A stretch of 64,000 nt of DNA from Eublepharis macularius. Lineage: Eukaryota > Chordata > Lepidosauria > Squamata > Eublepharidae. This document shows, piece after piece, positions 1 to 64,000 of this stretch. The notes below the pieces were generated by a model. The model did not search any database, was not told the DNA's origin, and worked only from the letters and a program-made list of their open reading frames with translations. Both the position numbers and the translations under genes were made by a program. How positions within the stretch are numbered: position 1 is the stretch's first letter; each line of letters begins with the position of its first letter. The DNA lies in contig NC_072793.1 in assembly GCF_028583425.1 (NCBI RefSeq), positions 173,391,681 through 173,455,680 on the forward strand, given 5' to 3'.

Positions 1-2431
1 AGAGACTCTAGTTGGCCGCTGTGGGAAATGGGAGGCTGACTTAGAGGGACCTCTGGCAGATCTCTCACCTCACAAATGCTGTTTTGTGCAGCTTGAAAGA
101 AGGGCAGGATAAGAGGCAAGAAATCACAGAAACCAACCAATAAAGGCTGGCCCTGTTGCTTCCAAACACATCACCTGCCTTGTATTGCATCACATCCAAG
201 GTCCAATGCCCTCTCTCGCCAAAGCTCCACTAGTAATCTGCAGAGATGATACTAGTCTAGATGGACCACCTGGAGCAGCTTCAAGGGGTGGAGGTTCTTA
301 AATTTAAGGACCTCAATGGCTGCTGTTTTGAGTGCATTAAATACTAAGAGTCTCTCTACACAAGACATCTTACATGAGGATGCTCAAATGTAGGGAAATG
401 AAGAGTTAGCCAGAAAGCATAGTTTAAAAAGACAGTGCCGGTGGAGATCACTCCTCAGAGGGTTCGTTAATTTTATTTTTGCCTCCCCAAACGAGGTGAA
501 ATTGAAAGAGCCTTTGGGGGAGGTGAAGATGAAATTAATAAGCCCTCTGTGGAGTGATCTCCGCTGGCTCTCTTTTTAAACTATCCTCCTGTAGAGAGGT
601 GAAATCAATATAAAGGACGCATCTCTTAAGCACATGTTTTGGGTGCGTCCACTTCTCAGGTCTTTCTAGGAGTATGTTATCACTCATATTAATGTATTAG
701 AACATTCATTAATTTTTGAGGACGTGTACGTACTTTTAAACTATTCTCCTGTCTCAAAGTCTTAGAGACTCTAACCATGCCCATACTGCAGCGAAAGCCG
801 TGCCCATACTGTAGCTAAAATACTTCTATTACAGCATTGGAGAGACAAATGAACACCTTCCATAGTTCAATCCATCCAATCCATAATTAAGTCCAATGGA
901 TTGGGGACCTCACAACTTTATCGATATTGGAACTCATGATATATAGACAACTGCAGATGGACTTATTTTTAGACATCTGGAAACACTTATGTGTAGATCT
1001 CCTACTACTTTTTTCATACTATTTCTATTTTATATGATGTTTTATTATTATTTTGTTATTTTATAAATGGGGCTTAAGATCTTGAGGGTTACCATCTGCC
1101 ATACTGTCTCCCCTTGCTATAAAAGTCTGACTCTCAAGTCCTGCTCTCTATCAAGCAGAACACAACAAACTTTATTGAGAAATGGTTCCCTTTCTCTGAT
1201 TACTTAGAAACTAATAGTTATCTACCTGGATTAAAAATCTTTAGATTAGCCAAAGCGGTCCTTATCTGGATACACCATTAAAAGTTTTGCACTGTACAAG
1301 TAAGTACAGACCTGCTGATCTCTGTCTTTTTTCTCTGTTTCAGAAGATTGGATTTCTATTTTATTGCAGCATGGGAACAGAATGAGGTTTGGGAACTAGA
1401 AGTCCTTTCAAGGCCCAGAGAGGAGAACAGGGGACTAGGGAACTTCAGCACAGGGAAGGGAAGCCCTAGCCAGACACAGCCACCAGGACAGAGTATCTGA
1501 GCCCCCTCCAAAGGAAAGAAGGATCCAGCATCCCAGCCTGACACCATCCAAAGTGGCTCAGACAATTGTCCAAAGGCGCCTCTCTCTCTGAAGAGACCCC
1601 ACAGCCTCCTCAGGATGGGAAAAGTTGGTGATGGATCCTGATAACCATGAACTCCTCCTTACAACATGAAAATTATTTTTAACGCTTATAAATCTGATTT
1701 CACTAGTTCACATTTTTTTATCCCACCCTTCTGAAGGGGACTCAAAACAGCACTTTTCTGCAGCCTAGCACCTTCCTGACACAGGAATTCAGCAGGCAAA
1801 GCTCTTCTTGACAGAGACCGAAACCTCCCCTGCTAAAATTCTGTTTTCTTGGTTTGTTCTTCAGGACTTTGCCACCTTGTTTTTCTACAAATGTGCACCA
1901 CGCCTAAGCCTACAGTGCTGTAAGCATTAATGTAGTAGAATGAACAATGTAGTTAGAATGACCCTAAATCACCCCTTTGGGCCCCTCCCACCCACATTTA
2001 TCCTCCTCATGTCCAATGGCAGATTGTAAGGTCCTTGGGCCAAGGAAATGTCTTCTTGGACACTGAGGGCCTAATACTAACACTAACAGAATGCTAGTTT
2101 CCTCAGCTGTTCTGAAAGTCCCTTGAGAAGGTCCAGTTGACATCTCATAAACTGTTACGGAGGCCAATCCTTCTGCCTTCCCTTCTTTCAATGGACTTTT
2201 ATCTACACTCAAGATTCTGTGCCTCTGAAGAACAAAGAGCCTGCTCAGTCCACCATGGTAAATTTGGGAGGGGAGGGAGGAGCTTTCTTGGGGAGTCCAC
2301 TACATACACCAAATCCCTTCCTTGTTTCTGTGTGCAGACCTGCTCCACTGCCCTACGGAGAACTTCTACTGGAGGAGTCCTACTAGAGTCCTTCATAAGC
2401 ATCTGTGACTCAAGAGAAAGGAGAACCTTAC
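1..2431 (-). other. Gene A intron between KRAB exon and the off-window finger exon
   Basis: This stretch is collinear with the KRAB-to-finger introns of genes B (12392-15710), C (35192-38278) and D (51709-53779). Base 1 matches position 35463 of gene C, which lies 272 bp from that gene's finger exon, so the finger exon of gene A should sit about 270 bp beyond the left edge. No exon is evident inside. A reading frame at the far left resembles 12519-12818 and 35291-35602 but is missing from gene D, so it is probably not a required exon. Around 1150-1700 the intron holds old repeat-derived sequence shared with the other copies. Confidence 0.7.
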
Positions 2432-2558
2432 CCAGAGAGGCCACATTCTGACGGTTGTCCTCCATGACTTCGTTGTGAAGGCGTCTTTGGTCCGGATCCA
2501 GCAGGGCCCACTCCTCCTCCGTGAAGTGCACAGACACCTCCTCCAAGGTCACCAGACC
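2432..2558 (-). CDS. Gene A KRAB A-box exon (127 bp)
   Basis: The exon is exactly 127 bp, the classic KRAB-A exon size, with a TTTCAG acceptor and a GTAAGG donor. It encodes a KRAB A-box beginning [10 protein letters not shown] and containing EEEWALLDP, then [10 protein letters not shown] and NVASL. The usual Asp-Val near the start is Glu-Val, and the MLE-type motif is replaced, so TRIM28 binding may be weak. It ends in phase 1, which fits a finger exon starting in the register seen in genes B to D. Confidence 0.88.
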
Positions 2559-4700
2559 CTGAAATGAGAAAGAACTTCTAAGGGCAAACTTCTAAGGGAT
2601 CTATAATTACTTGCTTGCTTTTAGGATTCAAACCTCTATCAGACCGTTTCATTTTTTGTCTATTAAGCAGGACAGATAGCAGGAAGGGGAAAGAGGCAAA
2701 AAGAGAGAGTGAGAGAGAGATTCTTTCTGACCTGGGGGGGGTAGAGGGAGGCACCCAAGGTCAGGATCCTCAGTTCCACACTTACTGAGTCCTGCTGCAT
2801 GGAAGCGGCTTTTTCTCTGCCACCAAGTGATGATAAAGAAGATATCACTGGTTTTAAGGCTTCACCTAAACGAATTGGAAGATAACTGTTCACGTGAAGA
2901 ATTCAGAAATGCAAATGAAAGTCGTATTTTCTCCTGCCTGTTCGATAGATTCTCATAATATCATCATTGTTAATCTCGATCAGTTTTTCTCATCTTGGAC
3001 TGATTTTAAATCAATTCCAGGTGTTTCCTTCCTCAGGCCTTTTGAGGGTACCTTTGATTTTTAAAATGAGAAACTAGAGCAAAGCATTTTCCCCCACAAA
3101 GGACTTGGGAGTCATAGGGAGTTCATGGAGAGGGGAAAAAAAGATTCTCCCTCTCTTGGTTCATGGTCATAACAATCCTTACATCCGTGTTTCGGAAATT
3201 TTTTCACTTCAAATCTTTGTCCAATCTTCTTGCACAGCATATATAAAATTATGGCCTGTTTGTCCAATGGTACTGAGTTCACCTGAAGAACTCAGAAAAG
3301 CAAGGAACAGGCAGTTCTAAATCCTGTGACCAAACCTCCGCTCCCATCCCAGAATTTCTTTGCATGTGGTCAAGATCAGCACAAATGGAAAAAGAGTTGC
3401 AATTAGTGAAGCAGCAACAGTTATCCTCTTGATCCCCTACAGAGTGTTTATGTCGTATTTTGATCACATAAGTGAACAGCTGAGATCTATTGTGAATCAA
3501 TCACTAACTCAGGACACCTTTCCCCAGTCGCTCGAACAGGCAGTTATCTGTCCACTAATTAAAAAACCATCCCTAGACATAGCTGATGTGGCCAATTATC
3601 GCCCAGTCTCTAATCTGCCCTTTCTAGGCAAAGTGATTAAGAGAGCAGTAGCTGACCAACTCCAGATCTTCTTGGAAAACTCTAGCGCTCTAGACCCTTT
3701 CCAGTCTGGATTCAGACCAGGGCATGGGACAGAGACAGCTCTAGTAGCATTAGTGGATGATCTCCGTCTGTATATAGACAAAGGCCATGCCTCCTTATTG
3801 CTCCTCCTGGATCAGTCTGCAGCCTTTGACACAGTGGACCATGCCATCCTGTTTAGGCATGTAGAAACAGAGCTGGGCATCAAAGGATGTGCCTTGGACT
3901 GGTTTAAATCATTTCTCATGGAACGGACTCAAAGGGTGGATGTTGGAGATCAGCTATCTCTAGAATGGGAACTCTCCTGTGGGGCCCTGCAGGGTGCAAT
4001 CTTACTTCCCATGTTATTCAAAACTCTATGTAAAACCTTTAGAACTCATTCGCAGCTATGGAGCTGGATGTTACCTGGAAAAGTTGTTCCTTTATAATAG
4101 TCCTGCGCGATCCTTTTCTGCACCTGAAACAGAAGTGGGAATACCAGAAAAGGGAAACTGATGAGAAAAGGATGAGGAAGCAGGCTGGGGGGGAATTCAA
4201 AAACGGTTAGGGCGATCCGTGTGGATTTTGAGGGTGTTTTTGGTCATACTCTATGTCCCAGATACTACTTAGTGAAACCCTCTCACCTGCTGGTCCTGCT
4301 TCTCACCCTCTGCCTGGCTCAGGAGGAAGCCTTCGGCCAGGGCTACCGCCTGGGAGCTGCTCTCCGGCCCGCATTCCCTGACCCAGCTCTCCATCTCCGG
4401 GGGCAGGACGGCCAGGAGCTGCTCCAGGAGCACCAGGTCCAGCATCTCCTTCTTGCTGTGCCTTTCTGGCTTCAGCCACTGGAGGCACAAATGGTGGAGT
4501 TGGCTGCAAACCTCTCGGGGCCCCTTAGCCTCCTGGTAACAGAACTGCCTGAAGTGCTGGCGTGGCACATCTGAAGGGAAGTTGTCGTCTCCCAGGCTCC
4601 TCTGCACGGTTCCTTCCCACAATCCCCTTCTGCTCCCAGCCTGGGTGGCATCAGGGCCTTTTCTAGCTTTTGGATCAGCTGGGTCTGTCTCTCCCTCCAT
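2432..4700 (-). CDS. Gene A: SCAN-KRAB zinc-finger gene, 5' coding exons only (finger exon off-window)
   Basis: This is the 5' coding part of a nuclear transcription-factor gene of the SCAN-KRAB-C2H2 type. Exons on the minus strand are 4700-4287 (start ATG and SCAN), 4123-4075, 2865-2786 and 2558-2432 (KRAB). The exon lengths after SCAN (49, 80, 127 bp) and phases (0/0, 0/1, 1/0, 0/1) match genes B, C and D exactly, and no stop lies in the joined frame. SCAN domains pair with other SCAN proteins and KRAB domains normally recruit TRIM28 to silence chromatin; both roles are inferred from the families. The intron between the 49- and 80-bp exons holds an antisense L2 LINE that reaches to within a few bases of the 49-bp exon's donor, which could affect splicing. 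The finger array should lie just left of base 1. Confidence 0.8.
2786..2865 (-). CDS. Gene A 80-bp linker exon
   Basis: The exon has a TTTAG acceptor and a consensus GTAAGT donor. It encodes a linker around [19 protein letters not shown] and ends MQQDS. Length and phase are identical in the three sister genes. Confidence 0.78.
3460..4070 (+). mobile_element. L2-clade LINE fragment (reverse transcriptase), antisense in gene A intron
   Basis: The translation shows non-LTR reverse transcriptase motifs of the L2/CR1 kind: [29 protein letters not shown] and a motif-A-like [10 protein letters not shown]. The same insertion, with the same left junction after GTCGTATTTT, sits in gene D at 54775-56526. 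Gene C keeps the empty site near 41515. The right end here is missing: LINE sequence breaks off and continues directly into the donor side of the 49-bp exon. This copy is a truncated non-coding relic. Confidence 0.85.
4075..4123 (-). CDS. Gene A 49-bp exon
   Basis: The exon encodes [16 protein letters not shown] plus one base. The acceptor ends TTTCAG and the donor is GTAAC. Its 3' intron flank is unusual, because L2 LINE sequence starts within about five bases of the donor. Confidence 0.75.
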
Positions 4701-4790
4701 CTTCCTCTCCAAACAGCCTCCACCTGCAGTGACAGACCTCCTTCCCCCTCTGCCAGATTCTTCTGTAAAAGCAAGCACTGGACCTATGAC
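4287..4790 (-). CDS. Gene A SCAN exon
   Basis: The exon is 504 bp, the same size as in genes C and D. The acceptor is CTTTTCCGCAG and the donor GTGAGA. The likely start ATG is at 4700, giving [14 protein letters not shown], with an acidic stretch before the SCAN domain. SCAN runs from about [15 protein letters not shown] through [12 protein letters not shown] to [17 protein letters not shown], a complete domain of roughly 80 residues. The frame is also open upstream of the ATG back to the acceptor. Confidence 0.85.
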
Positions 4791-4840
4791 CTGCGGAAAA
4801 GCCAGCACCGATTTTTTTTAGTCATAGATTTTGTACAAGC

Positions 4841-4880
4841 GCATTTGAAGAGGTGCCTCTGACTCACAAAAGCTCATGCT
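4841..4880 (+). repeat. Hammerhead-like PLE terminal-repeat remnant beside gene A SCAN exon
   Basis: A degenerate copy of the module found in all SCAN-exon flanks. The pattern is TTGAAGA, a short hairpin, then CACAAAAGCTCATGC. It resembles the CUGANGA...GAAA core of Penelope-element hammerhead ribozymes, but the core bases are not fully kept. Confidence 0.5.
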
Positions 4881-6747
4881 GAAATTGTGTCAGTAAATAA
4901 GAAGCCAGAAGAACTTCAACACAGTTAGCAGAAAGGATCTACTCTGCTCAACAAATGTATTGCTGAACTATAAACTAGAGATGCTGGAAGCATTCACCAA
5001 CCAGAGAACACCACTTGGGACCAGGAGGACGCTGCCAATTTACAAAGAGGTTGTGAAGTTGTAAAGTGTGATTAACATGCAGGATGCAGTTGCTTAGAGC
5101 CCCAAAACATGCTGGGGCACCCCAATCCTGCCACGGACAACCAGAAAAGGTTCAACCACAGCTTGACGAGTTCATGGAAGCTCTGGAGAGGAGAGGAAGG
5201 AAGCCCTAAATTTGAGCCTTTAAGGGCCCCAACCTCCTGGTTTATTTCACCTCTTTTCACTAACTGTGCAGAGAAGAACTCTAAACACGATAAGTTTGAA
5301 GAGCACTGTAGGCCCAGAAAAAATGAGGGTACCTTTTGATACCGGAGCTAATCTTGGAATATTCTCTTCATAGGGCACTTTAATCTCAAAAGTGTTATTC
5401 ACTTTGAGCTGCTCAAGGGGCTATGTTTTTAATGCTCCGGCTGGATTTTTAATGCTGGAACAAATATTAAATTTTAATCTTCTCGATATGTTACCCAAAC
5501 ACAGGAAAACATATGGGGCCCACGAAGATCAGACCCTCTCCATTGTGCATCAGGCCAAAGACTTGTCTCTGGGACAATTAAATAACTCAAGGCCAAACCA
5601 TCTCTCACAAGAAAAACAACTCACTGAAGAAAAAGAAAAGAGTTTTATTTCCCTGACCGGAATACAGATCGGAGAAGGAAATGGCAAAAATGGAACAGTC
5701 AAACAATTATAAGCAACGACGTATCCAGCACACCAATAAACCTCCATAGTTCTACCTACCTATGTCTTTCTGTCCATTGAAGTGAGATTTGAGAGGAAAA
5801 TAGGCTAGAAGAAAGGAAAGGGCCTGAAAGAATCATACGTCACTTGACCCTGAGGAAAGGAATGTCCCATCCAGAGTGAAGTCCACTCCACAGTGGGAAT
5901 GACTCCAGAGGAGGAAGACAGTCCAAGCCAGAGAGGTTCAGTGATTCTGGCAAGAAATTCCAGGCACCTCCGGGGGATATTATTTTCACCCTGGCCACTG
6001 TCAGACAAATCAGAGAAGTTTCTGCGAGGGTAAATATGGGGATCTCTGAGAGAGAATCTGTTTGATACGGACCACGGCTCAATTTTTAATGCTGGAAGTT
6101 TAACGAACAGCTTTTAATCCTTTTTAATTTTTATAGTGTTATCCTTTTTTAAAGCACCTTAGACAGGTTCCCTGGAGAGGCAGCATAAAAATTCTCTCAA
6201 CAGAAAAATAAAGAAAGCAAAGCCAGTCAAAGATTTGTGGCTGATTTGAGAAACCTGTGTCGGACACGTGACTTTGGGGAGCTAATTCATTAAGAAAAGA
6301 TCAGATTGCCCCAGGAGTCGATGATCGCAAGAGAGAGACCCATTTCTAGAAGCCAAAGATCTTTCAGTAGCCAAAGCAAGGGAAGCATGCCAAGCTGCAG
6401 CAGGGGGGAGAGGGGAAATCTTCAAAAATCCAAGTTTGCTCTTCCACTAAAAAAGAAAAAAACCTGCAGCCACCTGAGTGTATGCTTGCACCACAGCAAT
6501 GCCAGGCTTTTGGAAAGAATTAGAACACACAACAAAAGAGAGGCACCAGAAAGAAGCAGAAAAGCTCATTAAGAAAGGGAATCCTCAGCTTAATAATCTT
6601 ATAACCTATAAACTGCATTTGATAAACTTATATGTTATATAGTTGATACTCTGCCCCCCCCCCCCGCCCACAAATGCAGCCATCCCTCTGGACCATTCAC
6701 TTTTCAAAAGCAGAGAGGTATTTTGCAATAGAAAAATACTATTTTAC
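4881..6747 (-). other. Gene A first intron
   Basis: The sequence is collinear with 42531-44585 (gene C), 57579-59195 (gene D) and the amplified units of gene B. It contains no convincing coding exon. Reading frames here are short and not conserved between copies. The gene-B-specific insertions at 17957-18400 are absent, which makes this a useful empty site. Confidence 0.55.
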
Positions 6748-6865
6748 CTGTTGAAAAATCCGCCAACACCACCTCCTCTGCTCTAAAAGGAAGTGACTGT
6801 GGCAAGTCAGGTGACCTTCTGTGTTCCGGCCTCTCTAGGAATGGAATCAGCCTCCTTTTAACCCT
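6748..6865 (-). promoter_or_regulatory. Gene A promoter block and candidate non-coding exon 1 (proximal copy)
   Basis: On the minus strand the order is GGGTTAAAA, ATTCCTAGAGAGGC, a TCACCTGA E-box-like site, CACTTCCT (an ETS-type core), then a CAACAG/GTAAAATAG donor at 6748/6747. The same order recurs upstream of genes B, C and D and, on the plus strand, upstream of gene E. Conservation amid decayed flanks argues for function. The transcription start is not determinable here. Confidence 0.6.
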
Positions 6866-7584
6866 TGGATCGACTCCATAAAGCAGAAAGGACCCTCTCC
6901 GCAGGCAGAATCTGACCCCCGAACATCAATCAGAAGTCAAGGCAGGCCTGTAAGCATAAGAAAGGCTCAGATTGTCCCAGGAGTCCATGGTCCCAAGAGA
7001 GAGACAGATTTCTGGAAGCCAAAGATTCTACATTAGCAAAAGCAAGGGAATGTGCCAAGCTTCAAAGTCACCCAGAAGAGAGCAGACTGGATTGCTGGAA
7101 AAGGCTTTGCTGAGCCTCTTGGTGGAATTGTTCCTTCAGTGTGCCATAGAAGAGTGGAGAGGGGAACCCTCCAAAAATCCAAGTTTGCTCTTCCAGAAAA
7201 ACAAGAAGAAACCTGCGGCCATGTGGGAGTATGCCTGCACCACATCAACAGCAGGCTTATGGTAGGGATTAGAACACACAACAAAAGAGAGGCCTTTTTG
7301 CGGGAGTTTGCAGAAAGCAGAGGAAAACAGCACAAGGTACATGTCCTGCTGTAGAAAGAACTCAGCCCAGCCTCCAGTGAAAGGGAGGCATCAGAAAGAA
7401 ACAGAAACGTTTATTAAGAAAGGGAATCTTCAGGTTAATAATGTTTTAACTGATAAACTGTACTTGATAAACTTGTATGATATATAGTTGATACTCAGCC
7501 CCTCATACTCCAAATGCAGGACCCCTCTGCATCATTCGCCTTTCAAAAGCAGGGAGGTATTTTGCAAAGGAAATACTATTTTAC

Positions 7585-7720
7585 CTGCTAAAAATCCAAC
7601 AACACCGCCTCCTCTGCTCTTCACCCAATGGCTCTAAAAGGAAGTGACTGTGGCAAGTCAGGTGACTTTCCATCTTCCGTCCTCTCTAGGAATGGAATCG
7701 GCTTCCCTTTAACCCTTGGA
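7585..7720 (-). promoter_or_regulatory. Gene A promoter block and candidate exon 1 (distal copy)
   Basis: A second copy of the conserved block: GGGTTAAAGG, CCTAGAGAGG, TCACCTGA, CACTTCC, then a TTTAGCAG/GTAAAATAG donor. It could serve as an alternative start for gene A, or be a duplicate without use. Confidence 0.55.
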
Positions 7721-7769
7721 TTGACTCCATGAAGCAGAAAGGACCCTCTCTGCAGGCAGAATCTGACCT

Positions 7770-8046
7770 AGTATCAGTCAGACTTCAGGGGGAAGGCCTG
7801 TTAAGCTAACCGTCATTCAAGTTTCTGTTTCAACTACAAATACTGAGGAAGAAAAAATTGAAAACATTTACACAACTGTCCAAGAAGAAATTGATCATAC
7901 ACCTAAACGAGATATGCTGATGATCATAGGTGACTGGAATGCAAAAGTAGGAGACAAAGCAGAATCAAACATTGGTGGATAAGTTGGACTAGGATCATGA
8001 AACAGGAGAATGACTCATAGAATTTTGTGAAGCCAACAACCTGTTC
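7770..8046 (+). mobile_element. RTE/BovB LINE endonuclease fragment
   Basis: Translation gives the AP-endonuclease region of a BovB-type LINE, including the motif IIGDWNAKVGDKAES. Paralogous fragments lie at 28900, 44770 and 59370, each directly upstream of a zinc-finger gene promoter. It breaks off where Penelope sequence begins. Confidence 0.75.
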
Positions 8047-8756
8047 ATTGTATTGTCGAAGGCTTTCACAGCCGGAGAACGATGGTTGTTGTGGGTTTTC
8101 CGGGCTGTATTGCCATGGTCTTGGCATTGTAGTTCCTGACGTTTCGCCAGCAGCTGTGGCTGGCATCTTCAGAGGTGTAGCACCAAAAGACAGAGATCTC
8201 TCAGTGAATCGGGAGATCGGATTTTTTTCACATTACAGATGCTAATATTCTGCACTTTGAACCCCTCTATCAATTTAATCAGGGCTTTTTTTCCAGCTGG
8301 AATGTGGTGGAATGGAGTTCCGGCACCTCTTCAAAATGGTCATATGACTGGTGCCCCCCCCCCGATCTCCAGACAGAGCGGAGTTTAGATTGCCCTCCGC
8401 GCCAGCAATCTAAACTCCCCTCTGTCTGGAGATCAGGGGGGGGGCACTGGCTATGTGAACATTTTCGCCGAAGGCGATTTAAACTATAAAAAACTCCCCC
8501 CTTGTTCCAGCTGACCCAAAGTGGCATCATTGTGCGGTCCTGAGTTCCACCATCTCTTTTCCCAGGAAAAAAGCCCTGAATTGAATTATATTATGTACCA
8601 TAGCTAGCTTCCTGACACTCTAATTTACAAAATCCGTCTCTCCCACTCTCTACCTGGATTTTAAAGTGTCCTTCCCTTTTCCATTCCTTGTAACTGCTCT
8701 GATTTTCAAACATTCATATCCTGGAAATCTAGCTAGTCTTTAAGGTACTACTGGAC
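8047..8756 (+). mobile_element. Penelope-like element fragment with inverted terminal-repeat piece
   Basis: The first 150 bp are a reversed Penelope terminal repeat, containing GACGTTTCGCCAGCAGC, the complement of a hammerhead-type core. This switches into the forward 3' end of the element (LNREIGFF-like coding, then untranslated region), ending at TCTTTAAGGTACTACTGG. A hAT MITE interrupts it at 8280-8578. The same 3' end is at 47370-48056. Confidence 0.7.
8280..8578. mobile_element. hAT-type MITE (299 bp)
   Basis: The ends are inverted: CAGGGCTTTTTTTCC and GGAAAAAAGCCCTG. Flanking 8-bp duplications are AATTTAAT and AATTGAAT (7 of 8 match). The paralogous site near 47455 lacks it, so the insertion is well bounded. 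It holds an internal hairpin with poly-C/poly-G runs and no coding capacity. Confidence 0.85.
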
Positions 8757-10020
8757 TTGAGAAGGTGCTGGTGGCTTTACTTGATGACCTCCACCTGAAT
8801 GTACAGAAAGGTGATGCTTCTTTGTTGCCCCTCCTGGATCTGTCCTCAGCCGTTGATACAGTAAACCATGCCATTTTGTTGAGGCATTTGGAGGCAGGAG
8901 GATTATCAGGGGAAGTGCCTTGGACTGGTTTAAAGTGCTGCTCATGGTAGTTGTTGGAGACCAGCTATCCCCAGTGTAGAAATAATCTTGTGGGCACAGT
9001 CTTTTTCCTCATGTTATTCCACCTCTATGTAAAGCCTGAAGGAGAAATAATTTGTAACTATGGAACTGGATGCCGTCAATATGTGGATAACACCCAGTTC
9101 TCTCTCTCTCTATACAATTCCTGTGGTGATGATACAGTAGAGGTCTTCAGTAACTAGTGACAGCTGTGATCAAGTGGCTAAAAGCAAACAAACTGAAACT
9201 GAACCCAGACAACAGGGAGGAGATCCTGGTTGTGGGAAGCTGGAGATCTTGAAGGACATTGTACTCTCCAATTTCAATGCAGTTCAATTGACCCTTGCTG
9301 TAAAGTAGTGGGTTCAGACGCTAGAGTGATTTCAGCATAGCTTTTTTATTAGAAGGAACACCACTGAAATACATGCTGCAGCTATATATACACACAGCCC
9401 ACCACCAAAACACCTCCCAATTCAATTCAACCAATGGCAAACACCCAGTATTTTGAATCCCCATTCAATAATCATTAGCCTGTAGGAGTATCCTGATTGG
9501 CCAGCTCAAAAAGCCCAGCTAATCTGAGTGTGGCTGCAAGGTGCCTCTCTAACAAAGGATCTTTGCTTGAAGATCCCAGTACACTACACCTGCAGCCTCC
9601 ATTAAGATCCTAGGTGTTATACTGGATCCAGTATGGCTGCTAGAGAAGCCAGTTAATGGAGCTGCAAAGAACTCCTCAAACTTCGAACTCAGTTTAATCC
9701 GAAAGATGGCCCCCTGCCTTGGCATGGCTGATCTGGCCACCTGGATCCATCCCACGGTAACATTGAGACTAGGCTGCTGTAATGCACTCCTCATAGGGCT
9801 CCCCTCTAAGTTATCTCAGAGACTCCAGTTGGTGCAGAACAACTCCGATTATTATTAGGAGTTAGGTGGAGCATGGTTATTACTCGCATTTTGCAGTCAT
9901 TCAATTGGCTACTCATCAGTTCAAGGTATTGGCTTTTACATGATCTTCATATGGTGTCATAGTCTTGGCCTCTCATATCTATGTGATCGATTGCTCGAGA
10001 GAGCCTAAACACCCTGGTTG
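8757..10020 (+). mobile_element. L2-clade LINE fragment, interrupted by a solo LTR
   Basis: The translation shows LVALLDDLHLNVQKGDASLL and a decayed motif A, then a decayed YADD-like region near 9075. It is collinear with 48057-49020 next to gene D. The LTR at 9299-9588 splits it. Confidence 0.75.
9299..9588 (-). mobile_element. Solo LTR of an LTR retrotransposon (fossil)
   Basis: The 290-bp insertion begins TG and ends CA and has a near-match 5-bp target duplication (CTTGC/CCTGC). Read on the minus strand it has a TATA-like TATATATAG and an AATAAA signal in the expected order. The paralogous L2 copy at 48585 is empty. No internal genes are present, so this is a recombined solo LTR. The family is uncertain, and it is younger than the duplication that made the two L2 copies. 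Confidence 0.75.
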
Positions 10021-10239
10021 CAATGTGTCATCCTCATTCCAATACTTGGAATGCCGAGGAGCCAGAAAAATCTGCCAGAAGAACCTTTCCTGGGTTCCAA
10101 GGTGGTCTCGCTAACAAATAAACACCACTCTTGGAAAAATACAGAAACCTTTACTGAAAAACGGAAAGAATAAAGTTGTTAAAAAGCACAGACAGGGAAG
10201 GTAGAACATGTGTGTCTGTGTCTGTGTGTGTGCGAGTGA

Positions 10240-10575
10240 GGTCTGCCATGAAGCCACTTTTGACTTATGACAACCGTATGAATTAAACAAAATGTCCTAT
10301 CATTAACAACCTTGCTCAGACATGGCAAACTGGAGATCGTGGCTTCCTTTACTGAGTCAAGCCATCACATTTTGGGTCTTCCTCCTTTCCTACTACCTTC
10401 CACCTTTTCAAGCATTATTGTCTTTCCCAGTGAGTCTTGTCTTCTCATGATGTGACCAAAATACAATAGCCTCAGTTTTGTCATTTTAGCTTCTGGGGAG
10501 AATTCAAGCTTGACAGTAATGGGGAATACCAGCATGTGAATTATCTTAATGTTGGTTCCCAGCAAGTGGTCAGAG
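10240..10575 (-). mobile_element. RTE/BovB LINE 3' end
   Basis: The minus-strand translation includes LRLLYFGHIMRRQDSLGKTI and GSRKGGRPKM, the BovB C-terminal signature. A GTGTGT-rich tract at 10208-10233 sits at its end. Similar pieces lie at 29990, 45960 and 49717. Confidence 0.75.
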
Positions 10576-10877
10576 TTTCTGTCCAAATCCCACTTATCAT
10601 TTTGGAAGTTGCTGGCTGACTGTGGGCCAGTGACTCATTCTCAGCCTAACTTCCCCTTCAGCAGGAATTACTGAGAGGAAAAATTGAAGGAGAACAATGT
10701 AACCCATTTCAGATCCCTGTTGAGGAGGAAGACAGAGTATGGTTTCTCCTGAGAGTTCCATTCCCAAGAAAGCCCTTTCCACGCTACAAACACATAGATG
10801 ATTTCTCTTCTTCATGGATTCATGGATTCTCTCATGGTAGTTGAGCTCTGTGTTTTAGTTGAAGGTCTTTCCACATG

Positions 10878-12391
10878 TCAAGCATATGTTTTTTTCCCTT
10901 TGTGGATACGTTGATGGACAGCAAGGTATGCACTTCGAGCAAAGCTCTTGCCACACTCCAAGCATTTAAATGGTTTCTCCCCTGTGTGGATCTTTTGATG
11001 ACCAGCAAGTCCTCCAATCACAGCAAAGCTCCTGCCACACTCCAAGCATTTATATGGTTTCTCCCCTGTATGGGTTCGTCGATGGATAGTAAGATCTTTA
11101 CTGTTAGAAAAGCTCTTTTCACACTCAGAACATTTGTATGGTTTCTCTCCTGTGTGAATTCGTCGATGGATGGTAAAATCTTTACTCCGAGCAAAGCTCT
11201 TTCCACAATCAGTACATTTATATGGTTTCTCCCCCGTGTGGGTTCGTTGATGGGTAGTAAGATCTTTATTCCAAACAAAGCTTTTTCCACACTCCATGCA
11301 TTTATATGGTTTCTCCCCTGTGTGGATTCGTTGATGGGCAGTAAGGTTGGATCTCTGAGTAAATCTCTTTCCACACTCCAAACATTGATATGGTCTCTCC
11401 CCTGTATGAGTGATTTTGTGTACCAAAAGTTGGTTCTTCCAAACAAAGGCCTTTCCACAATCCAAACACTTATATGGTTTCTCCCCTATGTGAATACTTT
11501 GATGGGTAGTAAGCTGTATCTTCTGAGAAAAGCTCTTTCCACACTCCAAACATTTATATGGTTTCTTCCCTGTGTGGAAACGTTGATGGACAGTAAGGTT
11601 GGCTCTGTGAGTAAATCTCTTTCCACACTCCAGACATGCATATGGTTTCTCCCCTTTGTGAAAATGTTGATGGGCAGTAAGGTTGGCTCTCTGAGTAAAT
11701 CTCTTTCCACACTCTGAACATGCATATTGTTTCTCCCCTGTGTGGAAACACTGATGGGCAGTAAGGCTGGCTCTCTGAGTAAATCTCTTTCCACACTCCA
11801 AACATGCATGTGGTTTCTCCCCTGTGTGTAAATGTTGATGGACAGTAAGGCTGGTTCTGTGAGTAAATCTCTTTCCACACTCCAAACATATATAAGGTTT
11901 CTCCCCTGTGTGGATTCGACGATGGATAGTAACAGCTCTTCTCCGAGCAAAGCTCTTACCACAGTCCAAGCATTTATGAGGTTTCCACCCTGTGTGAATG
12001 TTTTTGTGTTCCAAAAAGTGTCCCTTCCGAACAAAGGCCTTTCCACACTCCAAACATTTGTACGGTTTCTCCCCTGTGTGGAAACGTTGATGGGCAATAA
12101 GGCTGCCATTCTGAATAAATCCCTTTCCACACTCCAAACATTTATACGGTTTCTCCCCTGTGTGGCTTCTCCAGTGTCTATCAAGCAGTGATTTAGATCT
12201 GAATGTTTTTCCACACACAGGGCAACTGATCTTCCCTTGGTCTGGGGGGAAGTCCTGGGATTCAGCACCCTTAGAAGCAGAGGATTCACTCCCCCTCTTC
12301 CGGTCTGTTCCACTGTGGCCTGTTTGCTGTTTCCCTTCCAGAGGGAGCTCTTGTGGTCCTCCCTTGAGCTTTTCCTGGGGACCTTCAGGCT
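10878..12391 (-). CDS. Gene B finger exon: spacer plus 16 C2H2 zinc fingers
   Basis: The acceptor TTCCAG leads into [20 protein letters not shown], and the array begins CPVCGKTF. There are sixteen fingers of the C-x2-C-x12-H-x3-H form with TGEKPY-type linkers. Fingers 5-8 and 11 share the CGKRFTxRxxLT framework, a sign of internal duplication. A few linkers are altered (HTGKKPY, HIGEKPY, HKGEKPY). Recognition residues vary: helix positions -1, 2, 3, 6 read H-T-S-V in finger 5, Q-A-S-A in finger 6 and Q-A-N-A in finger 7. Degenerate finger-like sequence continues out of frame to about 10700. Confidence 0.93.
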
Positions 12392-15300
12392 CTGGAATAA
12401 AGAGAAAAGGTTAGTAAGACCTTAAAGCAAAAGTGGAATCAAGGCAAGAAGGCCATTTATTGCTCTTCGTGATGACAGGATAGAAATCACTTAAAGGGCA
12501 GTCAAACCCTGCCACCTATTATTCAGCAGTTGCTTTTTCATGTATGGCTGTTTTGTCAGAGTTGAGGTGATGCAGCAGAACCTCCCTGTTTGGAGGCAGC
12601 ATCTTTCTGAAGGCTGGTTGCCTGCAGGACAGTCCCAGATCGAGACTTTGGCTCTGCTTCTCTGCTTGTGAACTTTCCAGGGACTCTAGTTGGCCGCTGT
12701 GGGAACTGGAAGGGTGGTCTAGAGGGACCTCTGGCAGATCTCTCGCCTCACAAATGCTGCTTTGTGCTCCTTGAAAGAAAGGCACGATAGGAGGCAAGAA
12801 ATCGCAGAATCCAACCAATAAAGGAGGGGCCTGTTGCCCCCCAGCAGATCAACTGCCTTAGATAGCATCACAGCCACTGTCCAATACCCTCTTTCTCCAA
12901 AGCTCCACTGGTAATCTGCAGAGATGATACTAGTCTAGATGGACCAGCTGGAGCAGATTCAAGGGGTCGTGGTTCTTAAATTTAAAGACCTAAATGACTC
13001 CTTGTTTGATTACATGAAATAATAAAAGTCTCTCTACACAAGACATCTTACATGGGAACGCCCAAATGTAGGGAAATGCAATGTTAACCAGGAAGCAATT
13101 TAAAAAGACAAAGCCGGTGGAGAACGCTCCTCAGAGAATTTGTTATTTTTAGTTTTGCCTACCAAAGAGGAGGTGAAATTGAAAGAGCCTTTGGGGGTGG
13201 GAAAGATGAAATTAACAAACCCTCTGAGGAATGATCTCCACCAGCTCTGTCTTTTTAAACTACCCTCCTGTAGAGAGGTGAAATCAATTTAAAGGATGCA
13301 TCTCTTAAGTACATGCTTTGGGTGCGTTCACCTCTCCGGACTTTCTGAGAGGATGTTATCACTCATATTAAAATTGTATTAGAAAATGTATTAATTCTTG
13401 AGGATTTTTATATACTTTTAAACTACTTTCCTGTCTCCAAGTCTTGTAGCCTAACCAATGGTAAACAAAAAAGGACAAACCGGATTCCTTACGTAGGAAG
13501 ATAGACAATCACTAGAGATGGGGCCTTTTTAGTGCTGGCTCCTCATCTGGGGAATGCCTCCCCCCTTTAATATACTTTAATATACTTTAATATACTTTTA
13601 AACTACTTTCCTGTCTCCTTGGAACCTAACCAATGGTAAACAAAAATGGACACACTGTGTCCATACTGTAGCTATAAGACTTTTATTACAGCATTGGAGA
13701 GACAAATAAACACCTTCCATAGTTCAGTCCATCCAATCCATAATTCAATTCAATCGATTGGGGATCTCACAACTTTATCAATATTTGAATTCATGACTTA
13801 TAGACAACTGCTGATGGATTTATTTTTAGACATTTGGAAACCTTTTATGTGTAGATCTACTACTGTTGTCTTACTATTTCTATGAGGTTTTATTATTGAT
13901 GTATTGTCGAAGGCTGACAATAGCCCTGCAGAGAAGATTAGCACATCAAGTACCAATCCATATGCAAAAGAACCTCCTCAGGATACAGTGAAGCCTCCCG
14001 CCATTAGCATTCCACACCCTGGGAAACTCTTACAGGATGACTCAGCTCAACCCCACCCCTCCTGAGTAGATACAAATGACCTACATCTTTTCCACACTGT
14101 GACACTGAGAGATCTCTGTCTTTTGGTGCTACACCTCTGAAGATGCCAGCCACAGCTGCTGGCGAAACGTCAGGATCTACAATGCCAAGACCACGGCAAT
14201 ACAGCCCGGAAAACCCACAACAACCATCAGGTTTTATTATTGTTTTGTTATTTTATAAATGGGGCTTGAGAACTTGAGGGTTACCATCTGCCATACTGTT
14301 TCCTCCCGCTATAAAAGTTGGACTCTCAAGTCCTGCTCTTGGGTCCCTTACATAGGGGGATAGACAAACACTAGAGATGGGGCCTTTTCAGTGCTGGCTC
14401 CTCATCTGGGAAATGCCTCCCCCCTTTAACCTTGCCCTGAGTCTACCTTTCAAGCTATCAACCACAAGGAAAAAATACTTCTTTTCAATCACGTTTCTGT
14501 CTTTAATTTTTAGCTGTTCTGAGCTCTGCTTCTCTTCTTTCTACTGTTCTCTGGACATTTTTGAGATTCATCAGTGATTTGTTTATGCTGTTTCCTCTTG
14601 AGAAATTTCTGTTTTCTGGTGGGAAAAGGTTAGCCAAAGTGGTCCTTATCTGGATACACCCATTAAAGGTTTGCACCACAAAAGAAAGTACATTCCAGCT
14701 GGTCTCACTCTTTTTTCTGTTTCAGGAAAATGGGTTTCTGTTTCATTGCAGCATGGAAATAGAAAGAGGTTTGGGAATGATAAGTCCTGTCAAGGCCCAA
14801 AGTGGGGAACAGGGGACCAAAGGCACCTCTCCCTCCGAAGAGATCACCCCCCCCCCCACCCCAGCCCTCTCAGGATGGGAAAAGATGGTGATGGATCCTG
14901 AAAACCATGAACTCCTACTTACCACACAAAAATTATTTTTAACGCTTATAAATCTGACTTCACTAGTTCACATTTTTTATCCCACTCTTGCTGAAGGCGA
15001 CTCAAAACGGCACTTTTCTCCAGCCTAGCATTTTCCTGACAGGACCTGCTCCTTCCATTTTCACAGCAGCCGGACACACAGGAATTCAGCAGGCAAAGCT
15101 CTTCTTTACAGAGACCAAAACCTCACCTGCAAAATCCTATTTTCTTGGGTTTTGTTCTTCAGGACTCTGCCACCTTGTTTTTCTACACACGAGCCTAAGC
15201 ATGCAATGGTGTAAGTATAATGTAGTAGAATGGCCCTAAATCACCGCTTCGGCCCCCTCCCTCCCACAGCTATGCTCTTCCTGTCCAGTGGCAGATGGTG

Positions 15301-16794
15301 AGGTCCTTGGGCCACGGAAACATCTTCCAGGACTTGGTACAACGCTAATGCTAAAAGAATGCGAGTTTCCTCAGCTGCTCTGAAAGGCCCTTGAGAAGGT
15401 CCCGTTGACGTCCCATAAACTGTTACGGAGGCCAATCCTTCTGCCTTCCCTGCTTTCAATGGATTTTTATCTGCACTCAAGATTTTGGGCCTCTGAAGAA
15501 CAAAGGGCCTGCTCAGTCCTCCATGGTGAGTTTGGGAGGAGAGGAAGGAGTTATTCCTTTTGGCTGACTTGGGAAGTCCACTACATACACCAAGCCCCTT
15601 CCTTGCCTGTGTTTGGATCTGCTCCACTGCCCTACTGAAAGCCTCTGTTGAAAGAGTCCTACTAGAGTATTTCATTAGCATCTGTGACTCAAGAGAAAGG
15701 AGAACCTTACCCAGAGAGGCCACATTCTGACGGTTGTCCTCCATGACCTCCTTGTGAAGGCGTCTTTGGTCCGGATCCAGCAGCGCCCACTCCTCCTCCG
15801 TGAAGTGCACAGACACCTCCTCCAAGGTCACTGGACCCTGAAATGAGAAAGAACTGCTAAGGGCAAACTTCTAAGGGGTCTATAATTAGATGTTTGCTTT
15901 CAGGATTCAAACCGCTTTCATTTTCTGCCTAGTGAGCAGGACAGATAGCAGGAAGGGGAAAGAGAGAGCGAGAGAGAGATTCTTTCTGACGGGGGAGGCA
16001 CCCAGGGTCAGTTCCACACTTACCGAGTCCTGCTGCATGGAAGTGGCTTTTTCTCTGCCACACAATGATACCAAAGAAGATATCACTGGTTTCAAGGCAC
16101 CACCTAAAAGAATGAGAAGATAACTGGAATGCATTCTGGCCTCAAGGAGGACATTGAGTGGGCACGACACCACTTTTGATGTTACCTGGAAAAGTTGTTC
16201 CGTTATAACTCTCCTGCGCGATCCTCTCCTGCACCTGAAAGAGAAGGGGGGATAAGGAAGGAAGACTGAGGAGAAAAGGAAGAGAAAACAGGCTGGGAGG
16301 AATTCTAAAACAGTAAGGGCAATCCGTGTGGATTTTGAGGGTGTCTTTGCCCCAGACACTACCGGGTGAAACCCTCTTACCTGCTGCTCCTGCTTCTTCT
16401 CCTCTGCCTGGCTCAGGAGGAAGCCTTCTGCCAGGGCCACCGCCTGGGAACTGCTCTCCGGCCTGCATCCCCGGACCCAGTTCTCCATCTCCGGGGGCAG
16501 GACAGCCAGGAGCTGCTCCAGGAGCACCAGGTCCAGCATCTCCCTCTTGCTGTGCCTTTCCGGCTTCAGCCACTGGAGACACAAATGGTGGAGTTGGCTG
16601 CAAACCTCTCTGGGCCCTTTAGCCTCCTGGTAGCAGAACTTCCTGAAGTGCTGGCGCGGCACATCTGAAGGGAAGCGGTCGTTTCCCAGGCTCCTCTGCA
16701 CGGTTCCTTCCCATGGTCCCCCTCTACTCTCAGCCTCGGTGGAAACAGGGCCTTTTCTGGCTTTTGGATCAGCTGGGTCTGTCTCTCCCCTCAT
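10878..16794 (-). CDS. Gene B: SCAN-KRAB zinc-finger protein, 727 aa (using SCAN copy 1)
   Basis: The minus-strand join is 16794-16381, 16234-16186, 16103-16024, 15837-15711 and 12391-10878. It totals 2184 bp and is open throughout. The order is a short acidic N-terminus, SCAN, linker, KRAB A-box, spacer and 16 C2H2 fingers. It should act in the nucleus as a sequence-specific DNA-binding repressor, with SCAN mediating dimerisation (family knowledge). The protein ends just after finger 16 (KGKKTYA and stop). Compared with gene D, two bases are missing there, so the extra C-terminal fingers kept by C and D are lost. Four more SCAN exons lie upstream (18758-26425), and the promoter block is at 28723-28843, so this coding model is only one of several possible splice forms. 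Confidence 0.82.
12392..15710 (-). other. Gene B intron between KRAB and finger exons
   Basis: No supported exon. The 12519-12818 segment has an open frame (around [13 protein letters not shown]) shared with gene C and gene A but deleted in gene D. KRAB phase 1 joins the finger exon without it. L2-derived sequence near 13500 and 14350 is partly duplicated, an 11-bp tandem tract (about three units) is at 13566-13600, and a Penelope terminal repeat is inserted at 13899-14228. Confidence 0.65.
13899..14228 (+). mobile_element. Penelope-like terminal-repeat insertion with hammerhead-type motif (330 bp)
   Basis: It is flanked by a 14-bp direct duplication (AGGTTTTATTATTG at 13885 and 14229). Collinear introns of genes A, C and D lack it. 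Near 14140 it has CTCTGAAGATGCCAGC, a hairpin closed by GCTGGC, and GAAACGTC, which fits the hammerhead order CUGANGA, stem II, GAAA, GUC. A short reversed piece of the element's tail sits at the left end. Confidence 0.8.
15711..15837 (-). CDS. Gene B KRAB A-box exon (127 bp)
   Basis: It encodes [20 protein letters not shown], then [18 protein letters not shown]. The acceptor is TTTCAG and the donor GTAAGG. It is the only KRAB exon for the five SCAN exons upstream. Confidence 0.92.
16024..16103 (-). CDS. Gene B 80-bp linker exon
   Basis: Encodes a linker starting [19 protein letters not shown], with a TTTAG acceptor and GTAAGT donor. The phase joins cleanly to both neighbours. Confidence 0.8.
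16186..16234 (-). CDS. Gene B 49-bp exon
   Basis: Encodes [16 protein letters not shown] plus one base. It is the only copy: the tandem amplification breakpoint (16291) lies just upstream, so SCAN copies 2-5 would all have to splice to this exon. Confidence 0.8.
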
Positions 16795-16848
16795 CTTCCC
16801 TTCCTCTTCGCCAGATTCTTCTATAAAGGCAAGTGCTGGACCAATGAC
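16381..16848 (-). CDS. Gene B SCAN exon, copy 1
   Basis: The 468-bp exon (156 codons) starts in phase 0 after CTGCAG and ends in phase 0 at CAG/GTAAGA. The start ATG at 16794 gives [14 protein letters not shown]. The SCAN domain is complete, from [15 protein letters not shown] to [13 protein letters not shown]. It is 36 bp shorter than in genes A, C and D, because a stretch upstream of the ATG is missing. Confidence 0.88.
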
Positions 16849-17278
16849 CTGCAGCAAAGCCAACACTGAGTCAACCTGCAGCAAAGCCAACACTGAGTCA
16901 ACCTGCAGCAAAGCCAACACTGAGTCAACCTGCAGCAAAGCCAACACTGAGTCAACCTGCAGCAAAGCCAACACTGAGTCAACCTGCAGCAAAGCCAACA
17001 CTGAGTCAACCTGCAGCAAAGCCAACACTGAGTCAACCTGCAGCAAAGCCAACACTGAGTCAACCTGCAGCAAAGCCAACACTGAGTCAACCTGCAGCAA
17101 AGCCAACACTGAGTCAACCTGCAGCAAAGCCAACACTGAGTCAACCTGCAGCAAAGCCAACACTGAGTCAACCTGCAGCAAAGCCAACACTGAGTCAACC
17201 TGCAGCAAAGCCAACACTGAGTCAACCTGCAGCAAAGCCAACACTTAGTCAACCTGCAGCAAAGCCAACACTTAGTCA
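16847..17278 (-). repeat. 27-bp minisatellite, 16 units
   Basis: Sixteen 27-bp units adjoin SCAN copy 1. On the minus strand each unit ends in CTGCAG followed by GT, matching the SCAN acceptor, and codes VDSVLALLQ in the SCAN frame. Each carries an AP-1-like TGAGTCA, except the two distal units, which have TTAGTCA and therefore a stop in that frame. Confidence 0.97.
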
Positions 17279-17956
17279 TAGATTTTTAACAAAAGAGCAT
17301 CTGAAGAGGTGAGCTCCGACTCACAAAAGCTCTTGCAAGAGTCGTGGGTGTCAGTAAATAAGGAGCCAGAAGAACTTCAATACAGTTAGCAGAAAGGATC
17401 TACTCTGCTCAACAAATGTATTGCTAAAATATAAACTAGAGATCCTGGAAGCATTCACCAACCAGAGAACACCACCTGGGACCAGGAGCATGGTGCCAAT
17501 TTACAAGGAGGTTAGAAAAAGGGACTGAGAGCCTCCCCAAAGGCTCTGATGAAATTAACAAACCCTCTGAGGAGCAATCTGTGCCTGCTAGTGCAGAGAG
17601 GTATAATTGATAGAGGCTTCGGCTCTGCCTTTTTGAACTAGGCTTCCAGGCTAATCACTGCGTCTCCCTTCACTTGAGGCTCCTCATGTCAGATGTCTCC
17701 TGTAGAGACTCTCTTCATAGGGCCCTTTAATGTGAAAAGTGTTGTTCACTGTAAGTTGCTCAAGGTCCCAATGCTGGATTTAATTAATGATTTTTAGTCT
17801 TCTCTGTATGTTACGCAACTAGACCTACACATGTGGGGCCCCCCACGCTCCGACCATCCCCCTTGTGTATCAGGCCAAAGATTGTGTCTGGGATAATTAA
17901 ATAAATCCAGGCCGAACCATCTGGGATATACCAGGGTCCCAACTTGGAACAACTCT

Positions 17957-17957
17957 C

Positions 17958-17997
<40 letters not shown>

Positions 17998-18120
17998 CTG
18001 TGTTTATATACCGCTCTTCTAGATAGATTAGTGGCTCACCCAGAGCGGTGAACAAGTTAGTTATTATTATCCCCCCACAATACAGCTGGGGAGCTGGGGC
18101 TGAGAGGAGTGGCTGTGTCA
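17957..18120 (-). mobile_element. SINE 3' tail with (CAA)n, repeated in every gene B unit
   Basis: The minus-strand order is CAGCTGGGGAGCTGG-like sequence, ACCGCTCT, CTAGAAGAGCGGTATATAAA, then (GTT)n. The same tail ends the tRNA-derived SINE at about 60570-60720. It is absent from genes A, C and D, so it entered the gene B lineage before amplification. Sister copies are at about 20224, 22545, 24868 and 27317, with variable CAA number. Confidence 0.7.
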
Positions 18121-18420
18121 TGACTGTGCCACATCCATGCCATTAATTTGCTATGTTTTAGCTATGCGTTGATTTGCTAAGTTTCTTTGCTGTGCCTTGA
18201 TATTACATTGTAGTTGTTCTCATCTAAATTCCTTTCAGAGGCCTGTGAAGCATCTTATCTTCCTTGGGAATGTCTCCCTCAGCGCTGCAACCTTGTCTCT
18301 GCAGCTGTGTATGCTAAAGGTGTTTTGATTTAATGTCTTCCTGATAATTAGACAAAGCCTCTTTGTTTCCCTGAGAATTCTGTCTGAGCTTTTCCCGCTC
18401 AGGGAAAAGGGCCCGAAAGA
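18121..18420. other. Unclassified insertion specific to gene B units
   Basis: About 300 bp (TATGTTTTAGCTATGCG through TTTCCCGCTCAGGG) with no counterpart in the collinear introns of genes A and C. It is repeated in all five units. No reading frame, tRNA or recognised terminal structure was seen. Confidence 0.4.
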
Positions 18421-18757
18421 GTCATACTTCACTTGACCCTGAGGAGAGGAATGTCCCACCCAGAGGGAAGGGAGGCTTTCAAGTGAAGTCCACTTCACAG
18501 CGGCAATGATTCCAGAGGGGGAAGGAAGTCCAAGCCAGAGAGGTTCAGTGATTCTGGCAAGGAATTCCAGGCAACTCAGGGGGATATTATTTTCACCCAG
18601 GCCACTGGCAGCCAAATCAGAGAAGCTTCAGGGTAGGGTAAATATGGGGATCCCTGTGGAAGAATCTGGCTGGAAGGAATTCTAAAACAGTAAGGGCAAT
18701 CCGTGTGGATTTTGAGGGTGTCTTTGCCCCAGACACTACCGGGTGAAACCCTCTTAC

Positions 18758-19225
18758 CTGCTGCTCCTGCTTCTTCTCCTCTGCCTGGCTCAGGAGGAAG
18801 CCTTCTGCCAGGGCCACCGCCTGGGAACTGCTCTCCGGCCTGCATCCCCGGACCCAGTTCTCCATCTCCGGGGGCAGGACAGCCAGGAGCTGCTCCAGGA
18901 GCACCAGGTCCAGCATCTCCCTCTTGCTGTGCCTTTCCGGCTTCAGCCACTGGAGACACAAATGGTGGAGTTGGCTGCAAACCTCTCTGGGCCCTTTAGC
19001 CTCCTGGTAGCAGAACTTCCTGAAGTGCTGGCGCGGCACATCTGAAGGGAAGCGGTCGTTTCCCAGGCTCCTCTGCACGGTTCCTTCCCATGGTCCCCCT
19101 CTACTCTCGGCCTCGGTGGAAACAGGGCCTTTTCTGGCTTTTGGATCAGCTGGGTCTGTCTCTCCCCTCATCTTCCCTTCCTCTTCGCCAGATTCTTCTA
19201 TAAAGGCAAGTGCTGGACCTATGAC
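18758..19225 (-). CDS. Gene B SCAN exon, copy 2
   Basis: 468 bp, phase 0-0, ATG at 19171, donor GTAAGA. The SCAN domain is intact. A longer open frame runs from an ATG at 19603, inside the hammerhead remnant, through 12 minisatellite units into SCAN. No 49-bp, KRAB or finger exon follows within its own unit. Confidence 0.75.
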
Positions 19226-19547
19226 CTGCAGCAAAGCCAACACTGAGTCAACCTGCAGCAAAGCCAACACTGAGTCAACCTGCAGCAAAGCCAACACTGA
19301 GTCAACCTGCAGCAAAGCCAACACTGAGTCAACCTGCAGCAAAGCCAACACTGAGTCAACCTGCAGCAAAGCCAACACTGAGTCAACCTGCAGCAAAGCC
19401 AACACTGAGTCAACCTGCAGCAAAGCCAACACTGAGTCAACCTGCAGCAAAGCCAACACTGAGTCAACCTGCAGCAAAGCCAACACTGAGTCAACCTGCA
19501 GCAAAGCCAACACTGAGTCAACCTGCAGCAAAGCCAACACTGAGTCA
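19224..19547 (-). repeat. 27-bp minisatellite, 12 units
   Basis: Twelve units, all with TGAGTCA and all open in the SCAN frame. The distal end runs into TATGACTCAGTG, which keeps the frame open to the upstream ATG. Confidence 0.97.
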
Positions 19548-20227
19548 TAGATTTTTAACAAAAGAGCATCTGAAGAGGTGAGCTCCGACTCACAAAAGCT
19601 CATGCAAGAGTCGTGGGTGTCAGTAAATAAGGAGCCAGAAGAACTTCAATACAGTTAGCAGAAAGGATCTACTCTGCTCAACAAATGTATTGCTAAAATA
19701 TAAACTAGAGATCCTGGAAGCATTCACCAACCAGAGAACACCACCTGGGACCAGGAGCATGGTGCCAATTTACAAGGAGGTTAGAAAAAGGGACTGAGAG
19801 CCTCCCCAAAGGCTCTGATGAAATTAACAAACCCTCTGAGGAGCAATCTGTGCCTGCTAGTGCAGAGAGGTATAATTGATAGAGGCTTCGGCTCTGCCTT
19901 TTTGAACTAGGCTTCCAGGCTAATCACTGCGTCTCCCTTCACTTGAGGCTCCTCATGTCAGATGTCTCCTGTAGAGACTCTCTTCATAGGGCCCTTTAAT
20001 GTGAAAATTGTTGTTCACTGTAAGTTGCTCAAGGTCCCAATGCTGGATTTAATTAATGATTTTTAGTCTTCTCTGTATGATACGCAACTAGACCTACACA
20101 TGTGGGGCCCCCCACGCTCCGACCATCCCCCTTGTGTATCAGGCCAAAGACTTGTGTCTGGGATAATTAAATAAATCCAGGCCGAACCATCTGGGATATA
20201 CCAGGGTCCCAACTTGGAACAACTCTC

Positions 20228-20264
<37 letters not shown>

Positions 20265-21024
20265 CTGTGTTTATATACCGCTCTTCTAGATAGATTAGTG
20301 GCTCACCCAGAGCGGTGAACAAGTTAGTTATTATTATCCCCCCACAATACAGCTGGGGAGCTGGGGCTGAGAGGAGTGGCTGTGTCATGACTGTGCCACA
20401 TCCATGCCATTAATTTGCTATGTTTTAGCTATGCGTTGATTTGCTAAGTTTCTTTGCTGTGCCTTGATATTACATGGTAGTTGTTCTCATCTAAATTCCT
20501 TTCAGAGGCCTGTGAAGCATCTTATCTTCCTTGGGAATGTCTCCCTCAGCGCTGCAACCTTGTCTCTGCAGCTGTGTATGCTAAAGGTGTTTTGATTTAA
20601 TGTCTTCCTGATAATTAGACAAAGCCTCTTTGTTTCCCTGAGAATTCTGTCTGAGCTTTTCCCGCTCAGGGAAAAGGGCCCGAAAGAGTCATACTTCACT
20701 TGACCCTGAGGAGAGGAATGTCCCACCCAGAGGGAAGGGAGGCTTTCAAGTGAAGTCCACTTCACAGCGGCAATGATTCCAGAGGGGGAAGGAAGTCCAA
20801 GCCAGAGAGGTTCAGTGATTCTGGCAAGGAATTCCAGGCAACTCAGGGGGATATTATTTTCACCCAGGCCACTGGCAGCCAAATCAGAGAAGCTTCAGGG
20901 TAGGGTAAATATGGGGATCCCTGTGGAAGAATCTGGCTGGAAGGAATTCTAAAACAGTAAGGGCAATCCGTGTGGATTTTGAGGGTGTCTTTGCCCCAGA
21001 CACTACCGGGTGAAACCCTCTTAC

Positions 21025-21492
21025 CTGCTGCTCCTGCTTCTTCTCCTCTGCCTGGCTCAGGAGGAAGCCTTCTGCCAGGGCCACCGCCTGGGAACTGCTC
21101 TCCGGCCTGCATCCCCGGACCCAGTTCTCCATCTCCGGGGGCAGGACAGCCAGGAGCTGCTCCAGGAGCACCAGGTCCAGCATCTCCCTCTTGCTGTGCC
21201 TTTCCGGCTTCAGCCACTGGAGACACAAATGGTGGAGTTGGCTGCAAACCTCTCTGGGCCCTTTAGCCTCCTGGTAGCAGAACTTCCTGAAGTGCTGGCG
21301 CGGCACATCTGAAGGGAAGCGGTCGTTTCCCAGGCTCCTCTGCACGGTTCCTTCCCATGGTCCCCCTCTACTCTCGGCCTCGGTGGAAACAGGGCCTTTT
21401 CTGGCTTTTGGATCAGCTGGGTCTGTCTCTCCCCTCATCTTCCCTTCCTCTTCGCCAGATTCTTCTATAAAGGCAAGTGCTGGACCTATGAC
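21025..21492 (-). CDS. Gene B SCAN exon, copy 3
   Basis: 468 bp, phase 0-0, ATG at 21438, SCAN domain intact. The extended open frame starts at 21924. The protein sequence is the same as copy 2 by eye. Confidence 0.75.
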
Positions 21493-21868
21493 CTGCAGCA
21501 AAGCCAACACTGAGTCAACCTGCAGCAAAGCCAACACTGAGTCAACCTGCAGCAAAGCCAACACTGAGTCAACCTGCAGCAAAGCCAACACTGAGTCAAC
21601 CTGCAGCAAAGCCAACACTGAGTCAACCTGCAGCAAAGCCAACACTGAGTCAACCTGCAGCAAAGCCAACACTGAGTCAACCTGCAGCAAAGCCAACACT
21701 GAGTCAACCTGCAGCAAAGCCAACACTGAGTCAACCTGCAGCAAAGCCAACACTGAGTCAACCTGCAGCAAAGCCAACACTGAGTCAACCTGCAGCAAAG
21801 CCAACACTGAGTCAACCTGCAGCAAAGCCAACACTGAGTCAACCTGCAGCAAAGCCAACACTGAGTCA
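21491..21868 (-). repeat. 27-bp minisatellite, 14 units
   Basis: Fourteen units, each with TGAGTCA and CTGCAG, open in the SCAN frame. Confidence 0.97.
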
Positions 21869-22548
21869 TAGATTTTTAACAAAAGAGCATCTGAAGAGGT
21901 GAGCTCCGACTCACAAAAGCTCATGCAAGAGTCGTGGGTGTCAGTAAATAAGGAGCCAGAAGAACTTCAATACAGTTAGCAGAAAGGATCTACTCTGCTC
22001 AACAAATGTATTGCTAAAATATAAACTAGAGATCCTGGAAGCATTCACCAACCAGAGAACACCACCTGGGACCAGGAGCATGGTGCCAATTTACAAGGAG
22101 GTTAGAAAAAGGGACTGAGAGCCTCCCCAAAGGCTCTGATGAAATTAACAAACCCTCTGAGGAGCAATCTGTGCCTGCTAGTGCAGAGAGGTATAATTGA
22201 TAGAGGCTTCGGCTCTGCCTTTTTGAACTAGGCTTCCAGGCTAATCACTGCGTCTCCCTTCACTTGAGGCTCCTCATGTCAGATGTCTCCTGTAGAGACT
22301 CTCTTCATAGGGCCCTTTAATGTGAAAATTGTTGTTCACTGTAAGTTGCTCAAGGTCCCAATGCTGGATTTAATTAATGATTTTTAGTCTTCTCTGTATG
22401 ATACGCAACTAGACCTACACATGTGGGGCCCCCCACGCTCCGACCATCCCCCTTGTGTATCAGGCCAAAGACTTGTGTCTGGGATAATTAAATAAATCCA
22501 GGCCGAACCATCTGGGATATACCAGGGTCCCAACTTGGAACAACTCTC

Positions 22549-22585
<37 letters not shown>

Positions 22586-23345
22586 CTGTGTTTATATACC
22601 GCTCTTCTAGATAGATTAGTGGCTCACCCAGAGCGGTGAACAAGTTAGTTATTATTATCCCCCCACAATACAGCTGGGGAGCTGGGGCTGAGAGGAGTGG
22701 CTGTGTCATGACTGTGCCACATCCATGCCATTAATTTGCTATGTTTTAGCTATGCGTTGATTTGCTAAGTTTCTTTGCTGTGCCTTGATATTACATGGTA
22801 GTTGTTCTCATCTAAATTCCTTTCAGAGGCCTGTGAAGCATCTTATCTTCCTTGGGAATGTCTCCCTCAGCGCTGCAACCTTGTCTCTGCAGCTGTGTAT
22901 GCTAAAGGTGTTTTGATTTAATGTCTTCCTGATAATTAGACAAAGCCTCTTTGTTTCCCTGAGAATTCTGTCTGAGCTTTTCCCGCTCAGGGAAAAGGGC
23001 CCGAAAGAGTCATACTTCACTTGACCCTGAGGAGAGGAATGTCCCACCCAGAGGGAAGGGAGGCTTTCAAGTGAAGTCCACTTCACAGCGGCAATGATTC
23101 CAGAGGGGGAAGGAAGTCCAAGCCAGAGAGGTTCAGTGATTCTGGCAAGGAATTCCAGGCAACTCAGGGGGATATTATTTTCACCCAGGCCACTGGCAGC
23201 CAAATCAGAGAAGCTTCAGGGTAGGGTAAATATGGGGATCCCTGTGGAAGAATCTGGCTGGAAGGAATTCTAAAACAGTAAGGGCAATCCGTGTGGATTT
23301 TGAGGGTGTCTTTGCCCCAGACACTACCGGGTGAAACCCTCTTAC

Positions 23346-23813
23346 CTGCTGCTCCTGCTTCTTCTCCTCTGCCTGGCTCAGGAGGAAGCCTTCTGCCAGG
23401 GCCACCGCCTGGGAACTGCTCTCCGGCCTGCATCCCCGGACCCAGTTCTCCATCTCCGGGGGCAGGACAGCCAGGAGCTGCTCCAGGAGCACCAGGTCCA
23501 GCATCTCCCTCTTGCTGTGCCTTTCCGGCTTCAGCCACTGGAGACACAAATGGTGGAGTTGGCTGCAAACCTCTCTGGGCCCTTTAGCCTCCTGGTAGCA
23601 GAACTTCCTGAAGTGCTGGCGCGGCACATCTGAAGGGAAGCGGTCGTTTCCCAGGCTCCTCTGCACGGTTCCTTCCCATGGTCCCCCTCTACTCTCAGCC
23701 TCGGTGGAAACAGGGCCTTTTCTGGCTTTTGGATCAGCTGGGTCTGTCTCTCCCCTCATCTTCCCTTCCTCTTCGCCAGATTCTTCTATAAAGGCAAGTG
23801 CTGGACCTATGAC
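23346..23813 (-). CDS. Gene B SCAN exon, copy 4
   Basis: 468 bp, phase 0-0, ATG at 23759, SCAN intact. The extended open frame starts at 24245. Confidence 0.75.
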
Positions 23814-24189
23814 CTGCAGCAAAGCCAACACTGAGTCAACCTGCAGCAAAGCCAACACTGAGTCAACCTGCAGCAAAGCCAACACTGAGTCAACCTGCAG
23901 CAAAGCCAACACTGAGTCAACCTGCAGCAAAGCCAACACTGAGTCAACCTGCAGCAAAGCCAACACTGAGTCAACCTGCAGCAAAGCCAACACTGAGTCA
24001 ACCTGCAGCAAAGCCAACACTGAGTCAACCTGCAGCAAAGCCAACACTGAGTCAACCTGCAGCAAAGCCAACACTGAGTCAACCTGCAGCAAAGCCAACA
24101 CTGAGTCAACCTGCAGCAAAGCCAACACTGAGTCAACCTGCAGCAAAGCCAACACTGAGTCAACCTGCAGCAAAGCCAACACTGAGTCA
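23812..24189 (-). repeat. 27-bp minisatellite, 14 units
   Basis: Fourteen units with the same consensus as copy 3. Copies 3 and 4 look like the most recent duplication, because array length and flanks agree. Confidence 0.97.
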
Positions 24190-25268
24190 TAGATTTTTAA
24201 CAAAAGAGCATCTGAAGAGGTGAGCTCCGACTCACAAAAGCTCATGCAAGAGTCGTGGGTGTCAGTAAATAAGGAGCCAGAAGAACTTCAATACAGTTAG
24301 CAGAAAGGATCTACTCTGCTCAACAAATGTATTGCTAAAATATAAACTAGAGATCCTGGAAGCATTCACCAACCAGAGAACACCACCTGGGACCAGGAGC
24401 ATGGTGCCAATTTACAAGGAGGTTAGAAAAAGGGACTGAGAGCCTCCCCAAAGGCTCTGATGAAATTAACAAACCCTCTGAGGAGCAATCTGTGCCTGCT
24501 AGTGCAGAGAGGTATAATTGATAGAGGCTTCGGCTCTGCCTTTTTGAACTAGGCTTCCAGGCTAATCACTGTGTCTCCCGTCACTTGAGGCTCCTCATGT
24601 CAGATGTCTCCTGTAGAGACTCTCTTCATAGGGCCCTTTAATGTGAAAAGTGTTGTTCACTGTAAGTTGCTCAAGGTCCCAATGCTGGATTTAATTAATG
24701 ATTTTTAGTCTTCTCTGTATGTTACGCAACTAGACCTACACATGTGGGGCCCCCCACGCTCCGACCATCCCCCTTGTGTATCAGGCCAAAGATTTGTGTC
24801 TGGGATAATTAAATAAATCCAGGCCGAACCATCTGGGGTATACCAGGGTCCCAACTTGGAACAACTCTCACAACAACAACAACATCAACAACAACTGTGT
24901 TTATATACCACTCTTCTAGATAGACTAGTGCCTCACTCAGAGCGGTGAACAAGTTAGTGTTATTATTATCCCCCCACAATACAGCTGGGGAGCTGGGGCC
25001 GAGAGGAGTGGCTGTGTCATGACTGTGCCCCATTCATGCCATTAATTTGCTATGTTTTAGCTATGCGTTGATTTGCTAAGTTTCTTTGCTGTGCCTTGAT
25101 ATTACATTGTAGTTGTTCTCATCTAAATTCCTTTCAGAGGCCTGTGAAGCATCTTATCTTCCTTGGGAATGTCTCCCTCAGCGCTGCAACCTTGTCTCTG
25201 CAGCTGTGTATGCTAAAGGTGTTTTGATTTAATGTCTTCCTGATAATTAGACAAAGCCTCTTTGTTTC

Positions 25269-25557
25269 GATGTATTGTCGAAGGCTTTCACGGCCGGAGA
25301 ACGATGGTTGTTGGGGGTTTTCCGGGCTGTATTGCCGTGGTCTTGGCATTGTAGTTCCTGACGTTTCGCCAGCAGCTGTGGCTGGCATCTTCAGAGGTGT
25401 AGCACCAAAAGAGAGATCAGAGGTGTAGCACCAAAAGAGAGATCTCTGTCTTTTGGTGCTACACCTCTGAAGATGCCAGCCACAGCTGCTGGCGAAACGT
25501 CAGGAACTACAATGCCAAGACCACGGCAATACAGCCCGGAAAACCCCCAACAACCAT
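25269..25557. mobile_element. Inverted pair of Penelope terminal repeats (289 bp) in unit 4 only
   Basis: Two terminal-repeat pieces lie head to head, forming a near-palindrome around 25430. The flanks are a 12-bp direct duplication, CCTCTTTGTTTC (25257 and 25558). Units 1-3 and 5 keep one uninterrupted copy of that target, so the insertion followed amplification. Both arms contain the hammerhead-type CTGAAGA...GAAACGTC arrangement, one on each strand. Confidence 0.88.
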
Positions 25558-25957
25558 CCTCTTTGTTTCCCTGAGAATTCTGTCTGAGCTTTTCCCGCTC
25601 AGGGAAAAGGGCCCGAAAGAGTCATACTTCACTTGACCCTGAGGAGAGGAATGTCCCACCCAGAGGGAAGGGAGGCTTTCAAGTGAAGTCCACTTCACAG
25701 CGGCAATGATTCCAGAGGGGGAAGGAAGTCCAAGCCAAAGAGGTTCAGTGATTCTGGCAAGGAATTCCAGGCACCTCTGGGGGATATTATTTTCACCCAG
25801 GCCATGCGCAGCCAAATCAGAGAGGCTTCTGGGTAGGGTAAATATGGGGATCCCTGTGGGAGAATCTGGCTGGAAGGAATTCTAAAATAGTAAGGGCAAT
25901 CAGTGTGGATTTTGAGGGTGTCTTTGCCCCAGACACTACCGGGTGAAACCCTCTTAC

Positions 25958-26425
25958 CTGCTGCTCCTGCTTCTTCTCCTCTGCCTGGCTCAGGAGGAAG
26001 CCTTCTGCCAGGGCCACCGTCTGGGAGCTGCTCTCCGGCCTGCATCCCCGGACCCAGTTCTCCATCTCCGGGGGCAGGACAGCCAGGAGCTGCTCCAGGA
26101 GCACCAGGTCCAGCATCTCCCTCTTGCTGTGCCTTTCCGGCTTCAGCCACTGGAGACACAAATGGTGGAGTTGGCTGCAAACCTCTCTGGGCCCTTTAGC
26201 CTCCTGGTAGCAGAACTTCCTGAAGTGCTGGCGCGGCACATCTGAAGGGAAGCGGTCGTTTCCCAGGCTCCTCTGCACGGTTCCTTCCCATGGTCCCCCT
26301 CTACTCTCGGCCTCGGTGGAAACAGGGCCTTTTCTGGCTTTTGGATCAGCTGGGTCTGTCTCTCCCCTCATCTTCCCTTCCTCTTCGCCAGATTCTTCTA
26401 TAAAGGCAAGTGCTGGACCTATGAC
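25958..26425 (-). CDS. Gene B SCAN exon, copy 5 (nearest the promoter)
   Basis: 468 bp, phase 0-0, ATG at 26371, donor GTAAGA. One SCAN residue differs from copies 1-4 (A to T before VALAEGF). As the first SCAN exon met by a transcript from 28.8 kb, it is the likeliest partner of exon 1 if splicing follows order. The extended frame starts at 26695. Confidence 0.75.
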
Positions 26426-26639
26426 CTGCAGCAAAGCCAACACTGAGTCAACCTGCAGCAAAGCCAACACTGAGTCAACCTGCAGCAAAGCCAACACTGA
26501 GTCAACCTGCAGCAAAGCCAACACTGAGTCAACCTGCAGCAAAGCCAACACTGAGTCAACCTGCAGCAAAGCCAACACTGAGTCAACCTGCAGCAAAGCC
26601 AACACTGAGTCAACCTGCAGCAAAGCCAACACTGAGTCA
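26424..26639 (-). repeat. 27-bp minisatellite, 8 units
   Basis: Eight units, all with TGAGTCA and CTGCAG and open in the SCAN frame. It is the shortest array of the five. Confidence 0.97.
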
Positions 26640-26657
26640 TAGATTTTTAACAAAAGA

Positions 26658-26697
26658 GCATCTGAAGAGGTGAGCTCTGACTCACAAAAGCTCATGC
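26658..26697 (+). repeat. Hammerhead-like PLE remnant supplying an antisense ATG (copy 5)
   Basis: On the plus strand: GCAT, CTGAAGA, a hairpin closed by GTGAG/CTCAC, AAAA in place of GAAA, then GCTCATGC, which pairs with the leading GCAT as stem I. On the minus strand the same 40 bp contain the ATG (26695) that opens the long minisatellite-SCAN frame. The core G is changed, so self-cleavage is unlikely. Confidence 0.6.
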
Positions 26698-28012
26698 AAG
26701 AGTCGTGGGTGTCAGTAAATAAGGAGCCAGAAGAACTTCAATACAGTTAGCAGAAAGGATCTACTCTGCTCAACAAATGTATTGCTAAAATATAAACTAG
26801 AGATCCTGGAAGCATTCACCAACCAGAGAACACCACCTGGGACCAGGAGCATGGTGCCAATTTACAAGGAGGTTAGAAAAAGGGACTGAGAGCCTCCCCA
26901 AAGGCTCTGATGAAATTAACAAACCCTCTGAGGAGCAATCTGTGCCTGCTAGTGCAGAGAGGTATAATTGATAGAGGCTTCGGCTCTGCCTTTTTGAACT
27001 AGGCTTCCAGGCTAATCACTGTGTCTCCCGTCACTTGAGGCTCCTCATGTCAGATGTCTCCTGTAGAGACTCTCTTCATAGGGCCCTTTAATGTGAAAAG
27101 TGTTGTTCACTGTAAGTTGCTCAAGGTCCCAATGCTGGATTTAATTAATGATTTTTAGTCTTCTCTGTATGTTACGCAACTAGACCTACACATGTGGGGC
27201 CCCCCACGCTCCGACCATCCCCCTTGTGTATCAGGCCAAAGATTTGTGTCTGGGATAATTAAATAAATCCAGGCCGAACCATCTGGGGTATACCAGGGTC
27301 CCAACTTGGAACAACTCTCACAACAACAACAACAACAACAACTGTGTTTATATACCACTCTTCTAGATAGACTAGTGCCTCACTCAGAGCGGTGAACAAG
27401 TTAGTGTTATTATTATCCCCCCACAATACAGCTGGGGAGCTGGGGCTGAGAGGAGTGGCTGTGTCATGACTGTGCCCCATTCATGCCATTAATTTGCTAT
27501 GTTTTAGCTATGCGTTGATTTGCTACGTTTCTTTGCTGTGCCTTGATATTACATTGTAGTTGTTCTCATCTAAATTCCTTTCAGAGGCCTGTGAAGCATC
27601 TTATCTTCCTTGGGAATGTCTCCCTCAGCGCTGCAACCTTGTCTCTGCAGCTGTGTATGCTAAAGGTGTTTTGATTTAATGTCTTCCTGATAATTAGACA
27701 AAGCCTCTTTGTTTCCCTGAGAATTCTGTCTGAGCTTTTCCCGCTCAGGGAAAAGGGCCCGAAAGAGTCATACTTCACTTGACCCTGAGGAGAGGAATGT
27801 CCCACCCAGAGGGAAGGGAGGCTTTCAAGTGAGGTCCACTCCATAGCGGGAATGACTCCAGAGGAGCAAGACAGTCCAAGCCAGAGAGGTTCAGTGATTT
27901 GGCAAGGAATTCCAGGCAACTCAGGGGGATATTATTTTCACCCAGGCCCCTCGCAGCCAAATCAGAGAGGCTTCTGGGTAGGGTAAATATGGGGATCCCT
28001 GTGGGAGAATCT

Positions 28013-28722
28013 GTTCGTTGGGGACCATGGCTCACTTTTTAATGCTGGATTTTAACAGCTTTTAATCCTGTTTCATTTTTATGATGTTCTACTTTTTAAA
28101 ACTGCCTCAGGCAGGTTCCCTAGAGAGGCAGCATACAAATTCTCTCACTAAAGAAATAAATATCTTTGCCGTGCAAGAAAGCAAAGCCAGGCGGAGTTTT
28201 GTGGCTGGTTTGAGAAACCCGAGCTGGACATGTGACTTTGGGAAGCTAAGAAAGGCTCAGATTGTCCCAGGAGTCCACGATCAGAAAAGAGAGACCAATT
28301 TCCGGAAGCAAAAGATCCTGCATTAGCGAAGGCAAGAGAAGCGTGCCAAGCTGCAGCAGAGGGGCGAGGGGAACCCTCCAAAAATCCAAGCTTGCTCTTC
28401 CAGTAAAAGAAGAAAAACACCCGCTGCCATGTTAAGAGTTTGTAGAAAGCAGCAGAATGCTGAGACAAACAGCGGAAGGTACATGCTGTGTTTTAGGAAG
28501 AACTCAGCCCAGTCTCCAGTGAGGAGGCACCAGAAAGAAGCAGGAAATCTCATTCAAAAGAAAATCCTCAGGTTAATAATGTCATAACCAATAAGCTATA
28601 CTTGATAAAATCAGATGTTACCTAGTAGCTACTCACCCCCCCACCCCCAAATGCAGCCACCCCTGTGGACCATTCGCCTTTCATAAGCAGGGAGGTATTT
28701 TGCGAAGGAAATACAATTTTAC
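28013..28722 (-). other. Gene B first-intron part outside the amplicon
   Basis: Ancestral first-intron sequence collinear with 43790-44585 (gene C) and 58010-59195 (gene D). No exon is supported. Confidence 0.5.
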
Positions 28723-28843
28723 CTGTTTAAAGATCCGTGAATGCCTACTTCACCCAAGCGCTCTAAAAGGAAGTGACTGCGGCATGTCAGGTGGCCTCTC
28801 TTATGGCCTCTCTAGGAATGGAATCTGCTTGCCTTTAACCCTT
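28723..28843 (-). promoter_or_regulatory. Gene B promoter block and candidate exon 1
   Basis: The minus-strand order is GGGTTAAAGG, ATTCCTAGAGAGGCC, CCACCTGACATGCC, CACTTCC, then a TTTAAACAG/GTAAAATTG donor at 28723/28722. It is the only such block for gene B and its five SCAN exons. Confidence 0.62.
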
Positions 28844-28899
28844 GGATCGACTCCATAAAGCAGAAAGGACCCTCTCCGCAAGCAGAATCTGACCCACTA

Positions 28900-29350
28900 A
28901 CATCAATCAGACTTCAGGGAAGGCCTGTTAGCATAAGAAAGGATCAGATTGTCCCAGGAGTCCATCATGGCAAGAGAGAGACAGATTTCCAGAAGCCAAA
29001 TATCTTACATTAGCAAAAGCTGGGGAAGTTTGCCAAGCTTTTAAAGTCACCCAGGTTGGAAAAAGCTGTGCTGAGTGGGTAGGCGGATTTGTGTTTAACA
29101 TAATAAGCATCATTCAAGTTTATGCCTCAACTACAGATGCTGAGGAGGAAAACGTTGAAAACTTTTGTGCAAGAAAAAATTGATCATACACCTAAACAAG
29201 ATATGCTGACGATCATAGGTGACTGGAATGCAAAAGTAGGAGACAAAGCAGAATCAAACATGGTTGGAAATTTGGGGCTAGGATCATGAAATGAAGCAGG
29301 AGAGCGACTCATAGAATTTTGTGAAGGCAACAACCTGTGTGTTGCTGGCA
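28900..29350 (+). mobile_element. RTE/BovB LINE endonuclease fragment
   Basis: The plus-strand translation includes TIIGDWNAKVGDKAESNMV and LIEFCEGNNL, with frame breaks. It lies back to back with the gene B promoter, as at genes A, C and D. Confidence 0.72.
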
Positions 29351-29389
29351 ATTTCAAGTTCATCAAATAAGAGCCCATGGGCTCTTATT

Positions 29390-29790
29390 TCCTAAACTAT
29401 GAAAATTAGGAATTAAAAATCTCAGTAAAACAAAAGTTTGCCACATCCACAACGTAGCTTTTGCAAAGGCTACCCAGAAGTCATCTTAATCTTGAAGTGT
29501 CAGGGATGGCTGAGTAGTACTTCAGTAGCCATTTCCTAAGAAACCTCTCTCTGGCTGTTGCATACTTTGGGCAGCAGAAAAAAGGGACAATGAATCAACC
29601 ACTGCCAAGGGACAGTCACAAAAGCGCTAAACAAAAGTAGGAAACAAAAGAGGACTGGAAGATGTCTAGGAAGACACTGGTGAAAATCTCGCACTGAATC
29701 TGATAAGAGGGTGCTACGGAGCCCATTGGAAGACCTGTGAAGTGGCAGAGACAATGGCAAAGAAATGCAAACAGTGCATCACTTGCTTCA
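29390..29790 (-). mobile_element. Unclassified LINE-like fragment
   Basis: The minus-strand frame includes WLIHCPFFLL and CNSQREVS. Homologous stretches are at 45467-45760 and 60050-60140. It looks like the C-terminal part of a non-LTR element, but the clade is not recognised. Confidence 0.4.
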
Positions 29791-29989
29791 CAACCATCTC
29801 AAATATTTAAGGTATTTCAACACCTTCTGACTCCTAAATCTAAACCTATACCAGTTCAGGAAACATAAATTACCTGTGACATCTTGCCAAAGTTTTTTTG
29901 CCTTCAAAATAGCACAAATACACCTGGATGCCAACTGTAACACTGGTGAGAAAGAATAAATGCTTAATGAACTATTTGCTTTGCTTATG

Positions 29990-30245
29990 GACCATGTGTG
30001 TGTATGTGTGCTATGTGCTGTCAAGTGGTCTCAGACCTATGGCAACTGTATGAATGAAACACCTCCGAAATGTCTTACCATTCACAGACTTGCTCAGATC
30101 CTGCAAACTAGAGGATGTGGCTTATTTATTGAGTCAAGCCATCTCGTTTTAGGTCGTCCTCTTTTCCTACTGCCTTCCATTTTTCCAGACATTATTTTTT
30201 CCAGAGAATCTTGTCTTCTCATAATGTGACCAAAGAATGATAGCC
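29990..30245 (-). mobile_element. RTE/BovB LINE 3' end
   Basis: Same 3' segment as 10240-10575. On the minus strand it contains a decayed FGHIMRRQDSL-like region, with a GTGTGTATGTGTG tract at its end. Confidence 0.65.
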
Positions 30246-30249
30246 TCAT

Positions 30250-30550
30250 TTTTGCCTGCTCCACTCCTAATCTCAGCCGGATGAAGGAGGGCGGGCATTG
30301 TCATCTAATCTATTTCTGATTTCCACCTGCTGAAGGGGGGTGGGCATTGCCACCTTGTCCACACCTGATTTCTGCCCGGTGAGGGGGGTGGGTGGGCATT
30401 GCCACCTGCTCTGCTACTGATCTTAGCTGGGAGAAGGTGGGGAGTGGGCATTGTCAACTGCTCCATGCCTGATCCTGGCCTGGGCTTCCCACCATGGCGT
30501 GCTCTCTGGAGGGATGGGCTGCCTCGTCTGGGCTTCCCTGCATGGCAGTG
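30250..30550. repeat. GC-rich tandem repeat (about 55-65 bp units)
   Basis: About four to five irregular units share GGTGGGCATTG(C/T)CA and CCTGATTTC-type sequence. They are followed by two shorter units with CTGGGCTTCCC. No coding signal. It may be the 5' region of an adjoining LINE. Confidence 0.6.
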
Positions 30551-30559
30551 CCCTCTGGA

Positions 30560-31090
30560 GTCACACCATTTATTTATTTAATTTATTTATTTACACTTCT
30601 AGACTGCCCTCCCAGTCAGACAGGCTCAGGGCAATGTAACAACATCTGATGTTTACATAAAGATTACAAACAATAAAAACAGTAAAACATTATTCCATAT
30701 ACAATTAAAATTGGCAGATATAAATATTAAAATACAGCATTTTAGACGCAGGGCTTGGCTCTTGCATCATGCCCTGCATCACACTCATGAGCTCCTGCAT
30801 GGGTGGTGGAAGGTCTTCAGCGGCGTGGCCGGCAAGAGGACAGCCTAGCCCCCACCAAATGCCTGGCGGAACATCTCCATTTTGCAGGCCCAGCAGAAAG
30901 ATAACAAATCCTGCTGGGCCCTAGTTTCCTCAGGCAAAGAGTTCCACCAGATCGGGGCCAGGACCGAAAAGGCCCTTGCTCTGGTAGAGGCCAGGCGGAC
31001 CTCCCTGGGACCAGGGACCATCAGATCCCTGTCGTAAGATCATGGGTCGATAAGTCAGGGACAAGTTGTTGAGCCTGTCTTAGATAGAAA
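30560..31090 (-). mobile_element. L2-clade LINE 3' end, minus orientation
   Basis: The minus strand encodes fragments like FCWACKMEMFRQAFGGG, followed by GGCAGTCTAG-type tail and an A/T-rich end (TTTATTTA on the plus strand). Typical of L2-like C-termini in reptiles. Confidence 0.65.
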
Positions 31091-31295
31091 AAGGAGGTAG
31101 GAGGTGAATTGTCAGGAATACACTTTTCCTTTTATATAGTAGGATTGACCTAATTACAGTGATGGATCCCGGCATCTGTGAAGATCACTCCTTGTGTACT
31201 GGGATCCTTGCCCATCTTGTGGAGCCAGAAAAGTTTGCCAGAAGAACCTTTCCTGGGTGCCAAGGTGGTCTTGCTCACAAATAAGCACCACTGTT

Positions 31296-32855
31296 GTAGG
31301 AGACCTCGGCCCTAGATCCCTTCCAGTCTGGTTTGTGCCCAAGATATGGGGTCGAGACACTGCTGGTCGCCCTCACAGATGATCTCTGCAGGCATCAGGA
31401 TCGGGGCAGATTGGCACTGCTGATTTTATTGGATCTGTCAGCAGCATTCGATATGGTTGATTATGATCTTTTGACCCACCGCCTCGCCAATGTGGGGATA
31501 CAGGGGACAGCGTTGCAGTGGCTAATCTCCTTTCTCCATAATTGGGGACAGAGGGTGGCGGTTGGGGAGAGGTTATCATCCCGTAGGCCACTAGTATGTG
31601 GTGTGCCACAGGGAGCGACACTCTCCCCATTATTGTTTAATATCTATATATGCCCCCTCGCCCAGCTGGTGCCGAGTTTCGGGCTTGGGTATCACCAATA
31701 TGCGGATGACACCCAGCTTTATCTGTTGTTGGACGGCCAGCCTGGATCAACACCGGGTGTCCTGGAGCGTGCTTTTAAGGCTGTGGCTGGATGGTTGAGA
31801 CAAAGTCAGCTGAAGCTGAAACCTATGAAGATGGAGATCATGTACCTGAGTCGTGGAAGGATGGGTTCGGGACCCTGGCTTCCTACACTTGATGGGGCAG
31901 TGCTTACACTGGCCCCGAGTTAGGAGCCTGGGGGTGATTCTTGATCCCTCCCTGAAGATGATCAGATCACTGCAGTTGCCAGGTCTTCTTTTTACTATTT
32001 TGACAAGCCAGGCAACTTGCCCCCTATCTATCGTCCTGCGACTTGACTACAGTGGTCCAAGCAATGGTCACCTCTAGGCTGGACTACTACAACGCACTCT
32101 ACGCTGGGCTTCCCATGAACTTGATCTGGCGGTTACAACTGGCACAGAATGCAGCGGTGCGGGTCATCGTTGGAGCACCGGTATGGGGGCAATATTACAC
32201 CGGTGTTGCGCCAGCTGCATTGGTTGCTGGTGGAGTACCGAATCAGGTTCAAGGTTTTGGTACTAACTTATAAAGCCCTATGCGGACTGGGACCGACGTA
32301 TCTGTGGGACCGTCTCTCCCCATATGAGCCCTAGAGGTCCCTTTGTTCATGTAATAAACATCTATTAAAGGTCCCTGGCCCTAGGGAGGCCCGCCTGGCA
32401 TTGGACAGGGCCTTCTTGGTCCTAGCCCCAGCCTGGTAGAACGCTCTGTCTCATGAGACCAGGGCCCGGCAAGACTTGTTAACATTTTGCTGGGCCTGTA
32501 AGATGGAGTTGTTCTGCCAGGCATATGGTTGATGCTAAACAGTGCCCTCCTTAGATTGGGGGGGGGGTTAAACCATATGCCCTCCCATGCAATGTCGTTG
32601 TCCATCTTTTTATATTTTTGTTCTGGGAAGAACTGCTGTATGGAACATCCAAATCAAATGATGTGCTGCCTTGTTTCTTTGCTCTTTATGTGTATATATA
32701 TATATATATATTTATATAAATGTAATTTTAATGATAAGATGTAGTACTTTTATAATTTTAATGTTAGTTAAACATGTTTTAAATTGTGTTATTATCCACC
32801 CTGAGCCTGCTGATGTGGGGAGGGCGGAGTATAAATCCAATAAACTAAATTAAAT
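31296..32855 (+). mobile_element. L2-clade LINE, 5'-truncated, reverse transcriptase largely readable
   Basis: A 196-residue frame shows RT motif A ([17 protein letters not shown]), motif B (PQGATLSPLLFN) and the catalytic YADD (HQYADDTQLYLL). Frame breaks follow, then a tail with CACCCTGAGCCTGC and GGCGGAGTATAAAT. It splits sequence that is continuous at 49130-49200, so it inserted downstream of gene C's ancestor after that block was duplicated. The endonuclease end is missing and the copy is not autonomous. Confidence 0.88.
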
Positions 32856-32960
32856 TTTTTATTTATTTTATTTTTTAACCCGCCCTCCCCACAAGCGGAC
32901 TCAGGGCGAGGTACAACATTGATTAAAATACAACTTAATATAAATTATAAAAACAGATAA
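32856..32960 (-). mobile_element. L2-like tail, opposite orientation
   Basis: On the minus strand this reads CTTGTGGGGAGGGCGGGTTA followed by AAATAAAATAAAT. It stands tail to tail with the preceding L2 copy. Confidence 0.6.
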
Positions 32961-33191
32961 AATAGAGAAATCTTTACTGAATAACAGCCTGGAAAATCCA
33001 CAACCACCATAGAAAGAATAAAGTTATTCAAAAGCCAGTACAGTCTCAGCAGATCCTATAGCATTAAAATGAGAAAGCTAGCTGGCTAAATAGCACTTTC
33101 AGTACCTGGAACAGTTAGAGTGTCTGTCCAAGTTCAAATCCCACCTATCCCTTTGGAAGTTGACTGTGAGTCAGTGACTCATTCAGCAAGG

Positions 33192-35191
33192 TTACTGAGA
33201 GGGAAAGATGAAAGGCAGGAGAACAATGTAAGTCATTTTGGATCTCTGTTGAGGAGGAAGACAGGGTATGGTTTCTCCTGTATGGATATGCTGAGGGACA
33301 GAAAAAGTTCCATTCCCAAGAAATCCATTTCCGCACTCCAAATATATAGATGATTTCTCTTCTTCATGGATTCTCTCATGGAAGCTAAGCTCTGTGTATT
33401 GGTTGAAAGTTGTTCCACATATCAAGCATATATATGGTTTCTTTCCTTCGTGGATACGTTGATGGACAGTAAGGTATGCACTTAGAGCAAAGCTCTTGCC
33501 ACACTCCAAGCATTGAAATGGTTTTTGCCCTGTGTGGATCTGTCGATGACGAGCAAGTCCTCCAATCAAAGCAAAGCTCCTGCCACACTCCAAGCATTTA
33601 TATGGTTTCTCCCCTGTGTGGGTTCGTCGATGGGAAGTAAGACTTTTACTCCGAGCAAAACTCTTTTCACACTCAGAACATTTGTATGGTTTCTCCCCTG
33701 TGTGGCTTCGTTGATGAACAGTAAGGCTTTCACGCTGAGCAAAGCTCTTTCCACATTCATAGCATTTATGAGGTTTTTCTCTGGTGTGAATTCTTTGATG
33801 CTTTGTAAGATTTGTTTTCTGGCCAAAGCCCTTACCACACTCCAAGCATTTATATGGTTTCTCCCCTGTGTGGCTTCGTCGATGGACAGTAAGTTTTGAA
33901 CTCTCAACAAAGCTCTTTCCACACTCCATACATTTAAATGGCTTCTCCCCTGTGTGGATTCGTTGATGGACAGTAAGGGCGCCTCTGTGAATAAAGCTCT
34001 TTCCACATTCCAAGCATTTATATGGTTTCTCCCCAGTGTGGGTTCGTCGATGGGTAATAAGATCTTTACTCCGAGCAAAGCTCTTTTCACACTCAGAACA
34101 TTTGTATGGTTTCTCCCCTGTATGGATTCGTCGATGGATGGTAAAGTTGTTACTCCGAGCAAAGCTCTTTCCACAATCAGAACATTTATATGGCTTCTCC
34201 CCTGTGTGGGTTCGTTGATGGGTAGTAAGGTATTTATTCTGAGCAAAGCTCTTTCCACACTCCAAACATTTATATGGTTTCTCCCCTGTATGGATTCGAC
34301 GATGGATAGTAAGATGTTTACTCAGAGCAAAGCTCTTACCACAATCCAAGCACTTATGAGGTTTCCACACTGTATGAATATTTTTGTGTTCCAAAAGCTG
34401 TCCCTTCCGAACAAAGGCTTTTCCACACTCTAAACATTTATAAGGCTTCTCCCCTGTGTGAATTCTTTGATGGATAGTAAGATTTCCTCTCTCATGGAAG
34501 CTCTTTCCACATTCCAAGCATTTATATCGTTTCTCCACGGTGTGGATTTGTTGATGGACAGAAAGCTGTATCTTCTGAGCAAAGTTCTTTCCACACTCCA
34601 AGCATTTATATGGTTTCTCCCCTGTGTGGATTTGTTGATGGACAGAAAGCTGTATCTTCTGAGCAAAGCTCTTCCCACACTCCAAACATTTATATGGTTT
34701 CTCCCCTGTGTGGAAACGTTGATGTGCAGTAAGGTTGGCACTCTGAGTAAACCTCTTTCCACACTCCAAACATTTATACGGTTTCACCCCTGTGTGGATT
34801 CGACGATGGATAGTAACATCTTTACTTCGGGCAAAGCTCTTACCACATTCCAAGCATTTATGAGGTTTCTGCCCCGTATGAATGTTTTTATGCTCCAAAA
34901 GGTGTCCCTTCCGAACAAAGGCCTTTCCACACTCCAAACATTGATACGGTTTCACCCCTCTGTGGATTCTCCAGTGTCTATCAAACAGTGATTTATAGCT
35001 GAATGTTTTTCCACACAAAGGGCAACTGATCTGTCCTTGCTCTGGGGGGAAGTCCTGGGATTCAGTACCCTGAGAAGCAGAGGATTCACTCCCCCTCTTC
35101 CGGTCTGTTCCAGTGCATCTTCTTTGCTGTTTCCCTTCCAGAGGGAGCTCTTGTGGTCCTCCCTTGAGCTTTTCCTGGGGACCTTCAGGCT
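33192..35191 (-). CDS. Gene C finger exon: 20 C2H2 fingers plus one degenerate
   Basis: The acceptor TTCCAG leads to [20 protein letters not shown], then CPLCGKTF. Twenty C2H2 fingers follow with mostly TGEKPY linkers. Fingers 5 and 6 are near-identical ([14 protein letters not shown] twice), showing recent finger duplication. Finger 21 has Tyr in place of the first Cys (YLECGNGF) and Pro near the histidines. The frame ends in a hydrophobic tail, [14 protein letters not shown]. It is the longest array in the window. Confidence 0.94.
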
Positions 35192-38100
35192 CTGGAATAA
35201 AGAGAAAAGATTAGTGAGCCCTTAGACCAAATACGGAATCAAGGCAAGAAGGACATTTACTGCTCTTCGTGATGACAGGATAGAAATCACTTAAAGGGCT
35301 GTCAAACCCTGCCACGTATTATTCAGCTGTTGATTTTTCATGTACGGTAGTTTTGTCAGAGATAAGATGTTGCAGTAGAACCTCCATGTTTGGAGGCAGC
35401 ATCTCTCTGAAGGCTGGTTGCGAACGAGACTTTGGCACCACTCCTCTGCTTGCGTACCTTCCAGAGACTCTAGTTGGCCGCTGTGGGAAATGGGAGGCTG
35501 ATTTAGAGGGACCTCTGGCAGATCTCTCACCTCACAAATGCTGTTTTGTGCAGCTTGAAAGAAGGGCAGGATAAGAGGCAAGAAATCACAGGAACCAACC
35601 AATAAAGGCTGGCCCTGTTGAACCCCAACACATCACCTGCCTTGTATTGCATCACATCCAAGGTCCAATGCCCTCTCTCGCCAAAGCTCCACTGGTAATC
35701 AAAAGAGATGTTACCACCTGGAGCAGCTTCAAGGGGTGGAGGTTCTTAAATTTAAGGACCTAAAGGACTCCTGGTTTGATTGCATGAAATACTAAGAGTC
35801 TCTCTACACAAGACATCTTACATGAGGATGCTCAAATGTAGAGAAACTGAATGTTAGCCAGAAAGCATAGTTTAAAAAGACAGTGCCGGTGGAGATCACT
35901 CCTCAGAGGGTTTGTTAATTTTATTTTTGCCTCCCCAAACGGGAGGTAAAATTCAAAGAGCCTTAGAGCTAAGCTACAAGTGACGCCTGGCACAGGTTGG
36001 ACACTTGTCAGCTTCCCTCAAGTTTTGATCGGAAATGTAGGCATCCTGGTCTTGCAGCTGTAATGGAGAGCTAAGCTGTAAAACCAGGATGCCTACATTT
36101 CCCATCAAAACTTGAGGGAAGCTGACAAGTGTCCAACCTGTGTAAGACGTCACTTGTAGCTTGGCTCTTAGAAGAGGTGAAGATGAAATTAACAAGCCCT
36201 CTGTGGAGTGATCTCTGATAGTTCTCTTTTTAAACTACCCTCATGTAGAGAGGTGAAATCAATTTAAAGGATGCATCGCTTAAGCACAGTTCTCTGGTCT
36301 TTCTGGGAGTAGGTTATCACTCATATTAATTTTGTACTAGAACATTCATTAATTTTTGAGGACATTTATATACTTTTAAACTATTCTCCTGTCGTCAAGT
36401 CTTGGAGCCTAACCGATGGTGATCAAAAATGGATATGCAGTGCCCGTACTGTAGCTACTTACAGCATTGGAGAGACAAATGAACACCTTTCATAGTGCAA
36501 TCCATCCAATCCATAATTCAGTCCAATGGATTGGGGATCTCACAACTTTATCGGTATTTGAACTCATGGCATATAGACAATTGCAGATGGACTTATTTTT
36601 GAACAATTGGAAAACTAGATCTCCTACTTCTGTTGTAATATTATTTCTATTTTACATGAGGCTGTATTATTATTTTATTCTTTTGAAATGGGACTTGAGT
36701 ACATGAGGGTTTACCATCTGCCATACTGTTTCCCCCTCCTATAAAAGTCAAGACTTACAAGTCCTGCTCTCTCTGCCCTTACGTAGGGGGATAGACAAGC
36801 ACTAGAGATGGGGCCTTTTCAGTGCTGGCTCCTCATCCGTGGAACGCCTCTCCCCTTGAACTTTGCCCACAGTCTCTACCTATCAACAAGTAGGCCAAGT
36901 CACTTCTTTTCAACCATGTTTCTGACTAAGAGAATTAACTGTTTAGCTGCTCTGTGCTCTGCTTCTCTTTTGTCTACTGTTCTCTGGACTTTTTGAGGCT
37001 ACTTCACAGCTAATTTATGCCGTTTCCTCTTGAGAAATTTCTCTGTTCTCTAGTGGGTAAAAATTAGCCAAAGAGGTCCTTATCCGGATACAGCATAAAA
37101 AGGTTTGCACCACACAAATACATACAGACCTGTTGTTCTCTCTTTTTTATTATGTTTCAGAAATATTGATTTCTATTTTATTGCAGCATGGGAACAGAAT
37201 GAGGTTTGGGAACTAGAAGTCCTTTCAAGGCCCAGAGAGGAGAACAGGGGACTAGGGAACTTCAGCACAGGGAAGGGAAGCCCTAGCCAGACAGAGCCAC
37301 CAGGACAGAGTATCTGAGACCCCTCCAAAGGAAAGAAGGATCCAGCATCCCAGCCTGACACCATCTAAGGTAGCTCTGACCACAGGCAATTATCCAAAGG
37401 TGCCTCTCCCTCTGAGGAGACCCCCCCCCCGGCCTCTCAAGATGGGAAAAGTTGGTGATGGATCCTGAAAACCATGAACTCCTACTTACAACAGGAAAAT
37501 TATTTTTAACGCTTATAAATCTGACTTCACTAGTTCACATTTTTTATCCCACTCTTGCTGAAGGCGACTCAAAACAGCACTTTTCTCCAGCCTAGCACCT
37601 TCCTGACAGGACCTGCTCCTTCGAATTTCATAGCAGCTGGGCACAAAGGAATTCAGCAGGCAAACCTCCTCTTGACCGAGACTGAAACCTCACCTGCTAA
37701 AATCCTATTTTCTTGGGTTTTGTTCTTCAGGACTCTGCCACCTTGTTTTTCTACACACGAGCCTAAGCATGCGCTGGTGTAAGTATAATGAAGTAGAATG
37801 ACCCTAAACCATCCCTCCGGCCCCCTCCCTCCCACAGCTATGCTCTTCCTATCCAGTGGCAGATGGTGAGGTCCTTGGGCCACGGAAACATCTTCCAGGA
37901 CTTGGTACAATGCTAATGCTAAAAGAATGCGAGTTTCCTCAGCTGCTCTGAAAGGCCCTTGAGAAGGTCCCGTTGACGTCCCATAAACTGTTACGGAGGC
38001 CAATCCTTCTACCTTCCCTGCTTTCAATGGACTTTTATCTACACTCAAGATTTTGGGCCTCTGAAGAACAAAGGGCCTGCTCAGTCCTCCATGGTAAATT

Positions 38101-41100
38101 TGGGAGGAGAGGAAGGAGTTATTCCTTTTAGCTGACTTGGGAAGTCCACTACATACACCAAACCCCTTCCTTGCCTGTGTTTGGATCTGCTCCACTGCCC
38201 TACTGAAAGTCTCTGTTGAAAGAGTCCTACTAGAGTATTTCATTAGCATCTGTGACTCAAGAGAAAGGAGAACCTTACCCAGAGAGGCCACATTCTGACG
38301 GTTTTCCTCCATGACCTCCTTGTGAAGGCGTCTTTGGTCTGGATCCAGCAGGGCCCACTCCTCCTCCGTGAAGTGCACAGACACCTCCTCAAAGGTCACT
38401 GGACCCTGAAAAGAGAAAGAACTTCTAAAGGCAAATTTCTACGGGATCTACAATAAGATGTTTGCTTTCAGGATTCAAACCCCTTTCAGACCTTTTCATT
38501 TCCTGCCTACTGAGCAGCAGAGATAGCAGGAAGGGGAAAGAGAGAGCGAGAGATTCCTTCTGACCTGGGGTAGGTGGGGGTGGGGGTGGCAGGAGGCACC
38601 CAGGGTCAGGATCCTCAGTTCCACACTTACCAAGTCCTGCTGCATGGAAGCGGCTTTTTCTCTGCCACAAAGTGATGTTAAAGAAGGTATCACTGGTTTT
38701 AAGATACCACCTGAAAGAATTGGAAGGTAACTGGAATGCATTCTGTCCTGTACAAGTGTTTAACATTTCAGTTCATGGAGCAGGGAAAAAAGGGTTCTCC
38801 CTTTCTTTGTCCATGGTCATAACAATGCTTGCATCCTTGTTTCTACAGTTTTTTTGCTTCAAATCTTTGTCCAGTCTTCTCACACTTATCTTACTACATA
38901 AAAGCCTAAGCGTGTTTGCGACAACACACATTTTATCTTGGCGCCTGTACGGGAACACCAGAATAAAAAGTGCATGGTGGTCAATATGGCCTGCAGAGTG
39001 CGTCACTGCAGCGGGATGGCCAAGTGAGCCTCACCGTTCCTTCACTGCACCCCCGAGCCGGAGAAAGGGCGGGAAGGGTGAGCCGCCTTTCCCATCCCCC
39101 CTGCCTGCAAGCCCTCTCCAGTCCCCCTCCAGCCTCCCTAACCTCTGCAGCCTCAGAAGGGCCCGATTGGGCAGTGGGAAGGATGCCCAACTTCGAAGCC
39201 CTTACCAGCTGCGATGGGGCCAGTGTCAGAGCAGGAACGCCCAGCCTGCCCACCATCCCTCCCCAGCCTGGCTGTCCACCCTCCCCAGCTTGGCCGTCCA
39301 CCCTCCCCACCCCGATCTAGGCGCTGCAGTGGCGGGCCTGCTTGGCCGCCCACACACTTGCCCCCCCAGCCCACCCACCCGCTCTCCCCACCCAGATATG
39401 GGCGCAACGGCAGTGGTGCCCCGCACTATGAACTCCCCTCCGCCCCTCCTTGGTGTTAACTTTCGAAAGTGCCAGGGCTCAAACCAGCTGGACTACTCAG
39501 AAAGCAAGGGCTGCCCAAGAGGCGAGGGAAAGCACTCTGCACATAGTACTTTAGCTCTTGCTGATAGCTTCGAGTCTGCCCGCTGGCAACGAAACACCTG
39601 AGGGAGGGGGCTGAGCGGGCACAGGCTTGGCTGGAGGCGGTGGCAGTGGCTCTCTGCACCCCAGGGACTCCCAGCACGGCTGGGGGTGGCACTCCTGAGT
39701 CCCGACCCTGCGTGCCTCACCGCTGCCTGTCACTTCCCCTTCCTTGCGCCGCCAGCTTGCGAGCCGGATCCAAGTAAGAACGCCTCCTATCCAGCCCTTG
39801 CAGTGGCTGCAGCCGGCACACATCAGCCCCTGCTGCCATGGGCCAGCCGTGGCAGGGACCCTGAGCTGGGTGACGGTCAGTCCCCCACCCGCCTTGAGTG
39901 CCTCTGTCCATGCACACCTCCACCTCTCCGTCTCTGGCAGCACGTTTGGCGTCCACGCTGGGACCTGGGCACTTTTCCTGCTTGCCCTGTGGTACCTCCA
40001 CGGTGCCTCGGGCGCCTTTCCTCTGGTGCTCCTGCTCGCTGCTTCCTTCTCCATGCCCCTGGTAGCCCCTTCCTGAGCTTCCAACTGTCAGTCCCCCCTG
40101 CCCGCTTCGGGCACCCCTGTCCACGTGCACCCCTGCCTCTGGCAGCCCTCTTGGCATTTCCACACTTTTCGCTGGGCCCTGGGCACTTTTCCTGCTTGCC
40201 CTGCAGAGCATCTCCAGTCCTTGTGGGCGTCTTTCCTCCAGTTCTCCTGCTTGCTGCTTCCCTCTCCACGCCCCTGGCAGCACTTTCCTGCACTGGGAAC
40301 CCCTTGCCACCTGGCCGCTTTTGGTGCTTTTGCTCTTGCACACAGCCCCCCCCCCTTTCGCCCTTCTCCACTGTTCCTTCTGCTCCCTTCCCTGAGCCCC
40401 TTGCCAGCTGCAGTCTCCGCTTCTGCATGGCCGATCCCTTCCTCGAAACGCTCTCAGGCATCGTGGTGGCTCTGCTTCTTTCCCCGCCCCAGCCCTCTTC
40501 TTTATCAGCTTGCCTGAAGGACCCCCTCCCCTTTTCCCCACCACATGGCAGGCGCTGAAGCTTTGTTTTATTTTAGCATATTTATATCTCACTGGCCGTC
40601 CCTTCAAACAGACTCAGGGTGGCTCACAACAATAAAAGAATAATAGAATTTTAAAAACAGAATGACCGAACTACAGAAATTAGAAGTCACAAAATCATTG
40701 GGGTACTTCAGGCCCGCCTGGCTTCTTCGAATCAATCAATGAATTCTTCTAGCGTGACCCTCCCACAATGTTTCTCTGCTCTCCTCCTCTACTATCTTCC
40801 TATCACCCCCATCCTTTTCGTTTATTGCTACCAGCTGTAAAATGCCCCTGCAGGGCACCCCTCTGGACTTTCTGCCTGCCTCACTGTGCCCCCCCCCCCC
40901 GTCTCTCCATCCTCCATCCAATCAATTCTGGTTAACCCAGAAAAGTTACCTTTCTCCACTGGAGCCCCCTTCCACCTCATGCCCTTGGGAAAGAATGTTG
41001 CATTGTGCATGACAATATAGAGTAACCTGTGAGTGTGGAGACTCAAAGAGCTGCAAACTCTAGAAATTTTTAAATGTGCATCCAATGAAGTGGGCTTGGG

Positions 41101-42346
41101 GCGTAGGAAACCTGCTGCCACCGTGCATTGGTTATGCTTGCAGGGGCGACATAATCCTTTGTGTTTTAGCTGGGGAGCAGCTGCCAGTCACAGTTTGGGA
41201 TTGATCCTTGGAGTTTGGGATTGATCCTTGGATCCGATCCAGGTGCAACAGCAGCCAGCATACTTGGCACCCTGCCAGCACCTCCCCTCCCAAGCTTTCT
41301 AGAGCCCATTGTATTTTCCCTCACAAAGGGCTTTGTTGCTAGTCACATGAAGAACTCTGAAATGCAAAGAACAGGCAGTTCCAAATCCTCTGATAAAACC
41401 TCAACTCCCATTCCAGAATTTCTTTGCACGTGGTCAAGACCCACACAAACAGAAAAAGTGAAGTAGCAACAGTTACCCCCTCTTTATACCCTAGAGAGTG
41501 TTTATGTCGTATTTTCTCCTGTATGTTTGATAGAGTCTCACAATATCATTGTTAACTCCTATCAGTTTTTTTCATCTTGGACTGATTTTAAATCGATTCC
41601 AGGTGTTCCCTTCCCCACGCAGAAATTTTTAAAATAAGAAATAAGTGAAGCATTTTCCCCACAAAGGACTTGGAAAGCATAAAAGCAGACACCGTAGCCT
41701 CAAAGAGGACATTCAGGGGGGAAACACCGCTTTCAACGTTACCTGGAAAAGTTGTTCTGTTATAACCCTCCTGCACGATCCATTCCTGCACCTGAAACAG
41801 AAGTGGGGATACCAGAAAAGGGAAAGTGATGAGAAAAGGACGAGGAAGCAGGCTGGGGGGAATTAAAAAACTGTTAGGGCGATCCGTGTGGATTTTGAGG
41901 GTGTCTTTATGCCCCAGATGAAACCCTCTCACCTGCTGCTCCTGCTTCTCATCCTCTGCCTGGCTCAGGAGGAAGCCTTCTGCCAGGGCCACCGCCTGGG
42001 CGCTGCTCTCTGGCCTGCATTCCCACACCCAGCTCTCCATCTCCGGGGGCAGGACGGCCAGGAACTGCTCCAGGATCACCAGGTCCAGGATCTCCTTCTT
42101 GCTGCGCCTTTCTGGCTTCAGCCACTGGTGGCAAAGATGGTGAAGTTGGCTGCAAACCTCTTGGTGCCCCTCAGCCTCCTGGTAGAGAAACTGCCTGAAG
42201 TGCTGGCTCTTCACATCTGAAGGGAAGCTGTTGTCGCCCAGGCTCCTCTGCACGGTTCCTTCCCACGGTCCCCTTCTGCTCTCAGCCTTGGTGGAAATAG
42301 GGCCTTTTCTTGCTTTTGGATCAGCTGGGTCTGGCTGTCCCCTCGT
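33192..42346 (-). CDS. Gene C: SCAN-KRAB zinc-finger protein, about 889 aa; usual start ATG missing
   Basis: The minus-strand join is 42346-41933, 41791-41743, 38710-38631, 38405-38279 and 35191-33192. It is open throughout (2670 bp counted from the codon that matches the sister genes' ATG). The product would have SCAN, linker, KRAB A-box and 20 standard fingers plus a degenerate one. That start codon reads ACG here (42346-42344), and an in-frame TAA lies upstream at 42391-42389. Translation would therefore need a near-cognate start, another exon, or an internal ATG that drops most of SCAN. The KRAB and finger parts look fully maintained. A 2.45-kb Helitron occupies the intron between the 80- and 49-bp exons. 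Confidence 0.78.
35192..38278 (-). other. Gene C intron between KRAB and finger exons
   Basis: Collinear with the introns of genes A, B and D. It has no supported exon, contains the Harbinger-type MITE at 35966-36167 and an old L2 remnant near 36790-36950 (GGGGCCTTTTCAGTGCTGG). Confidence 0.6.
35966..36167. mobile_element. Harbinger-type MITE (202 bp) with TTA target duplication
   Basis: Long inverted arms of about 90 bp begin GAGCTAAGCTACAAGTGACG and end in the imperfect complement (CGTCACTTGTAGCTTGGCTC). TTA flanks both sides (35963, 36168). Genes A, B and D keep the uninterrupted site, so it inserted in gene C only. No coding capacity. Confidence 0.87.
38279..38405 (-). CDS. Gene C KRAB A-box exon (127 bp)
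   Basis: Encodes [20 protein letters not shown] and [18 protein letters not shown]. The Phe near the start is closer to the usual KRAB VTFEDV than in genes A and B. Standard acceptor and GTAAGG donor. Confidence 0.92.
38631..38710 (-). CDS. Gene C 80-bp linker exon
   Basis: Encodes [19 protein letters not shown] and ends MQQDL. The acceptor is TTTCAG and the donor GTAAGT. Confidence 0.8.
38889..41342 (+). mobile_element. Non-autonomous Helitron (2454 bp) carrying a GC-rich passenger
   Basis: The 5' end is TCTTACTACATAAAAGCC, after a flanking A. The 3' end has an AGCCC/GGGCT hairpin, then TTTGTTGCTAG before a flanking T, matching the Helitron rule of TC start, hairpin, CTRR end and insertion between A and T. 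Genes A and D have continuous intron here, though about 40 bp of their target sequence is missing in gene C. Inside, 38980-40560 is strongly GC-rich with imperfect repeats of about 230 bp (compare 39950-40080 and 40160-40300), then a LINE/SINE tail near 40565-40690. No helicase is seen. Long frames in the GC-rich part occur on both strands and look like composition effects. Confidence 0.85.
41743..41791 (-). CDS. Gene C 49-bp exon
   Basis: Encodes [16 protein letters not shown] plus one base. Acceptor TTTCAG, donor GTAACG. Confidence 0.8.
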
Positions 42347-42436
42347 CTTCCTCCCCAAACAGCCTCCACCTGCAGCTGCAGACCACCTTTACCCTCTGTC
42401 AGATTCTTCTATAAAAGCAAGCTCTGGACCTTTGAC
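41933..42436 (-). CDS. Gene C SCAN exon
   Basis: 504 bp with a GCAGCAG acceptor and GTGAGA donor. SCAN is intact: [48 protein letters not shown]. The codon matching the sister genes' ATG is ACG at 42346, with an in-frame TAA at 42391. Just upstream is a single acceptor region with GCTTTGCAGCAG, the closest relative of the gene B minisatellite unit. Confidence 0.82.
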
Positions 42437-42490
42437 CTGCTGCAAAGCCAATATTGATTTTTTTCTTAATCATAGATTTTTAACAAAAGA

Positions 42491-42530
42491 GCATCTGAAG
42501 AGGTGAGCTCTGACTCACAAAAGCTCATGC
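42491..42530 (+). repeat. Hammerhead-like PLE remnant beside gene C SCAN exon
   Basis: GCAT, CTGAAGA, hairpin (GTGAG/CTCAC), AAAA, GCTCATGC. Same position relative to the SCAN exon as in genes A, B and D, so it predates the cluster's duplications. Confidence 0.6.
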
Positions 42531-44585
42531 TGGAATTGTGGGTGTCTGTAAATAAGAAGCCAGAAGAACTTCAACACAGTTAGCAGAAAGGATCTACTCT
42601 GCTCAACAAATGTATTGCTAAACTATAAACTAGAGATCCTGGAAGCATTCACCAACCTGAGAACACCAGCTGGGACCAGGAGGCGGTGCCAATTTACACA
42701 GAGGTTGTGAAGTTGGAAAGCGTCATTAACAAGCAGGATGAAGCTGCTTAGAGCCCCAAAGATGCTGGGGCACCCCAATCCTGCCACGGACAACCAGAAA
42801 AGGTTCAAACCACAGCTTGACGAGTTCATGGAAGCTGCAGGGAGCTGAGGAGGAGCCAGAAGAGTGGAAGGAAGCCCTAAATTTCAGCCTTGAAGGGCCC
42901 CAACCTACTGGTCCCCCAGCATCTTTGGGGACTCTAAGCAGCTTTTCAGTAACTGTGCAGAGAAGAACTATAAACATGATATTAAGTTTCAGGAGCACCA
43001 TAGGCCCAGCAAAAATTTGGGTACCTTTTGATGCTGGATCTAATCTTTGAATATTCTCTTCATAGGGTGCTTCAGTCTGAAAACTGCTGTGAAAAACAAT
43101 GTTTTTAACGCTTCCGCTGGATTTTTAATGCTGTATTTAATATTAATTTTTAATCTTCTCTGTATGTTTCCCAAATAGAGCTACACGTGTGGGGGTCCCC
43201 ACGCTCAGACCATCCCCCTTGTGTATCAGGCCAAAGTCTTGTGTCTGGGATAATTAAATAAATCCAGACCAAACCATCTGGGTTATAACAGGGTCCCAAC
43301 TTGGAACAACACTCACAAGAAAAAGAACTCACTGAAGGGAAAAAAGGGGGGTTATTTCCCTGACCAGAATACAGACCTGAGAAGGAAATAGCAAAAATGG
43401 AACAGTCAAACAATTACAAGCAACGATGTATGCAGCACACCAATAAATCTTCATAGCTCTACCTATCTGTGAGTTTCTACCAATGGGGGTGAGATCTGAG
43501 AGGAAAATAGGCTAGCAGAAGAAAGGAAAGGGCCAGAAAGTATCATACTTCACTTGACCCTGAGGAAAGGAATGTCCCATCCAGAGGGAAGGGAGGCTTT
43601 CAAGTGAGGTCCACTTCACAGCGGGAATGACTCCAGAGGAGGAAGACAGTCCAAGCCAGAGAGGTTCAGTGATTTGGCAAGGAATTCCAGGCACCTCCGG
43701 GGGATATTATTTTCACCCTGGCCACTGTCAGCCAAATCAGAGAGGCTTCTGGGTAGGGTAAATATGGGGATCCCTGTGGGATAATCTACTCATTGGGGGA
43801 CCATGGGTCGGTTTTTAATGCTGGATTTTAACAAGCAGCTTTTAATCCCTTTTAATATTTATAAATTTTGCTTTTTTAATTCACCTCAGGCAGGTTTCCA
43901 GCATAAAAATTTTCTCAATAAAGAAATAAATATCTTTGCGGTGCAAGAAAGCAAAGCCAGGCAGAGTTCTGCGGCTGATTTGAGAAATCTGAGTCGGACA
44001 CGTGACTTTGGGGAGCTAATTCATGGAAAAAGGCTCAGATTGTCGCAGGAGTCCATGGTCCCAAGAGAGAGACCGATTTCCAGAGGCCAAAGAGCCTACA
44101 TTGGCAAAAGCAAGGGAAGCGTGCCAAGCTGCCGCAGGGGCGCGAGGGGAAGCCTCCACAAAATCAAAGTTTGCTCTTTTAGAGGAACAAGAAAGAAAAA
44201 ACCCTGCAGTCATGTGGGAGTACGCCTGCACCACAGCAACGGCAGGCTTCTGGAAAGAATAAGCACACAACAAAAGAGAGGCCTTTTTGCAGGAGTTTGC
44301 GGAAAGAACAGAAAGCAAAGGAAAAGCAGCAGAAGGTAGGTACCGTGCTGTAGGAAGAACTCAGCCCAGCCTCCAGTGAAACGGAGGCACCAGAGAGAAG
44401 TAGAAAAGCAAGGAAATCCTCAAGTTAAGAATGTTATAATCTAAAAACTGTACCTGATAAACTTATATGTTATACAGTTGATACTCTGCCCCCCATGCCC
44501 CCCCATGCCCCCAAACGCAGGACCCCTCTGGATCATTCGCCTTTCAAAAGCAGGGAGGTATTTTGCAAAGGAAATACTATTTTAC
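42531..44585 (-). other. Gene C first intron
   Basis: Collinear with the same intron of the sister genes. No exon is supported. It lacks the SINE-containing insertion of gene B near 43315, providing an empty site. Confidence 0.55.
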
Positions 44586-44720
44586 CTGCTGTGAAATCCA
44601 CCAATGCTGCCTCCTCTCCACTTCACCCAATGGCTCTAAACGGAAGTGACTGTGGCAAGTCAGGTGACCTTCTCTCTCCCGGCCTCTCTAGGAATGGAAT
44701 CGGCTTCCCTTTAACCCTTG
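44586..44720 (-). promoter_or_regulatory. Gene C promoter block and candidate exon 1
   Basis: GGGTTAAAGG, ATTCCTAGAGAGGCCGG, TCACCTGACTTGCC, CACTTCC, then a TCACAGCAG/GTAAAATAG donor at 44586/44585. Confidence 0.62.
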
Positions 44721-44769
44721 GACTGGACTCCATGAAGCAGAAAGGATCATCTCCGCAAGCAGAATCTGA

Positions 44770-45100
44770 CCAAGTAATAGCAATCAGACTTCAGGGGGAA
44801 GGGTTGTTAACATAACCATCATTCAAGCTGATGCCTCAACTACAGAGGCTGAGGAGAAAAAAATTGAAAACTTTTACACAAGTGTCCAAGAAGAAATTGA
44901 TCATACACCTAAATAGGATATGCTGATGATCCGAGGTGCCTGGAATGCAAAAGTGGGAGACAAAGCAGAATCAAACATGGTTGGAAATTTTGGACTAGGG
45001 TCATAAAATGAAGCAAGATTGTGACTCATAGAACTTTGTGAAGCCAACAACCTGTTCATTGCTAACAAGTTCAAATTTATTCAAGTTTACCAGCCCATAG
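44770..45100 (+). mobile_element. RTE/BovB LINE endonuclease fragment
   Basis: The plus-strand translation has NFYTSVQEEIDHTP and WNAKVGDKAESNMVGN. Interrupted by stops. Confidence 0.72.
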
Positions 45101-45239
45101 GCTGTTAATTACTAAACTATGAAAAGTTTAGGAATTAAAAATTGCTGTAAAACCAAAGTTTGCCACATCCACAATGTAGCTTTTACAAAGGCCACCCAGA
45201 AGTTATCTTAATCTTGAAGTGTCAGGGATAGCTGAATAG

Positions 45240-45466
45240 TAAAGAGTCCAGTAGCACCTTTAAGACTAACCAACTTTAGCATAAGCATAAGGTTTTGAGA
45301 ACCACAGCTCTCTTTGTCAGATGCATGGCACAAAGAGAGCTGTGGCAAAGCGAGCTATGGTTCTTGAAAGCTTATGCTACAATAAAATTGGTTAGGTTTA
45401 AAGGACTGGACTCTTTACTACTTTGCATCTACAGACTAACTCGGCTAACTCCTTGGGAGGGATGAC
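45240..45466. mobile_element. Inverted Penelope terminal repeats, second family
   Basis: The left arm, read on the minus strand, has CATCTGACAAAGAGAGC...TTCTCAAAACC. The right arm ends with GGCTAACTCCTTGG-type sequence. This fits the hammerhead order CUGANGA, stem II, GAAA with decay. The collinear site near 29515 lacks it, while gene D's flank shares it at 59837. Confidence 0.7.
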
Positions 45467-45760
45467 CAAGTACTTCAGTAAACATTTCCTAAGAAATTTC
45501 TCTCTGGCTGTTGCATACTTTGGACAGTCGAAAAAATTACGGGACAATGAATCAACCACTGCCAAAGGACAGTCATAAAAGCGCTAATCAGGAGGTATCT
45601 TAAGGAAACGGCCCTTCATCTGGACTGTTGGCAGTACATTGCAACGTGTGATCATGTATGACCACTTGAATTTTGAAACTGCCATTGCATTAAGATAATG
45701 ATGTGGCTCAAACTGGGTAGAGTACATAATTCCCAGATCGAGCTAGGAATATTTTTGTGC
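45467..45760 (-). mobile_element. Unclassified LINE-like fragment
   Basis: Homologous to 29510-29620 and 60050-60140, and continues further here. Minus-strand fragments include WLIHCP. The clade is not recognised. Confidence 0.35.
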
Positions 45761-45811
45761 AGCATCATTTTGGAGGGTATTCCAGTCCTGTTTAAGCTGC
45801 TTGCTTCTGCA

Positions 45812-45910
45812 TACCCTGGTCTTCCTCAGTGATCTCCCATCCAAATTACTAAACCAGGGCACACCCTGCTTAGCTTCCAAGATTGGATGAGATCAGCCTA
45901 GCCTGGACCA
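45812..45910 (-). mobile_element. 5S-rRNA-derived SINE fragment
   Basis: CTCCCATCCAAATTACTAAA and CCTGCTTAGCTTCCAAGAT match the reverse complement of the conserved 5S rRNA internal promoter region. It is far too diverged to be a 5S gene. Confidence 0.65.
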
Positions 45911-45959
45911 TAAAGGGTAGGGGAGATGCCTGCTTCATAAAACATGTATGAAAAGTTCA

Positions 45960-46425
45960 GACTAATAGACTTGCTCAGATCCTGCAAAATGGATGACATG
46001 GTTTCTTTTATTGAGTTAAGCCATCTCATTTTAGGTCTTCCTCTTTTCCTACTGTCTTCCACTTTTCCTAACATTATTGACTTTTCCAGAGAATCTTATC
46101 TTCCTATGATTTGACCAAAGTCTGATAACCTCAGTTTTGTCATTTTAGATTGTAGAAAGAATTCAGGTTTGATTGGATCTGGTACTCATATTTGTCTTTT
46201 TGGCCATCTGTGGTATCTACAAAACTCTCCTCCAGCACCACATTTCAACTGAATCAATTTTTTTTCAGTCAGCTTTCTTCAACTTCCAGCTTTCATATCC
46301 ATACATAGTAACAGGGAATACCATAGTTGGGATTATATTGATCTTGGTTCCCAGAGAGACATCTTTATCTTTCAGGATCCTTTTTAGCTTTTCTAGCTTA
46401 TGGACCATATTGACCTAATTACAGT
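45960..46425 (-). mobile_element. RTE/BovB LINE, C-terminal reverse transcriptase region
   Basis: The minus-strand translation includes MVFPVTMYGCESWKLKK, SVEMWCWR-like and LRLSDFGQI-like motifs, the BovB region after the RT core. Stops are present. Confidence 0.72.
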
Positions 46426-46659
46426 GATGGATCCTGGCATCTGTGTTCACCCCTTTTGCAATGGATCCTTGCCCATCTTTGCTGCTAAAACGATGTGCAC
46501 ACCTCATAAATGAATCTATGGTGTCCGTAAGAAATCATTCACTAACTCCCATGGCTAGGGAGTGAAATCATTCACTACCTTCCCTTGGCTACTCAAAGAG
46601 GTGGTCATCCACCCAGTACTTTAAAAAGTAAATAAATAAATAGTAAGTAAATAAATTAA

Positions 46660-46870
46660 TTAATCAATCCCTTGTATCTATAATATATCAGTCACTAACT
46701 CAGAGCACCTTCCCTTGGCTACTCAAAGAGGCGGTCATCCGCTCAGTACTTTAAAAAAAAACCCCTAAATGATGTGGCGAGTTATTCCTCAGTCTAATCT
46801 GCCCTTTCTAGGCAAAGTGATTGAGAGAGCAGTAACAGACTAACTCTCGGTCTTCCTGGGCCTGCAGTGT
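46660..46870 (+). mobile_element. L2-clade LINE fragment (left part, split by PLE)
   Basis: CACTAACTCAGAGCACCTT and CTGCCCTTTCTAGGCAAAGT match the L2 copy at 54820-54950. The remainder resumes at 48057. Confidence 0.7.
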
Positions 46871-48056
46871 ATGCTAGACAATAATGCCCTCTCATTGGTA
46901 TTGGGAAGCAAACCTTTTCTTGCTCACAGACAACACCCCAACATTAAATAACTCCTCAATCACAACAACAACACACTTCCCAACATGGATACAAACTCTG
47001 GGACCAGGGCCCACAATAAACCAAGAGGCCAACTCTGCCTCCATATTCACTCCACCAATGCCCCAACCATACCATGTCAGGCTCATTCACTTGTTCATCT
47101 TCCAGCATTATCTATGCCATCAAGTGTCAGCGATGCCCTTCGTTGTACTGGACAAACAGATCCGTCCCTTTGCAAAAGAATGGACATCTGATATCAGATA
47201 CATCTGATATCAGAAATCACAACATTCAAAATCAGTGGGAGAACTTTTCAGTTTCCCGGGACATTCCATCACTGACCTCAGAATAGCAGTTCTCAGGCAG
47301 AGAAACTTCAAAGGAAAATTACTGTGCGAGATTGCTGAAACTGAGTTTATTTGTAAGTTTGAAACAATGGAACCCCCAGGGTTGAATCGGGAGATAGGAT
47401 TTTTTCACATTACAGATGCTAATATTCTGCACTTCACACCCCTGCTCTATCAATCTAATTACAACATGTACCATAGCTAGCTTCCTGACACTCTAATTTA
47501 CAATACCCAGGGGTCATTTCGTAGAAAAAGAGCTGGAGGAACTCATTAGCACAACTCATTAGCATATGCCACACCCCTTGACAGCACCAGAAGTGTCATT
47601 AGCATAACTGATCTGCATATGCCACACCCCCTGATATCACTTATCCTTGCTGTTTTGGGCCCAATCCTGACCATTCAGGGCCAAAATTGGGCCCAAAATG
47701 GCCAAAAGGGGCTGAAAATGGCCCAAAAGGGGCCCAAAATGGTCAGGATCGGGCCGCTGCTGAGCGGGAAAGTGATCCACCACCCATCAGAGGCCCGATC
47801 CGGGCTGTTTTGTCCCCAATCCAGGCCAAAACAGGCCCCTAATGGCCGAGAGTCAAGTGCGCGGGGCCACCGACGTGACCTCTTTGGGGAACTGCTGAAA
47901 CTGCGTTTCTGCGTGTCTCCTCTCAAAATGAGCCCTGACAATACCCTTCCCACCCTCTGCCTGGATTTCAAGGATTCCTTTACTTTTCCACTCCTTGTAT
48001 CTGCTTTAAAAGTTTATGCCATGGAAATCTAGCTGGCCTTTAATGTACTACTGCAC
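46871..48056 (+). mobile_element. Penelope-like element 3' part with GIY-YIG endonuclease remnant
   Basis: Frames carry IYAIKCQRCPSLYW (the GIY-type Y and Cys pair) and, after frame breaks, IAETEFICKFETMEPPGLNR and EIGFF, the C-terminal pattern of Penelope elements with a GIY-YIG endonuclease. The 3' end is at CTGGCCTTTAATGTACTACT. A hAT MITE interrupts the untranslated region. The reverse transcriptase part is not present. Confidence 0.78.
47508..47937. mobile_element. hAT-type MITE (430 bp)
   Basis: Ends CAGGGGTCATTT and AAATGAGCCCTG with an exact 8-bp duplication ACAATACC (47500, 47938). The collinear site near 8632 is empty. The interior has repeated GGCCCAAAATGG-type words and no coding capacity. 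Confidence 0.9.
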
Positions 48057-49020
48057 TTGAGAAGGTGCTGGTGGCTTTAGTTGTTGACCTCCATCTGAAT
48101 GTACAGAAAGGTGATGCTTCTTTGTTGCCCCTCCTGGATCTGTCTGCAGCCTTTGATACAGTAAACCATGCCATTCTGTTGGGGCATTTGGAGGCAGGAG
48201 GATTATCAGGGGAAGTGCGCCTTGGACTGGTTTAAATTGCTACTCATGGTTGTTGTTGACCAGCTATCCCCAGTATGGGAATTATCTTGAAGAGTTCCAT
48301 AAGGCACAATCTTATTCCCCATGTTATTCCACCTCTATAGAAAGCCTTAGGAGAAATAATTTGTAACTAGGGAATTGGATGCCATCAATATGTGGATGAC
48401 ACCCAGTTCTCTCTATCCACTTCCTCTGGTGATGCAGTAGAGAACTTTCATCACTAGTGATGCCTGTGGTCAAGTGGCTAAAAACTGAAAATGAACCCAG
48501 ACAATAAGGAGATGCTGTATGTGGGAAACTGGAAATCTTGAAGGACATCATAGTCCCCACTTTCAATGACGTTCAATTGACCATTGCAGGCCCCATTAAG
48601 AGCCTAGGCATTATACTGGATCCAGTATTGCTGCTAGAGAAGCCAGTTAACAGCTGCAAAAACCCCTGCAAACTTCAATCTCAACATAGCCTGGAAGTTG
48701 TCCCCCTACCTTGGCATGGCTGATCTGGCCACCTGGATCCATCCCACGGTAACATTGAGACTAGGCTGCTGTAATGCACTCCTCACAGGGCTCCGCTCTA
48801 AGTTATCTCAGAGACTCCAGTTGGTGCAGAACACCTCCGATTATTATTAGGAGTTAGGTGGAGCATGGTTATTACTCCCATTTTGCAGCCATTCTATTGG
48901 CTACTCTTCAGTTACCAGACTCAATTCAAGTTATTGGCTATAACACGATCTTCACATGGTTTCATGGTCTTGATATCTCATATCTAAAGGACCATCTCTG
49001 TGATGGATTGCTCCAGAGAG
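48057..49020 (+). mobile_element. L2-clade LINE fragment (right part)
   Basis: Decayed reverse transcriptase with [14 protein letters not shown] and a YVDD-like codon set near 48390. Paralogous to 8757-10020 but without the solo LTR. Confidence 0.75.
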
Positions 49021-49614
49021 CCTAAACCCCCTGGTTGCAATGTGTCATCATCTTGGTTCCAATACCGAGAACCCTCAGGAGCCAGAAAAGTTTGCCAGAA
49101 GAACCTTTCCAGGGTTCCAAGGTGGTCTCACTCACAAATAAACACCACTGTTGTAAAAATACAGAAATCTTTATTGAATAACAGAAAGAATAGAGTTGTT
49201 CAAAAGCCAGTACAATCTCAGCAGACCATATAGCATTAAAATAAGAAAGCTATCTGGCTAAATAATACTTTCAGTACCTGGAGCTTCTAATCGACATAAG
49301 GTCATTGGACCGTGTTACTCCTCTGCCTCGTGCCCCTCTCCAAGGTTATTCAGTTCTAGACCGCTAAACTCCCTTTGTAGCATGTCTGGCTATGGAAATG
49401 TGTGTTGCACATTTTTTTGTGCAAACACATCTGGTATGATTTTCATGATCAAATCCAGGAACAGTTCTCCTATATTTCTAGCTATATTCTTAACAATACA
49501 ATCACAGCTAACGTACCTCACAGGGTAGGTGTTGTGGTGCAATGGGGGACCACAACAACGTGAGCCTCTTTGTGTCGACTTTGGGGAGAAAGGAAGCACA
49601 GACAGGGAAAGTAG

Positions 49615-49616
<2 letters not shown>

Positions 49617-49648
<32 letters not shown>

Positions 49649-49717
49649 TGAGAGAGAGAGAGAGAGAGAGAGTGAGTGAGAGAGTGAGTGAGTGAGAGAG
49701 TGAGTGAGTGAGTGAGG
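49617..49717. repeat. Microsatellite (GT)n followed by (GA)/(GAGT)n
   Basis: About 100 bp of GTGTGT grading into GAGAGAG and GAGTGAGT, at the 3' boundary of the BovB tail that follows. Confidence 0.95.
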
Positions 49718-50105
49718 TCTGCCATATAGCCACTTCTGACTTATGGCAACCCTATGAATTAACCTCCAAAATGGCCTATCATTACCAGCCTTGCTCAGAC
49801 CTGGAAAACTGGAGGCCGTGGCTTCCTTTACGGAGTCCAGCCATCACATTTTGGGCCTTCTTCTTTTCCTACTGCCTTCCACCTTTCCTAGCATTATTGT
49901 CTCTTCCACTGAATCTTGTCTTCTCATGATGTGATCAAAGTCCAATAGCTTCAGTTTTGACATTTTAGCTTCTAGGGAGAATTCAGGCTTGGTTTGAGCC
50001 TAAAACTCCCTTATTATGTTTTTGACCTCCATGTAAACATCTCTTCCAACTCCACTTTTCAAAGATTACCAAAGTGTGAATTATCTTGATGTTGGTTCCC
50101 AGCAA
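49717..50105 (-). mobile_element. RTE/BovB LINE 3' end
   Basis: Same segment as 10240-10575, just downstream of the finger exon. Genes B and D thus share this 3' flank. Confidence 0.7.
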
Positions 50106-50218
50106 GAAGTCAGAGTGTCCGTCCAAGTTCAAATCCCACCGATGCCTCTGAAAGTTCCTGGCTGACTGTGGGCCAGTGACACATTCGCAGCCTAACTTTC
50201 CTTTCAGCAGGCTTATTG

Positions 50219-51708
50219 TCAGGAAAACATGGAAGGGAGGAGAACAATGTAAGTAGTTTCGGATCCCTGTTGAGGCGGAAGACAGGGTATGGTTTCTCCT
50301 GTGTGGATATGCTGAGGGACAGAAAGAGTTCCTTTCCCAACAAAGCCCTTTCCACACTCCAAATGTATAGATGATTTCTCTTCTTTGTGGATTATCTCAT
50401 GGTTCCTAAACTCTGTGATTTGGTTGAAGGTCTTTCCACATGTCAAGCATATATATGTATTTTTCCCTTTGTGGATACGTTGATGGACAGTAAGGTATGC
50501 ACTTCGAGCAAAGCTCTTGCCACACTCCAAGCATTTAAATGGTTTCTCCCCTGTGTGGATCTGTCGATGACCAGCAAGTCCTCCTATCACAGCAAAGCTC
50601 CTGCCACACTCCAAGCATTTATATGGCTTCTCCCCTGTGTGGGTTCGTCGATGGATAGTAAGATCTTTACTCCGAGCAAAGCTCTTTTCACACTCAGAAC
50701 ATTTGTATGGTTTCTCCCCTGTGTGGATTCGTCGATGGATGGTAAAGTCTTTACTCCGAGCAAAGCTCTTTCCACAATCAGAACATTTATATGGTTTCTC
50801 CCCTGTGTGGGTTCGTCGATGGGTTGTAAGGTCTTTATTCCAAGCAAAGCTCTTTCCACACTCCAAGCATTTATATGGTTTCTCCCCTGTGTGGATTCGT
50901 CGATGGATAGTAACATCGTTACTCCGAGCAAAGCACTTACCACACTCCAAGCATTTATGAGGTTTCCGCCCTGTATGGATGATTTTGTGTTCTAAAAGTT
51001 GGTCCTTCCGAATAAAGGCCTTTCCACACTCCAAACACTGATACGGTTTTTCCCCTGTGTGAATTCTTTGATGGATAGTAAGCTGTATCTTCCGAGCAAA
51101 GCACTTTCCACACTCCAAGCATTTATATGGTTTCTCTCCTGTGTGGATTTGTTGATGGACAGTAAGCTGTATCTTCTGGGCAAAGCTCTTTCCACACTCC
51201 AAACATTTATATGGTTTTTCCCCTGTGTGGAAACGTTGATGGGCAGTAAGGTTGGATCTCTGAGTAAACCTCTTTCCACACTCCAAACACGTATACGGTT
51301 TCTCTCCTGTGTGGATTCGACGATGGATAGTAACATGTTTACTCTGAGCAAAGCTCTTACCACACTCTAAGCATTTATAAGGTTTCCAGCCTGTATGAAT
51401 GGTTTTGTGTTCCAAAAGGTGTTCCTTCCGAACAAAGGCCTTTCCACACTCCAAACATTTATACGGTTTCTCCCCTGTGTGGATTCTCCAGTGTCTATCA
51501 AGCAGTGATTTATACTTGAAAGTTTTTCCACACAAAGGGCAACTGGTCTTTCTTTCATCTGTGGAGAAGTCCTGGAATTCAGCACCCTGAGAAGCAAAGG
51601 ATTCACTCCCCCTCTTCCGGTCTGTTCCAGTGCATCTTCTTTGCTGTTTCCCTTCCAGAGGCAGCTGTTGTGGTCCTCCCTTGAGCTTTTCCTTGGGACC
51701 ATCAGGCT
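50219..51708 (-). CDS. Gene D finger exon: 14 C2H2 fingers plus one degenerate
   Basis: The acceptor TTCCAG leads to [20 protein letters not shown], and the array starts CPLCGKTF. Finger 14 ([14 protein letters not shown]) and degenerate finger 15 (HLECGKGF, first Cys lost) are followed by a tail ending [11 protein letters not shown]. The first fingers and the last four match genes B and C, while the middle differs in number and recognition residues, as expected for arrays that evolve by finger gain and loss. Confidence 0.94.
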
Positions 51709-54700
51709 CTGGAATAAAGAGAAAAGATCAGTAAAACCTTAAAGGAAATGCAGACTCAAGGCAAGAAGACCATTTACTGCTCTTTGTGATGACAGGACAG
51801 AAATCACTTTAAGAGATCAAATCCTGCCATGTATTATTCAGCTGTTGCTTTTTCATGTTTGGTCGTTTTGCCAGAGATAAGATGCAGTGAAACCTCCATG
51901 TTAAGAGGCAGGATGCTCAAATGTAGGGCAACATGTTAGGATGGATGCATAGTTTAAAAAGGCAGAGCTGGTGGAGATCGCTTCTCAGAGGGTTCGTTAA
52001 TTTAATTTCCTCCCCAAAGGGGAGGTGAAATTGAAAGAGACTTCAGGAAGGTAAAAATGAAATTAACAAGCTCTTTGTGAAGTGATCTCCGCTGGCTCTC
52101 TTTTAAAACCACCCTCAAGTAGAGAGGTGAAATCAATATAAATGATGATCCAGTTCTCCGGTGTTTCGGAGAGTATGTTATCACATATTAACGTTGAACT
52201 AGAACATTCATTAATTTTTGAGGAAGTTTATATAATTTTTATTTTTTTCCCTGTCTCCAGGTCTTGGAGCCAACCGATGGTAAACAAAAATGGACACACC
52301 GTGCTGATACTGTAGCTAAAAGACTTCTATTACAGCATTGGAGAGACAAATGAACACCTTCCATAGTTCAATCCATCCAATCCATAATTCAGTCCAATGG
52401 ATTGTGGACCTCACAACTTTATCAGTATTTGAACTCATGGCAGGTAGACAACTGCAGACGGAGTACATTTGGAAAACTTTTATGTGTAGATCTCCTACTA
52501 CTGTTGTCATATTATTTCTATTTTATATAAGGCTTTATTATTATATTATTCTTTTTACAAATAGGGCTTGAGTACTTGAGGGTTTACCATTTGCCAGATT
52601 GTCTCTCCCCGCTATAGAAGTCTGACTGTTTAGTCCTGCTCTCTGCTCTTACATAGGGGGAATGACAATCACTGGAGTTGGGGCCTTTTCAGTGCTGGCT
52701 CCTCATCTGTGGAATGCCTCCCCCCTTGAACCTTGCCCAGAGTTTACCTTTCTACCTTTCAACCACTAGGCTAAAACGCTTCTTTTTAACCAGGTTTCTG
52801 ACTAAGAGATTTAACATTTTAGCTGCTCAGTGCTCTGCTTCTCTTCGTTCTCTGGACATTTTTGAGGCTACTCCACAGCTAATTTATGCTGTTCCCTCTT
52901 GAGAAATTCCTCCATTCTCCAGTGGGTAAAGATTAGTAAAGAGGTCCTTATCCGGATACACCATAAAAAGGTTTGAACCACACAAATAAGTAGAGACCTG
53001 CTGATCTCTCTTCTTCCTATGTTTCAGAAAAATGGATTTCTATTTGATTACAGGATGGAAATAGAATGAGGTTTTGGAACCAGAAGTCCTTTCAAGGCTC
53101 AAAGTGGAGAACAGGAAGCAGCCAGACACTGGAAATCAGCAGGCAAAGCTCTTCTTCACGTAGAACGAAACCTCACCTGCTAAAATCTTGTTTTCTTGGC
53201 TTGTTCTTCAGGACTTTGCCACCCTGTTTTTGTACAAATGTGCACCACGCCTAAGCCTACACTGGTGTAAATATTAATGTAGTAGAATGATTAATGTAGT
53301 TAGAATGACCCTAAATCATCCCTTTGGGGCCCTCCCTCTCACAGTTATCCACCCTCATGTCCAATGGCAGATTGTAAGGTCCTTGGGTTAAGGAAATGTC
53401 TTCTTGGACATTGAGGGCCTAATACTAATATGAATACGAATACTAATACTAGTTTCCTCAGCTGTTCTGAAAGGCCCTTGAGAAGATTCAGTTGACACCC
53501 CATAAAGTGTTATGGAGGCCAATCCTTCTACCTTCCCTGCTTTCAATATCTGCACTCAAGATTTTGGGCCTCTGAAGAACAAAGAGCCTGCTCAGTCCAC
53601 CATGGTAAATTTGGGAGGGGGGGGGAGGAGCTTTCTTGGGGAGTCCACTACATACACCAAATCCCTTCCTTGCTTCTGTGTGTAGACCTGCTCCACTGCC
53701 CTACAGAGAATCTCTATTGCAAGAGTCCTACTGGAGTCCTTTTTAAGCATCTATGGAACAAAAGAAAGGAGAGCCTTACCCAAAGAGGCCACATTCTGAC
53801 GGTTGTCCTCCATGACCTCCTTGTGAAGGCGTCTTTGGTCTGGATCCAGCAGGGCCCACTCCTCCTCCGTGAAGTGCACAGACACCTCCTCAAAGGTCAC
53901 CAGGCCCTGAAAAGAGAAAGAACTGCTAAGGGCAAACTTCTAAGGGATCTACAATAAGATGTTTGCTTTCAGGATTCAAACCTCTATGAGACCTTTTCAT
54001 TTTCTGCCTAGTAAGCAGGAGAGATAGCAGGAAGGGGAAAGAGGCAAAAAGAGAACAAGAGAGAGATTCTTTCTGATCTGGGGTAGGTGGGGGTGGAGGG
54101 AGGCACCCAGGGTCAGGATCCTCAGTTCCACACTTACCGAGTCCTGCTGCATGGAAGCGGACTTTTCTCTGCCACAAAGTGATGCCAAAGAAGATATCAC
54201 TGGTTTCAAGGCACCACCTAAAAGAATTGGAAGATAACAGCAAATGAAAGTCGTATTTTCTCCAGTATGTTTAATAGATTCTCACAATATCTTCATTGTT
54301 AATCCCTATCAGTTTTTCTCATCTTGGATTGATTTTAAATCGATTCCAGGTGTTCCCTTCCCCAGGCCGTAATTTTTAAAATGAGAAACTAGAGCAAAGC
54401 ATTTTTCCCCACAAAGGACTTGGGAGTCATAGGGAGTTCATGGAGAGGGGAAAAAAAGATTCTCCCTCTCTTGGTTCATGGTCATAACAATCCTTACATC
54501 TGTGTTTTGGAATTTTTTTCACTTCAAATCTTTGTCCAATCTTCTTGCACATCATATATAAAATTATGGCCTGTTTGTCCAATGGTACTAAGTTCACGTG
54601 AAGAACTTGGAAATGCAAGGAACAGGCAGTTCTAAATCCTCTGACCGAACCTCCGCTCCCATCCCAGAATTTCTTTGCATGTGGTCAAGATCAGCACAAA

Positions 54701-57385
54701 TGGAAAAAGAGTTGCAATTAGTGAAGCGGCAACAGTTATCCTCTTGATCCCCTACAGAGTGTTTATGTCGTATTTTGATCACATAAGTGAACAGCTGAGA
54801 TCTATTGTGAATCAATCACTAACTCAGGGCACCTTTCCCCAGCCACTCGAACAGGCAGTTATCTGTCCACTAATTAAAAAACCATCCCTAGACATAGCTG
54901 ATGTGGCCAATTATCGCCCAGTCTCTAATCTGCCCTTTCTAGGCAAAGTGATTAAGAGAGCAGTGGCTGACCAACTCCAGATCTTCTTGGAAAACTCTAG
55001 CGCTCTAGACCCTCTCCAGTCTAGATTCAGACCAGGGCATGGGACAGAGACAGCTCTAGTAGCATTAGTGGATGATCTCCATCTGTATATAGACAAAGGC
55101 CATGCCTCCTTATTGCTCCTCCTGGATCTGTCTGCAGCCTTTGACACAGTAGACCATGCCATCCTATTGAAACGTTTAGAAACAGAAGTGGGCATCAAAG
55201 GATGTGTCTTGGACTGGTTTAAATAGTTTCTCATGCACCCATAGGGTGCAATCTTATTTCCCATGTTATTCAACCTCTACGTAAAACCTTTCTGAACTCA
55301 TTCACAGCTATGGAGCTGGATGTCATCAATATGCAGATGATATCCAACTCTATATCTTGCTATCCAGGTCCCCACAGGTTGCAGAAGAAACCTTAGATCG
55401 CTGCCTGACAGCCATGATGAAATGGCTGAAAGATAAACTGAAATTGAACCCAGACACGACTGAAGTGATGCTTGTTGGGAAGGCAGAGATCTTGAAAGAC
55501 ATTGTACTCCCCACTTTTGATGGAGTTTGTCTGACCCTTGCAGAATCGGTTAAGAGCCTAGGAGTTATAGTGGATCCAGCGCTACTACTAGAAAAACAAG
55601 TTAAGGAAGCCGCAAAAAAATGCTTAGTACAAGCTCACTCTAGCCTGGAAGACGGCTTCTTACCTCGACATGGCTGACCTGGCCACCTGGATCCATGCTA
55701 TGGTAACATCAAAACTTGACTATTGTAACACACTATACATTAATCTCCCATCTAAGTTAACTAGGAGGCTCCAATTGGTGCAAAATGCTGCAGCTCAACT
55801 GTTAGCAGGAGAGAGCAGGAGCATGAACATCACTCCTGTCCTACAGTCCATTGGCTACCTATCAGTTACCGTGCTCAATTCAAGGTATTGGTTATCACAT
55901 ACAAAGCTCTTCATGGCCTTGTCCCAGCATACCTACAGGACTGCCTCACTCTTTATGTCCCTCCATGGCAGCTTCGCTCCTCTGAACAGGGTCTCTTGCA
56001 GGTGCCAGGCTGTACATGGGCAAAATCAACAGCAGCCCATACACGGGCTTTCTCTGTGGTGGCCCCTATCCTATGGCATGGCCTGCCTGAGGAGGTCAGG
56101 AGACCCCCCCCCCACTCTCCTGGCTTTCTGCAAATGATGCAAAACAATGATTCAAAAAGGCTTTTTACTCAGATAGGAAGGAAGTATTGTAGGGAGGGGT
56201 TCTCAAACGCATTGCTAATGAGTTAGGGACCACAGACTTCACGACTATGTTGCCTTGCATGCTATCTGTTGCTAGAATATGTACTCCTATATTACCTGTG
56301 CTTCATGTTATCTAATGTCAAGGCCTAGCATTGACTATGTTCCGTTTCAGCAATTCTTCAGTTCTGCATTAGACTGTTGCTAATGCTATGTTTTTGTAAA
56401 ATTCTATGACATTGTTTACGGAAATGTCCTTGACGCTGTATGGAAATGTCCTTGATGCTTCTTGTACTAACCTCACACTCAGTGAGAAAGGCGGACTATA
56501 AATGACTTAAAATAAAAAAATAAAAATGTTCAATAGATTCTCACAATATCATTATTGTTAATCCCGATTCGTTTTCTTCATCTTGGGTTGGTTTTAAATT
56601 GACTCTACAAGTTACCTTCCCCAACCAGAAATTTTTAAAATGAGAAACTGGAGGGAAGCATTTTCCCCACAAAGGACTTGGGAAGCATAAAAGCAGACAC
56701 CGTAGCCTCAAGGAGGACACCTAGGGGGGTGTTGCCCCCCTAGGGGCTTTCGACGTTACCTGGAAAAGTTGTTCTGTTGTAACCCTCCTGCGCGATCCTT
56801 CCCTGCACCTGAAACAGAAGTGGGGATACCAGAAAAGGGCAAGTGATGAGAAAAGGACGAGGAAGCAGGCTGGGGGGGAATTCAAAAACTGTTAGGGCGA
56901 TCCGTGTGGATTTTGAGGGTGTTTTTGGTCATACGCTATGCCCCAGATTCTACCTGCTGAAACCCTCTCACCTGCTGCTCCCGCTTTTTCTGCTCTGCCT
57001 GGCTCAGGAGGAAGCCTTCGGCCAGGGCCACCGCCTGGGAGCTGCTCTCTGGACCACATTCCCTGACCCAGCTCTCCATCTCCGGGGGCAGGACGGCCAG
57101 GAGCTGCTCCAGGAGCACCAGGTCCAGCATCTCCTTCTTGCTGTGCCTTTCTGGCTTCAGCCACTGGAGGCACAAATGGTGGAGTTGGCTGCAAACCTCT
57201 CGGGGCCCCTCAGCCTCCTGGTAACAGAACTGCCTGAAGTGCTGGCGTGGCACATCTGAAGGGAAGTTGTCGTCTCCCAGGCTCCTCTGCATGGTTCCTT
57301 CCCACAATCCCCTTCTGCTCCCAGTCTGGATGGAATCAGGGCCTTTTCTGGCTTTTGGATCAGATGGGCCTGGCTGCCCCCTCAT
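50219..57385 (-). CDS. Gene D: SCAN-KRAB zinc-finger protein, 719 aa
   Basis: The minus-strand join is 57385-56972, 56808-56760, 54217-54138, 53906-53780 and 51708-50219. It is 2160 bp, open from ATG to stop, and every junction has consensus splice sites and matching phase. The order is [18 protein letters not shown], linker, KRAB A-box, spacer, 14 C2H2 fingers and one degenerate finger. Of the four minus-strand genes this is the cleanest single-copy model and a good reference for the others. The large intron between the 80- and 49-bp exons holds a 1.75-kb antisense L2 LINE. Predicted nuclear DNA-binding repressor; the target is unknown. Confidence 0.87.
51709..53779 (-). other. Gene D intron between KRAB and finger exons
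   Basis: Shorter than in the sister genes. The conserved frame seen at 12519-12818 in gene B is deleted. Holds an L2 remnant near 52670-52800. No exon is supported. Confidence 0.6.
53780..53906 (-). CDS. Gene D KRAB A-box exon (127 bp)
   Basis: Encodes [20 protein letters not shown] and [18 protein letters not shown]. Standard acceptor, GTAAGG donor. Confidence 0.92.
54138..54217 (-). CDS. Gene D 80-bp linker exon
   Basis: Encodes [19 protein letters not shown] and ends MQQDS. TTTAG acceptor, GTAAGT donor. Confidence 0.8.
54775..56526 (+). mobile_element. L2-clade LINE with 3' end, antisense in gene D intron
   Basis: Starts after GTCGTATTTT and ends in an A-rich tail (AATAAAAAAATAAAAA). 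Motifs: [35 protein letters not shown], then a catalytic YADD region ([12 protein letters not shown] after a frame break) and [20 protein letters not shown]. Gene C at about 41515 shows the empty site. The endonuclease half is missing. Confidence 0.87.
56760..56808 (-). CDS. Gene D 49-bp exon
   Basis: Encodes [16 protein letters not shown] plus one base. Acceptor TTTCAG, donor GTAACG. Confidence 0.8.
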
Positions 57386-57475
57386 CTTCCTTCCCAAACA
57401 GCCTCCACCTGCAGCTGCAGACCTCCTTCCCCTTCCACCAGATTCTTCTATAAAAGGAAGTGCTGGACCTATGAC
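56972..57475 (-). CDS. Gene D SCAN exon
   Basis: 504 bp, ATG at 57385. SCAN spans [31 protein letters not shown] and [20 protein letters not shown]. The acceptor is CTTTTCCACAG, preceded by a long A-rich then TTGG stretch, the single-copy ancestor-like form of the gene B repeat. Confidence 0.88.
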
Positions 57476-57528
57476 CTGTGGAAAAGCCAACACCGATTTT
57501 TTTTCTTAGTCATAGATTTTTGGCAAGT

Positions 57529-57578
57529 GCAACTGAAGAGGTGAGCTCTGACTCACAAAAGCTCATGCAAGAGTCATG
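57529..57578 (+). repeat. Hammerhead-like PLE remnant beside gene D SCAN exon
   Basis: GCAA, CTGAAGA, hairpin (GTGAG/CTCAC), AAAA, GCTCATGC. The CGAAA expected in the core is CAAAA, consistent with CpG decay. Confidence 0.58.
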
Positions 57579-57674
57579 GGTGTTAGTAAATAAGAAGCCA
57601 AAAGACCTTCAATACAGTTATCTACTCTGCTCAACAAATGTATTGCAAAACTATAAACTAGAGATCCTGGAAGC

Positions 57675-58010
57675 TCAATTCAATTCAATTCAAATGCCTT
57701 TAATGGCATACAAATGGCATGCTAAGACAGCAAACAAGTCACTATAAAATTACATAAAATATCAGAAGTCAACACATTTATACAAAACTTGTATGAGTCT
57801 TAAGCACACCCACTAAAAACTCTGCAAACACTTTAAAAATCGCTGTATCATTATCCTTTAACAGAAAACGACAAAAATTATCCATCAATACAGGTGTTCA
57901 ATACATTTTGGCAACCTCTCAAACAGCATTCTTTGCAACTTATCATATAAACGGCATTCCAAAATTATATGCTGGATGGTATCTGGCCAGTTGGCTCCAC
58001 ACAAACAGCT
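57675..58010 (-). mobile_element. LINE 3' end with (AATTG)n tail, gene D only
   Basis: The minus-strand sequence ends GCCATTAAAGGCATTTG followed by AATTGAATTGAATTG. It interrupts first-intron sequence that is continuous in genes B and C. The clade is uncertain; a short tandem tail is typical of some R4-like elements. Confidence 0.5.
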
Positions 58011-58629
58011 TTTAATCCCTTTTAATATTTATAATGTTTTGCTTTTTTAATTCACCTCAGCTTTCCTGGAGAGGCAGCATAAAAATTTTCTCAATAAAGA
58101 AATAAATATCTTTGCTGTGCAAGAAAGCAAAGCCAGGCAGAGTTTTGTGGCTGATTTGAGAAATCTGAGCTGGGCAAGTGACTTTGAGAAGCTAATTCAC
58201 TGAGAAAGGATCAGATTGTCACAGGAGTCCATGATCGCAAGAGAGAGACCAATTTCCAGAAGCCAAAGATCCTGCTTTTTCAAAAGTACGGCTAGAACGC
58301 CAAGCTGCAGCAGAGGGGAAGCCCCCAAAAATCCAAGTTTGCAATTCCAGAAAAAAAAAGAAAAAACCTACAGGCATGTTGTACCCCAGCAATGCCAAGC
58401 TTATGGAAGGAATTCGAACACACAACAAAAGAGGGGCCTTTTTGCAACAGTTTGCATAAAGCAGCAGGATGCAGGGGAAATCAGCAGAAGGTACATGTCC
58501 TGCAGTAGAAAGAACTCAGCCCAGCCTCCAGTGAAAGGGAGGCACCAGAAAGAAGCAGAAAAGCAAGGAATCCTCAGGTTAAGAATGTTATAACCTAAAA
58601 ACTGTACTTATATGTTATGTAGGTGATAC

Positions 58630-59108
58630 TTGCCCCCAGTGGAACTCAGTGGGTTGCCAGCATATGGGGCAACTCCTGTTAGGAGGTGGCACCCCTGGTA
58701 CCACATGAGCACATGCGAAGCGCGCACGTGCTCCTGGGACTGTGCAATGACGTCACTTCTGAGAAGTGGCATCATCGAGCAGAGCGCAATGACCTCCAGG
58801 AGCACTCCTGCAAGGGGGGGGGGGTTGTCCTCTATGCTGCGTACAATCTAAACTCTCCCCCTTGCAAGGGGGGGGGGTGTTAAAGTTTCAATTGCCCCCC
58901 CTGCCACTCCCTCTTGCTGGAGCAAGGAGCTTCCTTCACAGGGTGCGAGAGGAGGGAGGGGATTCCCTCGTCCCTCGGATGAAGTGGGCTTTTTTTTAGC
59001 GAACTGATCTCTGTCTGGAGATCAAGGGACGGGGCCACCAGCCACATGACCATTTTCAAAAGGTGCTGGAATCCCGTTCCATTGCGTTTCTGATGAACAA
59101 AAGCCCTG
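58630..59108. mobile_element. MITE-type composite insertion in gene D first intron
   Basis: Absent from the collinear site of genes A-C. The right part resembles the hAT MITE at 8280 (ACTGATCTCTGTCTGGAGAT, ending AAAAGCCCTG) with G/C homopolymer runs. The left part has GTGCAATGACGTCACTTCTG and may be a second nested element. The left end is not defined. Confidence 0.5.
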
Positions 59109-59195
59109 CTCACCCCCTCCCCCATGCAGCCACCCCTCTGGACCATTCACCTTTCAGAAGCAGGGAGGTATTTTGCAAAGGAAATACTATTTTAC

Positions 59196-59323
59196 CTGTT
59201 TAAAAATCCACTAATGCCTCTCCACTTCACCCAATGGCTCTAAAAGGAAGTGACTGTGGCAAGTCAGGTGGCCTTCTCTCTTCCGGCCGTTCTAGGAATG
59301 GAATCGGCTTCCCTTTAAGCCTT
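59196..59323 (-). promoter_or_regulatory. Gene D promoter block and candidate exon 1
   Basis: Order GGCTTAAAGG, ATTCCTAGAACGGCCGG, CCACCTGACTTGCC, CACTTCC, then a TTTAAACAG/GTAAAATAG donor at 59196/59195. Confidence 0.62.
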
Positions 59324-59369
59324 GGATTGACTCCATGAAGCAGAAAGGATCCTCTCCGCAAGCAGAATC

Positions 59370-59690
59370 TGACGGAGTAATATCCATCAGACGTCAAGGA
59401 AGGCCTTTTAACATGACCATCGTTCAAGTTTATGCCTCAACTACAGAGGCTGAGGTGGAAAAAGTTGAAAACTTTTACACAAGTGTCCAAGAAGAAATTA
59501 ATCACACACCTAAACAAGATATGCAAGACCAGAGGTGACTGGAATGCAAAAGCAGGAGACAAAGCAGAATCAAACATGGTTGGAAATTTGGCACTAGGAT
59601 CATAAAATGAAACAGGAGAGTGAGTCATAGAAGTTTGTGAAGCCAATAACCTGTTCGTTGCTAACAAGTTCAAGCTTATTCAAGTTTAAC
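59370..59690 (+). mobile_element. RTE/BovB LINE endonuclease fragment
   Basis: The plus-strand translation has NMTIVQVYASTTEAEVEKVE and NFYTSVQEEINHTPKQD. Interrupted afterwards. Confidence 0.73.
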
Positions 59691-59836
59691 TGCCCATAGG
59701 CTGTTAATTCCTAAACTATGAGGTGTAGGAATTAAAAATCACAGTAAAACAAAAGTTTGCCATGTCCACAATGTAGCTTTTGCAAAGGCTACTCAGACAT
59801 AATCTTAATCTTGAAGTGTCAGGGATGGCTGAGTAG

Positions 59837-60045
59837 TAAAGAATCCAGTAGCACCTTTAAGACTAACTTAACTTTATTGTAGCATAAGATTTTGAGAACC
59901 ACAGCTCTCTTCGTTAGATGCATGGCATGAAGAGAGTTGTGACGAAGAGAGCTATGGTTCTCGAAAGCTCATGCTACAATAAAGTTGGTTATTCTTAAAG
60001 GACTGGACTCTTTACTACCTTGCAACTACAGACTAACACTGCTGA
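59837..60045. mobile_element. Inverted Penelope terminal repeats, second family (gene D flank)
   Basis: Same insertion as 45240-45466 by position. The right arm has TGACGAAGAGAGC...TTCTCGAAAGCTCATGC, fitting CUGANGA, stem II, GAAA and a stem I closing sequence. The CATGC end pairs with GCATG 5' of the core. Confidence 0.7.
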
Positions 60046-60339
60046 CATTCCTAAGAAATCTCTCTCCGGCTGTTGCATCCTTTTGACAGTAGAAAAAAGT
60101 ACGGGACAATGAATCGACCACTGCCAAAGGGCAGTCATAAAAGGGAATCAGTCCATTCTGGCACAGAAGAGCTCCTTACTATCCTTCTGCAGAGGGAGGA
60201 AAGGTTTACTTTCAAAGAGAAGCCAGAAGGTGCAGGCAGCACAAAAAGCGTGGAAAATATCCCCTTTGAAAAACCAAATGGGGTTTAACCGCTCCCCTGA
60301 CCTATCAGAGCGTGTGTGGAGGAGTGCTTAGAACCTCAG

Positions 60340-60720
60340 ACTAGGATCAAGGAGGTGATGGGGAGTGACCTCATGTCAGCTGATTTACAGCGCCCCCTGG
60401 CGGGATTTTCATGGCAGGGAACTAACAGAACTGGTTTGCCATTGCCTGCCTCTGCAGCCTTGGAGCTTCGTTGGAGGTCTCCAACCCAATTACCAACCAA
60501 GGCTGCCCCTACTTCGCTCCTGAGATCTGACAAGATCAGGCTCACCTGGGCTATCCAGGGCAGGGCAGGGCCAAGGAGGTCCAGGTTCAAATCCCCACTC
60601 TGCCATGGAAGGAAGCTGGCTGACTTTGGCCCAGGCACACAATCTCAGGCAGACCTACCTCACAGGGTTGTTGCAAGGATAATAATCTGTCTAGAAGAAC
60701 AGTATATAAGCACAGTTATT
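60340..60720 (-). mobile_element. Composite SINE region: 5S-derived and tRNA-derived pieces
   Basis: Around 60434-60570 the minus strand resembles the 5S rRNA internal promoter region (AGATCTCAGGAGCGAAGTAG). From about 60570 a plus-strand tRNA-type B box (GGTTCAAATCCC) is followed by CTGTCTAGAAGAACAGTATA and a (TTA)n tail, the same tail as in the gene B units. Confidence 0.6.
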
Positions 60721-61084
60721 ATTATTACTATTTTTATAAAATGGAGGGCAGGAGAACAATGAAAGCTGCTTTGTGTCCTCACTGGGAAGAAAGGCAGCAC
60801 AGGCCAGGAAGGCGGGAAATGTCCCCTCCTTTACAAAACAAAGGTGAACTGACTGACAGCTAGCAGGCTCCATGTTCTCAGCTGGTAAACAGAAAGTGAA
60901 CTGGACTGGCAGGTGTCTGTGTGTCCCAATCATACAGGGGATGTTGTGACAATAAAAGAGAACAGAGAACAGCAATATAAGCCACTTTGAGTCCCCAGTG
61001 GAGAGAACAGAACCACAGATGGGTGGTGGTGGAAAATGCCCCCTCCTCTTCAAAGGAGGTGTTCAATAACTTTCCTGAACTATC

Positions 61085-61210
61085 AAAGCCAGAGGTGCAG
61101 TGGCAGAGTATCTGAGTAGGATCTAGGAGATGCAGGTTCAAATCCTGACACTACCCCAGAAAGTAGATGGCTGACTCAGGCATCTCTCAGCCTTACCAAC
61201 CTCACAGGAA
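61085..61210 (+). mobile_element. tRNA-derived SINE head
   Basis: An A-box-like GTGGCAGAGTATCTGAGTAG and a B box GGTTCAAATCC are spaced as in tRNA genes, but no cloverleaf is closed, and SINE body sequence (ACCTCACAGG) follows. Confidence 0.55.
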
Positions 61211-61274
61211 GAAGTCCTTAGGTTACTAACGTTAATGATGTACTGCTAAATTACAGGTTGGTCAATATTGCAGG

Positions 61275-61420
61275 AATCTCAAAAACATTGGTTCAAGCTA
61301 GCTGTGAGATCTCAGAAGCTGAGTCGGCCCTGGTTAGTATTTGGATGGGAGGCCACCAAGGAAGTCCAGGGTCCCTATGCAGGTCAGGCAATGGCAAACC
61401 ACCTCTGTCCATCTCTTGAA
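61275..61420 (+). mobile_element. 5S-rRNA-derived SINE
   Basis: The order GTGAGATCTCAGAAGCTGAG, CCCTGGTTAGTATTTGGATG, GGAGGCC follows the 5S rRNA A/IE/C box region on the plus strand, then AATGGCAAACCACCTCTG, the common body of these SINEs. Confidence 0.72.
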
Positions 61421-61627
61421 CACATAGTAAGTCGGCAGCACATTGCCGGCTATTTGCACCACAAAACACAGCTGCCCTTATTCCACAATCAAAAGCAGAG
61501 AAGAATTTTGCAAGTAAATGTTTTTAATCTTCCCATGTTGCCATGTCCCCGCACCCCCTCCCCGCACTAACAACTCACTTCTTGTGTAGAACAGAGAAAT
61601 GGTTCCCCCCCCTTTAAAAGAATTGAA

Positions 61628-61706
61628 GCAGGAAGTGTTTGGAGCAAGTCATGTGGCTTTTCTTGATGCCTCTCTAGGAATGGAAACTCCTAACATTTAA
61701 CCCTTG
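61628..61706 (-). promoter_or_regulatory. Orphan copy of the conserved promoter block
   Basis: GGGTTAAATG, TTCCATTCCTAGAGAGGC, CACATGACTTG, CACTTCCTGC on the minus strand. No SCAN, KRAB or finger exon follows before gene D, so it may be a relic or a distal gene D start. Confidence 0.5.
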
Positions 61707-63422
61707 GACTGACTCTCTCCATAAGGCAGAAAAGTCCCCCTCCTTGCTTCACCTTTTACCCAGCAAGCTTCACTCCAATTCCACTACAAAGTGTGGCGAA
61801 GCAAAGACAGGATTCAACCTCCTTTGACATGCCAGTTTATGCTCGTTTTTGCCTCTAAGGAGAGATCCAGAGGTTCAGAATGGGAGGAAGCTAATGTGGG
61901 GCCACTGAATGCAGAATAATCCCTCTCTATATCTAGGGAAGTATCATTTTCTGTTCTTTAAGAACCGCATGACAGAGGTGCAGAAGCTTCTGGCTGGGCT
62001 CACTGGCTTGAGCCATGCATTTCCTCAGCATTGGCTTTGTTGCTCCCCCGCAAAAGGAGGCTTTTTTGTTCTGAGTGGTGTGCCTTTATCGGTCTAATCC
62101 AGCAGGGCTCAAACACAGAAGAGAAATGCATTCGCTGGATGAAATGTAGCCCAAGAGGAGTCCTACCACATACACCAAAAGTTCCCACCAGACAAGGAAG
62201 CAAATATCTGCTGACCTCTCTCTTTCTTATGGAATTAGGTTTGGGAACCAGAAGTCCTCCTTTGGGGGTAAGAAACAGACCAGTTATTTCTGGATTTTCC
62301 TTTTCTAACAAATACTTAGGTTTTCAAACTGGGCTATCTCTTCATATTGGCTAAAGTGAGGAATGTAATATTTCTCATCTTCTGCAACACCTTCATAACG
62401 GGAGGGTGGGAAGGGGCTGCTCTTGGGATGCAGACGTATCCATCAGCTGAACCTGCTGGCGGCCCAGAGCAGAGGAGACAGTAGCAAACTCTATGGTACT
62501 ATAGCCCCCTGCACTCTCTCCCCTCCTCCAACCCTGCCCTCCATAGGCTCCACCCCAAAGCTCCAGGAATTCCCCAACCCCAAGTTGGCAACAACAGGCT
62601 TGCCAGATTCCGATTGAGAAATTCCTGGAGATTTTGAGGAAGAAGCCGGGGACTGGAGGGGTTTGAGGAGAGACCTGTCATGTCTGACTGTGCCCATTCA
62701 TTCATGCCAATATTTCTGTTGTCAAGTATATGCTCTATCCCATGCCAGGATAATTCATGAGGTCCACTACCCCTCAGTCAGGCCAGTATTAAGCTGATGG
62801 TCCTGAGTCATCTCAGTCTTGGAACTGATCTCATGTTGTAACCGATAAGTTCATTCCTTAGCTTTCGATAACCACTTTCGTTTCCTCCCACCTTCATAGA
62901 CTAGTTGGCTGCTGGTGCAGCTGCAAACATTCCTTTCCACTGATATTGTTTAATCTGACCTTGAGTGTCTGAAGTCTTGCATTGCTTAGTGTCTTGTCTG
63001 TAGAGTGTGTGAACTTTGGAAATGTTTCCCAATATTGTCCTGCAACAGCCAGAAGCCTTATTCCTATCAATGAGGCTCCCCTGCCTTTTACTTCATGTAC
63101 TCCTATGGACCTGTGTATATGTACAAAATTGAATTCCTGAATAAATATCATTTAGCCAAGGATATGTGTCTTGCTGAAGTGATCCAGGGATCTATCAGCC
63201 ATAACCTGGCCTCCATAGTCTGACAAGACCTCAGCATGGTCTAATGCCATAGAGTCCACCCTCCAGAGCAGCCAGTTTCCCCACGGGAACTAATTGCTGA
63301 GGCCAGGAGATCAGTTGCAATGCCAGGAGTTTCCCATCTCCCGCCTGGAGACTGGCAAGCCTAGAAGCTCTACAGGGCTCAAGCCAGTCCTTTTTTGTTA
63401 CCTGGAAGGGGCTTCCATGAAC
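61707..63422. other. Spacer between genes D and E
   Basis: No conserved exon seen. Segments at about 62570-62670 and 63290-63365 share words such as CCAGGAG and CTGGAGACTGGCAAGCC with a dispersed reptile repeat. Frames are short and unconvincing. Confidence 0.45.
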
Positions 63423-63512
63423 GGGTTAAATGGAACGAGCGTTTCAGTTCCTAGAGAGGCAGGAAGGGATGAGGCCACCTGATCTCTAAAAGAGACCACT
63501 TCCTGCTCTGTG
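63423..63512 (+). promoter_or_regulatory. Gene E promoter block (plus strand)
   Basis: GGGTTAAATGG, GTTCCTAGAGAGGCAGGAAG, CCACCTGATCTC, CACTTCCTGCTC: the same order as upstream of genes A-D but reversed in orientation. It fits a plus-strand gene starting at 63713. Confidence 0.65.
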
Positions 63513-63529
63513 GGAAGACTCGCCTTTCA

Positions 63530-64000
63530 GTTTCCTGCCCGGGAGTTGGGAGGAGGGTCGGATTCCCCCCTTTGAAATCGAGCATTCAGCTCCTCTTCCC
63601 CGCCCTGCCATTGACGGGGGATTCTGCCCTCCAGGAGTTCCGCGGAGTCGCCGGGCAGGAAGGCGCCGATCCAGGCAAGGGAAGGCGGGCGGCGGGCTGG
63701 GCCAGGCGGAGGATGAGGGCAGAGGCGGGCCCGGCGGGCCTGGGAGCGGGGAAGGGCCCCGAGGCCGGGAGCAGGAGCGGAGCAGAGGAAGGCCCCGCGC
63801 AGAAGGGCCCGGGGGACGAGGAGGAGCGCCCTTGGGACGCGCAGCGCCGGCGCTTCAGGCAGCTCCGCTACCGGGAGGCCGAGGGGCCCCGGGGGGCCTG
63901 CAGCCGCCTCCATCAGCTCTGCCGCCAGTGGCTGGAGCCCGAGAGGCGCAGCAAGCGGGAGATGCTGGACCTGGTGCTCCTGGAGCAGCTCCTGGCCGTC
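63530..64000. promoter_or_regulatory. CpG-rich island at gene E start
   Basis: Dense CpG and very high G+C from about 63640 to the edge, unlike the minus-strand SCAN exons, which have lost most CpG. Suggests an unmethylated germline promoter. Confidence 0.7.
63713..64000 (+). CDS. Gene E: SCAN-domain protein, first coding exon (partial)
   Basis: ATG at 63713, open to the right edge (96 codons). Begins MRAEAGPAGLGAGKGPEAGS, then an acidic stretch and SCAN from about residue 42: [51 protein letters not shown]. It is the divergent relative of the A-D SCAN exons, with the same start region (a short acidic lead) but GC-rich codons. The rest of SCAN and any KRAB or finger exons lie beyond the window. 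It is head to head with gene D, about 4 kb apart. Confidence 0.85.
   Translation, partial: MRAEAGPAGLGAGKGPEAGSRSGAEEGPAQKGPGDEEERPWDAQRRRFRQLRYREAEGPRGACSRLHQLCRQWLEPERRSKREMLDLVLLEQLLAV

Follow-up and report, generated by a model that had tools for sequence, protein, structure and literature searches.

Analysis of a 64,000-nucleotide stretch of the Eublepharis macularius genome (GCF_028583425.1, NC_072793.1:173,391,681-173,455,680, forward strand), referred to here as the window, revealed a minus-strand gene, gene C, that encodes SCAN, KRAB, and 16 fingers and has five tandem copies of its SCAN exon. The copies lie in five units of 2.1 to 2.6 kb each (28013-16292), with one 468-bp SCAN exon per unit, whereas the window paralogues A, B, and D carry one SCAN exon apiece. 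The explanation judged best, which is given about an even chance, is that the SCAN exon of gene C, otherwise an ordinary SCAN-KRAB-C2H2 gene, was multiplied to five copies and that ordinary inclusion would join these exons into multi-SCAN mRNAs.

Organization of the array

The initial annotation of this DNA had described five 468-bp SCAN exons ahead of a single 49-bp exon. Both were confirmed: each of the five SCAN exons has an open frame bounded by a CAG acceptor and a CAG|GTAAGA donor, and the single 49-bp exon is located at 16234-16186. The extent of the array was also right, but its limits (given as 16291..28012) were one base off, the boundaries being 28013 and 16292. Coordinates are listed in Table 1.

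Scanning of two of the five units, U5 and U1, with the Pfam SCAN model (PF02023) gave scores of 122.8 and 120.2 bits (cutoff, 27). The SCAN exons of the three other units (U2, U3, and U4) encode the same residues as U1, and U5 differs from the other four in one residue. Each SCAN exon is preceded by a minisatellite of 8 to 16 copies of a 27-bp repeat, built of splice acceptors; except for two copies in U1, the repeats are themselves in frame and open. No exact match to this repeat was found elsewhere in the 2.24-Gb genome, which was searched for further copies.

Table 1. Features of gene C in transcript order
Feature	Position	Strand	Remarks
Candidate 5' noncoding exon	28723..28900	-	Inferred; outside repeat unit; 5' end not placed; donor CAG|GTAAAA after 28723
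Unit U5, first in transcript	25869..28013	-	1.1% from U4, 1.5% from U1-U3
27-bp minisatellite ahead of U5 SCAN exon	26424..26639	-	8 copies
SCAN exon of U5	25958..26425	-	ATG at codon 19; one residue changed, A to T
Unit U4	23257..25868	-	Private ~300-bp insertion near 25573-25264
27-bp minisatellite of U4	23812..24189	-	14 copies
SCAN exon of U4	23346..23813	-
Unit U3	20936..23256	-	Equals U2 save minisatellite length
27-bp minisatellite of U3	21491..21868	-	14 copies
SCAN exon of U3	21025..21492	-
Unit U2	18669..20935	-
27-bp minisatellite of U2	19224..19547	-	12 copies
SCAN exon of U2	18758..19225	-
Unit U1, last	16292..18668	-	Adjoins 49-bp exon
27-bp minisatellite of U1	16847..17278	-	16 copies; in-frame TAA in two outermost
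SCAN exon of U1	16381..16848	-
49-bp exon, single	16186..16234	-	Reading-frame join
80-bp exon, single	16024..16103	-	Reading-frame join
KRAB exon, 127 bp	15711..15837	-	Pfam KRAB PF01352, 65.8 bits (15837-15710 scanned)
Finger exon	10878..12391	-	16 C2H2 fingers in one exon plus stop codon; motif count, in frame

Origin and variation of the units

Paralogue alignments run through both array edges (to B and D at the upstream edge and to A, B, and D at the downstream edge), which places the duplication inside gene C. The presence of one SCAN exon each in A, B, and D indicates a recent duplication within one gene, enlarged by unequal crossing-over. A segment comprising the SCAN exon with its 3' splice site and the greater part of the intron upstream would have been duplicated once, at a junction with ~1 bp of microhomology, and the single duplication would then have expanded to five units through unequal crossing-over.

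Such an array may be a neutral copy-number variant, that is, a young repeat, length-variable in the population, that has no selected role whatever its splicing. This is considered slightly more likely than not. U2 and U3 show 0 differences over 2267 aligned bp and 0.3% divergence from U1, and the minisatellites vary from 8 to 16 copies. The most divergent unit is the edge unit U5, as unequal crossing-over predicts. Among the units, the exon has fewer variable columns (4/468) than the remainder (39/1674; p 0.04), but this difference is gone without the first 200 columns (20/1475; p 0.48). A weak argument to the contrary is that the SCAN frame and the splice sites are intact in all copies, including U5 and U4 at ~1% divergence. 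Neutrality of this kind would not conflict with the production of multi-SCAN proteins.

The units are too young to reveal selection for more than one SCAN. For the SCAN coding sequence, dN/dS was 0.36 between A and C and 0.34 between C and D (Fisher p 0.002 and 0.004, respectively). The A-D value (0.59) was not significantly below 1 (p 0.20), and comparisons with B gave 0.56 to 0.74.

Reading frame and predicted products

It had been proposed that one to five SCANs could be joined in frame before the 49-bp exon, giving a new kind of multivalent protein. The sequence permits the joining, since all 31 non-empty subsets of the five SCAN exons remain open across the 16 fingers as far as the stop codon at 10878; the multivalent protein is a prediction. 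Each SCAN exon also holds the family start ATG 54 nt past the acceptor, which had been overlooked. This ATG is retained in A, C, D, F, and many related loci and is missing in B. The first 54 nt of each SCAN exon derive from ancestral 5'UTR; that they are open and in phase, and hence frame-neutral on the 5' side, is chance, not a designed property. Paralogues A, D, and F have an open frame in the stretch matching this UTR part, and B has a stop there. An in-frame stop at most 12 codons before the start Met was found in 6 of 22 SCAN exons at other loci, a count that excludes loci L001-L007 (other N-terminal types). Between A and D, the differences in the UTR-derived stretch (8 nonsynonymous, 4 synonymous) have the ratio seen in the coding part. 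Because this stretch is open by chance, unequal crossing-over can alter the domain number in whole steps.

Transcription of gene C, its start site, joint inclusion of the SCAN exons, and the behavior of the protein are predicted here from the sequence. A single 5' noncoding exon is proposed around 28.7 kb, from which transcripts should traverse all five SCAN exons. It has a SCAN-frame stop just before the donor, with no ATG after the donor, and its donor block is present in A, B, and C and twice in D. A window scan detected no CpG island near gene C; only 63401-63900 passed the thresholds. Because the SCAN exons share splice sites, are a multiple of three in length, and are open throughout, an mRNA formed by ordinary inclusion would be translated from the U5 ATG. 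Each later SCAN would be joined via a linker of ~68 residues, 18 of which are former 5'UTR. With full inclusion, the protein would be 1351 residues long and contain five SCANs, one KRAB, and 16 fingers, and skipping of exons would give shorter forms that are still in frame.

Splicing signals

The SCAN donor is CAG|GTGAGA in A, B, and D, compared with CAG|GTAAGA in the array. The SCAN acceptor contains 10/17 pyrimidines versus 13 to 16/17 for the four other acceptors of gene C, a weakness that is typical of the family (9 to 11 in A, B, and D) and makes exon skipping plausible. Exon coordinates give SCAN-to-SCAN introns of 1.8 to 2.1 kb, so crowding is no bar to joint use. U1 is separated from the 49-bp exon by an intron of only 146 nt.

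Copies in mutually exclusive exon clusters are usually diverged. Gene C resembles Dscam-type clusters in carrying head-to-tail copies of one exon within a gene, and it differs from them in that its copies are near-identical, frame-neutral, and kilobases apart. In such clusters (Dscam and others), one exon is described as being included at a time (PMC9013439). Gene C has neither a frame penalty nor a too-short intron, and docking/selector pairing was not detected: in a gapless scan of flanking introns against the unit, covering the U2 intron, the best complementarity fell inside the shuffle range (16.4 versus a maximum of 16.8 in 12 shuffles; 13.0 versus 13.6 in 60 shuffles). As no device enforcing a single SCAN was found among these three, multi-SCAN mRNAs are the default expectation, and the predicted mRNAs would contain at least two SCANs, mixed with skipped forms. 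A search of the animal's own genome for a retrocopied SCAN-SCAN junction (at most 3 mismatches) matched only the five genomic acceptors; it is uninformative on splicing because the control junction, SCAN to 49-bp exon, gave no match either.

Alternatively, each mRNA may contain one SCAN exon, through skipping or through promoters inside the units, in which case the protein would be ordinary and the extra copies would be passengers. The weak acceptors and the ATG in each SCAN exon are consistent with this, and the 146-nt intron may favor U1. It is nevertheless regarded as rather unlikely, since nothing in frame, intron length, or docking pairing was found to enforce exclusivity and the candidate first exon sits outside the repeat unit. 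False duplication of some units in the assembly is improbable: although the identity of U2 and U3 apart from 54 bp of minisatellite means that the true number could be four, with one unit duplicated by the assembly, U5, U4, and U1 are distinct sequences with private differences (including the insertion in U4), the window lies inside a 188-Mb contig of an assembly of 72 contigs, and, unlike with stray haplotype copies, only the five array copies exceeded 94% identity to the SCAN exon among the best 40 of 371 candidates scored in the genome.

Other SCAN loci

Genome-wide, 72 exact SCAN motif matches were obtained. Consecutive same-strand matches less than 10 kb apart comprised the gene C array, a pair at L016 (C4:173758500-173768400), and a 6.2-kb pair, which was rejected as a tandem array because a finger exon separates its two members, which belong to different genes. 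The exact motif recovers only part of the family (first-look candidates, 1642), so other SCAN arrays may exist. The L016 exons are similar to the gene C array in that both lie on one strand and no finger motif was detected in the 2.9 kb that separates them; they are ~70% identical over 975 aligned bases. Unlike in gene C, joining them breaks the frame, as the phase of the second copy does not match that of the first donor. The second copy also has ACG instead of the start ATG. Such decay is expected of a copy that is not used and thus favors single-SCAN output.

Relation to known SCAN proteins

Gene C follows the order of ZKSCAN-type SCAN-KRAB-C2H2 proteins (SCAN, short linker exons, KRAB, and fingers) and, like related loci, has its start ATG within the SCAN exon and a phase-0 SCAN donor. 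Members of this type are not known to have more than one SCAN, whereas gene C has five joinable SCAN exons before one KRAB and one finger exon. No multi-SCAN protein was found among the matches listed in a search of the open-access literature by title, abstract start, and term count. A concatenated multi-SCAN KRAB zinc-finger protein with up to five SCANs per chain is proposed tentatively, as a possible but doubtful product; the number would vary among isoforms and individuals as the array gains or loses units. Adjacent identical SCANs could pair within one chain, which would lower valency, not raise it.

SCAN is described as a dimer domain strikingly homologous to the capsid domain of a retrotransposon. 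The same source calls capsid targeting a speculation and what SCAN does in mammalian KRAB zinc-finger proteins wholly unknown (PMC4592553). The array illustrates how readily SCAN exons could be multiplied. If the multi-SCAN reading is true, a single DNA-binding protein would carry capsid-derived pairing domains in numbers that vary naturally. Attachment of one to five SCANs to one finger array would create a natural dose series for relating SCAN number to self-pairing, partner choice, or capsid binding.

The gene C SCAN sequence matches five solved SCAN chains (best E 3e-24). In an alignment with PEG3, inspected by eye for a subset of the named dimer interface residues, F49, R50, Y54, P60, R61, W74, L75, P77, K82, E92, Q93, and P99 are kept, and H46, R68, E87, and Y94 are changed.

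Structure and coding capacity of gene C

Analysis of the window revealed four tandem SCAN-KRAB zinc-finger genes on the minus strand (A, B, C, and D). Gene C carries five tandem units (U5 to U1 in transcript order), each with a 468-bp SCAN exon, upstream of single 49-bp, 80-bp, KRAB, and finger exons. All five SCAN exons have a CAG acceptor, a CAG/GTAAGA donor, an open frame, and phase 0 at both ends, in agreement with the initial annotation, which had noted an acceptor, a donor, an open frame, and phase 0 for each copy. The annotation had also proposed that any number of these exons could be joined in frame to the single 49-bp exon. This was confirmed by a joining test, in which all 31 non-empty subsets of SCAN exons remained open across the 16 fingers. 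The predicted protein, counted from the first Met, has 727 residues with one SCAN and 1351 with five. A KRAB-finger protein without SCAN would be a further option, because the 80-bp exon would still supply an in-frame Met if all SCAN exons were skipped.

Coordinates of the features of the window and of two related SCAN loci
Feature	Position	Strand	Remark
Gene A	SCAN near 57 kb	minus	
Gene B	SCAN at 42 kb	minus	
Gene C	28-16 kb	minus	
U5	28013-25869	minus	
U4	25868-23257	minus	
U3	23256-20936	minus	
U2	20935-18669	minus	
U1	18668-16292	minus	
49-bp exon, gene C	16234-16186	minus	single
80-bp exon, gene C	16103-16024	minus	single
KRAB exon, gene C	15837-15711	minus	single
Finger exon, gene C	12391-10878	minus	single
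Gene D	SCAN at 4.8 kb	minus	fingers outside window
RVT_1 fragment (Pfam)	3330-4097	plus	reverse transcriptase
RVT_1 fragment (Pfam)	31300-31923	plus	reverse transcriptase
RVT_1 fragment (Pfam)	54645-55226	plus	reverse transcriptase
Gene F	~23 kb past left end of window		one SCAN exon in 7 kb examined
L016	C4:173758500-173768400		second tandem SCAN pair

Origin and age of the SCAN units

The array is a real and recent tandem amplification of a SCAN exon. U2 and U3 show no mismatch over 2267 positions; U1 differs from either by 0.3%, U4 from U1-U3 by 1.0 to 1.1%, and U5 from the other units by 1.1 to 1.5%. With the middle units closest to each other and the upstream edge most divergent, this pattern fits unequal crossing-over. 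Alignments of gene C continue across the upstream edge of the array to B and D and across the downstream edge to A, B, and D, which indicates that a single SCAN unit is the ancestral state. At the unit junctions, intron 2, 89 nt past the donor, abuts intron-1 sequence, with about 1 bp in common. If substitutions accumulate at 0.8e-9 per site per year, divergence from U3 would correspond to roughly 10 million years for U5, 7 for U4, 2 for U1, and less than 0.83 for U2; homogenisation makes these ages minima. U4 has a private inverted-repeat insertion (25573-25264, about 300 bp), and sequence related to it also lies at 14228-14107 and near 8202-8049.

A 27-bp minisatellite (8, 14, 14, 12, and 16 copies from U5 to U1) stands directly before every SCAN exon, and the acceptor itself is the end of a minisatellite unit. 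All 62 exact genome matches of its 24-base core lie in the array. No such minisatellite was found in the paralogues A, B, D, and F (for F, within the 7 kb examined), which indicates that it expanded within gene C, most simply before the units multiplied, as the repeat is common to all of them. Apart from the two outermost U1 copies, which contain TAA, the repeat can be read through in the SCAN frame, each copy encoding VDSVLALLQ, so use of an outer minisatellite acceptor would also preserve the frame, adding 9 residues per copy.

Comparison with other SCAN loci of the genome

A family search of the genome (2.24 Gb in 72 contigs, the window lying on the 188-Mb contig C4) yielded 1642 candidates at first look; the 150 that were scored lie mostly on C4 and otherwise on C2, C12, C14, and C19; the same search found no match in any of 14 control genomes. 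These counts point to a very large SCAN expansion. A nucleotide search with a single SCAN exon, scored for the best 40 of 371 candidates, gave five copies at 100% (rounded), all in the array, followed by F (94%), D (91%), A (90%), B (89%), and E (88%), E and F being two further genes.

Twenty loci of 9.9 kb each, hand-picked from the 150 scored (C4, 173.3-174.5 and 185.5-186.2 Mb), were compared. One of them, L016, has two same-strand SCAN exons with 2.9 kb between them, and no finger motif was found across its 9.9 kb. Identity between the two copies is 70% across 975 aligned bases. In the second copy ACG replaces ATG, with no stop in the domain itself, and its acceptor does not match the phase of the first donor, the joined frame running into stops. 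The L016 pair thus cannot join in frame, whereas the gene C copies can. The L016 duplicate is older and either decayed to a non-joinable state or was never joinable. In a genome motif search with 72 hits, same-strand neighbours less than 10 kb apart were confined to the gene C array, L016, and one pair belonging to separate genes. As far as these searches reach, the array is singular in the genome.

Start codon and selection on the SCAN domain

In every gene C unit, the SCAN exon contains an ATG 54 nt past the acceptor and directly preceded by AAG, a feature absent from the initial annotation. The same ATG is kept in A, D, F, and many related SCAN loci. The gene B SCAN exon (42436-41933, minus strand) has ACG in its place and an in-frame TAA 15 codons past the acceptor, so gene B has no AUG start for its SCAN through this exon. 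Of 22 SCAN exons from 21 other loci, a set that takes in some exons with other N-terminal types or without a start Met, 6 (in L009, L011, L020, L024, L026, and L028) carry an in-frame stop in the 12 codons ahead of the start Met. In the candidate 5' exon of gene C, the SCAN frame meets a stop that is followed by no ATG. The unconserved upstream frame and this stop indicate that the first 54 nt of the gene C SCAN exons are 5'UTR by descent. The stretch is open and in phase in gene C and would become a linker upon SCAN-SCAN joining; the matching 90 nt of A, D, and F are open as well. The donor is in phase 0 wherever one was detected (21 of the 22 exons).

For the SCAN coding part, dN/dS was 0.36 between A and C (Fisher p 0.002) and 0.34 between C and D (p 0.004), indicating that the SCAN domain of gene C has been under constraint. 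The A-D value was 0.59 (p 0.20), and comparisons with gene B, which has lost the ATG, gave 0.56 to 0.74. The gene C units are too alike for a selection test inside the array.

Inclusion of several SCAN exons

Exon duplicates that keep their splice sites are usually included in the mRNA, so inclusion of several SCAN exons per gene C mRNA is the default expectation; a search of open-access papers on this point found none. Alternatively, each mRNA might use one SCAN exon, with the other copies as passengers, a possible fate that the non-joinable older duplicate of L016 supports. No frame penalty enforces a single SCAN exon, since all subsets work, and no short intron bars double splicing, the inter-SCAN introns spanning 1.8 to 2.1 kb by exon coordinates. 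Docking pairing of the unique flanking introns with the U2 intron stayed below the shuffle maximum (16.4 versus 16.8 in 12 shuffles; 13.0 versus 13.6 in 60 shuffles). The SCAN acceptor has pyrimidines at 10 of 17 positions, compared to 13 to 16 of 17 in the other four acceptors of the gene, which would count against multi-SCAN inclusion, although the SCAN acceptors of A, B, and D are similar (9 to 11). The chance of multi-SCAN proteins from gene C is intact.

A conserved candidate first exon of gene C lies outside the repeat unit (donor after 28723), and this block occurs in five copies across the four genes of the window. In gene D (minus strand), the block and donor are found twice upstream, at 7585 and 6748.

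Predicted properties of multi-SCAN proteins

The gene C SCAN sequence matched five solved SCAN chains, the best being ZNF24 (E 3e-24). PEG3 dimer-interface residues among those listed in PMC3720700 were placed by eye on the alignment, as a subset with further hydrophobic positions outside the tally; twelve are identical in gene C (F49, R50, Y54, P60, R61, W74, L75, P77, K82, E92, Q93, and P99) and another four (H46, R68, E87, and Y94) differ. The Pfam SCAN range covers residues 62-149 of 156, leaving about 68 residues between consecutive SCAN cores if joined. This spacing is probably enough for neighbouring SCANs to pair inside one chain, in which case five SCANs might form two closed pairs and one free domain. 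No paper on multi-SCAN proteins was among the matches listed for the open-access literature; reptile protein databases, where predictions might exist, lie outside this scope.

Other features of the window

The three RVT_1 fragments, located inside or between the zinc-finger genes, are probably LINE remnants. A SCAN exon in the opposite orientation (63722-64000, plus strand) starts at the right edge next to a GC- and CpG-rich patch (63401-63900) and probably marks the beginning of a neighbouring gene.
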